The notes beneath the pieces were generated by a model. The model did no database searches, was not told the DNA's origin, and was given only the letters and a program-made list of their open reading frames with translations. Made by a program: the position numbers and the translations under genes. Shown here piece by piece: positions 1 through 37,785 of a stretch of 37,785 bases of DNA. Positions within the stretch are counted from its first letter, which is position 1. The number at the start of each line of letters is the position of its first letter. The DNA is from Parabacteroides sp. (lineage in GTDB: Bacteria; Bacteroidota; Bacteroidia; Bacteroidales; Tannerellaceae). Location: assembly GCA_022775005.1 (NCBI GenBank), contig JALFJR010000104.1:1-37785 (forward strand). The letters are read 5' to 3'.

Positions 1-15
1 CAAAATCTTTTTCAT
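1..15 (-). CDS. Start of a secreted-protein gene, probably a further periplasmic chaperone or isomerase (partial)
   Basis: Only five codons are inside the window (Met-Lys-Lys-Ile-Leu, ATG at 15-13). They are preceded on the minus strand by a purine-rich AGAGGAT stretch about four bases from the ATG, a good ribosome binding site. The basic-then-hydrophobic start fits a signal peptide. It lies 21 bases after the stop of the lipoprotein gene on the same strand, so it is probably the third gene of a periplasmic folding operon. A SurA-like isomerase is expected from the usual order in related genomes, but the product cannot be read here. Confidence 0.5.
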
Positions 16-36
16 TTTCTATCCTCTTTTCGTCAT

Positions 37-897
37 TCACGGTTCAGTGAAGAAAGTAACCTTTCCTTTCTGGACCGCATCGTTATATAATTCATCTTCA
101 AAATTTCTCAAAAAATCCACTTTGCGTTGATTGACCAATATTTCCACGATACGTGGGCTGGCCGACTCATAAGGCTCTGTCTGACCGGGTACCAAATATT
201 CGGCAATATTCAATAGATAGCAATAACTACTATCTGCAGCCTCTACTTGTTTATGCCCTTTCAAAAAGATTGCTGGATCGCTCACATAAATCGGTATATT
301 ATCCATCACCTCATCAAAATCCACCCATTTGTCATAGAAATATTCATAAATGGTTGCATTCTGCACGCTATATTTTTCAATCTTCTCTAAAGCAGCCTCA
401 TCAGCTGATTTATACCATTTCTTTACATCCGTCAATCCCGGCGCATCCACCGGTATCTTTAAAAACAATCCTTTAATCAACCCCTTCTCGAGGACAAATA
501 GCTCTTGATTCTCCTCATAGAATTGCTGCTTATCACGCTCGGATATATCATTTTTCAACCGCTCATCCACTAATCGCTCCTGATAACGGTAACAGATCAA
601 CGAACGTCGATATGCCTCTACTAATTGGTCGATCTCTTCCTTCTCATCACCGAGGTTACGCTCAGCCACCTCATAAACCAATTGTTCCTTCACCCATTTC
701 TTCACGTAGTTCTCCGCCAAAAGCAAGCTATCAGCAGAGGAGGCTCCACGAGGGATAAGAGATTCCACTTCTGCCCGACGCAATAGATGCCCTTCCATGC
801 TGGCCAATGCATCCGCTTGGTCAATCGTCGTGTCCTGTCCGCACCCTACGAAAAGGATACTGCCACACAAACACCATAGATAAAGGAATCTCCACAT
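37..897 (-). CDS. Lipoprotein of the periplasmic folding cluster, no visible rotamase domain
   Basis: The 286-residue product starts with a hydrophobic signal peptide ending in a lipobox, FVGC with Cys19 as the likely lipidated residue, followed by Gln-Asp-Thr-Thr. The rest is charged and helical (about residues 50-130 are rich in Glu, Lys and Arg), like the chaperone arms of SurA-type proteins. No parvulin signature is visible. The gene starts 13 bases after the stop of the double-parvulin gene, so the two are surely co-transcribed. A role as an envelope chaperone or partner of the isomerases is an inference from context and overall shape. It could equally be an unrelated lipoprotein. Confidence 0.75.
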   Translation of the reverse strand: MWRFLYLWCLCGSILFVGCGQDTTIDQADALASMEGHLLRRAEVESLIPRGASSADSLLLAENYVKKWVKEQLVYEVAERNLGDEKEEIDQLVEAYRRSLICYRYQERLVDERLKNDISERDKQQFYEENQELFVLEKGLIKGLFLKIPVDAPGLTDVKKWYKSADEAALEKIEKYSVQNATIYEYFYDKWVDFDEVMDNIPIYVSDPAIFLKGHKQVEAADSSYCYLLNIAEYLVPGQTEPYESASPRIVEILVNQRKVDFLRNFEDELYNDAVQKGKVTFFTEP

Positions 898-910
898 AGG
901 CTGGCACTAT

Positions 911-2476
911 TTATTTCAGTTTCTCCAATACTTTCCAGTTTACTTCCACCGGATATTTCTGGTTTAATTCCTTAATCCAAGCATCCTCTAACGCTTTTTG
1001 CTCCGCAGCAGGCTTACTCCAGACCTTCTGGTTACTAATCTCGAACAGTAATATGCCATCTCGATACTCCTGCATCAAATGAGGAATCTCTGGGTGCTTC
1101 TGCTCTAAGTTCTTCCGCTCTGAGGTGGTCACAATATCTCGTATAAATAGATCAAATACCTCTTGCATGAAGTCTCCCGCATAGGTCTTCGTCGAGAAGG
1201 GAGCTCGTTGTATGTAATAGGCGAATTCTGACTGTGGGAAATCCTGCCCATCCAAATGAATCAAGGTCTTGTTCATTTCTTTGGCCTTTTCATAAAAAGC
1301 CTTGTCCGTAGGGAAATAATCATTGCATAGAGCCTGCATCTCCGCATAGGCTTCCGGGTAGAAACGATAACCATACTCCTGCTTCATACGTTCGTCAAAC
1401 ACACGGTAGAGGTCAAAGTTATGTTCGCCTTGCCCCATTTTCCGTCGCAACGATTTCTCCTCTTGCTCAAAGGGAGTACGCCCTTTCCGCTCTAAAAGTT
1501 TGATAATATGATAGCCAAAACGGGTTTCCACTAACCCGGAGAGTTCTCCAGGAGTAGTCAACTGAAACGCAGCCACCTCGAAAGGCTCCACCATCTCCCC
1601 AACTCCAAACCAGGGTAATTCACCCTGTTTCTTAGCGGAGGCAGGATCGGCCGAATAACGAGTAGCTAACTCACCAAAATCCGCCCCAGCCTTCAACTGC
1701 TGATAGACGTCTTCTGCCTCCTTCTTTATAGCCATCGTATCCTGCGCCGAGCCCTCTTTAGGATAAGCTATCAAGATATGAGCCACATGTACTCGTCCTG
1801 GATTGGGCTTACGGCTATGCACCTGTATCAAGTGAAAACCTAACTTGGTGCGAACAGGCATGGAAATCTCGCCGATAGGCAAAGAATAAGCCGCATCCTC
1901 GAAGGCCTTGAGTGTCTGCATCGGACGCAAGCAACGCACATATTCGTAGGCGACATGCTCTTTATCCTTCTCAGACAGTTCCTTACCGACCGCCTCTATC
2001 GTCTCGCCCTTTTTCAAACGAGCGTAAGCCTGCATGGCCTCCTCATAGACAGGCAACGTATCCTTAGAGACCGTCTGCTCCGGTAAACGAAACAAGATAT
2101 GAGAAAACTCCACGGTATGCGCCCCTCGGTCGTAAACCGCTTTCGCTGCTTGACGCTCTGCCTCCTTGTCAGAGAGATAGCTATCCACCAACTGATGGCG
2201 ATACCCCTCCAACTCTTTTTTAAATGATTCTGTCTGATCCAAGCCATGAGCCTCCGCATCGGCCACTTTCAGCTTGAAGTTTTTAAATAACTCCACATAC
2301 TGTTCAACCGATTGCTTGTCCGACAGATTAACCTCTGCATTCTTTTGAGCAATATACTCAAACTCAGCCAAAGGCACCTGCTTTCCAGCTACAACCATTG
2401 CTACATAATCAGGTAAAGCCTGAGCATAAGCCGTCACGCCGACACACGCACCCAATAAGAGAAGTAAGTTTTTCAT
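911..2476 (-). CDS. Periplasmic PpiC/parvulin-type peptidyl-prolyl isomerase with two rotamase domains
   Basis: The 521-residue protein has a cleavable signal peptide (residues 1 to about 19, ending AYAQA). Two parvulin domains follow in tandem at roughly residues 120-220 and 228-332. The second shows the classical pattern: VAHILI at its start, an ADFGELATRYS-like segment, a GELPWFG loop and a FGYHIIKL end. The first has EFSHILF and a matching FHLIQVH end. N- and C-terminal helical parts resemble the SurA chaperone module. Such proteins catalyse proline isomerisation and help outer membrane proteins cross the periplasm. It forms an operon with the next lipoprotein (13-base gap). It lies 109 bases after recQ, separated from it by a long hairpin, so it may have its own promoter. 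Confidence 0.9.
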   Translation of the reverse strand: MKNLLLLLGACVGVTAYAQALPDYVAMVVAGKQVPLAEFEYIAQKNAEVNLSDKQSVEQYVELFKNFKLKVADAEAHGLDQTESFKKELEGYRHQLVDSYLSDKEAERQAAKAVYDRGAHTVEFSHILFRLPEQTVSKDTLPVYEEAMQAYARLKKGETIEAVGKELSEKDKEHVAYEYVRCLRPMQTLKAFEDAAYSLPIGEISMPVRTKLGFHLIQVHSRKPNPGRVHVAHILIAYPKEGSAQDTMAIKKEAEDVYQQLKAGADFGELATRYSADPASAKKQGELPWFGVGEMVEPFEVAAFQLTTPGELSGLVETRFGYHIIKLLERKGRTPFEQEEKSLRRKMGQGEHNFDLYRVFDERMKQEYGYRFYPEAYAEMQALCNDYFPTDKAFYEKAKEMNKTLIHLDGQDFPQSEFAYYIQRAPFSTKTYAGDFMQEVFDLFIRDIVTTSERKNLEQKHPEIPHLMQEYRDGILLFEISNQKVWSKPAAEQKALEDAWIKELNQKYPVEVNWKVLEKLK

Positions 2477-2516
2477 CTAATATCCTTTTTCTATCCCTAA
2501 GAAAATCCTATAAAAT

Positions 2517-2574
2517 AACACTAACTTAACGGATACATATAAGGAAAAGTATGCGGATCCATTAAATTAGTGTT
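2517..2574. terminator. Long hairpin between recQ and the isomerase gene
   Basis: AACACTAACTTAACGGAT at the left pairs with ATCCATTAAATTAGTGTT at the right, a stem of about 18-20 pairs with two G-U wobbles on one strand and an 18-base loop. It is followed by six T on the plus strand and by ATTTTAT on the minus strand. It sits right after the recQ stop codon, so I read it as the recQ transcript end, possibly leaky or bidirectional. Confidence 0.65.
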
Positions 2575-2585
2575 TTTTATATGCC

Positions 2586-4766
2586 TTAGTTAGCCATTTC
2601 GGAAAGGAACTTGATACGCACCAAACGAATCTCATCTTCCGTATAATCGCCTCCTAACTCCTCGATCGCATCCTCCAGATCATCCGTCTCAGAGTCCTTA
2701 AAGTACTCATAGATGTCTTCCACATGATCCTCATCCATAACATCATTCACGAAGTAATCGATATTGATGCGCGTACCGGAATAAACAATCGCTTCTATCT
2801 CATCCAACAACTCAGAAAATTCCAATCCATTCGACGAAGCAATCTCATCCAACGCAACTTTACGGTCAATCCGTTGAATGATTGACACCTTCAACTTTGA
2901 TTTATTCGCCACTGTGCGTACACGCAGATCTTCCGGACGCTCAATCTCATTCTCTTCAACGTGGCGCTTGATTAGCTCAATGAACTCTTTTCCATAACGT
3001 TTCGCTTTACCTGCACCCACACCAGGGATATTTTGCAGCTCTTCCAACGTAATCGGATATGTTGTAGCCATTGCCTCTAATGAGGGATCTTGGAAAATCA
3101 CGAAAGGAGGAACCTGCAAACGCTTGGATAGCTTCTTTCGCAAATCTTTCATCATGGAATAGAGAGCTGGATCCACCGCACAAGAAGCGCCTCCTCTAAC
3201 AGGTGTTTCCTCAACTTCCTCTTCAAACTCATTGTCTTTGGTAATCTTAAAGGAGACAGGCTTGTCCATAAACTCCTTACCTTTATCGGTAATTTTCAAC
3301 AAACCATAATTCTCAATGTCTTTTAATAGATAACCTGCGATCAATGCTTGACGAATCACCGCATTCCACATCTTCTCATCCTCATCCTGACCAGAGCCAA
3401 AGATTTCTAATTCATTATGCTTGAAACTCTCAATCTCAGAGGTCTCCTTACCAATCAAAATATTGACGATATAATCTGTCTTAAATTTTTCTTTCAATGT
3501 GCTGACAGCCTCGAGCACAGCACTTAATAACTCTTTAGCTTCCACCTGTTTCTTGGGATTCTTACAATTATCACAATTGCCACAGTTATCCTCCAGGTAC
3601 TCCTCTCCGAAGTAGTGTAACAACACCTTACGACGACAAACGGAAGTTTCAGCATACGCAGCTGTTTCCAACAGCAACTGCTTTCCAATCTCCTGCTCCG
3701 CAACCGGTTTCCCTTGCATGAACTTCTCCAGTTTCTGCAAGTCTTTATAAGCATAGAAGGCCAAACAATGTCCCTCTCCACCATCACGACCTGCACGGCC
3801 CGTCTCCTGGTAATAACCTTCAAGGCTCTTCGGAATATCGTAATGGATCACATATCGTACATCCGGTTTATCAATACCCATACCAAACGCAATGGTTGCA
3901 ACAATTACATCAGCCTTTTCCATCAAAAACGCATCCTGATTCGCCGAACGCACTTGCGACTCCATCCCCGCATGATAAGGCAACGCCTTGATTCCATTCG
4001 CCTTCAAGATATCGGCAAACTCCTCCACTTTCTTGCGGCTCAAGCAATATACAATACCCGATTTGCCTTCATTGGCTTTTATAAACTTTATAATCTCACG
4101 GTCTATATTCGCATCTTTCGGACGCACCTCGTAATACAAATTCGCACGGTTGAAGGATGACTTAAACACCTCCGCATCGATCATTCCCAGGTTCTTCTGA
4201 ATATCATGCTGCACCTTGGGAGTGGCCGTAGCAGTCAAGGCAATCAACGAACGCTTACCTATCTCATTAATAATCGGTCGGATACGGCGATATTCCGGGC
4301 GGAAATCATGGCCCCACTCAGAGATACAGTGTGCCTCATCGACCGCATAGAAAGAGATCTTCACTTGCCGTAGGAACTCCACATTCTCCTCCTTGGTCAG
4401 GGACTCAGGCGCCACATACAGCAGCTTAGTCCGTCCAGACAGAATGTCTTGCTTCACCTGCTCGATAGCAGACTTATTCAACGAGGAGTTGATGAAATGG
4501 GCCACCCCGTCCTCCTCGCTAAAGTTACGCATCGCATCCACCTGGTTCTTCATCAAGGCGATCAGCGGAGAAATAACGATAGCCGTTCCCTCCATCAAGA
4601 GAGAGGGCAACTGATAACAGAGCGACTTACCACCACCGGTAGGCATCAATACAAACGTATCCTTACCAGCCAATACACTTTCGATAATGGCTTTTTGCTC
4701 TCCTTTAAATGCGCCAAAACCAAAGTGCCGTTTCAGCTCTTCCGTTAAATGATCCTTCTTTGCCAT
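2586..4766 (-). CDS. recQ: ATP-dependent DNA helicase RecQ
   Basis: The 726-residue product is a full RecQ. The helicase core has Walker A (MPTGGGKS, residues 41-48), the DEAH box (143-146) in the typical AVDEAHCISEWGHDFRPEY context, and the QETGRAGRDG motif VI. A four-cysteine zinc site lies in the RQC region (CRRK then CGNCDNC). An HRDC domain follows with the IPGVGAGKAKRYG helix-hairpin-helix signature. The last 110 residues or so are an acidic extension, longer than E. coli RecQ (about 610 residues) and common in Bacteroidota. RecQ unwinds 3'-overhang DNA in recombination and stalled-fork repair. It starts 27 bases after clpX, so it is probably read from the clp promoter. Confidence 0.97.
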   Translation of the reverse strand: MAKKDHLTEELKRHFGFGAFKGEQKAIIESVLAGKDTFVLMPTGGGKSLCYQLPSLLMEGTAIVISPLIALMKNQVDAMRNFSEEDGVAHFINSSLNKSAIEQVKQDILSGRTKLLYVAPESLTKEENVEFLRQVKISFYAVDEAHCISEWGHDFRPEYRRIRPIINEIGKRSLIALTATATPKVQHDIQKNLGMIDAEVFKSSFNRANLYYEVRPKDANIDREIIKFIKANEGKSGIVYCLSRKKVEEFADILKANGIKALPYHAGMESQVRSANQDAFLMEKADVIVATIAFGMGIDKPDVRYVIHYDIPKSLEGYYQETGRAGRDGGEGHCLAFYAYKDLQKLEKFMQGKPVAEQEIGKQLLLETAAYAETSVCRRKVLLHYFGEEYLEDNCGNCDNCKNPKKQVEAKELLSAVLEAVSTLKEKFKTDYIVNILIGKETSEIESFKHNELEIFGSGQDEDEKMWNAVIRQALIAGYLLKDIENYGLLKITDKGKEFMDKPVSFKITKDNEFEEEVEETPVRGGASCAVDPALYSMMKDLRKKLSKRLQVPPFVIFQDPSLEAMATTYPITLEELQNIPGVGAGKAKRYGKEFIELIKRHVEENEIERPEDLRVRTVANKSKLKVSIIQRIDRKVALDEIASSNGLEFSELLDEIEAIVYSGTRINIDYFVNDVMDEDHVEDIYEYFKDSETDDLEDAIEELGGDYTEDEIRLVRIKFLSEMAN

Positions 4767-4793
4767 ACTTCGTATTCGTATTAACCGAACCGC

Positions 4794-6032
4794 CTACGCA
4801 TTCTCAAACTGCAAGCGATTCACATCCGACTTTTCAAATTTCTCTTTTGCATAATCCAATGTTACATGTAACTCCTTGACATCCTTTTGTGAGGGAATCG
4901 TATACATCGCATCCATCATGATCGCTTCCACGATCGAGCGCAAACCTCTGGCACCCAATTTAAACTCTAACGCCTTATCGACAATAAACTCATAGACCTC
5001 CTCATCGAACAGCAACTGTACACCGTCCATCTCAAACAGTTTCACATATTGCTTGATGATCGAGTTCTTCGGTTCCGTCAGGATGTTGCGCAACGCTGTT
5101 CGATCCAACGGGTTCAAGTAAGTCAGAATTGGTAAACGACCGATAATCTCCGGGATCAATCCGAAAGCTTTCAAGTCAGCCGGCGTGATGTATTTCAAGA
5201 AATTATCCCGATCCACCGTAGAGGTCGCCAAGCTGGCTGAGTAACCTACCACACGGGTATTCAACCGCTGCGCGATCTTCTTCTCGATGCCGTCAAACGC
5301 ACCACCACAGATGAAAAGGATGTTTTTGGTATCCACGGGAATCATCTTCTGCTCCGGATGCTTACGTCCACCCTGAGGCGGCACGTTCACCACTGAGCCC
5401 TCCAACAACTTTAACAGGCCCTGTTGCACGCCTTCGCCACTGACATCACGCGTGATGGAAGGATTATCGCCCTTCCTTGCGATCTTATCAATCTCATCGA
5501 TAAAGACAATACCCCGTTGCGCAGCCTCCACATCATAATCGGCCGCCTGCAGCAATCGGGTCAAAATACTCTCGATATCCTCTCCTACATAACCGGCTTG
5601 CGTCAATACTGTCGCATCCACAATGGCAAACGGCACATGCAACAGCTTGGCGATCGTGCGGGCCAAGAGGGTCTTTCCTGTTCCCGTTGTGCCCACCAGG
5701 ATGATGTTGGACTTCTCGATCTCCACGTCATCCGCCGTCACTTTCTGCATCAACCGTTTGTAATGGTTGTAAACCGCTACAGCCAAATACTGCTTCGCAG
5801 CATCCTGTCCAATTACATATTGGTCTAAGAAAAGTTTAATATCCTCCGGTGTCGGCAACTCCGACATGCTCATCGTAAAAGAAGAAGACTCCGCAAATTT
5901 CTCCTTCACCATCTCATAGGCCTGCTGGGCACACTCATCGCAAATAGAGCCATTGATTCCATTGATCAACAACCTGACATCGCGACCTGATCTCCCACAA
6001 AAGCTACAATAACCACCCGTACTTTTGGCCAT
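4794..6032 (-). CDS. clpX: ClpX, ATP-dependent unfoldase of the ClpXP protease
   Basis: The 412-residue protein has the N-terminal C4 zinc-binding domain (Cys9, Cys12, Cys31, Cys34), Walker A GTTGTGKT (residues 114-121), Walker B VFIDEIDK (176-183), the TQAGYVGED pore-loop region, and a C-terminal sensor-2 GARGLR motif. Length is typical of the family. ClpX recognises tagged substrates, unfolds them with ATP and feeds them into ClpP. It lies 39 bases after clpP and 27 before recQ on the same strand, so clpP-clpX-recQ is probably one transcription unit. Confidence 0.98.
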
Positions 6033-6071
6033 ACTTTTCTTCCTTATATATTATATATGTATAAATACGGA

Positions 6072-6734
6072 TTATTTTCTTCTTAACACATCATCAATCA
6101 TGCCATAGGCTTTCGCCTCTTCCGCCGTCATCCAATAATCGCGGTCACTATCCTGCGCAATCTTCTCATAGGGCTGGCCAGAGTGGTCAGACAAGATGGT
6201 ATAAAGCTCTTTCTTCACCTTCAAAATCTCACGGGCTGTGATCTCGATATCCGATGCTTGACCTTGCGCTCCACCCAACGGCTGGTGAATCATCACCCGG
6301 GAGTGCTGCAAAGCGAAACGTTTCCCCTTCGTACCCGCCACTAACAACACGGAAGCCATGGAAGCGGCCATACCCGTACAGATGGTAGAGACATTGCTGG
6401 AAATAAATTGCATCGTGTCATAAATCCCGTAACCTGCATATACACTGCCACCCGGCGAATTGATATAAATAGAGATGTCTTTGCCTGGATCACTGGAATC
6501 CAAATAGAGCAATTGCGCCTGAATCACATTCGCCGTGTAGTCATCGATCTGTGTCCCCAAAAAGATGATACGATCCATCATCAAACGAGAGAACACATCC
6601 ATCTGAGCCACATTCAATTGTCGCTCCTCAATAATTGTCGGGGAGATGTAACTACTGGTGATGTTCATATAGCTATCAAGAGCCATACCACTCATGCCCA
6701 AATGCTTTGTCGCATACTTTCTAAAATCTTCCAT
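6072..6734 (-). CDS. clpP: ClpP, serine protease subunit of ClpXP
   Basis: The 220-residue product carries the complete triad: Ser125 in GMAASMAS, His150 in MIHQPLGG, and Asp199 in the DRDYWM segment. The [11 protein letters not shown] oxyanion motif is at about 91-101. I start it at the ATG at 6734 ([10 protein letters not shown]). A longer frame reaches 6824, but its extra 30 residues are unlike ClpP, and a promoter with a good -7 box lies at 6833-6840, which would place the transcription start at about the same base as that upstream ATG. ClpP forms a tetradecameric chamber that degrades proteins delivered by ClpX, encoded directly downstream. Confidence 0.97.
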
Positions 6735-6832
6735 ATAAAATATCCAATAGGTTTTTATTGATCCATTGCGCCTATCCAAGCAGGCGAAGAAACGGAAAAA
6801 GGGATTTCTCTCCTCTTTCCTCAACGGATAAA

Positions 6833-6865
6833 CAAAGTTATAAATAAATTTCTGAACGAAACAAT
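6833..6865 (-). promoter_or_regulatory. Bacteroides-type promoter for clpP-clpX
   Basis: On the minus strand TAACTTTG (6840-6833) matches the TAnnTTTG -7 box exactly. ATTG (6865-6862) stands 21 bases upstream in place of TTTG. Transcription would begin near 6826, giving a leader of about 90 bases before the clpP ATG. Confidence 0.6.
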
Positions 6866-6901
6866 TTATTTTGCCCTCCGCTAAGGTTTTTTTCGAGAGA
6901 A

Positions 6902-6943
6902 ATCCCTTTTTCCAGGGATGACAGCCCAGTGTGAGGGGCTGTC
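6902..6943 (-). terminator. Tandem hairpins after tig
   Basis: The first hairpin read on the minus strand has a perfect 8-bp stem, GACAGCCC (6943-6936) with GGGCTGTC (6927-6920), and an 8-base loop. A second hairpin follows at once, ATCCCT (6919-6914) with AGGGAT (6907-6902). A long T tract is missing, so termination may be partial and some tig transcripts may run into clpP. Confidence 0.6.
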
Positions 6944-6954
6944 AAACGGCTATT

Positions 6955-8310
6955 TTATTCAAAAAGCTTTGCGAACTCGTCTGCGCTGACCTCTTTCTCA
7001 TCGAGCGTAACCTGCTCTTTCAGCCAAGCAGCCAACTGCTCCTCAACCGCACGGTTAGCGATATTCTCAGCAGTCTGCGCATTCTTCAACATCTCCTTCG
7101 CATAGTTGTTGAGCACATCCTCAGGGATAGACAACATGCCGTACTGTGCGAACTGAGCCTTAGCCACACGCTTAGCGAAGCTATCCACATCAGCCGGAGT
7201 CACCTTCAATTCGTTCTGACGAACCAAAGCATCCTTGATCAACTGATATGTCAAATCTTTCACTACCTGCGGATAGTCTTTCTCCAACTGATCCGGCGTG
7301 TTCTTCGAATTAGAAGCCAGCAACCAACGCTTCAACAGCGCATCGTCAAACTTCAACTCACCAGCACGCTCAACCAACAGATCACGAATATCCATCAAGA
7401 ACTTGAAGTCGCTCTGCGGCATGAACTGCTCTAACAAAGCATCCTCGATCTTCTGCTTGAACTCCTCCTCTGAGGTAACCACGTTCTCGCCGAATACCTT
7501 GTCGAACAACTCCTGATTCATCTCAGCAGGCTGATGACGAGAGATCGTCTTCACTTCGAAGCTGAAATCGCCAGTCAACTCAGCGACCTTCTCCTTCTCC
7601 ACGTGCAAGAAAGAGGCGATCTCTGCCTCGGCACCCTCATACGCCTTGTTCGGGTTGAATACAACCACGCTATTGACGTTAGCACCGATAAACTTCGCCT
7701 TCTCCTCCTCGTTCTTGATATACATCGGCATCAAGACAGCGTTCTCTACAACGACACCGCCCTCTTTCGGAGTACCATTCTCCAACTCAGCGACGGTACC
7801 CTTCACCATATCTTTCTCCTCAACGGCCTCACCATCGACATAAGAGCCAAAGTTCGCACGGTAAGAATCTACCTGCGTATTGATCATCTCGTCATCTACC
7901 TTCACTTTGTAGAACGGAAGCTGGTCGTTCTTGCTCAACTCGATGTGGATCTCCGGAGCCAGAGCCAAGTCAAAACAGAACTCGAAATCCTCGCTATGGT
8001 CGAAATCCAACGGTTTCTGCTCAGTCTCGTTCGGCATCGGCTCGCCCAATACGTGGAGGTCATTCTCACGAATATACTTGAACAAGTTCTCAGAGATCAG
8101 CTTGTTCACGACCTCTACCAAAGCCTGCTTACCATACATCTTCTTGATCAGGCCCAGGGGCACCATACCTTTACGGAAACCCGGCACATTTGCTTTCTGA
8201 CGAATGCTACGCAAATCCTTATCCAACTGATCCGCATAGTCCGCCTTCACTATTTCCAATTTCAGGATACCGCTAACGGCATCATTGTTCTTATTAAAAG
8301 AAACGTTCAT
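6955..8310 (-). CDS. tig: Trigger factor, ribosome-bound chaperone
   Basis: The 451-residue protein matches trigger factor in length and layout. The N-terminal ribosome-binding domain holds the signature loop GFRKGMVPLGLIKK (about residues 44-57). A divergent FKBP-like domain follows at about 150-250; its active-site residues are poorly conserved, as in other Bacteroidota. The C-terminal helical arms rich in Leu, Lys and Glu form the chaperone cradle. It binds near ribosomal protein L23 and shields nascent chains. The neighbouring clpP and clpX on the same strand are its classical partners. It has its own strong promoter (8356-8387). Confidence 0.95.
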   Translation of the reverse strand: MNVSFNKNNDAVSGILKLEIVKADYADQLDKDLRSIRQKANVPGFRKGMVPLGLIKKMYGKQALVEVVNKLISENLFKYIRENDLHVLGEPMPNETEQKPLDFDHSEDFEFCFDLALAPEIHIELSKNDQLPFYKVKVDDEMINTQVDSYRANFGSYVDGEAVEEKDMVKGTVAELENGTPKEGGVVVENAVLMPMYIKNEEEKAKFIGANVNSVVVFNPNKAYEGAEAEIASFLHVEKEKVAELTGDFSFEVKTISRHQPAEMNQELFDKVFGENVVTSEEEFKQKIEDALLEQFMPQSDFKFLMDIRDLLVERAGELKFDDALLKRWLLASNSKNTPDQLEKDYPQVVKDLTYQLIKDALVRQNELKVTPADVDSFAKRVAKAQFAQYGMLSIPEDVLNNYAKEMLKNAQTAENIANRAVEEQLAAWLKEQVTLDEKEVSADEFAKLFE

Positions 8311-8355
8311 TATGAATGATTTATTTAATTAATAGTCGCTTCAATTTTTAGGGTG

Positions 8356-8387
8356 CAAAAATAGAGTTAATCTTTTAATCCAACAAA
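8356..8387 (-). promoter_or_regulatory. Promoter of tig
   Basis: On the minus strand TTTG (8387-8384), a 20-base spacer and TATTTTTG (8363-8356) match the Bacteroides consensus TTTG-N19-21-TAnnTTTG completely. The predicted start is about 40 bases before the tig ATG. Confidence 0.8.
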
Positions 8388-8435
8388 TTTTACTTCGATT
8401 TTATTCCCGGTGGCTAACAAAAGGAAAGTTCTATG

Positions 8436-8443
8436 TATCTTTG
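8436..8443 (+). promoter_or_regulatory. Probable -7 box of the CPBP protease gene
   Basis: TATCTTTG fits the TAnnTTTG consensus and stands 31 bases before the ATG of the plus-strand protease gene. No clear TTTG lies at the expected distance upstream, so support is only from the -7 element and position. Confidence 0.5.
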
Positions 8444-8474
8444 GCTGCCATAAAACAGACCATACAAAAACAGA

Positions 8475-9374
8475 TTGTATATGCGTATAAAAGGGATTTT
8501 CGAAACCTATTCAGGTGGTAAACAGCTTTGGTTATTACTGTGCTTCTTGTTAGGAGGCACCTTGCTCGCTGAGTTTTGCACAACGGGAATCCATTGGATA
8601 GGAGGTTGCATCTCTAACGAATGGACAACAGGAACAGGATATCTGCGCACGATCCAAGGCCTATCAGCCCTCTGCACCTTCCTGCTTCCAGCCATCGCCA
8701 TGGGCTACTGTTGCAGTCCTAACCTGACCGATTATCTCTCGTTACGACGAGTCAACAATCCCCTCGCTTGGCCCCTCACCGCAGCCGGAATGGTCTTACT
8801 TGCCCCACTCATCAACCTGCTCAGCCTCTGGAATCAATCCCTGCACCTGCCAGCGGCATTAGCCCCCGTGGAGCAAACGATGCGTCAATGGGAAGAGTTA
8901 GCCGAACAGCTGACACAGACACTGCTTTCCAGTGATCGGATTGACATCCTGCTGGCCAACCTGTTTGTCGTAGCCATCCTTGCCGCCCTCACGGAAGAGT
9001 GCTTTTTCCGAGGCACGCTGCAACGCATCCTATCTCGCTTCCATGCCAAGCCACATGTCGTGATCTGGACAGCCGCCATCCTCTTTAGCGCTTTCCACCT
9101 GCAATTCTACGGGTTCTTTCCACGAATGCTCTTAGGTGCCTATTTTGGCTATTTACTGCTCTGGAGCCACAGCATCTGGCTACCGATCTTCGCCCACTTC
9201 ATCAACAATGCCATAGCAGTCATCACCCTTTCTAACGACGCTCTGCAGGAGAACTACTACCTCACGGGTGAGATTCCCGCCAACGAGCTCCTGCCCTACA
9301 GCCTCTTTGCGCTGCTCTCAACCGGGCTCTTTATCGGGATAAATCATCTCTTACGTCGTCAACTGTCACAATGA
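8475..9374 (+). CDS. CPBP-family intramembrane metalloprotease (CAAX protease-like)
   Basis: The 299-residue polytopic membrane protein has about seven or eight hydrophobic segments. The diagnostic motifs sit in the C-terminal half: EECFFR (EExxxR), then FSAFH (FxxxH), then HFINN (HxxxN). These supply the glutamate, histidine and asparagine residues of CPBP (Abi/Rce1-like) glutamyl proteases. Substrates of bacterial members are mostly unknown; some process peptides or act in immunity to bacteriocins. ATG at 8475 and the ATG two codons later are both possible starts. The 3' end overlaps the convergent lptB gene by nine bases. Confidence 0.9.
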
Positions 9375-10118
9375 TTTCTTACGCAACACGAAGTCTTTAC
9401 CCAGGTACTTCTCACGCACGATCTCATTAGCCGCCAGCTCCTCGGCCGTACCTTGAAACAGCACCTTGCCCTCAAACAACAAATAGGCACGGTCGCAAAT
9501 GCTCAGTGTCTCATACACATTATGGTCGGTAATCAAGATACCGATATGCTTATGTTTCAAGCGAGCCACGATGGTCTGAATATCCTGTACAGCAATCGGA
9601 TCGACACCGGCAAAAGGCTCATCCAACATGATGAATTTCGGGTCAATCGCCAAGCAACGGGCAATCTCCGCCCGGCGTCGCTCACCACCTGAGAGTTGAT
9701 CGCCCAAGTTCTTGCGCACTTTGTTCAATCCGAACTCCGCCAATAGACTCTCCAAACGCTCCTTCTGCTCCTCCGGTGTATGCTCCGTCATCTCTAACAC
9801 CGCCCGCAGGTTATCCTCCACCGTCATTTTCCGGAAAATGGAAGCCTCCTGCGCCAAATAACCAATGCCGTTACGGGCCCGCATATAAACCGGATATTTC
9901 GTGATCTCCATCTCATTCAAGAAAATCTTGCCCTCGTTAGGAGTCACCAATCCCACAGTCATATAAAAAGTAGTGGTCTTACCTGCTCCGTTCGGTCCAA
10001 GCAAGCCCACAATCTCTCCCTGCTTGACATTGATCGAAACATGATTCACCACCGTGCGGGTCTTGTATTTCTTTACCAAATCCTCCGTCCGGAGCACCAT
10101 TTGCTGTTCTTCTGCCAT
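9366..10118 (-). CDS. lptB: LPS export ABC transporter ATPase LptB
   Basis: The 250-residue ABC ATPase has Walker A GPNGAGKT (residues 41-48), the signature LSGGERRR followed by Walker [14 protein letters not shown], and the H-loop ITDHNV. The LptB-specific traits are the [16 protein letters not shown] stretch and the FAGVDPIAV segment. LptB powers LptFG to pull lipopolysaccharide from the inner membrane onto the LptC-A bridge. The partner genes are not in the window. An alternative start lies six codons downstream. Its nearest neighbours upstream encode TamL and TamB, also envelope assembly factors, but a 150-base gap with its own -7 box suggests separate transcription. Confidence 0.95.
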
Positions 10119-10196
10119 ATTTTATCCTTTTTGTCGCCACAGATAGTACCTGCCCAGCTCTATGAAGCTAAACCTGCCTGTCTTCATCGTTTGGGG

Positions 10197-10204
10197 CAAA
10201 GATA
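10197..10204 (-). promoter_or_regulatory. Probable -7 box of lptB
   Basis: Minus-strand TATCTTTG matches TAnnTTTG and lies about 79 bases before the lptB ATG. No TTTG is seen at 19-21 bases upstream, so the call rests on one element. Confidence 0.5.
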
Positions 10205-10268
10205 AGCATTCCTTCCTCATTCCGCCTTACGTACAAACAGGAAGTTGCGATTTTGAAGTTTTCCAACA

Positions 10269-12584
10269 TCAGAAGGGGTAGCCTATGGCGAAATGATAGC
10301 CCATGCCATCCTTGAAACGGGGGAGGTTGTAATAGCCGCTCTTACCTGTCTCGTAGGGCAGATGCAGACCAATACCCACATCGAAACGGATCACGAGAAA
10401 GTCCATGTCATAACGAAACCCAAAGCCGGTTCCTAACGCCAAATCCTTAAAGAAATGTCCCGCTTTCAGACGGCCACCCGGTCGATCCGGATCCTCTCTC
10501 AACAGCCAGATATTGCCACAATCCAAGAAGGTAGCGCCATGCAGGTCGCCCATGATCGGGAAACGATACTCCAGGTTGGCCTCGAACTTGAGGTCACCCG
10601 TACGGTCGATATAGGCATATTTGTTCTCCTCACTACTCTGATAATAACGTCCTGGGCCGATGCTTCGGATCGTGAAGGCGCGTACGCTGTTGGCACCTCC
10701 CACATAGAATTGCTCATTGTAAGGCGCTGTGCGGGCATTGCCATAGCTGTAGATCGCACCCGCCATGATGCGGCCGACCAACCGTTGGTTCTCACCTAAC
10801 TGATAGTTGTAGCGGGCCTCCACCGTTCCCTTGATAAACTGGGCGAAGGGATTGCCAAAGAGTTTCTTTCCCTCCTTGTCAAACGCCTTTCCGGCGATGG
10901 CATAAGCCGCATCCATCAGCAAGCCCGCTTGCGTGATGGAGCCTTGCAACCAGACGTGGTGTCGCTTGCTGGTGATGGGCGAATCGTCGTAGGTATAGGT
11001 ATAGCTCATCGAGGGGACGAACTGATCCTGCAAGCTCTTCATGAGGGCCTTATTGTTGTCGGCGATGCTGTCAAACTCAGCGGTGGTGTGTTGAAGCAGG
11101 TTATACGCCAACTTAAACGGAGTCACGCTATGGTGACTGGTGGCGGAGGGTTGAAACTCATAGGAGGCATCCCCACCGAAAGAGAGCATCTTGAAGAAGC
11201 GAGCACGGTTCATCTGATCCGCATAGAGGCGGAAGGTGGTCGTAGCGGGGAAATTCAGATCCCGCTTGCCCAAAGTCGGGAAGAGCAATCGGGGGAAGGT
11301 GAGCGTCGTACTCAATCCCAACTCATAGCTGTTGATCTTCGATCCTCCCGCATCCAGTTTGTTGCCCGTCTGCCACTCGTAGGAGCCACGCAGTTTCACG
11401 CCGAAGGTCTCACCACCACCAAACATGTTGCGCTTGGTCACGCTGAACACCGCTCCAGGACCTACTTGGTCGTTGCTCTTGGCAGTCACATTCAACTCCA
11501 ACTCCCCATCCAACGGCAGGTCATATACGGTATTGATGCGCAGGTCGAGCGTATCTTGCCTCCGCATCGTGTCACGGGGGACATATTGAAACTCCGAGTA
11601 GCGGAAGGTACCTAAGCGCGCGAGGGCTGTCTGCGAACGCTCCTGCTGCGTCTGGCTATACCGGTCACCCGGACGGAAATAGAGTCGATTGTAAAGCACC
11701 GAGGGGCGCACCCGCAATTTCCCTTCGAAATGGATGGTCAAATCCTTGTAGCGGATCGAGTCGGTAGGCGGCTCGTTTCGATAGCTATTCAGGTAGAAAT
11801 CCACCTTCCCTAACTTCCAAGGACGCAACGCATTCCGAGGCATCCCCTCCTTGGGCACCACCCGTAGGGAGACCTTTCCGGGCGTGATGGTCGTATCGGC
11901 TTGATAGAGCATATACTCCGGACGGAAATAATAATAGCCGTTATCTCGCAACCTATCAGCAATACGCTCCCGCTCCTCCTGCAACTTTACCACGTTGAAG
12001 TTATCTCCCTTGCGAATCAATCGCTCGCCAGATACACGAGGCAAGAGTGAATCTACCCGGTTGCGCATCGGCACATAATAGATGCTATCAATCGTATAGG
12101 GGGGATTCATCGTGATCTGATAGGCAATCTTGGCCTTGCGAGGATCTTTCTTGTCGAGCACCAACTCATAAGCGGTAGCCCCATTGAAATAACCATACTC
12201 GTTCAGCAAATTACGCACCACCTTGATGCGCACGTCGGGATTCACCGTGCTGATCAACACCGGCTTCGCCGCCAACTTATTGAAGATCCATCGGCTCAGT
12301 TTGCCCTCCTTGTTCACGAAAGCATTATAGACCCAGAGGCCAAAAGGGAAGGGTACTCTCACAGAGGAACTCCCCAAAAGGGCATTATTAGGCGGATAAT
12401 CCAAGGCCGCCTCCAGCTCCTCCACGGTCGATCGTCCCGCCTCGCTCACATCCTCGTTCTGAATCTCTATCTTCGAGATACCGGTGTAAAGCACCGCACC
12501 CTCCGGCAGATTCTTCGTCGTCGAGCAGCTCCAGCAGAGCAGACAGAGCAACAGGTAGCTAATATAGTTCGTCTTATGATTCAT
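10269..12584 (-). CDS. tamL: TamL, lipoprotein-type Omp85 (BamA/TamA-like) outer membrane protein
   Basis: The 771-residue protein has a signal peptide and a candidate lipidation Cys20 (CWSCSTTKNLPEG). POTRA-like repeats fill roughly residues 30-350, including VRIKVVRNLLNEYGYFNG and a DRLRDNGYYYF segment typical of POTRA domains. The C-terminal half is a beta barrel of the Omp85 type with the VRAFTIRSIGPG motif and an aromatic end at residue 771 (IGYPF). In Bacteroidota such lipidated TamA relatives are called TamL and pair with TamB. It begins six bases after the tamB stop, so translation is probably coupled. Role: insertion of outer membrane proteins or envelope lipid handling together with TamB. 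Confidence 0.92.
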   Translation of the reverse strand: MNHKTNYISYLLLCLLCWSCSTTKNLPEGAVLYTGISKIEIQNEDVSEAGRSTVEELEAALDYPPNNALLGSSSVRVPFPFGLWVYNAFVNKEGKLSRWIFNKLAAKPVLISTVNPDVRIKVVRNLLNEYGYFNGATAYELVLDKKDPRKAKIAYQITMNPPYTIDSIYYVPMRNRVDSLLPRVSGERLIRKGDNFNVVKLQEERERIADRLRDNGYYYFRPEYMLYQADTTITPGKVSLRVVPKEGMPRNALRPWKLGKVDFYLNSYRNEPPTDSIRYKDLTIHFEGKLRVRPSVLYNRLYFRPGDRYSQTQQERSQTALARLGTFRYSEFQYVPRDTMRRQDTLDLRINTVYDLPLDGELELNVTAKSNDQVGPGAVFSVTKRNMFGGGETFGVKLRGSYEWQTGNKLDAGGSKINSYELGLSTTLTFPRLLFPTLGKRDLNFPATTTFRLYADQMNRARFFKMLSFGGDASYEFQPSATSHHSVTPFKLAYNLLQHTTAEFDSIADNNKALMKSLQDQFVPSMSYTYTYDDSPITSKRHHVWLQGSITQAGLLMDAAYAIAGKAFDKEGKKLFGNPFAQFIKGTVEARYNYQLGENQRLVGRIMAGAIYSYGNARTAPYNEQFYVGGANSVRAFTIRSIGPGRYYQSSEENKYAYIDRTGDLKFEANLEYRFPIMGDLHGATFLDCGNIWLLREDPDRPGGRLKAGHFFKDLALGTGFGFRYDMDFLVIRFDVGIGLHLPYETGKSGYYNLPRFKDGMGYHFAIGYPF

Positions 12585-12590
12585 AACGCT

Positions 12591-15500
12591 TTATTCTTCT
12601 ATTCGTTTTTCCGCAGCGGGCTGGGCCTCCTGCTCTTCCTCCACAGGCGTCTGTCTCTGTTTCTTGAAATTGAACAGCTCACGCAGCTTCATCATCTTCT
12701 TACGCAGCACGATACCGCCACCCGTCTCGATGATCTCTCCCTCTAACAGGCTCTCGTAGTTCTTATCATGGAACAGCTTGACATAGCGCGAGCCACTGCT
12801 ATCCAATCGATACTCTACCGACACATTGTCGATAAAGGGCTGTGCCTGCCCATTGTTGATATTCTCCCCCGTAGAGATACGTCCACCCAGCACCACCCGA
12901 ATGCGGTCGTTGTAGAATCGCTTGGCGAAGCGGAATGAGTAGTCCGTACGAGATCCACCTCCCTCTGTTCCATCCTCATACGAGTCCATGCCGAAACTAA
13001 TGTCCACCGTCTTCAAGGCACTCCCCGCAATGTTGTTGATCTCACTCTGCAAGAAGCTGCTCAAGGCATCGCCCATATTGACATTCACCTTGCCTGTACC
13101 AGTCGTGCCGCCTAAATAGAGGCCGGTCACCAACATACTCACCGCTAACTTAGCCCGCTCCTCCGGTCCTTTGGCGGTCAATTCCTCCTGCATCGCCATA
13201 TCCTCCGGCGCTTCCAAGGTAAACTCCAAGCCCAAGTTTTCCAAGGTCTGCGAGAGCGCCACCCCCACATCAAACTTCACCTGCCGAGGGGAGGATTGCC
13301 CCGTAGGTGTCACCGAGGCACGTAGCTGCTCCGTAGCCGCCAAGCTCAGACGGGGATTCATCGGGTCGCCTATCCATTGCACATAGCTACCCTCCTTGAT
13401 GGTAAACTCCTTCAAGGGAATCACAGGGATGGCATATTTCAAGGTTCCACCGCTTAAGGTGTAGCGACCGTTCAAGCGCATGTCTCCCTGTGGTGTGTAT
13501 TGGAAGGAGAGATCGCCTCCCCCCTCCAAGCGGATGTGACTGCTCTCGTCGCCATATAGATCGACGTTGGCCTGCACCGCCGGATCAATCCGGATGGTCA
13601 TCAACATGTCCATACCGCCCATCGGCAAGGGAGGCTTACGAGGCATGCGTCGGCGCAACGTGTCAGCAAAGGAGATGAAGGTGACCAAATCAGCCATACG
13701 GTCTTGGGCCTCCAAAGGAGAATCCTTCCAGACGTAGGTCATATTCGTTCCTCCTAAGAGTTGCAGATCGCCCCGCATCACCAAAGCATCTACCGGCCCC
13801 TTCGCCGAAGCATTGAGGTTGGCGAACAGCTTGCCATAGACCAAGCTCTCCTCGCTCTTCTTGCTGTTGAAGAGCTGCAGGTTATTCGCTGTCAATTTCA
13901 GGTCGGCCATCATCTGGACCGGATCATTGAAATCGACATAGCCATTGATCAGGAAGGGATTCTGATTATAGGCATAAATCGCAAACTTATCTAACAACAG
14001 GCGGTTGCGCTGGATCTGTATCTGCCGATCATCGAAGCGGAACGAAGAGCCCGCCGCACCGATATAGACCGAGGCACTATCGAGCAGCAAGGTACCATCT
14101 ACCCACGGCTGCTCACTGGTTCCCGTAATGGCCAAGGTGCCGTCCACATCGCCACTCATCCGTGCCATATCGTCGGGGATAAAGGCATCGGCCATATTGA
14201 GCGGGAAATGGAGGAAGTCGATGTTTCCTTGGAATTGGTCGGTTTCCGCCTGATAGAAAGCCGTCATCGTCGAGATCTCCTCTTGATTACGGAAGAGGTG
14301 CATATCCACTTGGTGATTGCCCGCCTCTAAAGGCAGATAGACGCCGTTGAAGAGCAGATCCCCCACCGGTCTTTGCTCATAGCGGAGGCTGTCTATATTC
14401 ACATCGGCCACCACCAAGAAGGTAGAATCGGTCGGTGCATATTGGAAGTCCGCATTCAACATACCTTGCAGCGAAGGCAGGTAGGTGAATGCCTCGGTAA
14501 TCACCTGCAAATTGATCTGGTTCAGCTCAACGTGCACCGCTTCTGTCCCCTCCTCCTCGGCAGGCTGCGAATGAATCCACAGCGCCGCATTGTTCGCTCC
14601 TCTCAGCCGCAGGTTAGCCTCAATGTCTTTCAGGCTGCGCACCGTGATATGGTTGTCCGGATCCAACTGGAAAGTCGTGAAAGCGATGACCGGCTGATCC
14701 GGATAGAGGCTAAAGCGCATACCGCCCTCCTCCTGCTTCTCGGCTCGTACTCCCAGATTCACGCCCACCTCCCCTGCTCCATTCTTATAGAGCAGGTTGG
14801 CATCCGCATAGCCATGACGCAACCGGCCGTCTATGCCAGCGCTGAATGGGGCCTGTTGCCGATATTTCTTTTTGATCACCTCCGCTTGATACAGCAAGCC
14901 AAGCGTATCTTGCCAGATACCCGCCCGGATCGTATCGAGCATCAAGGTGTCTTGTACAAGCTCCAGGAGCTCCGCCGAAAGCTGGATACCACTCTCTGGC
15001 GAAGTAGAGGCGGTCAGCGAGAGCCCTTTGAAATCCATGTAATAATTGAGCAGATAGTTGTTGATCGGGTTGTCTTGGCCGGCATTAACCTCCAACAGCA
15101 TCTTCGGCAATAGGGGACGCAGCTGCTGCAGGTTCACCGTTGAATCACGCAGTACCTGCCGGGTCAACTCGTCAGACACCCGTTGCAGTTTATCCGTCAT
15201 CTCATGCACACACGCATTGCCGGTCAGCACGATGCCTAAATCGCCCGCATGGAAAGAGACCCGTGTGGTGTCGCTATCCGTCCGTGTGTGCAGCGTCAAG
15301 GTCTTGGGATGAAACGTCTTACGAGGTGTCACCACCTCCCAGTTGCCTAACGTCACATCCAGCAGGTTGCGGTCGTCAAGATCGCTCTCCGCTTCTGCGA
15401 ACAGCTGGAAGGAGGTCGCCAAGGGATTGCTCAAGAGGTGCATCTCATACAGGTCGAGGTTTGCCACGTCGGCGATCAGCATGGCTTTCACCGCTTTCGG

Positions 15501-17234
15501 TTTCAGCTCCCCATTCAACGAGAGATCGAACTTGGCCAAGGGATAGCCACTGATCAGATCGACCTTCAACAGCTGATTTTCCAACGCACCATTCAGACGC
15601 ACATCTGAGACCGAGGTCAAGCCATACCGAATGTCATTCACCGCCCCCTCGATCTTCGCCCACGTCTTCCCCGAGAAAGGATCAGTGCCCTTACCCTCCA
15701 TTTTCACGGAGGCAGTTAAGCTATACAGGGAATCCAAGGGCATGAAGTGCACTGGTTCCAAGCTATCCACCTGCAAAGCGGCTTGGTAGGCAGCTTGCGT
15801 CGGATCGTAATGCGCTGTCAAATCAATCTTTCCTTTATCCTCCCGGAAATGCAACGCCGCCTGATAAGCTTGGTTGGCGATGAATGCCTCGCCTTGCAGA
15901 CGCATTCCTTTCGGCAGGTTGTAATAGAGGCGCTCCTCCTCGGGCAACATCGTCAGCAGGAAGTTCAACGAATCGGTCTCTGCCTCCAACCGCAGCTCGC
16001 CCGTTCGTTTCACGCTATCTGTCACCGCCTCCATCTCTCCAGACAGGGACATCTGAAAGGCTCCCGGCAGTCGCATCTCTCCCTTCGTGAGCCGCATGGC
16101 TGCCAGATTACCCTCCGCCTCCACACTGAGTGTCAAAGGCTGGCTCGGATAGGCACGCACAAAGTCGTCGGGTAGTTCACCCATGGCAAACAGCAGGTCG
16201 CCCTTGCCTAACCGACTCTCCCACGTGACACGCATCTCCTCCTTCGGCCTCTCCTCCAAACTATTCCAAGGAATCAAAGCCGTCAACTTGGCCTCAGAGT
16301 GAGGTGTCTGCAACAGGAGTTGAGGCAAACGAATCACGGTGGAATCACTTTCCAAGTCGCCCGTCAACGCATTGACCATCAAGCCAGACTTCTCCTTGAA
16401 GGAGCACTCCGCTAAATGCGCCTTCATCCACCGCCCCTGATACAGCAAATCAGCGCACTGAATCCGCACATCCCCTAACAGCAGATGGCTCAAATCCAAG
16501 CCATCCGTAGGCTCCGCAAGATCATCATCGTAATGCAGTGTCGATTCCGTGATCTGCACCTGGCCAACCGCATAACGCTCCTGCCCCAAATCGACCACGC
16601 CATCCTGCAGGGAGGCCTGCTTCAAGAAGGTAGCCAACCGAAGTGAATCAGGAGCCAACTGCAAAGCCAATGACACCCGATCTAACTGAATACGTTGTAA
16701 ATCGATTCGCCAAGGGAGTTCGGTAGCGGTTGTATCGGCCTCCTCCGTCGAGTCATTCAACAGCAGGGTGATCGCCGCATCCGATAGGTTGATGGTATTG
16801 AAGGTGGCTCGCTCTTTCGCCAAGTCCACCCGGTCGGCCTTCAGATAGAACTGCCCTATCGCCCCCTTGATGGCCATGCCCTCCAAGAAATCTTTCGTAT
16901 CTAACTGGGCATTGCGCAGGTCAATCGCCTCGATCAACACCTGTTTATGGAAGAGCGGCTTTGCCTGGATGCGCAAAGCGAGGCGATCCAAGCGCAACAG
17001 CGTGTCCGTTTGATAGATCGCCTGTACATCCCGGATCTTCAAGTCGAGCGGGAACGAGAGACGAATCTGCCCGATGGAGATACGCATACCCGTCGCCTCG
17101 CTCACATAGGCGGTCGCCTGCCGCACAGCGAAATCTTGTACGAAAGGGATATATAGGAGTATAGACAACAGCATTACCGCTGCGATCGGCAACAGCCCTA
17201 ATCCCACTATCCATTTTATCCCCTTTCGTCTCAT
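12591..17234 (-). CDS. tamB: TamB, translocation and assembly module inner-membrane protein
   Basis: At 1547 residues this is the largest gene of the window. It has one N-terminal membrane anchor (about residues 9-30), a very long stretch of beta-rich repeats typical of AsmA/TamB proteins, and the conserved C-terminal TamB (DUF490) domain from about residue 1150, recognisable by GGDLSFQYTP and LNGRYTLSGGTLKYAIPVIPL. TamB proteins span the periplasm with a lipid-binding groove and work with a TamA or TamL partner, here encoded six bases downstream. The gene starts 31 bases after the plug-domain gene, so the three genes probably form one operon. Confidence 0.93.
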   Translation of the reverse strand: MRRKGIKWIVGLGLLPIAAVMLLSILLYIPFVQDFAVRQATAYVSEATGMRISIGQIRLSFPLDLKIRDVQAIYQTDTLLRLDRLALRIQAKPLFHKQVLIEAIDLRNAQLDTKDFLEGMAIKGAIGQFYLKADRVDLAKERATFNTINLSDAAITLLLNDSTEEADTTATELPWRIDLQRIQLDRVSLALQLAPDSLRLATFLKQASLQDGVVDLGQERYAVGQVQITESTLHYDDDLAEPTDGLDLSHLLLGDVRIQCADLLYQGRWMKAHLAECSFKEKSGLMVNALTGDLESDSTVIRLPQLLLQTPHSEAKLTALIPWNSLEERPKEEMRVTWESRLGKGDLLFAMGELPDDFVRAYPSQPLTLSVEAEGNLAAMRLTKGEMRLPGAFQMSLSGEMEAVTDSVKRTGELRLEAETDSLNFLLTMLPEEERLYYNLPKGMRLQGEAFIANQAYQAALHFREDKGKIDLTAHYDPTQAAYQAALQVDSLEPVHFMPLDSLYSLTASVKMEGKGTDPFSGKTWAKIEGAVNDIRYGLTSVSDVRLNGALENQLLKVDLISGYPLAKFDLSLNGELKPKAVKAMLIADVANLDLYEMHLLSNPLATSFQLFAEAESDLDDRNLLDVTLGNWEVVTPRKTFHPKTLTLHTRTDSDTTRVSFHAGDLGIVLTGNACVHEMTDKLQRVSDELTRQVLRDSTVNLQQLRPLLPKMLLEVNAGQDNPINNYLLNYYMDFKGLSLTASTSPESGIQLSAELLELVQDTLMLDTIRAGIWQDTLGLLYQAEVIKKKYRQQAPFSAGIDGRLRHGYADANLLYKNGAGEVGVNLGVRAEKQEEGGMRFSLYPDQPVIAFTTFQLDPDNHITVRSLKDIEANLRLRGANNAALWIHSQPAEEEGTEAVHVELNQINLQVITEAFTYLPSLQGMLNADFQYAPTDSTFLVVADVNIDSLRYEQRPVGDLLFNGVYLPLEAGNHQVDMHLFRNQEEISTMTAFYQAETDQFQGNIDFLHFPLNMADAFIPDDMARMSGDVDGTLAITGTSEQPWVDGTLLLDSASVYIGAAGSSFRFDDRQIQIQRNRLLLDKFAIYAYNQNPFLINGYVDFNDPVQMMADLKLTANNLQLFNSKKSEESLVYGKLFANLNASAKGPVDALVMRGDLQLLGGTNMTYVWKDSPLEAQDRMADLVTFISFADTLRRRMPRKPPLPMGGMDMLMTIRIDPAVQANVDLYGDESSHIRLEGGGDLSFQYTPQGDMRLNGRYTLSGGTLKYAIPVIPLKEFTIKEGSYVQWIGDPMNPRLSLAATEQLRASVTPTGQSSPRQVKFDVGVALSQTLENLGLEFTLEAPEDMAMQEELTAKGPEERAKLAVSMLVTGLYLGGTTGTGKVNVNMGDALSSFLQSEINNIAGSALKTVDISFGMDSYEDGTEGGGSRTDYSFRFAKRFYNDRIRVVLGGRISTGENINNGQAQPFIDNVSVEYRLDSSGSRYVKLFHDKNYESLLEGEIIETGGGIVLRKKMMKLRELFNFKKQRQTPVEEEQEAQPAAEKRIEE

Positions 17235-17265
17235 GTATCAGCTAATATATATATATACGTATATG

Positions 17266-17931
17266 TTACTTCGTCTTGATGACGATGGCCCCGTTAGCAC
17301 CCCGTGCCCCATACTGACCCGCATCCTTCAAGACACTCACCTCTTGCACATCCTCGATGGCTATCGTATTTAAGATCGACAAATCCATCGGTATGCCATC
17401 CACTACCACCAATGGATCCGTCGGACTGGTCAACGACGCACTGGCACGGATACGGATCTTGCCATCCATGTAGGTCACGCCACTCATGCGTTTCAATACG
17501 GAGTCCATGTCCCGGCACCCCAATCGACGGATGTCCTCACGGGTCATCACCGATGAGCTGATCAGTCGGTTACGCTCCGCCATAATCATCCGCTGTATCT
17601 CCTCACTCGGATCCTTACTGCGATCGGCATTGAAGGTACTATTCTCCAAGGTGATCGTGATGTAGTTATAGCCATTGAGTGGCACCTCCAATTGGTTCTT
17701 TGTCTTCTTAATCTTCACAAACAGCGTATCCTGCAAGTTCGCTCCGGGGAACATAAACATACCCTTCCCGTTCGTCTTCACCGTCACGGGATTCACACGG
17801 CCCAAGGTCACCGGATAGCGTTTGATCGCTTTCTGGCTCACATCTTTCAATACACCAACCAGTGTGTCACTCTGGGCAGACAGCCATTCGCCGCATCCCA
17901 AGAAAATCATCAAAAATACAAACAGTCTCAT
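17266..17931 (-). CDS. Stand-alone TonB-dependent receptor plug-domain protein
   Basis: The 221-residue product has a signal peptide (1 to about 19, ending LSAQ), a small beta-sandwich like the carboxypeptidase-regulatory domain of SusC proteins (about 22-95), a short linker, and a plug domain (about 125-221) with the SusC-like signatures SVMTREDIRRLG, VVVDGIPMD, VQEVSVLKDAGQYGARGANG and AIVIKTK. It ends exactly where the 22-strand barrel of a real receptor would begin, with a stop codon and no barrel frame after it. Instead tamB starts 31 bases later. It is therefore a complete small protein and not an obviously broken gene. What a plug without barrel does is unknown; partnering with the Tam system is an inference from position. 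Confidence 0.85.
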   Translation of the reverse strand: MRLFVFLMIFLGCGEWLSAQSDTLVGVLKDVSQKAIKRYPVTLGRVNPVTVKTNGKGMFMFPGANLQDTLFVKIKKTKNQLEVPLNGYNYITITLENSTFNADRSKDPSEEIQRMIMAERNRLISSSVMTREDIRRLGCRDMDSVLKRMSGVTYMDGKIRIRASASLTSPTDPLVVVDGIPMDLSILNTIAIEDVQEVSVLKDAGQYGARGANGAIVIKTK

Positions 17932-17985
17932 AAGTTCAGTTGTTTTTAGGTCATAAATCTGTCTTCACCTGCTGGATTGACGCAA

Positions 17986-17993
17986 CAAATGTA
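17986..17993 (-). promoter_or_regulatory. Possible -7 box for the plug-tamB-tamL operon
   Basis: Minus-strand TACATTTG fits TAnnTTTG, 54 bases before the ATG of the plug protein. A TTTG copy is only 11 bases further upstream, too close to act as the -33 element. Confidence 0.4.
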
Positions 17994-18031
17994 CGCTTTT
18001 TCAACAAATGAGCACCTATAATAGTTGACAA

Positions 18032-18060
18032 CAAAGGCCCTGAATTGCTCAGAGCCTTTG
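18032..18060 (-). terminator. Hairpin after rocF
   Basis: CAAAGGC (18032-18038) pairs with GCCTTTG (18054-18060), and inside it CTGA pairs with TCAG around an ATTGC loop. It begins 23 bases past the rocF stop codon. The T tract on the minus strand is weak. Confidence 0.6.
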
Positions 18061-18083
18061 CCTCTTTCCTTTCGTTTGATCGC

Positions 18084-18980
18084 TTAGATCCTTGCCGTGA
18101 TGCGGTCAATGATCTCCAAGCAGAGCCTCGTGGTCTGCTCGCCCATGTCCAACTCCGGGTTCAACTCCACCAAATCCAAAGACTTGACCAGGTTCGTAGA
18201 GAGGATATGATCCACGAAATCATTGAACTCATCCGGCATCAATCCCTCAGCGACCCGTGTACCGGTACCTGGCGCAAAGCGGGGATCAATACTATCCACG
18301 TCAATACTGAAATGCACATTGCGAATCTTTCGCTCACGGAGCTTCCGCTTGATGTCTTCCGCCACAAACCCAATTCCTTTCAGATGAATCAGCTCCATCG
18401 TATAGACACTCAAGTGCTCCCGTTCGATCAACGCCTTCTCGCCCTCGTCCAGACTGCGTGTACCCACCAAGAAGACATTCTGGGGATTCACCTTGTTGCC
18501 GGGCGCATAGACATTGACCAGCTCCTCGCTGCCCATGCCCATGAGCGCACTGAGCGGCATACCATGCACATTACCGCTGGGTGAGGTCGCATCGGTATTG
18601 ATGTCGCCATGCGCATCCAACCAGATAATGCCAAAATCGTCGAAGCATTTGCCCACACCGGAGGCACTGCCTAATCCCAAGGAATGGTCGCCACCGATGA
18701 CTAACGGGAAGGCTCCCCCACGCAAGGTGTCATACACCAACTCCGCCAAGTTGTTGTTTACCTCCACGATAGCATCCAAATATTTCATACTCTTTCCCCG
18801 GGCGAACTTATCCGCCTCCGAGACGGGAGGGACATAGAGGTTGCCCAGATCAAATGCCCGATGGCCATTCTTACGAATCAGCTGCATCAACCCCCGTTCC
18901 CGCAAGTGGTTCGGAGCACGCTCCACACCCAATCGGTCGCAACCTAAATTGAGTGGAACGCCAATGACATTGACTTTCAT
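18084..18980 (-). CDS. rocF: Arginase
   Basis: The 298-residue protein belongs to the arginase/ureohydrolase family. The manganese ligands are visible: His99 in GGDHSLGLG, the DAHGDIN cluster (Asp122, His124, Asp126), and the SIDVDSIDP motif with two further Asp. The length and the [14 protein letters not shown] start are those of true arginases. It hydrolyses arginine to ornithine and urea in the cytosol. Its start overlaps the stop of rocD by four bases (ATGA), so the two are translationally coupled and together turn arginine into glutamate semialdehyde. Confidence 0.95.
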
Positions 18981-20185
18981 ACCTCCTCCAATGTTTGACG
19001 GATAATAGCAATCGCCTCACGCATCTGCTCCTCCGTGATCACCAAGGGGGGCGTGAAACGAATGATGTGATCATGGGTTGGTTTCGCCAACAGGCCCTTG
19101 CGCATCAAGGCCAAGCAGATGTCCCAAGCATTCTTGCCGTTCGTCGGCTCCGTCACCACTGCGTTCAGCAGGCCTTTGCCACGCACTAACTTGATCATCG
19201 GGTTGTCGATCCGTGCGATCTCCTCCCGGAAGAGTTGCCCCATCCGATAGGCATTCTCCCACAACCGTTCCTCCTTGACCACCTCCAAGGCAGCGATTGA
19301 CACCTTCGCAGCCAACGGATTACCACCGTATGTAGAGCCATGCTCGCCCGGCAGGATCGTCAGCATAACCTCATCATCGGCCAACACCGCAGAGACGGGT
19401 AACACACCTCCTGAGATCGCCTTGCCTAAGATCAGGATATCCGGGCGCACCTCCTCATAGTCACATGCCAACATCCGGCCGGTACGTGCGATACCCGTCT
19501 GAATCTCATCGGCGATGAACAAGACATGATGCTGCTTGCAGAGCGCATAGCACTCCTTCAGATAACCCTCATCGGGCACAACAACTCCCGCCTCACCTTG
19601 AATCGGCTCCAACAGGAAGCCGACCACCGTCGGATCAGCCAAAGCCTCCCGCAGCGCATCCGCTTGGTTGTAAGGAATCTTCACGAAGCCAGGCGTAAAC
19701 GGCCCGAAGTTGCCGTAAGAGCTGGGATCGGTGCTCATCGAGATCACCGTGATGGTACGCCCATGGAAGTTATCCGCGCACACCACGATCTTGGCTTGTT
19801 CCGGAGCTACGCCCTTGCGTACATACCCCCAACGCCGACACAGTTTGAGAGCGGTCTCCACACCCTCCGCGCCAGTATTCATCGGCAGCAGCTTGTCATA
19901 GCCAAAGTAACGGCAGGTATATTCCATGTATTCCCCCAGCAAATCCGAATGGAAAGCCCGTGAGGTCAGCGTCAAGTTGTCAGCCTGTTGCTTCAACGCC
20001 TCCACGATCTTGGGATGGCGATGACCCTGGTTCAAGGCAGAATAGCCCGACAAGAAATCAAAATAACGTTTGTCTTCTACATCCCATACAAATACGCCCT
20101 CGCCTCGATTCAACACGACAGGCAGGGGATGATAATTGTGAGCGCCGAACTTCTCTTCGCGCTCGATGTACTCTTTTGTTCTCAT
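18977..20185 (-). CDS. rocD: Ornithine-oxo-acid transaminase
   Basis: The 402-residue class III aminotransferase has the pyridoxal phosphate lysine in ILGKAISGG, the cofactor-binding [13 protein letters not shown] segment, and the [17 protein letters not shown] region characteristic of ornithine aminotransferases. It moves the delta-amino group of ornithine to 2-oxoglutarate, giving glutamate semialdehyde and glutamate. It precedes and overlaps rocF, so ornithine made by arginase is used directly. Two symmetric boxes upstream of its promoter suggest control by a dimeric regulator. Confidence 0.95.
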
Positions 20186-20242
20186 TGCGATTATATATTT
20201 TGTTCGTTATGATCCGTGGTTCGTTACTCCTACGGAATGCAC

Positions 20243-20250
20243 AAAATTAC
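20243..20250 (-). promoter_or_regulatory. Probable -7 box of rocD-rocF
   Basis: Minus-strand TAATTTTG matches TAnnTTTG and lies about 58 bases before the rocD ATG. A proper TTTG -33 box is missing, which fits a promoter that depends on an activator. Confidence 0.55.
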
Positions 20251-20283
20251 AGAGAACGTTCATACGGGCGAATCCCAAATTCG

Positions 20284-20321
20284 TATGTTAAGAAACATAT
20301 CGCTCTATGTTAAGCAACATA
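20284..20321. promoter_or_regulatory. Two symmetric operator-like boxes upstream of rocD
   Basis: TATGTTAAGAAACATA (20284-20299) and TATGTTAAGCAACATA (20306-20321) are the same 16-base inverted repeat, TATGTT-N4-AACATA, 22 bases apart, two helical turns. They stand about 45-85 bases upstream of the predicted rocD transcription start, a typical place for an activator. The regulator is not identified. Confidence 0.6.
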
Positions 20322-20387
20322 TTTTTAACAGTTTACAACCCCAAACAATTCAAATTTCGTTTCAAATGGACACAACTTGTAAAAATG

Positions 20388-20606
20388 TATTCAACTTTTT
20401 CCTTCAGGCCACCGTGGGCCAGCATTGCCCGATCGCAAGACATCCCGATTGCCGTAATTAGCGAGGCCATGGGACATGACTCCGAGCAAACTACACAGAT
20501 CTACCTCAACTCCATCCTGATAGATCGTATAGATTCTGGAGATATTCTCTTTATGGGATTAAATAATATTAAAATTAATTTTCAAGAGTGCTCCCTAGAA
20601 GAATAA
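20388..20606 (+). pseudogene. C-terminal remnant of a tyrosine recombinase (integrase)
   Basis: The frame encodes the last part of a Bacteroidota phage-type integrase: WASIARS, then ISEAMGHDSEQTTQIYL with the catalytic Tyr. The conserved Arg-His before the Trp has become Arg-Pro-Pro, and nothing upstream looks like the rest of the enzyme (20186-20387 holds only the rocD promoter, the two boxes and unremarkable AT-rich sequence). It is therefore a decayed fragment. Integrases of this family commonly sit directly before upxY in capsule loci, as here. Confidence 0.75.
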
Positions 20607-20631
20607 TCTCTAATATTTGAAAAGAAGTTTA

Positions 20632-20639
20632 TATATTTG
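20632..20639 (+). promoter_or_regulatory. Probable -7 box of the upxY leader
   Basis: TATATTTG followed by CAG fits the Bacteroides -7 consensus TAnnTTTG. It gives a leader of about 170 bases before the upxY ATG. The nearest TTTG is 12 bases upstream, too close for a standard -33 box. Confidence 0.5.
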
Positions 20640-20644
20640 CAGTG

Positions 20645-20782
20645 AATGATGCACTCTTACTAAGAGTGAGGCATTTACATCAACATGAATTGGACACATT
20701 GTCTTCCCGAAAGGGGTATGGGAGGCACATCCTCCATAACCTTAATACAGCGACAGGTTGCTAAAACTTGCCGATGCCGTAG
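20645..20782 (+). promoter_or_regulatory. Structured leader upstream of upxY
   Basis: The leader can form several short hairpins: CACTCTT-ACT-AAGAGTG near 20652-20668, GGAGG-CACAT-CCTCC near 20720-20734, and ATGCC-GTA-GGCAT near 20774-20786. A 37-codon frame with ATG at 20685 and stop at 20796-20798 also lies in it and ends 17 bases before the upxY ATG. Leaders of upxY operons are where the antiterminator is known to act. Confidence 0.5.
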
Positions 20783-20815
20783 GCATTTGTTTAATTGAAA
20801 AGAATCGCTGACTCC

Positions 20816-21400
20816 ATGGAAAATAATTCGCTTAATTGGTATATAGCCATAGTAACTCCCAACACCGAAAAGGCGCATGAACAGAAGTTAGCAGATTGGG
20901 CGAAACGCAAATCAAGTTTGGTTGAAACCTATGTTCCTTCACAGCGTGAACTGCACGAATGGCCCAGCATCAGTAAACGCAAATGGATAGATCGTGTCAT
21001 CTGCCCCGGTTTCCTGTTTATTCGCACCACGGAAAAGATCCGTTATGCCATTAAAGCGGAATGCCCCTATATCCTCCATTTCCTGAAAGATCGGGCGAGG
21101 AAGGGCAAGGAGCAGACTGTCGCTCCGTTTGCAGTCGTCCCGGAAGATCAGATGGAGGCATTCCGTCGGATGGTAGGCGATGCGGAAACCCCGATTACGA
21201 TGGATACCTCTCAACTGCATGTGGGTAGCAGGGTACGCATAAAGAGCGGAAGCCTGAAAGGACTGGAGGGTTGTCTGATTCGTGAGCCGGGGAAAAGTCC
21301 CCGATTCTGTATGCGAATCGACCTCCTCGGTTATGCGACTATGGAGATTGATGCCGCACACTTAGAGGAGGTCGATCCTAAACCTGATCAATCAAAATGA
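20816..21400 (+). CDS. UpxY-family transcription antiterminator (NusG-like)
   Basis: The product has a NusG N-terminal (NGN) domain starting NWYIAIVTPNTEKAHEQKL, the FLFIRTT segment, and a C-terminal KOW-type part with GSRVRIKSGSLKGLEGCL. I start it at ATG 20816 (194 residues); a TTG seven codons earlier is less likely. UpxY proteins bind RNA polymerase and prevent early termination in the long leader of capsular polysaccharide operons, each acting on its own locus. Here no polysaccharide gene follows: the next genes are on the minus strand and the next plus-strand gene is unknown. The gene may be an orphan left from a capsule island, or it may serve the signalling locus further downstream. 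Confidence 0.9.
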   Translation: MENNSLNWYIAIVTPNTEKAHEQKLADWAKRKSSLVETYVPSQRELHEWPSISKRKWIDRVICPGFLFIRTTEKIRYAIKAECPYILHFLKDRARKGKEQTVAPFAVVPEDQMEAFRRMVGDAETPITMDTSQLHVGSRVRIKSGSLKGLEGCLIREPGKSPRFCMRIDLLGYATMEIDAAHLEEVDPKPDQSK

Positions 21401-21804
21401 TACGTCTTGATGACATTAAATCCAGGGCAATGGGGCTTCTGCGGATCCAGATCCGAATGTCCTACAATCAACGCAGTCGGGTAGCGAATGTGCAGATCTG
21501 TCAACAGTCGCCTCAAAGCCATTTTTTGCGCCTCCGTGCGTGTATCTTGCGGTCTCTTCCCGTCTGCAGTCAAACCACCGATGTAACAGACCCCAATAGA
21601 GTGCGCATTGTGTCCTCGGCAGTGCGCTCCTACTATCTCCTCCGGCCGACCCGGCTCAATCGTGCCATCGGTCGGAATCACATAATGGTAGCCACAGCCT
21701 TTCCAACCCAACGAACGGTGATAACGATCCATATCCACCATTCGGAGGGCACTGCCCGACCGATTGGCCGAGCAATGCACAATGATCAACGTGATCTTCC
21801 GCAT
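21388..21804 (-). CDS. N-acetylmuramoyl-L-alanine amidase (Amidase_2, T7-lysozyme-like)
   Basis: The 138-residue protein is a minimal Amidase_2 domain. Likely zinc ligands are His10 (IIVHCSA), His116 (VGHSDL) and Cys126 (HCPGF); Tyr39-His40 and Lys123 are near the active site. It cleaves the amide bond between N-acetylmuramic acid and L-alanine of peptidoglycan. No signal peptide is visible. Such amidases are very common in Bacteroidota next to a smalltalk peptide and an HU-like gene, as here, in mobile or capsule islands, and their export route is unclear. A GTG at 21810 overlapping the smalltalk stop is an alternative start. Its 3' end overlaps that of upxY by 13 bases. Confidence 0.92.
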   Translation of the reverse strand: MRKITLIIVHCSANRSGSALRMVDMDRYHRSLGWKGCGYHYVIPTDGTIEPGRPEEIVGAHCRGHNAHSIGVCYIGGLTADGKRPQDTRTEAQKMALRRLLTDLHIRYPTALIVGHSDLDPQKPHCPGFNVIKTYHFD

Positions 21805-21806
21805 GA

Positions 21807-21905
21807 TCACAACAGATTAGAAACCGCACCTCCGGCGGCACCGGTCAGTACCAATTCAATCACTCGAATAATGTAGAGCACAATGCTCTTCCAGTTCTTG
21901 TTCAT
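21807..21905 (-). CDS. Smalltalk-type peptide, 32 residues
   Basis: The frame, too short for usual gene finding, encodes 32 residues: a basic start (Met-Asn-Lys-Asn-Trp-Lys) followed by one hydrophobic helix (IVLYIIRVIELVLTGAAGGA). This matches the smalltalk proteins in length, composition and place, always between an HU-like gene and an N-acetylmuramoyl-alanine amidase in Bacteroidota. Its stop is two bases before the amidase ATG, so they are coupled. A holin-like role helping the leaderless amidase to reach the wall is a reasonable inference but unproven. Confidence 0.8.
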   Translation of the reverse strand: MNKNWKSIVLYIIRVIELVLTGAAGGAVSNLL

Positions 21906-21948
21906 ACGTGTCGTTTTTAGATAAATGAATACGATAAATTGCATACGA

Positions 21949-22446
21949 TTAAACTACATCAGGGTTCTCCGGTTCTGTCGGCTCTGGCTCGGTGGGCTCT
22001 GTCGTCGGTTCCGAGTTGGTAGTTGCCGAACTGTTGAAATCCACCTTTGTCAGCTCCACCCGTTCCGGCAACAATGCGTAGCGGAAGGTACTGTTGAGGA
22101 TGGTGTACTCCGGGCTGAACGCCGGGCGTACGCACTTGATCAACTTGGTCGTTACCTCCTCCGGGCTATTGACCGTCTTGGTGGTAATAAACTCATTGAA
22201 GAAGACTCCCATACCGTCCAACCGCACCTTGTAGCCCAAGTTCATGTGCGTTTGGCAGTAGTAGGCCAGCCGCTCGATCACTCCGATCACATCCGCTTGT
22301 GTCAAGGCAGACTCTTGTGCGATCTGCTGGGCCACCTGCTTGGTCGAGAGTGTCCCGTAATAGTAGGCCTGTGCCGAATAGACGGTTTCGCCCATGCGTG
22401 GGCCAATCTTCAACACTGTTTTGCGTGCATAAAATGGTTGTGCCAT
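21949..22446 (-). CDS. HU/IHF-family-like DNA-binding protein with acidic-proline tail
   Basis: The 165-residue protein starts at ATG 22446 (MAQPFYARKTVLKIGPRMG); a longer frame exists but begins with non-homologous hydrophobic sequence. Residues 1-125 follow the layout of the Bacteroidota HU-like family, with two helices (VAQQIAQESALTQADVIGVIERLAYY) then the strand YKVRLDGMGVFF. The last 30 residues are an acidic Thr-Glu-Pro repeat. Such proteins accompany smalltalk peptides and amidases in capsule and integrated islands. A nucleoid or island-regulatory role is inferred from the family. Confidence 0.85.
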   Translation of the reverse strand: MAQPFYARKTVLKIGPRMGETVYSAQAYYYGTLSTKQVAQQIAQESALTQADVIGVIERLAYYCQTHMNLGYKVRLDGMGVFFNEFITTKTVNSPEEVTTKLIKCVRPAFSPEYTILNSTFRYALLPERVELTKVDFNSSATTNSEPTTEPTEPEPTEPENPDVV

Positions 22447-22500
22447 AAAAATTATTGTTTTAATTGTTAATACTGTTTGTTTGTCTTCCGGATGACACTG

Positions 22501-22508
22501 CAAAGCTA
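22501..22508 (-). promoter_or_regulatory. Probable -7 box of the HU-smalltalk-amidase operon
   Basis: Minus-strand TAGCTTTG fits TAnnTTTG and stands 55 bases before the HU-like ATG. No good -33 TTTG is seen at the usual distance. Confidence 0.45.
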
Positions 22509-22617
22509 CAATCCCCCATGCCCGCAAGCCGAATATTCGCAAAAAGTCACAAAACAAAGCAAAGATTGCAAAGGCAAGCCTATCCATTTGAGTAATATAT
22601 ATAATAAGGTATAGATT

Positions 22618-23256
22618 ATGGCCGGTAAAGTAGAGTATCTTGATAAACAACGCAGCCTGCATCCGGAGTTATCGGAAGAGCTATTAGAATTGGCATGGCA
22701 CCTTCAAGACGTAGAAAAAGCGCAACAGTATGGTGCGATACTCAACACCTGCACCAGCTATTCCGAGATCGTTGAGCGGGTGTTGCATCCCATGTATGTC
22801 TGCGGAGAGGTGAATGCGTTAAAAGCCAAAAAAGAATCTTTTCTCGACTCCTTGGTCACCTTGGCCTGTTTGGAGAAACCGGGCAACGGCCATGCCGCCG
22901 TGCATCATGTGAAACAGATGCTCGACGATCCAAAGATCAAGAAAGAGCGACAACAGTTCGAGGAGCATTGCAAAATGAGGCGTTGGCTATCCCAGGGTAG
23001 CTATCCTGATCAATTGGTGGTACAACTGCAGATCGTCGTCAGAGATGCAGCGAGTGTCGCTGCCCTACTTGACTTTCTGCTGGCACATGGAGGCACAGTC
23101 GTGCAAGCCGAGGCGCAACCGAGCATAGGAGATTTTGCCCATCAGATATGTCACAGAAGCTGTTACCTATCCTGGAGGTCTCATGCCTATTTAGTCACTT
23201 GCCCATGGGAAGCTATTCCAGAGCTGCTCAGGCTGTTAGGGCGCAGGAAAAGATAA
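22618..23256 (+). CDS. Unrecognised 212-residue cytoplasmic protein
   Basis: I do not recognise this protein. It has no signal peptide or membrane segment. It is predominantly helical in the first two thirds (ELSEELLELAWHLQDVEKAQQYG, then a charged stretch of Lys and Glu around 105-125). A smaller alpha/beta-looking C-terminal part carries QLQIVVRDAASVAALLDFLLAHGG and ends in basic residues (Arg-Arg-Lys-Arg). It is divergent from the HU-like operon and is followed by its own hairpin terminator within the palindrome array. It could belong to the old island or to the downstream signalling locus. Confidence 0.7.
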   Translation: MAGKVEYLDKQRSLHPELSEELLELAWHLQDVEKAQQYGAILNTCTSYSEIVERVLHPMYVCGEVNALKAKKESFLDSLVTLACLEKPGNGHAAVHHVKQMLDDPKIKKERQQFEEHCKMRRWLSQGSYPDQLVVQLQIVVRDAASVAALLDFLLAHGGTVVQAEAQPSIGDFAHQICHRSCYLSWRSHAYLVTCPWEAIPELLRLLGRRKR

Positions 23257-23306
23257 CCTTTTGGTGTGTGAAAAGGGTTAATCCATTCTTTAGAAATGCC
23301 TTTTCC

Positions 23307-23389
23307 AACTCGCAAGCTTGCGAGTTAGTAAGCCACAAGCTTACGGCTACCTATAGTGACAAGCTTGCGGCTTCAACAGCCGTAAGCTT
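23307..23389. repeat. Array of four AAGCTT-centred palindromes, about 23-24 bp apart
   Basis: The first unit is a perfect 20-bp palindrome, AACTCGCAAGCTTGCGAGTT (23307-23326). Three imperfect relatives follow with cores AAGCTT at 23337, 23361 and 23384, flanked by variants of CGCA, ACGGCT and GCCG. Core spacing is 23, 24 and 23 bases. The array lies between the unknown 22618-23256 gene and the LytTR gene; its last part also takes part in a terminator. Confidence 0.85.
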
Positions 23390-23410
23390 ACGAGTTGAGA
23401 AGCCGTTTTT
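23368..23410 (+). terminator. Rho-independent terminator formed by the end of the palindrome array
   Basis: CGGCTTC-AAC (23368-23377) pairs with GTT-GA-GAAGCCG (23394-23405), followed by five T. It would end the transcript of the unknown gene upstream, leaving about 60 bases for a start signal of the LytTR-led operon. Confidence 0.6.
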
Positions 23411-23466
23411 AGGGTGGTTTCTGCCCGCAGAACAATGACGATTCATTACCAATAATACAATCAATC

Positions 23467-23853
23467 ATGCATAAGAAATACATATACCTCAATTCCCGTG
23501 ATGAGTTTCTCAGGGTGGACATCTCTAAGATCGTTTACTTTGAAGCAGATGGGAATTATACACATATCATCCTGAGTAATAAAGTAAAAGGAACGGTTTG
23601 TATGAACCTCTCTCAAATGCAGAGCGCATTGACTCAAAGCCTGAAGGAGGCAGCCAGTATTTTTGCGAGAGTAGGCAAACGCCATATCATCAATCTGAAT
23701 TATGTGTATCAGATCGCCATACTTAGACAACGACTGACATTGAGTGATGGCGAGCATTTTGAGTATGTAATCAGTGTTTCCAAAGAAGCCCTGAAGAAAC
23801 TTCGGAGCTTATATATTAGCGGACTCAGTAATATCATTCCATTCAATGAATAA
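23467..23853 (+). CDS. Stand-alone LytTR DNA-binding regulator
   Basis: The 128-residue protein consists almost only of a LytTR domain: VDISKIVYFEADGNYTHI at 17-34 and the ARVGKRHIINLNYV segment at about 74-87, both family signatures. It lacks the receiver domain of AlgR/AgrA-type regulators, so it cannot take a phosphate from a histidine kinase in the usual way. LytTR domains bind short direct repeats; the palindrome array just upstream is a possible target. The stop overlaps the next start by eight bases (ATGAATAA), so it is coupled to the FHA-like protein and leads the signalling operon. Confidence 0.9.
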   Translation: MHKKYIYLNSRDEFLRVDISKIVYFEADGNYTHIILSNKVKGTVCMNLSQMQSALTQSLKEAASIFARVGKRHIINLNYVYQIAILRQRLTLSDGEHFEYVISVSKEALKKLRSLYISGLSNIIPFNE

Positions 23854-24664
23854 CCAAGGAGCTATTCCCCAATTGCTGAAAGGGAAGAAAATATGGGTGG
23901 GTAAGGATCCTACCAAAAGTCGCTTACAGGTCTATGTGATGATTAATGGACAGCCCAAAAGCGCATTGATAGGTACGGAGGGAAGTGTTCCTTCATCAGT
24001 AAGCCGATGCGTGCCGGAACAACAGGCTGCGCATATAACGCTGGAAATAAGTCAGGAGGGAGCCATATCCGTTACTAACCTCAAACCGCAAAATGTCTCT
24101 TATGTCAATGGCATAGAGATTCTTACTAAAAGAGTCTCAGGCAATGATACCCTTGAACTGGGAAAAGATCGATTTCCGGTTCAGGTGTCCATGATTTTTT
24201 CAATAACTGAGAAGATTATCCTTGCTTCAGGAGGAGCCAAGGAAAAACAAACATTCAATATCGCACCGCTCGAAAAGGTCTGGAATGTCTATCATGATAA
24301 AGGAATAAGCCTGCAAAGGCAAGCAAAGCAACAGGCTGTACAAGCACGTATTCCTATGTTCTTCACAATGGGAGGAGGAGCCATCTCTTCCATAGCTTTT
24401 GTTTGTGGATGGGGCAATGAGGTCAAAGGCATTTGTGTGACACTCACGCTTATCGGACTGTTCATCATGTGGTACACATTTATGAAAACAAAAAATGATA
24501 CCTCTATCGAAGAGCGTGAGCGCATCACGGAAGAATTCCAAGATCAGTATGTTTGCCCTAATCCTCAATGCAGGAAGTTTTTGGGCAATTACTCCTATCG
24601 GCTTATGAAACGACAGTATTCGATGACATGTCCATTTTGCAAGTGTAAATTTATAGAGGAATAA
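23846..24664 (+). CDS. Membrane protein with FHA-like domain and C-terminal zinc ribbon
   Basis: The 272-residue protein has three parts. Residues about 13-115 resemble a divergent FHA domain: VSR at 52-54, AAH at 61-63, and NVSYVNG at 83-89, in the order of the phosphothreonine-binding loops. Two hydrophobic helices lie at about 171-189 and 195-213. The C-terminus is a zinc ribbon with Cys237, Cys242, Cys262 and Cys265. With two helices, both ends would be cytoplasmic. FHA domains read phosphothreonine, and the Ser/Thr kinase gene starts two bases after this gene, so it is the likely membrane-bound reader or scaffold for that kinase. The FHA assignment is moderate because the loop before His63 is longer than usual. 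Confidence 0.7.
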   Translation: MNNQGAIPQLLKGKKIWVGKDPTKSRLQVYVMINGQPKSALIGTEGSVPSSVSRCVPEQQAAHITLEISQEGAISVTNLKPQNVSYVNGIEILTKRVSGNDTLELGKDRFPVQVSMIFSITEKIILASGGAKEKQTFNIAPLEKVWNVYHDKGISLQRQAKQQAVQARIPMFFTMGGGAISSIAFVCGWGNEVKGICVTLTLIGLFIMWYTFMKTKNDTSIEERERITEEFQDQYVCPNPQCRKFLGNYSYRLMKRQYSMTCPFCKCKFIEE

Positions 24665-24665
24665 G

Positions 24666-26189
24666 ATGCAAACACAAGGATTAAATAAAGGCGCATTGCT
24701 GCGCCATGAAACCTATAGAATCGAAAAGATACTGGGACAAGGAGGGTTCGGTATCACCTATTTAGCGACAGATTTGTCGCTTGACAGGTTGGTCGCTATC
24801 AAGGAGTTTTTCCCAAAGGATTATTGTGAACGAGATCACGACACCAGCCATCTCTCGATCGGGACAAGTGGCTCTTCGGATTTCGTCTCACGGTTAAAGG
24901 CTAAATTCTTGAAAGAGGCACGTAATATCGCCAAGTTCGATCATCCCGGAATTATCAAGATTCATGCCGCCTTTGAGGAGAACAACACAGCGTATTATGT
25001 GATGGATTACATAGAGGGCGAGTCACTTTCTGATAAGATCAAGCGTGAAGGTCCCTTGTCAGAGGAGGCAGCCCTCAACTATATCACAAAAGTGGGAGAG
25101 GCATTGACGTATATTCATCAACAGAAAATGAATCACTTGGATGTTAAGCCCGCTAACATCATGATCAGGCAAGTGGATAATTCCCCCATTCTCATTGATT
25201 TTGGGTTATCCAAACAATATGATTCGGAAGGGAATCAAACCTCCACAACCCCCGTGGGAATCAGTCATGGTTTCGCACCGTTAGAGCAGTATAATGATGG
25301 AGGCGTGAAAGAGTTCTCTCCACAGACAGATATCTACTCTTTAGCCGCTACGCTCTATTATTTGGTGTCAGGGGTAACTCCTCCTCATGCGACGCAATTG
25401 ATTGAGGAAGAAATATCGTTTCCTACCGGATTCCCTGCCAATCTTATATCGGCGATTTCCATAGCCATGTCTTCCGCTCGTAAGCACCGGTATAGCGATG
25501 TATCCTATTTCTTGGCTGCACTAAAGCCAACAGATGAAGCGACAGACATAGCTGCTCCCCCGGTTGTCTCAGTCCCTCCATCAACATCGGAACCTATTAA
25601 GCCTATCGAGCAGACACCAACTGTCTCAAAAACGGAAGAAAGAGCTAAGCCAAATCTAATCAAATGGCTAATGCTAATTGGGACTATTCCTGTGGTGATT
25701 GTTATGTTCGCAATTTATTCCTGGCGCAAAGAAACAAGCAAGGCTGTAAGTAATCCTGTACCTACAAAAGAGATCACACAGGATACAGTGACAGAAACGA
25801 ATAAGAAAGCTGCACCACCGACGAGAAAGCTAATGAACTACCAGTCAGCCTTTGGTGAATGTGTATATGCTGGAAAAGTTGATCCAAATGGCTATCCTCA
25901 TGGTCATGGAATAGCCATTTGGAATGAAGAATATATGGATACACAAACTGCGACGAAGAGAAAAAGAGATGCGCAAAAATATGATGGGCAATGGGTACAT
26001 GGAGTTATGGAAGGGGAAGCTACCTATACGTTACAGTGTGGAGACACTTTTGTGGGCACTTTCCAAAATAACGAGTATCAAAAAGGTCGCTATACTATCA
26101 AAAGCTCCGGTGAGTATTTTGAAGGCACTTTCAAAAATGGACAGCCTAATCAAGGCTATTGGTATGATAAGAATGGGAATAGACTATAA
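24666..26189 (+). CDS. Membrane-anchored Ser/Thr protein kinase with C-terminal MORN repeats
   Basis: The 507-residue protein has a Hanks-type kinase domain at residues 15-285: glycine loop GQGGFG (24-29), VAIK with Lys46, Glu84 of helix C, catalytic loop HLDVKPAN (157-164) with Asp159, DFG (178-180), and APLEQY in place of APE. The residue before Asp159 is Leu, so it is a non-RD kinase. A proline-rich linker (290-330) leads to one membrane helix (about 333-353). The part outside, residues 395-507, carries MORN-type repeats (YDGQWVHGVMEGEATY, GTFQNNEYQKGRY, FEGTFKNGQPNQGYWY). With the kinase inside the cell, the MORN part is periplasmic and may be the sensor. A PP2C phosphatase and an FHA protein are encoded downstream. 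Confidence 0.92.
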   Translation: MQTQGLNKGALLRHETYRIEKILGQGGFGITYLATDLSLDRLVAIKEFFPKDYCERDHDTSHLSIGTSGSSDFVSRLKAKFLKEARNIAKFDHPGIIKIHAAFEENNTAYYVMDYIEGESLSDKIKREGPLSEEAALNYITKVGEALTYIHQQKMNHLDVKPANIMIRQVDNSPILIDFGLSKQYDSEGNQTSTTPVGISHGFAPLEQYNDGGVKEFSPQTDIYSLAATLYYLVSGVTPPHATQLIEEEISFPTGFPANLISAISIAMSSARKHRYSDVSYFLAALKPTDEATDIAAPPVVSVPPSTSEPIKPIEQTPTVSKTEERAKPNLIKWLMLIGTIPVVIVMFAIYSWRKETSKAVSNPVPTKEITQDTVTETNKKAAPPTRKLMNYQSAFGECVYAGKVDPNGYPHGHGIAIWNEEYMDTQTATKRKRDAQKYDGQWVHGVMEGEATYTLQCGDTFVGTFQNNEYQKGRYTIKSSGEYFEGTFKNGQPNQGYWYDKNGNRL

Positions 26190-26216
26190 ATCCTTGTATG
26201 TTTAGATCATTTAGCG

Positions 26217-27008
26217 ATGAATAAATCAATTATTATTTGTTTGATATGCTCGATGGCATTGAGCATGCCCTACGCTTCATTTGCGCAAGGAAGGATCGTT
26301 AGACCTTCAAAACGACAAACGGAACAAACACAAACTGCTGTGCCTAAACAAGATAGTTCCCAAAAGATTAGTGGGTCTAAAGAATTACTGGCTCAAAAGT
26401 TTCATTGGGATGAATATGGCATTTGCCAAGATCAAATTGTTGATTTAGGACTCTCTGTGAAATGGGCTGGTTGGAATATAGGTGCATCTGCCCCTGAACA
26501 ACCCGGCCAAATCTTTGGTTGGGGAGATCCATCAGGACAGGAAACAGTTGCAGATCTATCTAAGTATCCTACCTTGGATCCACCAAAGAGTATTTGTGGA
26601 GATTCACGCTACGATATGGCGACTGTTAATTGGGGTAAACCATGGCGATTACCTAATAAAAAGGAACTTAAAGAGCTGATGGATAAATGCACATGGATAC
26701 CTTTCCAATACAAAGGAAGTAAGGGCGCTAAAGTGACAGGGACAAATGGCAATACAATATTTATGCCTATTTCAAAGGTGCGATTTAGTAATCTTAATTT
26801 TAAAACATTAGAATGGAGCGATTTGAAAACATACTTTTTGGACTTTTATACCTGTTATTATTCCGGCGATATATTATTCAATGATGCTGTTCAAACTGAC
26901 AATGCTTATAACCTAACCTTTGAAATTCAAAATGATTCAATCTCTACAACGCTGAATAGTAACCGTAGATGTTTTGCATTCCCGGTCAGAGCTGTTTATG
27001 CTCAATGA
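26217..27008 (+). CDS. Secreted FISUMP-type protein, copy 1
   Basis: The 263-residue protein has a signal peptide (1 to about 23, MPYASFAQ) and then a low-complexity Gln/Thr/Lys region. The main domain starts with DQIVDLGLSVKWAGWNIGASAPE and includes FGWGDPSGQE, YDMATVNWGKPWRLPNKKE and a C-terminal FPVRAVYAQ. This is the Bacteroidota domain often labelled FISUMP or major paralogous domain, found in many secreted surface proteins of unknown function. Its first 136 bases are nearly identical to those of the copy at 27876. It starts 27 bases after the kinase stop, so the kinase operon exports at least this product. No lipobox is seen. Confidence 0.85.
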   Translation: MNKSIIICLICSMALSMPYASFAQGRIVRPSKRQTEQTQTAVPKQDSSQKISGSKELLAQKFHWDEYGICQDQIVDLGLSVKWAGWNIGASAPEQPGQIFGWGDPSGQETVADLSKYPTLDPPKSICGDSRYDMATVNWGKPWRLPNKKELKELMDKCTWIPFQYKGSKGAKVTGTNGNTIFMPISKVRFSNLNFKTLEWSDLKTYFLDFYTCYYSGDILFNDAVQTDNAYNLTFEIQNDSISTTLNSNRRCFAFPVRAVYAQ

Positions 27009-27030
27009 GCGTTTCTCGGGAGATCTTAAA

Positions 27031-27144
27031 ATGGCTAAATCATTTCCTGTAATAAACGACCTATTTCATACAAGATCAGCGATTGTTGTTGGTGCTCAGA
27101 CATTGACCGACTACATTTTAGATAGTGTTCAAATCAAGACATAA
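27031..27144 (+). CDS. Candidate 37-residue small protein within the duplicated unit
   Basis: An ATG frame encodes 37 residues starting MAKSFPVINDLFHTRSAIVV and ending with a TAA 13 bases before the next gene. The second copy of the unit keeps the same frame for 20 residues (AKSFPVINDLFHTRSAI) and remains open to 28914, but starts with ACG in place of ATG. Conservation of the frame in both copies argues for a real peptide or for the tail of a once larger protein. No hydrophobic segment or known motif is visible. Confidence 0.45.
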   Translation: MAKSFPVINDLFHTRSAIVVGAQTLTDYILDSVQIKT

Positions 27145-27157
27145 TAGATAATTAATT

Positions 27158-27883
27158 ATGGATAAGCTTTATAAACTCCCTAAAACAGAGTTGTTCCGTT
27201 ATGACTTAAAGTGTCCTCCACCCGCTTGGAGTAATGATTTCCATAGTGTTGAGTACTCTAAAGACAATAAGGGGGAAACCAAATATAAAAATAACGCTGG
27301 CTTGTTCTTCTTTTTTGAAAATAAAAATGCGGCAATGCTTACTGCAGAAAAGGCTATGAATAGATTTGAGGGATCGAAAATTTGGCTTACCTCAACAACT
27401 ACAAAAGAAGAGGCGAATCTGTTAGATTTGCGAGGTGGTGCGACGTTGGCGATGATGAATTTGCTTTGGTGTGCTGATATAGATATTTTTAATCAAAACA
27501 TGACCGTATCAGGTATGGGGGATGACACAACCTCTCTTTCCTGTTTAGAAACTCTTTTCTTTCGTGTAATAGACAGCAATGTTCCAAATGATGAGGATTA
27601 CCACAAGGCCTATCTCGACCTTCATAAACCATTTGTTTGCCCTGGTAATCCTTTTAGTTTGTTAGGCCAAAGATTGACTGATTATGAGAATGGGAGTATT
27701 TTTAAACAGCTATTAAAGGAGAAAAATTATGATGGTTATATTTTTGATGAATCCTTTGGTGGTTCTACGATTTGTTTACTCAATGCGGAGAAGCTAACAA
27801 ATCCAATATGTGAAGAATATAATTGTAAAAGAATGTTAGAATGGAAACGTAAATACTACCTAGAAATTGCAAGTTATGAATAA
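27158..27883 (+). CDS. Unknown protein with features of an ADP-ribosyltransferase-like fold
   Basis: I do not recognise a named family. The 241-residue protein has no signal peptide or membrane segment. Its layout recalls ART/RES-type folds: a first strand with Arg (LFRYDL), then AGLFFFFENKNAAMLTAEKA (the usual GxFF strand and A-rich helix), a strand KIWLTSTTT ending in LLDL, and at the C-terminus LLKEKNYDGYIFDE followed by TICLLNAEKLTNP, very like the GYDGiif...NpeqI end of many ADP-ribosyltransferases. Codon use looks more AT-rich than the kinase. It sits between the two cassette copies and its end overlaps the second FISUMP start by eight bases. A toxin or effector role is an inference only. 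Confidence 0.6.
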   Translation: MDKLYKLPKTELFRYDLKCPPPAWSNDFHSVEYSKDNKGETKYKNNAGLFFFFENKNAAMLTAEKAMNRFEGSKIWLTSTTTKEEANLLDLRGGATLAMMNLLWCADIDIFNQNMTVSGMGDDTTSLSCLETLFFRVIDSNVPNDEDYHKAYLDLHKPFVCPGNPFSLLGQRLTDYENGSIFKQLLKEKNYDGYIFDESFGGSTICLLNAEKLTNPICEEYNCKRMLEWKRKYYLEIASYE

Positions 27884-28790
27884 ATCAATCATTATTTGTT
27901 TGATATGCTCGATGGCATTGAGCATGCCCTACGCTTCATTTGCGCAAGGAAGGATCGTTAGACCTTCAAAACAACAAACGGAACAAACACAAACTGCTGT
28001 GCCTAAACAAGAAAATCCTCAAAGGGCTGAGCCTCCTAAAAAGACAATAAAGCAACAAGTCAGTCGAGATGAGTATGGCATTTGCCAAGATCAAATTGTG
28101 GATTTAGGACTCTCAGTGAAATGGGCAGGTTGGAATATAGGAGCGTCTGCTCCTGAACAACCCGGCCAAATCTTTGGCTGGGGAGACCCATCAGGACAGG
28201 AAACAGTCGCCGATGAATCCAAGTATCCCTCCATGAATCCACCCAAAAATATTTGCGGTGATCCACGCTACGATATGGCCACGGCTAATTGGGGTAAACC
28301 TTGGCAATTACCAAGCGTTCAGGAAATGGAGGAATTGCTCTATAAGTGCGAATGGGAATATACTCAATATAAAGGATATAAAGGATATAAAATCACAGGC
28401 CCCAATGGGAATGCGATATTTTTACCTTACACACCCATTCGGAGGGCTGTTTATGATAACAATGAAAAAAGATATAGTAAATTGGTAACTAATGCTTCAC
28501 CCGAAAAGTTACTGTATTATGTGGGCGAACTTGCGGCTGGATTTTCAGTTCAATTATTAGAAGTTTGGAGTAGTCCCAAGCTGTCAGCTGAGAATAAAGA
28601 AGCAACAAAAAATCAGAATCAAGTATCATCTGGGGTGACTTTAAAAGCATTACCCAGGCTATCGGTGGCAGCTCAAACCAGTAAAAAGACCTCATCAACG
28701 AGTGGACCAGAAAAGCCACAAAGCAAAAAAATTGGATTCGGTTATTTTAGGTATGAGGCCTTCCCTGTTAGGGCTGTTTATGTTCAATGA
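27876..28790 (+). CDS. Secreted FISUMP-type protein, copy 2
   Basis: The 304-residue paralog of the gene at 26217 has the same signal peptide and a nearly identical first 45 residues. DQIVDLGLSVKWAGWNIGASAPE, FGWGDPSGQE and YDMATANWGKPWQLPS follow as in copy 1. Downstream of about residue 165 it differs fully, with a longer Ser/Lys/Gln-rich insert before the shared end FPVRAVYVQ. I start it at ATG 27876, where copy 1 also starts; a TTG nine bases upstream has no support. The ATG overlaps the end of the ART-like gene by eight bases. The pair may bind different partners while sharing export and the core fold. Confidence 0.85.
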   Translation: MNKSIIICLICSMALSMPYASFAQGRIVRPSKQQTEQTQTAVPKQENPQRAEPPKKTIKQQVSRDEYGICQDQIVDLGLSVKWAGWNIGASAPEQPGQIFGWGDPSGQETVADESKYPSMNPPKNICGDPRYDMATANWGKPWQLPSVQEMEELLYKCEWEYTQYKGYKGYKITGPNGNAIFLPYTPIRRAVYDNNEKRYSKLVTNASPEKLLYYVGELAAGFSVQLLEVWSSPKLSAENKEATKNQNQVSSGVTLKALPRLSVAAQTSKKTSSTSGPEKPQSKKIGFGYFRYEAFPVRAVYVQ

Positions 28791-28947
28791 GTGTTTGAGG
28801 AATCTCTTGCAAACGGCTAAATCATTTCCTGTAATAAACGACCTATTTCATACAAGATCGGCGATTGGAATTGGTGCTCAACCTCCGCCTAACTACATTT
28901 GTGATCATACTTAGAACAAGTCATTAAAAGATAATCAATTATGGATA
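27876..28947 (+). repeat. Duplicated cassette unit, copy 2
   Basis: Homologous to 26217-27164, including the region after the FISUMP stop (28815-28875) and the AGATAATCAATTATGGATA around the next start codon at 28941. The open frame matching the tiny ORF of copy 1 is read here from ACG at 28812 to a TAG at 28912-28914. Confidence 0.8.
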
Positions 28948-29783
28948 CAACGAACTATACTGGTACATTACGTGCTGAAGCAATTCCTAACGAACAGGGA
29001 ATCTCAAAGGAAACTATGCATACCGTGCTTGCAGCTGCTACAGGAGCTGCTGCCGGTGGATATATTCCACTGCTGCTGGGAAAGATCAAGGAGAGTTTAC
29101 CAATCAATCAAGTAGCAGAAGAAAACGACAACACGCCTGTTGACGCTGCCAATGATACGCCTGTGGATGCTTCATCTGTGGATACAGCCAACGCTACGCA
29201 GGCAACAACAGCCTGGGCAGACGAGCAGATTCGAGTAGCTACTGGTGTAAAAGATGAGATGTCTTTCAGTGAGGCTTTTGCCACCGCACGTGCAGAGGTA
29301 GGCCCTGGTGGTGCGTTTGAATGGCATGGTAATATTTACGGTACCTATTATGCGACCGAATGGAAAGCCATGTCCGCAACAGAGATCGCAGAATATGAAA
29401 GTCATTTTCGTTGGAATCAAATAGAAACTCCTTCTACCAGCTCAGCCATTGTATCGCATACACAAGCTACGGATAACTCCGTTGAGGTTCTTGCAGCAGA
29501 ACCTGAAGTAGAAGTACTTGGAGTCGTTCACGACTATGCGACTGACATGAATATTGGAGGGATGCGCATTGATGGCCAAGATGTCTTCCTGTTAGATGTG
29601 AATGGAGATTTGGAGTTTGACTATATGGCCTCAGACCTGAACCATAACAGTCAATTAGAAGAAGGAGAGATGGCCGCTATTCAGGGACAAAGCCTGTCGG
29701 TAGGAGACCTTGGAGGCGTGAGTGGTACGATCGACTCTTCACTTTCAGCAGATTCCTCCGGTGAACATATCTATGAAGTTTAG
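28941..29783 (+). CDS. Unrecognised protein with EF-hand-like loops
   Basis: The 280-residue acidic protein has a Gly/Ala-rich, mildly hydrophobic segment at 26-48 (TVLAAATGAAAGGYIPLLLG) that could insert in a membrane, and then a Asn/Thr/Asp-rich linker. A compact block follows at 106-158 (FSEAFATARAEVGPGGAFEW, then NIYGTYYATEWKAM). Near the C-terminus two loops look calcium-binding: DVNGDLEFD at 219-227, and DLNHNSQLEEGE at 232-243, which fits the 12-residue EF-hand pattern. No signal peptide is seen. The compact block seems to be a conserved module, but I cannot name it. It lies between kinase and phosphatase genes, so it is a candidate substrate of the circuit. Confidence 0.7.
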   Translation: MDTTNYTGTLRAEAIPNEQGISKETMHTVLAAATGAAAGGYIPLLLGKIKESLPINQVAEENDNTPVDAANDTPVDASSVDTANATQATTAWADEQIRVATGVKDEMSFSEAFATARAEVGPGGAFEWHGNIYGTYYATEWKAMSATEIAEYESHFRWNQIETPSTSSAIVSHTQATDNSVEVLAAEPEVEVLGVVHDYATDMNIGGMRIDGQDVFLLDVNGDLEFDYMASDLNHNSQLEEGEMAAIQGQSLSVGDLGGVSGTIDSSLSADSSGEHIYEV

Positions 29784-29813
29784 CGGCACGCATGAGCTTT
29801 GGTGAATGACAAT

Positions 29814-30392
29814 ATGGAATCGATGAATGAGATTTTACAAATAAAATGCCCGTGGTGTAGCGCAGTTTTAACTGTTCGGAATCAAGCTGACATTGCGTCT
29901 AAAAACGTCACTTGCCCGATATGCAAAAGACAATCTCCTTTTGTGTTGTTTAAGGCTGTGCTACCCCAAGCGGAAGCGCATACATGCTACCCTCAGCCCA
30001 ACGAAGTCTCACGGAATGCACAAGGAATCGCTTCAGAAGATCTTCGTATTGGAAAAATTATTGTAGCGGATAAGGGCTTGTCTTTCCAATTGAAATGTGG
30101 AAAAAATATCGTGGGGCGTTTAGCTTCAGGCACAAAGGCTGACATCAAAATTGACGAGGGGGGAACGAAAAAAATCAGTAGGGAGCACCTGATCGTTGAA
30201 GTGACCCGTATTCCCGGAAAAGGATTTGTTCATATCGCCTCTTTATATAAGGAACGGGTGAATCCCACCTATATCAACCAAACCCCATTGCTATATGGCG
30301 ACCATATCATTCTTCAAACGGGAGATCGAATCATTCTGCCGAATGTTGCACTCAGATTTGAAATTCCAGATGAAGAGGCAACGGAGTTATAA
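29814..30392 (+). CDS. Zinc-ribbon and FHA-domain protein
   Basis: The product, 192 residues from ATG 29814 (ATG 29823 and upstream TTG or GTG codons are alternatives), begins with a four-cysteine ribbon (CPWC then CPIC, about 17 residues apart). Its C-terminal half is a good FHA domain: IVGR, then ISREHL (the Ser-Arg-x-x-His-like phosphothreonine loop), PTYINQTPL, and a GDRIILP end. It is soluble, with no signal peptide. FHA domains bind phosphothreonine peptides made by Hanks-type kinases; the PP2C phosphatase gene starts 12 bases downstream and the kinase is in the same gene run. It is most likely the soluble reader of this circuit. Confidence 0.88.
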   Translation: MESMNEILQIKCPWCSAVLTVRNQADIASKNVTCPICKRQSPFVLFKAVLPQAEAHTCYPQPNEVSRNAQGIASEDLRIGKIIVADKGLSFQLKCGKNIVGRLASGTKADIKIDEGGTKKISREHLIVEVTRIPGKGFVHIASLYKERVNPTYINQTPLLYGDHIILQTGDRIILPNVALRFEIPDEEATEL

Positions 30393-30404
30393 ACAGTTTA
30401 GACG

Positions 30405-31205
30405 ATGAAATACGCACTGAAAGTATATGGCATTTTAGAGGTGGGGAAAAGAACCGATGAGCAAGGCCATCCCCACCAAGAGGATTGTATATATCCTTCT
30501 ATGGAGCAACTATCTGATAAGGAGAGACTGTTTATACTCTGCGATGGCATGGGTGGGCATGACTCTGGGGAGGTGGCCAGCAGTACCGTTTGCCAGACAA
30601 TGAGTAATTACATTGTTCATCACACGGCAACTAACACCTTTTCAACATCCGATTTGCAGCAGGCACTCACTGCCGCCTTTGATGCCTTGGATACCCAAGA
30701 CACCAGTGCAGCTAAGAAGATGGGAACAACCTTAGCCCTGCTTAAACTGCACAAAGAGGGAGGCACCATCGCACACATGGGAGACAGCCGAGTTTACCAT
30801 ATTCGCCCGGGCAAGAGTGAAATGGATACGAGTATCTTGTTTGTGACGGAAGACCATTCATTGGTCAACTGCTTGGTCAAAATAGGTGAACTTACCAAAG
30901 AGGAGGCTCGACATTCCAAGCAGAAGAACATCATCACACGAGCCATGCAGCCCCATTCGGATCGGCCAAAACCGGATATAACTTTGATCACCGATATACG
31001 TCCAGATGATTATTTTGTCCTTTGTTCCGATGGCATGTTAGAACAAGATGAGATGGAAGATGGTACCGTTCTGAAACGTATATTCTCCAAGTGTGTACCC
31101 ACAGACGAAGAAAAAGTGGCCATTCTGAAAGGAGCCACCGCAGAGAATAACGATAATCACTCCGCTTTAATCATCCATATTACTGCGGTAATTGATGAAC
31201 GGTAA
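30405..31205 (+). CDS. PP2C-family Ser/Thr protein phosphatase
   Basis: The 266-residue protein is a single PPM/PP2C domain. It shows HQED near residue 25-28, DGMGGHDSGE at 47-56 (metal-binding Asp47 and Gly48), a GTTLALL strand, AHMGDSRVYHIR, TEDHSL, FVLCSDGML with the third metal Asp, and NDNHSALII at the end. All metal ligands appear present, so it should be active. It removes phosphate from Ser/Thr and would reverse the action of the kinase encoded 4 kb upstream in the same direction. No membrane segment. Spacing to the FHA gene (12 bases) indicates co-transcription. Confidence 0.93.
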   Translation: MKYALKVYGILEVGKRTDEQGHPHQEDCIYPSMEQLSDKERLFILCDGMGGHDSGEVASSTVCQTMSNYIVHHTATNTFSTSDLQQALTAAFDALDTQDTSAAKKMGTTLALLKLHKEGGTIAHMGDSRVYHIRPGKSEMDTSILFVTEDHSLVNCLVKIGELTKEEARHSKQKNIITRAMQPHSDRPKPDITLITDIRPDDYFVLCSDGMLEQDEMEDGTVLKRIFSKCVPTDEEKVAILKGATAENNDNHSALIIHITAVIDER

Positions 31206-31248
31206 TTGCTGTATCCATTCAGGCTCATAAAACTAATAAATACTCGAT

Positions 31249-31581
31249 ATGAAGCAATTAAAGAAACCAATATCCATCATATGTCAACGGATTCAGAATG
31301 AAATAATCATTTGGATATCATTCTTAATCTGTCTTGTGGTAATCTTTGCCTATCATGCGGTAAGCAAAGAATGTCTTTTATCCCAGTTTTCGTCGATTCT
31401 AAATTTTATTTCCGAGTATCAGACTGAAATCATTAGTTTAGCGATCAGTTATATAGCCGGTGTCATCTTCTATGTGTTTAGCGTCTTAATCCCTTATGCG
31501 CTGATTGAGGTCAATAGAAAGGAGGTTGCCCTCTATCATAAATTAGCGAAACGTATCTATATTAGTGAGGTGTCTCAGTAG
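31249..31581 (+). CDS. Small two-helix membrane protein
   Basis: The 110-residue protein has two hydrophobic segments (about 17-38, IIIWISFLICLVVIFAY, and about 60-86, IISLAISYIAGVIFYVFSVL), a basic N-terminus and a basic, Lys/Arg-rich C-terminus. No family is recognised. It begins 43 bases after the phosphatase stop and is the last gene before a hairpin terminator, so it probably belongs to the signalling operon, possibly as a membrane partner of the kinase or of the FHA protein. Confidence 0.7.
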   Translation: MKQLKKPISIICQRIQNEIIIWISFLICLVVIFAYHAVSKECLLSQFSSILNFISEYQTEIISLAISYIAGVIFYVFSVLIPYALIEVNRKEVALYHKLAKRIYISEVSQ

Positions 31582-31594
31582 TGGATGAGAGGAA

Positions 31595-31626
31595 CACTCA
31601 CAGTACTCCTGTAACGAGTGCTTTTT
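31595..31626 (+). terminator. Terminator of the signalling operon
   Basis: CACTC-ACAG (31595-31603) pairs with CTGT-AAC-GAGTG (31609-31620), with a three-base bulge, followed by five T at 31622-31626. It begins 14 bases past the stop of the small membrane protein. Confidence 0.65.
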
Positions 31627-31681
31627 CTCAAAAACACTGCCCAATATTTGTAGCACAGAGAAGAAACATTTATTTCGCAGT

Positions 31682-31753
31682 ATCTTAGCAGACAAAAACA
31701 TAGTGGAATATTAAGCGAAGGGTGTATCATCGTCACAGTGATACACCTTTTTT
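31682..31753 (+). ncRNA. Candidate small RNA ending in a strong terminator hairpin
   Basis: A perfect 9-bp stem, GGTGTATCA (31721-31729) with TGATACACC (31739-31747), is followed by six T. Because the signalling operon already ends at 31626, this second terminator needs another transcript. Upstream, TTTG (31647-31650) and TTATTTCG (31670-31677) stand 19 bases apart, a partial match to the Bacteroides promoter. An RNA of about 72 bases would result. No frame of useful length lies inside. Confidence 0.35.
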
Positions 31754-31834
31754 ATAGTTCCCTCCTTGCATAAGCCAAGAAATCTCTGTTCCTTTGCAGA
31801 AATAAACTTGCTGTAATTTACAAATCTGTAAAGT

Positions 31835-33145
31835 ATGAGATTCTATGATCGAGAGAATGAAATAGCAACCTTGTTGAGGCTGGATCAACAGTCCGAACAA
31901 TCAGCCCAATTCACGGTGCTCATAGGGCGTCGTCGCACAGGTAAGACAACCTTGATGACACAGGCTTTCGCCGACAAAAAGTATCTCTATTTCTTTATAG
32001 GGAAAAAGGCGGAATCCATACAGTGCATGGAATTCCAGAAACAAACCGAGGAAGTATTAGGATTGCGCATACATGGACAAATCACTCGTTTCGCCATTCT
32101 ACTTGCGGAGATTCTACGCTATAGTGAATCCCAGCAGGTAACCCTCATCATTGATGAGTTTCAGCGTTTAGCGGAAATCGGAGATGGGATTATCAGTGAC
32201 ATCCAACGGGTTTGGGACGCTCACCAAGCTAATGCTCGTGTGCATCTGATTGCTTGTGGCAGTATTTACAGTATGATGCGCAAAATCTTTGAGGATCGGA
32301 AAGAGCCGCTCTTTGGGCGAAAGACCGCACGTATCGACTTGAAGCCATTCTCTATCAAGGTGCTGAAAGAAATCTTAGGTGATTACCATCCTGACTATAC
32401 ACCGGAGGATCTGCTCATGCTCTATGCGATCACCGGCGGAGTGGCCAAGTATGTTGCTCAATTGATGGACGATGGGTGCAAGACATGGGAGGATATGTTG
32501 CGCAATGTCTGTCGCTCATCCAGCATCTTCATTGAGGAGGGCACAGAGTTATTGGTCGGCGAGTTTGGCCGTAGATTCCAAATCTATTACAGTATCCTCC
32601 AACTGATTGCTTCGGGCCTAACCAGCCCCTCTGAAATAAACAGCATCATTCAGAAGAATACAGGCCGCTACTTAGATACCCTTGAACAGGAGTATTCGCT
32701 CATCCAGAAACGTAGGCCAATATGGTCAAAGCCCAATAGCCAAGGCGTAAAATATTACATCAATGATTGTTTCTTGATGTTTTGGTTCAGATTCATCGAA
32801 AGCAACCGTTCTATCGTGGAATTAGGAAAGTTTGACCTGTTGGAGGAATTGATTCGCCAGGATTATCCACAATATAGCGGGATGATCTTAGAAAAATATT
32901 TCCGGCAACTTTATGGCGAGAAAGAACGTGTGACGGAGGTATCTCACTGGTGGGATAGCCACGGCGAAAACGAGATCGACTTAATCGCGATCGAGAAGCT
33001 GGATAAACGAGCCACTGTCGCAGAGGTAAAACGAAACATCCGAAAGTATAACCCTGCCGTATTGGCGGAAAAATACCAGCACATTAAGCGCCATTTCCAG
33101 GGATATAGCGTGGAGTTGATCGGGCTTTCCATGGAAAATATGTGA
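31835..33145 (+). CDS. AAA-type ATPase with DUF234/nuclease-like C-terminus
   Basis: The 436-residue protein belongs to the archaeal-type ATPase family with a C-terminal DUF234 domain. Walker A is GRRRTGKTT (31-39), Walker B is LIIDEFQRL (about 105-113), and a sensor-like ACGS follows. A winged-helix part lies at about 250-300. The C-terminal domain ends with ENEIDLIAIEKLDKRATVAEVKRN, in which Asp and the Glu-x-Lys pair fit a PD-(D/E)xK nuclease core. Such genes are scattered singly in Bacteroidota and archaea; their role is unknown, with mobile-element or DNA-related functions suggested. It is separated from the signalling operon by two terminators, so it is probably independent. Confidence 0.88.
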   Translation: MRFYDRENEIATLLRLDQQSEQSAQFTVLIGRRRTGKTTLMTQAFADKKYLYFFIGKKAESIQCMEFQKQTEEVLGLRIHGQITRFAILLAEILRYSESQQVTLIIDEFQRLAEIGDGIISDIQRVWDAHQANARVHLIACGSIYSMMRKIFEDRKEPLFGRKTARIDLKPFSIKVLKEILGDYHPDYTPEDLLMLYAITGGVAKYVAQLMDDGCKTWEDMLRNVCRSSSIFIEEGTELLVGEFGRRFQIYYSILQLIASGLTSPSEINSIIQKNTGRYLDTLEQEYSLIQKRRPIWSKPNSQGVKYYINDCFLMFWFRFIESNRSIVELGKFDLLEELIRQDYPQYSGMILEKYFRQLYGEKERVTEVSHWWDSHGENEIDLIAIEKLDKRATVAEVKRNIRKYNPAVLAEKYQHIKRHFQGYSVELIGLSMENM

Positions 33146-33180
33146 TAGCTGTATTGACGGCTTTCCTATCCTGACGTTCA

Positions 33181-34017
33181 CTAAAGCCGTTTCTCCAACA
33201 CCAATTGATGGCGACACTGCACCCCATTTTCCCAAATGGGTTCCGCATAGTGACGGGTGAAATAGTCACGCTCCAAGGAGATCAGGTCAAAGCCCTCCTG
33301 CTGATAGAGCAAGAGCGGAGGAACCGCACTGCTTCCCGTACGGATGATCAACCGATGAATCCCCTTTGCCGTTGCCCACTGCGTGGAGACAAAGCGTAGC
33401 AATCGGCGAGCGATGCCTCTCCCCCGAAAGAGCGGTGCTACTGCCAAGTTCATGATCTCCGCTTCTCCGCTTGCCATAGGCTTCACGACTATGACTCCTA
33501 CACAAGCTCCCCGCCACAGGGCCACAAACGCATCCGATACCTTCCAGTAGGCATCCACCTTCGCTTGATCGGGATCCGCATCGAGCAGCAAGGGATAGGG
33601 AGGATAGGTAGCCGGAGCGATCTCTGGTTCCCCAAAAGCCACTAACTCCACCCGGTTACCATCCGGATCAAGAATCACCCCTTCATAGTAGCCATCACCA
33701 GAGGTGCGAGGTTCACCGGCAATGACATAGCCTGCCTGACGGAATCGCTCTATCTGCTGATTGACCTCTTGCTTGGAACGGATATGGAAAGCCAAATGCG
33801 CCAAGCCGATATATTCCTTCTCTCGCTGTTCGGTGACATCTGTTCGCTGCATGATCTCCAGCGCTGGCCCACTCTCAAAATAGATAAAATAGGAAGCGAA
33901 GCCCTTCTTCGGGTTCACATATTTCTCATTACTCATCCCGTTAAAATAACGTACATAAAAATCCCGCAACGTCTCCAACTGCGTTGTCCATAGGGCGATA
34001 TGCGTAAGTGCTGCCAT
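33181..34017 (-). CDS. Fusion of a VOC (glyoxalase-like) domain and a GNAT acetyltransferase
   Basis: Residues 1 to about 127 are a VOC domain: HIALWTTQLETLRDFYVRYF at the start, then AHLAFHI and a LDPDGNRVELV end, with His6, Glu54-like and Glu124-like metal positions plausible. Residues about 150-278 are a GNAT domain: the acetyl-CoA loop is VAPLFRGRGIARRLL, preceded by the EIMNLAV strand and followed by LYQQEGFDLISLERDYF. The two parts are in one uninterrupted frame with a Pro-rich joint at 131-142, so this is a true fusion. Substrates are unknown. VOC and GNAT enzymes both occur in resistance to small toxic molecules, which is suggestive only. Confidence 0.88.
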   Translation of the reverse strand: MAALTHIALWTTQLETLRDFYVRYFNGMSNEKYVNPKKGFASYFIYFESGPALEIMQRTDVTEQREKEYIGLAHLAFHIRSKQEVNQQIERFRQAGYVIAGEPRTSGDGYYEGVILDPDGNRVELVAFGEPEIAPATYPPYPLLLDADPDQAKVDAYWKVSDAFVALWRGACVGVIVVKPMASGEAEIMNLAVAPLFRGRGIARRLLRFVSTQWATAKGIHRLIIRTGSSAVPPLLLYQQEGFDLISLERDYFTRHYAEPIWENGVQCRHQLVLEKRL

Positions 34018-34125
34018 AGAAAAAGCTTGCTTTAGGTTATATTTGTTGCGAAGGTACTAAAACCACCTAGAAGAGAAAACGCAACTGGCAAATTACTCAC
34101 TTTATTTATTGACAGTAAATAAATA

Positions 34126-34209
34126 CACCACGGTACACTTGAGTGAATGTACCGTGGTGCACACGATTGAATGTACCACGGTGTACTTGCGCGACTACAC
34201 CGTGGTACA
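34126..34209. repeat. Four CCACGG/CCGTGG elements at exact 24-bp spacing forming two hairpins
   Basis: Cores lie at 34128, 34152, 34176 and 34200, in alternating orientation. Elements 1 and 2 form a 12-bp perfect stem with a 10-base loop. Elements 3 and 4 form a 14-bp perfect stem (TGTACCACGGTGTA with its complement), also with a 10-base loop, followed by seven T on the plus strand. Elements 2 and 3 can pair with each other as an alternative. The 218-base gap between the VOC-GNAT gene and the Big_2 protein gene holds this array and no convincing gene; it may end the minus-strand operon coming from 36.2 kb. Confidence 0.85.
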
Positions 34210-34235
34210 TTTTTTTGACTGTTTCGGAGCGTATT

Positions 34236-35252
34236 TTACCGCTTCACTACGCCAACTACTTGGCTCTCCAAGCGGACGAAGTAGATGCCGGCGGGAAAGG
34301 CTTGCATCGGAAGACGGTTCTGTCCGGCCATGCCCTTAGCATCATGCAAGAGCTTACCCGCAGCACTGATCACTTGAAAACGCTGCGCATGGGTAAGCTC
34401 CACATAAAGGATGCCTTCCTTTACATAAACCTGCTCGCCTGAGACAGCCTCTGTTCCCGTAGGATCGGTGACCGTCACCACGCAGGTAGCCGTATGGCCG
34501 CCATCCTCCGTGCGTACAGTGATAGTAGCTGTACCTGCGCCTACCGCTTTGACCGTTCCTCCCTCAACAGTGGCCACTGCCTCGTCGGAACTGCGCCAAG
34601 TGATCGCCTTGTTATCCGCATGGCTCGGGTAAACCGTTGCTTTCAACGTATAACGATCACCTAAAGTAAGTGCCAACTCGCTTTGATCTAACTCCACGCT
34701 GGTCACATAAACCGGGTCGGGATCGGGCGTTGGGGTAGGATCGGGATCGGGTGTTGGGGTAGGATCAGGGATAGATCGCACAGAAACCGTACACTCTGCC
34801 GCATAGACTCCGTTGGCAGAGACTACGGTAATGACAGCATTACCCCTACGCTGAGCATATACACGCCCCTCTTCTACGGTCGCTACCGCCTCATCCGAAC
34901 TGCTCCAACGAAGTAAAGGATTGCTGACCTCCATTGAATAGGAGGCTGTAAGTTGCGCATTGTCTCCTTCATAAAGCGAGAGTGATGTACGATCAAGCGT
35001 CAGCGTGAGTAGCCCATCGTCATTGGATTGCGATTGCTCATTGGCGGTAGAGATGGTTTCTACCAATCCATACCCCAATTGGTCCACTTCGGCAGTCCCC
35101 ACAAAGGGCTGCCCACCTACAGCGGTCACTTGCACCTCCGTAGGTGTCACCGTTTCTTCTCCCAAGATCGTAAATCCTCCTTCCAAGGTTTGTGCCCTGA
35201 GCGAAGTGAGGGAGAGAAAGGTTGCTATATATATAAGGTATAGGTGTTTCAT
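34236..35252 (-). CDS. Secreted protein with two Big_2 Ig-like domains and a T9SS-like C-terminal tail
   Basis: The 338-residue protein has a signal peptide (1 to about 20, SLRAQ). Two bacterial Ig-like (Big_2) domains follow at about 83-157 and 186-262; both hold the signature W[RS]SSDEAVATVE. They are joined by a Pro-Asp-Thr repeat linker (158-183). The last 65 residues are like type IX secretion sorting domains: VISAAGKLLHDAKG, then AFPAGIYFVRLESQVVGVVKR. It begins 11 bases after the upstream secreted-protein gene, so both are made from one transcript. It is most likely a cell-surface adhesin-like or matrix protein; the sorting domain assignment is good by pattern only. Confidence 0.88.
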   Translation of the reverse strand: MKHLYLIYIATFLSLTSLRAQTLEGGFTILGEETVTPTEVQVTAVGGQPFVGTAEVDQLGYGLVETISTANEQSQSNDDGLLTLTLDRTSLSLYEGDNAQLTASYSMEVSNPLLRWSSSDEAVATVEEGRVYAQRRGNAVITVVSANGVYAAECTVSVRSIPDPTPTPDPDPTPTPDPDPVYVTSVELDQSELALTLGDRYTLKATVYPSHADNKAITWRSSDEAVATVEGGTVKAVGAGTATITVRTEDGGHTATCVVTVTDPTGTEAVSGEQVYVKEGILYVELTHAQRFQVISAAGKLLHDAKGMAGQNRLPMQAFPAGIYFVRLESQVVGVVKR

Positions 35253-35263
35253 AAGTTCTAATC

Positions 35264-36169
35264 TTATTCTTCCGATGGACTTGGAAACTCTAAGGTTGTT
35301 TCATGAATTATATATTGAACAGTGAAAGGAAAACTTATTACAACATCATCATTTTTATCCTTTACAACTAACTTCGTCTGATACTGATTATTTCCGTCGA
35401 GTTTGGATACATCAATTTTGCCAAAATCAAACTCATAATGACGTCCTCCAGCAGAAGGGGAAGAACAACAATCATCTCTGCAAAGAACCCCTTCTATATC
35501 CGCAGTTAATTCAAGATCAGTACCTGTTAAATAGACCAAAGAAAAGCCCCACCGAATTCCAGAATAGATCACATGCCCATTCGAATAAATGTATTTATCC
35601 AAGTCCATATTAAGAATACCGGCCATCGCATCGAACAGAGACTTTGATGCCGAAGATACAGCACCACCTGGAGCAATAAAGAAATCCCGTCCATATTTAA
35701 TTGTTCCATCAGAGGGAGTTTCCGGTGTAGATTCCCCGTTATTCACCACACTCCCAGCTTTCTCCGCATACAGTGCGTATGGAACCGGAAGCATCTGCGT
35801 AGTTGAAACCACCTCATAATTGCTGCCCCCTTGCAAATCCATGCTAATACGCAGGAAGTAGATGGCTGCACCCCAATTAATGTCAGCAAAAACGCCTTGT
35901 GTTGTTGTTCCGGCACCAATGAGTAAGTTCACTGTACCTGTCTGGCTACTTTCGGGTGTTTGCGTTTCCGCATAGACCACAGTGCCCTCTGTTGACCCCT
36001 GCACAATCTCCACCTTGATTCCTACGGGTTGCTTGGCAATCACCTTTCCTTGCGAATTACGCACGACCGCTTGATAACTGAAAGCCTTCGGCATCTGGCT
36101 CTCTTGTGCTTGCGTGAAGCAAGCCGCTAACAGGCATACACCTGCGAAAAGCATCTTTTTTGCATTCAT
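35264..36169 (-). CDS. Secreted protein with a Bacteroidota N-terminal surface module
   Basis: The 301-residue protein has a signal peptide (1 to about 22, ACFTQAQ). Residues 27-136 form the widespread Bacteroidota module FSYQAVVRNSQGKVIAKQPV ... GVFADINWGAAIYFLRI ... QMLPVPYALYAEKAGSV, which usually heads large surface or adhesin-like proteins. The remainder (about 150-301), with a DDCCSSP segment and many beta-strand stretches, is not recognised. No sorting tail is seen, unlike its operon partner 11 bases downstream. The gene is preceded by a long self-complementary leader (36221-36467). Confidence 0.82.
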   Translation of the reverse strand: MNAKKMLFAGVCLLAACFTQAQESQMPKAFSYQAVVRNSQGKVIAKQPVGIKVEIVQGSTEGTVVYAETQTPESSQTGTVNLLIGAGTTTQGVFADINWGAAIYFLRISMDLQGGSNYEVVSTTQMLPVPYALYAEKAGSVVNNGESTPETPSDGTIKYGRDFFIAPGGAVSSASKSLFDAMAGILNMDLDKYIYSNGHVIYSGIRWGFSLVYLTGTDLELTADIEGVLCRDDCCSSPSAGGRHYEFDFGKIDVSKLDGNNQYQTKLVVKDKNDDVVISFPFTVQYIIHETTLEFPSPSEE

Positions 36170-36220
36170 ACTGATTTACATTTTAATACATGAATAATGT
36201 TCCTTGCATCAGCATATACA

Positions 36221-36467
36221 AAAAAAGCGCGGGATTCGTCTGTCACTTATCCCAGATTCCAGGCCTTCGCATTGCCCACCAAACAAAGGATAAGCAACGT
36301 CGAAGCCCACGCAGGTAGATATACAAACGAACCTCATGCGCCGGAGCGCATGAAGCCGCATGAATACAACTACGCAGGCATCTACCGTTGCCTTGTCTCC
36401 TTGTTTGGTTTTCAAAGTTGCGAAGTTTGGAACCTGGGAAGACAAGACGTTTCAGTAAACGCCTTTT
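36221..36467 (-). promoter_or_regulatory. Long imperfect inverted repeat in the leader of the secreted-protein operon
   Basis: The whole segment folds back on itself. Pairs visible from outside in are AAAAGCG/CGCCTTTT-like ends, CGTCTGTC with GACAAGACG, CCCAGATTCC with GGAACCTGGG, CTTCGCA with TGCGAAG, ACCAAACAA with TTGTTTGGT (9 perfect), GCAACG with CGTTGC, and GTAGAT with ATCTAC. A CATGCGC-CGGA-GCGCATG hairpin sits at the apex. It lies between a promoter -7 box at 36511 and the start codon at 36169, so it would be transcribed as a 5' leader. A MITE-like insertion is an alternative. The 510-base stretch 36170-36679 contains no other gene. Confidence 0.7.
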
Positions 36468-36510
36468 CGATATATGTCTGCTCTCACCCTTTATCGGGAC
36501 GAGAACAGCG

Positions 36511-36518
36511 CAAAGGTA
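36511..36518 (-). promoter_or_regulatory. -7 box upstream of the inverted-repeat leader
   Basis: Minus-strand TACCTTTG followed by CG is a textbook Bacteroides -7 element. The start would be near 36504, giving a leader of about 335 bases before the secreted-protein gene. No TTTG is found at the normal distance. Confidence 0.55.
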
Positions 36519-36600
36519 AAGAGTTTCCGGGAATCAACGCCCATGAAAGGCCAAAAATTTCAGTGTGTGGAAGGGCTCAAATAATATGGCAGATAGCGAC

Positions 36601-36640
36601 AAAAAACATTGCCCATGATTTTTGGAACCACGGGCAACGT
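36601..36640 (-). terminator. Terminator of the coiled-coil membrane protein gene
   Basis: Read on the minus strand, TTGCCCGTG pairs with CATGGGCAA (one mismatch) around an 11-base loop, followed by GTTTTTTG. It is 40 bases past the stop codon of that gene. Confidence 0.8.
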
Positions 36641-36679
36641 TGCTAACACAATTTATTTTACACAGCCAAAAGGATAGTA

Positions 36680-37585
36680 CTAATCCTTCAGTGTAAAATT
36701 ATTCCGACCAATCAAATTACCATCTACAAAAATATCCACCCGATAGGTACCTGCCGAAAGGAACTCCTCTATATCCCAATACATGGTTACAGCTACCTCT
36801 TCTCCCTCATATTCAATAAGCTTCTTCATAGAATAGCCTATTTCCTTTCCCTCGAAGGGAAAAACATTCGAATGATTCTTCATCAAAATATCATCATCCG
36901 GCTTCATAAGGCGCACATATACTGTTTTCTCGCCAACAGGTGCTGTAATATTCTTCGCTATCTTAAACGTCAGCACAAACTGTTGCATATTCTTAATGCG
37001 CTTTGCTAACTTACCTCGGGCATTAACTGGTGTAACCTGAATATCTGACGCATCCAAACGACTGGCCAAAGTCACTCGTTCGGTTAGCTTCTCTTTCTCT
37101 TTTTTCAACGTGGCAGCTTGAGAAGTAGCTTGCTGATACTTCTGCACCGCCTCCTTCTTCTCCACCTTCAACTGCTCATTTTCTCTATTCAATGAGTCAA
37201 TCTGCTCCACATAATTCCGCATGATTTTACGCAAGGTGGCCAACTCCTTCTTCAAGCGAGAGATTTCCTTTGCATTAGTAGCCTTCACTGTACGCAACTC
37301 TTCCAAAAGGCGTTGCACCTTAGCCTGCTCAGTCGATAACAAAGCAATCAAGGAGTCATTACCCACACTAAATTTATATCCCTCGTATTGAAGAGACAAC
37401 TCATTATATTCATCTTCTAAAGCCTCTTTTTCTAAATTAAAAGACTCCATCAAATCCCCCATCTGCTGCTGTTGGTGATAAATATAATAGCCTGTACCTA
37501 AGATACCCAGCACCAATATAATAACCACTACAATCAAGAGTGATATTTTGTTGACCTCTTTCGTCTCCTTCTTTTCAATATCCAT
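36680..37585 (-). CDS. Membrane-anchored coiled-coil protein
   Basis: The 301-residue protein has a short cytoplasmic N-terminus, one membrane helix (about 14-36, ISLLIVVVIILVLGILGTGYY), a long coiled coil (about 42-175, Leu/Glu/Lys heptads), and a folded beta-rich C-terminal domain (about 185-301; FVLTFKIAKNITAPVGEKTV, ending in GTYRVDIFVDGNLIGRNNF). The family appears in many Bacteroidota as a hypothetical protein; its function is unknown. The C-terminal domain lies outside the cytoplasm. It has a complete promoter directly behind the rRNA terminator and its own terminator, so it is monocistronic. Confidence 0.85.
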   Translation of the reverse strand: MDIEKKETKEVNKISLLIVVVIILVLGILGTGYYIYHQQQQMGDLMESFNLEKEALEDEYNELSLQYEGYKFSVGNDSLIALLSTEQAKVQRLLEELRTVKATNAKEISRLKKELATLRKIMRNYVEQIDSLNRENEQLKVEKKEAVQKYQQATSQAATLKKEKEKLTERVTLASRLDASDIQVTPVNARGKLAKRIKNMQQFVLTFKIAKNITAPVGEKTVYVRLMKPDDDILMKNHSNVFPFEGKEIGYSMKKLIEYEGEEVAVTMYWDIEEFLSAGTYRVDIFVDGNLIGRNNFTLKD

Positions 37586-37618
37586 ACAAATCTTTTATTT
37601 GTTGCAAAAACAGGTTTG

Positions 37619-37649
37619 CAAAAATACAATTAATTATGCATATAACAAA
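37619..37649 (-). promoter_or_regulatory. Promoter of the coiled-coil protein gene
   Basis: On the minus strand TTTG (37649-37646), a 19-base spacer and TATTTTTG (37626-37619) match the Bacteroides consensus fully. The TTTG is made by the end of the T tract of the rRNA terminator, so the two signals overlap. Confidence 0.78.
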
Positions 37650-37680
37650 AAAGGGAGTCAATCTTTCGGACTGACTCCCT
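37647..37680 (-). terminator. Terminator of the rRNA operon
   Basis: Read on the minus strand, GGGAGTCA pairs with TGACTCCC (8 perfect pairs, further pairing around the CCGAAAGA loop) and is followed by six T. It stands directly after the 5S rRNA 3' end. Confidence 0.88.
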
Positions 37681-37686
37681 CCTAAA

Positions 37687-37785
<99 letters not shown>

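Follow-up and report, generated by a model that had tools for sequence, protein, structure and literature searches.

The threonine phosphorylation pathway of type VI secretion consists of a membrane kinase, a PP2C phosphatase and an FHA protein (PpkA/PppA/Fha), and in the TerY-P triad a kinase and a PP2C are found with a metal-ribbon partner. Passages of PMC2784874 describe actinobacterial GarA/OdhI, where a Ser/Thr kinase phosphorylates an N-terminal Thr that is then bound by the protein's own FHA domain; portions of PMC11341870 present KKP as a prophage kinase–kinase–phosphatase defence module, and parts of PMC7159879 treat NTP-dependent conflict systems with sporadic kinase, FHA and caspase components and an actinobacterial kinase-PP2C-vWA theme. 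We describe here an operon (23467..31581) within a 37,785-nt stretch of Parabacteroides sp. DNA (GCA_022775005.1, contig JALFJR010000104.1; the window), which probably represents an exchangeable, accessory form of a trans-envelope phospho-signalling system of Bacteroidia, for which we infer acceptor, reader and output steps. No description of such a kinase–FHA locus was found in the open-access PMC literature.

A ten-gene operon with kinase, phosphatase and FHA genes

The operon and its 3′ flank comprise the following features.

23467..23853, + strand: LytTR protein without a receiver, putative transcription output (Pfam LytTR, E 1.1e-10)
23846..24664, + strand: FHAtm, divergent FHA with a C-terminal zinc ribbon (homology to core copy, hydropathy)
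24666..26189, + strand: Ser/Thr kinase with outer MORN part (Pfam Pkinase, E 3.5e-37; MORN, E 9.1e-6)
26217..27008, + strand: secreted FISUMP/Lcl_C-like protein 1 (hydrophobic N-terminus; Lcl_C E 0.0083, sub-threshold; homologous to copy 2)
27158..27883, + strand: orphan ORF flanked by the FISUMP copies, resembling ART/RES by eye only (no Pfam, PHROG or PDB match)
27876..28790, + strand: secreted FISUMP/Lcl_C-like protein 2 (repeats shared with copy 1; 44% identical to the kinase-fused domain of locus L036)
28941..29783, + strand: EF protein, with N-terminal MDTTNY, a weak hydrophobic segment and two domains
29799..30392, + strand: ZnFHA, with N-terminal zinc ribbon, FHA domain (Pfam FHA, E 1e-5) and C-terminal EATEL motif (30375–30389)
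30405..31205, + strand: PP2C phosphatase (Pfam PP2C_2, E 1.9e-13)
31249..31581, + strand: small protein with two hydrophobic stretches (hydropathy)
31602..31751, + strand: terminator-like hairpins (sites 31602–31622 and 31717–31751), containing the right edge of an exchanged segment, 31613

The ten-gene operon is real: an ORF check returned all ten ORFs at the positions first given, on the + strand and in the order listed, with 8-base overlaps at 23846/23853 and 27876/27883 and remaining gaps of 1–43 bases, except behind the two FISUMP copies, where they reach 149 and 150 bases, so that the compact same-strand layout of the initial, sequence-only reading stands. That reading had also placed a terminator at the operon end; terminator-like sites do lie 3′ of the last gene, but such sites are abundant across the scanned region (15 observed vs 8.9 ± 2.7 expected). 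The promoter scan was at chance level (26 matches vs 24.1 expected), and a Bacteroidota-type promoter pattern gave 2 window matches vs 0.87 expected, none close to the operon.

The operon resembles the TerY-P triad in that its kinase and PP2C are accompanied by a metal-ribbon partner; vWA/TerY and TerD are absent among the 20 window proteins scanned, and membership was rejected. It differs from PpkA/PppA/Fha in having LytTR, zinc ribbons, a putative EF client and variable outer domains, and T6SS membership was rejected likewise, none of the 20 window proteins scanned belonging to a secretion apparatus. It is most improbable that the encoded proteins regulate, at the post-translational level, a type VI-like secretion machine located elsewhere: kinase, PP2C and FHA are present as in that pathway, but secretion genes are also absent among 10 proteins of the related loci L035/L036, and the genome gives no match to VipB (PF05943), a search that a divergent sheath could escape. 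The original view that this is neither a T6SS nor a TerY-P set is thus upheld.

The two FHA proteins had been read as having intact motifs. This is correct for ZnFHA but not for FHAtm, whose FHA domain scores 12.6 bits, under the Pfam cut-off of 20.7, and which, in the alignment to the core family (the paralogous copies described below), has SR and H separated by an insertion. We take FHAtm as an FHA protein because it is homologous to the core copy, which scores 71 bits; its hydrophobic stretch lies around aa 169–213. The PP2C motifs DGMG, GDSR and NDN are present.

The backbone recurs in relatives and in a paralogous core locus

Among 76 named EF loci (from the best 80 of 117 stretches; some cut at contig ends, some near-duplicates included), PP2C is found in 68, ZnFHA in 67, the kinase in 61, FHAtm in 48 and LytTR in only 32, some of the LytTR misses being due to contig ends. 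The window has the EF-type order, with ZnFHA and PP2C downstream of EF and the kinase in the same run. LytTR is 76% identical in L146 and L151, which bears out its proposed status as a conserved member. Failure to find the genes together in other genomes had been named beforehand as grounds for refutation; the backbone does occur together there, and that refutation fails.

The same genome carries a paralogous core locus on another contig (C51). The core order LytTR–FHAtm–(acid84)–ZnFHA–PP2C–kinase was observed in 42 of the 52 family loci fetched, the rest being 4 of EF type and 6 partial or empty; these 52 are a selection from the FHAtm matches, and three genomes (G051, G102, G114) give two loci each. 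A core FHAtm match is present in 96/123 family genomes, and the neighbours of the core locus, among them a hexapeptide-transferase gene, stay the same. A search of the genome contigs with the window FHAtm as query returned no relative, and acid84 aligned as a short EF relative with an hhalign probability of only 15%. In a PP2C tree built from 89 out of 122 sequences (core copies reduced to 12, six duplicate loci excluded beforehand), the window falls outside its own family and groups with two loci from Muribaculaceae MAGs (95/97). The operon is a divergent, probably horizontally acquired copy of the core locus of the same genome.

This recurrence as a unit across families, orders and the paralogous core copy agrees with the earlier proposal of a separate Bacteroidota kinase/PP2C/FHA system. 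The same recurrence makes it scarcely credible that these are neighbouring but independent genes, as the two gaps of ~150 bases, the chance-level promoter scan and the lack of conservation of the orphan ORF and last membrane gene might have indicated. The orphan ORF, initially thought an ART-like client, is unsupported as client or regular member: it occurs in 2/393 genomes of the order (the window's own included) and in 0/76 EF loci (E 1e-3; best 80 of 117 stretches). Its distant homologues are in one further genome (G462) and one Phocaeicola plasmid (30%); no phage or viral relative was found among the phages, plasmids, viral contigs and PHROGs searched. The ADP-ribosyltransferase assignment was not confirmed by HMM (Pfam, PHROG) or PDB sequence matches, and a single-sequence model (mean pLDDT 31) was unusable. 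The small membrane protein, occurring in 1/123 family genomes (its own) and 0/76 EF loci (best 80 of 117 stretches), is likewise unsupported as a regular member.

A membrane kinase with diverse outer parts and probable FISUMP partners

The kinase looks intact by its motifs (GQGGFG, AIKE, HLDVKPAN, DFG). Hydropathy places a transmembrane segment near aa 329–350, which together with the Pfam matches corroborates the reading of a membrane-bound kinase whose outer part is of MORN type, and the juxtamembrane linker carries the acidic Thr motif EATDI at aa 291–295 (25536–25550). The outer parts of relatives' kinases are very diverse: of the 72 segments listed with a length of 60 aa or more, the 71 used (L207 left out, duplicates mostly removed beforehand) between them hit 67 Pfam families at an E threshold of 0.001, some matches being weak, with Lcl_C in 9/71 and Fib_succ_major in 2/71.

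Direct repeats (148, 300, 39 and 114 nt) link copy 2 of the FISUMP genes to copy 1 and its spacer. Pfam gives their FISUMP identity little weight (copy 1 sub-threshold, copy 2 without a match), but copy 2 is 44% identical to a kinase-fused domain. The suggestion that such domains are kinase partners is supported: kinase–FISUMP fusions occur in 18/96 non-duplicate EF-type loci, and in L087 and L146 a FISUMP gene comes next after a kinase whose outer part resembles that of the window kinase.

The EF protein and a caspase-like neighbour in relatives

The EF protein has no Pfam match in the window; the EF-hand identity first given to it retains one EF-like 12-residue loop, seen by eye at aa 232–243 (29634–29669). 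A conserved domain (~aa 91–155) and a second domain (~aa 190–260) are both confident in the AlphaFold model (10-residue block means of 92–97 over aa 91–150 and 191–260; whole-model mean 69.0), and a fold search gave no PDB match at E <= 0.001. With two confident domains lacking a PDB match and no Pfam match, the EF protein founds a new family. Its signature, SFxxAFAxARxxVGxGGxFxWxGxxYxT (invariants and near-invariants of a 48-row alignment), is present at aa 108–135 of the window protein. Hydrophobicity of its membrane segment is low (best 19-mer 1.55), which makes the topology uncertain.

In relatives, a caspase-like ORF is found in 59/96 non-duplicate EF-type loci, usually beside EF and in 32 loci exactly as EF–caspase–ZnFHA (excluding the window, the core locus and six duplicate loci; 63/104 and 34 with all included), and in 48/76 named EF loci (best 80 of 117 stretches). 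The criterion was a motif pair; the three ORFs checked are Pfam C14 (E 4.6e-19 to 1.7e-21). Locus L159, of Bacteroides caecigallinarum, represents the type that has the gene. The window locus lacks a caspase gene, EF and ZnFHA being only 15 bases apart, as do its two nearest relatives, L146 and L151, and the genome (a draft, 97.9% complete) has no C14 match. Set against the conflict systems in the cited parts of PMC7159879, the operon lacks a MoxR/vWA or STAND core, and in its relatives the caspase-like peptidase is apparently secreted and the kinases look active.

An acidic Thr motif enriched in cytoplasmic linkers

A loose motif ([DE]x?Tx-hydrophobic) and a strict one ([DE][DEA]Tx[ILVFM]) were counted in segments kept only with a scripted hydrophobic stretch, cysteines or GR anchor, identical proteins being counted once. 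The motif was defined after the sequences had been read, the rows are related, and the shuffles control composition only. The loose motif is present in the kinase juxtamembrane segment of 42/43 core loci (14.8 ± 3.0 in shuffles) and 61/87 EF loci (17.0 ± 3.4), in ZnFHA linkers (core 24/43 vs 6.5; EF loci 35/67 vs 8.1), and at EF N-termini (67/79 vs 16.1; first 25 residues, 64/80 vs 12.8 ± 3.1). No excess was seen in kinase outer parts (29/43 vs 25.7, core; 31/87 vs 34.3, EF loci), nor in the outer parts of EF (34/79 vs 54.1) or the tails of PP2C (23/64 vs 25.7). With the strict motif the excess persists for linkers of the kinase (30/43 vs 2.9, core; 38/87 vs 2.6, EF loci), for the N-termini of EF (39/79 vs 2.7) and for ZnFHA linkers of EF type (9/67 vs 1.2), but ZnFHA linkers of the core type show only the chance level (1/43 vs 1.2). 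For acid84, 26/28 rows have the loose motif within the first 40 residues, a count without shuffle control. In the window, the EF motif is weak (DTTNY, without the strict pattern), and ZnFHA has the motif at its C-terminus rather than in the linker.

Because the motif is enriched in cytoplasmic linkers and not in outer parts, and by analogy with GarA/OdhI, these counts suggest a phospho-acceptor common to kinase, FHA protein and EF, and read by the FHA domains; the excess at EF N-termini of relatives also supports the EF protein as the likely client, as first proposed. The likeness to GarA/OdhI would lie in a kinase-modified Thr in a segment flanking an FHA domain that then binds it; for such a segment the ZnFHA linkers of relatives show the loose motif in excess but, in the core type, the strict one at chance, and the window has the motif at the ZnFHA C-terminus only. 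In contrast to GarA/OdhI, the putative acceptor motif here is found in three proteins (kinase linker, membrane client, zinc ribbon–FHA), and is without the 2-oxoglutarate enzyme link.

Cassette exchange at a chromosomal slot

The left flank of the operon contains the following features.

20795..21400, + strand: NusG/UpxY-like antiterminator, upstream of the slot (Pfam NusG, E 5.5e-6; 94.5% identical in G039)
21388..21810, − strand: N-acetylmuramoyl-alanine amidase, slot flank (Pfam Amidase_2, E 2.8e-18)
21949..22662, − strand: HU-HIG DNA-binding protein, slot flank (Pfam HU-HIG, E 4.1e-15; 98.7% in G039)
22618..23256, + strand: 212-aa ORF, last gene common to G039 left of the slot (99.5% in G039; no Pfam match)
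23310..23402, no strand: palindromic AAGCTT-type repeats, left edge of the exchanged segment (G039 colinearity stops at 23402)

In the sister genome G039 (96–97% identical), window positions 23403–31612, exactly this operon, are replaced by 16.0 kb of MORN-trypsin/CHAT/caspase genes, with colinearity resuming at 31613, and G062 has an empty site at the slot. The slot is bounded by the 212-aa ORF on one side and an AAA ATPase on the other. Judged by these genome comparisons, the operon is an accessory, exchangeable cassette at a chromosomal slot. The AAGCTT-type repeat has 17 matches in its own genome, itself included, several being the two strands of one place. The sequence-only reading had missed this exact exchange, along with the core locus on C51, the relatives' caspase gene and the common Thr motif.

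The slot starts after the NusG/UpxY-like gene, the amidase and the HU-HIG gene, a setting familiar from Bacteroides capsule loci, which could point to a regulator of surface polysaccharide or envelope tied to the upstream antiterminator, like capsule operons. We consider this improbable, as glycan-synthesis families are absent among the ten operon proteins (Pfam) and the left flank is shared by G039, where an unrelated cassette follows it.

The exact exchange with a MORN-trypsin/CHAT/caspase cassette, the empty site and the caspase-like ORF in 59/96 loci would also fit a conflict or phage-defence island, whose kinases sense envelope attack or infection and trigger a killing effector (the caspase of relatives; perhaps the orphan ORF here), and KKP, in the cited portions of PMC11341870, is a precedent for a kinase plus phosphatase in an accessory element. 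The present operon differs from KKP as presented there in its trans-envelope kinase, FHA readers and putative EF client. Against such an island, PADLOC gave no match for nine of the ten operon proteins, and the matches to the kinase, led by mad6 and PD-T4-6, seem to reflect similarity among kinases in general; the genome lacks a C14 match, and the core relative is very common with constant neighbours. We regard a defence island as rather unlikely, albeit the strongest of the rivals.

A proposed trans-envelope relay

Returning to the phospho-signalling system that we favour, the MORN part would detect an outer ligand, the secreted FISUMP proteins acting as its co-receptors, and switch the kinase on. 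The kinase would then phosphorylate Thr residues in acidic linkers (T293 in its own EATDI, T3/T4 at the EF N-terminus, and the ZnFHA tail, with T195, or linker), and ZnFHA and FHAtm would bind these phospho-threonines, clustering or rearranging the EF protein, whose outer domains may carry the change across the membrane. PP2C would reset signalling, and the LytTR protein may provide a transcriptional output. In about six in ten of the relatives examined, EF may hold or release the caspase-like peptidase, and the window branch, without this effector, would be a signalling-only or differently armed form.

More tentatively, the whole may be a large inside-out signalling and conflict system of Bacteroidia, in which swappable-sensor kinases phosphorylate the EF tail, FHA readers lock the state and the outer half of EF gates a periplasmic caspase-like protease; the window would be a caspase-less cassette alternating with the CHAT/caspase/trypsin cassette.

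If our proposal is correct, Bacteroidota would possess a phospho-threonine relay across the inner membrane, with its acceptor motif, dedicated readers and a new client family, in which an interchangeable repertoire of sensors is wired to one common output. A handful of Thr residues are testable targets, and in many relatives kinases of this type are linked to a caspase-like protease gene.

Operon content and protein families

Every one of the ten plus-strand ORFs listed by the sequence-only reading between 23467 and 31581 was found as listed: a LytTR protein, FHAtm (gene 2; FHA, hydrophobic stretch, C-terminal zinc ribbon), a MORN kinase, FISUMP 1, an orphan ORF, FISUMP 2, EF (a 280-aa putative membrane client), ZnFHA (zinc ribbon-FHA), a PP2C phosphatase and a small membrane protein. 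Its domain labels held in part: Pfam supports LytTR, the protein kinase with MORN repeats, the FHA domain of ZnFHA and PP2C, whereas the FHA of gene 2 falls below threshold, and in the window itself the labels FISUMP, EF-hand and ART have weak support or none. The kinase and PP2C carry their catalytic motifs.

The two FISUMP copies are tandem duplicates, matching over 148 nt (96%) and 300 nt (82%), at their 3′ ends (85%) and in the spacers after each copy (27009–27157 and 28791–28940, 80%); the orphan ORF lies between the copies. The spacers partly keep a reading frame (AKSFPVINDLFHTRSAI; read by eye), perhaps a small-gene remnant. Within the searches made, relatives of the orphan ORF (27158–27883) occur only in one other genome (G462, adjoining an HNH_5 gene) and on a 56-kb Phocaeicola massiliensis plasmid; LxRY and GYxFxExF motifs are conserved in the three-row alignment.

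The operon occupies an exchangeable slot

Sister genome G039 aligns colinearly with the window over 7931–23402 (96.3%; 7931 being the limit of the fetched stretch) and again over 31613–34123 (97.5%); between these breaks G039 carries 16.0 kb of other genes, and the exchanged segment is therefore exactly the reported operon. The alternative cassette (G039:C32, L235:15473–18501, L232:1–13515) encodes a MORN-trypsin protein, a TPR protein, two CHAT-TPR proteins, and a C14 peptidase; HEPN and sigma-70 region 2 are among its further matches, both below threshold. A further genome, G062, has window positions 20340 and 33181 adjacent, constituting an empty site.

Palindromic AAGCTT-centred repeats lie at the left cassette edge (23310–23402), with 17 own-genome matches (self included, several of them the two strands of a single place). 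A short dispersed repeat (34124–34221) recurs at several other places in the own and sister genomes.

A new putative client family marks related loci

The EF protein has no match in Pfam, NCBIfam or PHROG. Counting the window's own genome in every case, a single-sequence search gave matches in 14 of 393 genomes at the level of the order; with a 16-row profile there were matches in 7 of 123 genomes at family level and 5 of 395 at phylum level. Named genomes were scanned with one EF peptide pattern, and the best 80 of 117 related stretches, kept as 76 loci, carry Bacteroidota titles in all cases save one, a MAG titled Clostridium that is placed among Bacteroidales in the PP2C tree. Within these 76 (best 80 of 117 stretches), profiles recognized EF in 74, PP2C in 68, ZnFHA in 67, the kinase in 61, FHAtm in 48, LytTR in 32 and a FISUMP-type protein in 23. 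This co-occurrence, the test that the sequence-only reading had named, supports its central inference of a separate Bacteroidota phospho-signalling system.

The family shares the signature SFxxAFAxARxxVGxGGxFxWxGxxYxT. Its AlphaFold model contains two regions (residues 91–150 and 191–260, block means 92–97) between disordered ends (whole-model mean 69.0, pTM 0.40), and Foldseek against the PDB returned no match at E ≤ 0.001.

A 240–275-aa caspase-like ORF with SGHG…DAC motifs is present in 59 of 96 non-duplicate EF-type loci (and in 48 of the 76 named loci, best 80 of 117 stretches), most commonly between EF and ZnFHA, an exact order seen in 32 of the 96. All three ORFs scanned are Pfam Peptidase_C14, and two of these, read by eye, have signal-like N-terminal stretches. 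The window has no room for such a gene between EF and ZnFHA, and its own draft genome gave no C14 match; EF and ZnFHA are likewise adjacent in the two closest relatives in the PP2C tree, L146 and L151, where the ORF was looked for and is absent.

Several neighbouring features were seen in individual loci. In L159 (7135–8578), a secreted-looking 354-aa LRR_5 protein and a 128-aa protein precede the EF–caspase pair; L147 was also read, and in many further loci ORFs of comparable size, the one feature compared, occupy the equivalent place. In L151 (852–8202), the EF locus adjoins homologues of the 771-aa and 1547-aa proteins of window 10269–17234 (41% and 26% identity), which are found in none of the other 75 named loci (best 80 of 117 stretches) at E 1e-10. 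L146, one of the nearest relatives, holds an opposite-strand kinase–FISUMP–ORF block (3096–6636) inside its locus, adjoining a small gene pair that resembles, by eye, a PIN toxin–antitoxin.

Diverse sensors and a shared threonine motif

Pfam matches at E 0.001 for the outer segments of 71 EF-locus kinases span 67 families (several rare matches being coiled-coil or otherwise weak), led by Lcl_C (9), FGE-sulfatase (8), MORN (8), Sel1 (4) and PEGA (4), with WG and Fib_succ_major at 2 each. A FISUMP-type domain is fused to the kinase in 18 of 96 non-duplicate EF-type loci, and in L087 and L146 a kinase with a window-like outer part is followed by a FISUMP gene; the window's separate FISUMP proteins are therefore likely partners of its kinase.

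Short acidic Thr motifs recur across EF N-termini (MNDETIFD, MNTEDTVYD, MDTTILN and similar, often in tandem), kinase juxtamembrane linkers (EEETTLV, DDEATV, DEETKV) and ZnFHA linkers (DSDTILV, EGDKTEI). A loose pattern, picked after the sequences had been seen, exceeds shuffles in kinase linkers (42/43 vs 14.8 in core loci, the paralogous sets described below; 61/87 vs 17.0 in EF loci), ZnFHA linkers (24/43 vs 6.5; 35/67 vs 8.1) and EF N-termini (67/79 vs 16.1), the independent events being fewer than these counts because the rows are related. The outer portions of these kinases and EF proteins show no excess, nor do PP2C tails. With a stricter pattern the excess persists for kinase linkers, for EF N-termini and for ZnFHA linkers of EF-type loci, and ZnFHA linkers of core loci are at chance (1/43 vs 1.2). 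In the window itself, the kinase linker has EATDI, the ZnFHA C-terminus has EATEL, and EF has a weak DTTNY.

In GarA/OdhI, kinases phosphorylate a Thr in an N-terminal segment that is then bound by the FHA domain (PMC2784874). With this as our working model, the shared motif is a candidate acceptor whose Thr would be phosphorylated by the kinase and then bound by an FHA domain.

A core paralogue on contig C51

FHAtm as a family query matched 96 of 123 genomes, own included. The own genome holds a second, 25% identical match on contig C51, in the order LytTR–FHAtm–84-aa acidic protein (acid84)–ZnFHA–PP2C–kinase (weak WG repeat)–beta-barrel-like protein–kelch protein. The complete LytTR–FHAtm–(acid84)–ZnFHA–PP2C–kinase order recurs in 42 of the 52 family loci fetched, the remainder being 4 of EF type and 6 partial or empty.

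The PP2C tree joins the window to two Muribaculaceae MAG loci (95/97), within a clade of 14 rows (99/98), and sets it apart from its own family's EF-type loci (G051, G070, G114, G007); horizontal acquisition of the window copy is the simplest reading. All 12 core copies retained in the tree fall into a single clade (99/91). Under midpoint rooting this clade is nested among EF-type loci from other orders (L137, L139, L219), and EF-type and core loci are therefore not two sister branches; the core locus may be a simplified EF-type system.

The original observation stands with corrections. To it are added a candidate acceptor motif, a new family of putative clients and, in many relatives, a caspase-like protease gene. 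We infer the operon's role in the cell; the operon itself represents one exchangeable form of a broader system, of which the same genome also carries a core relative.
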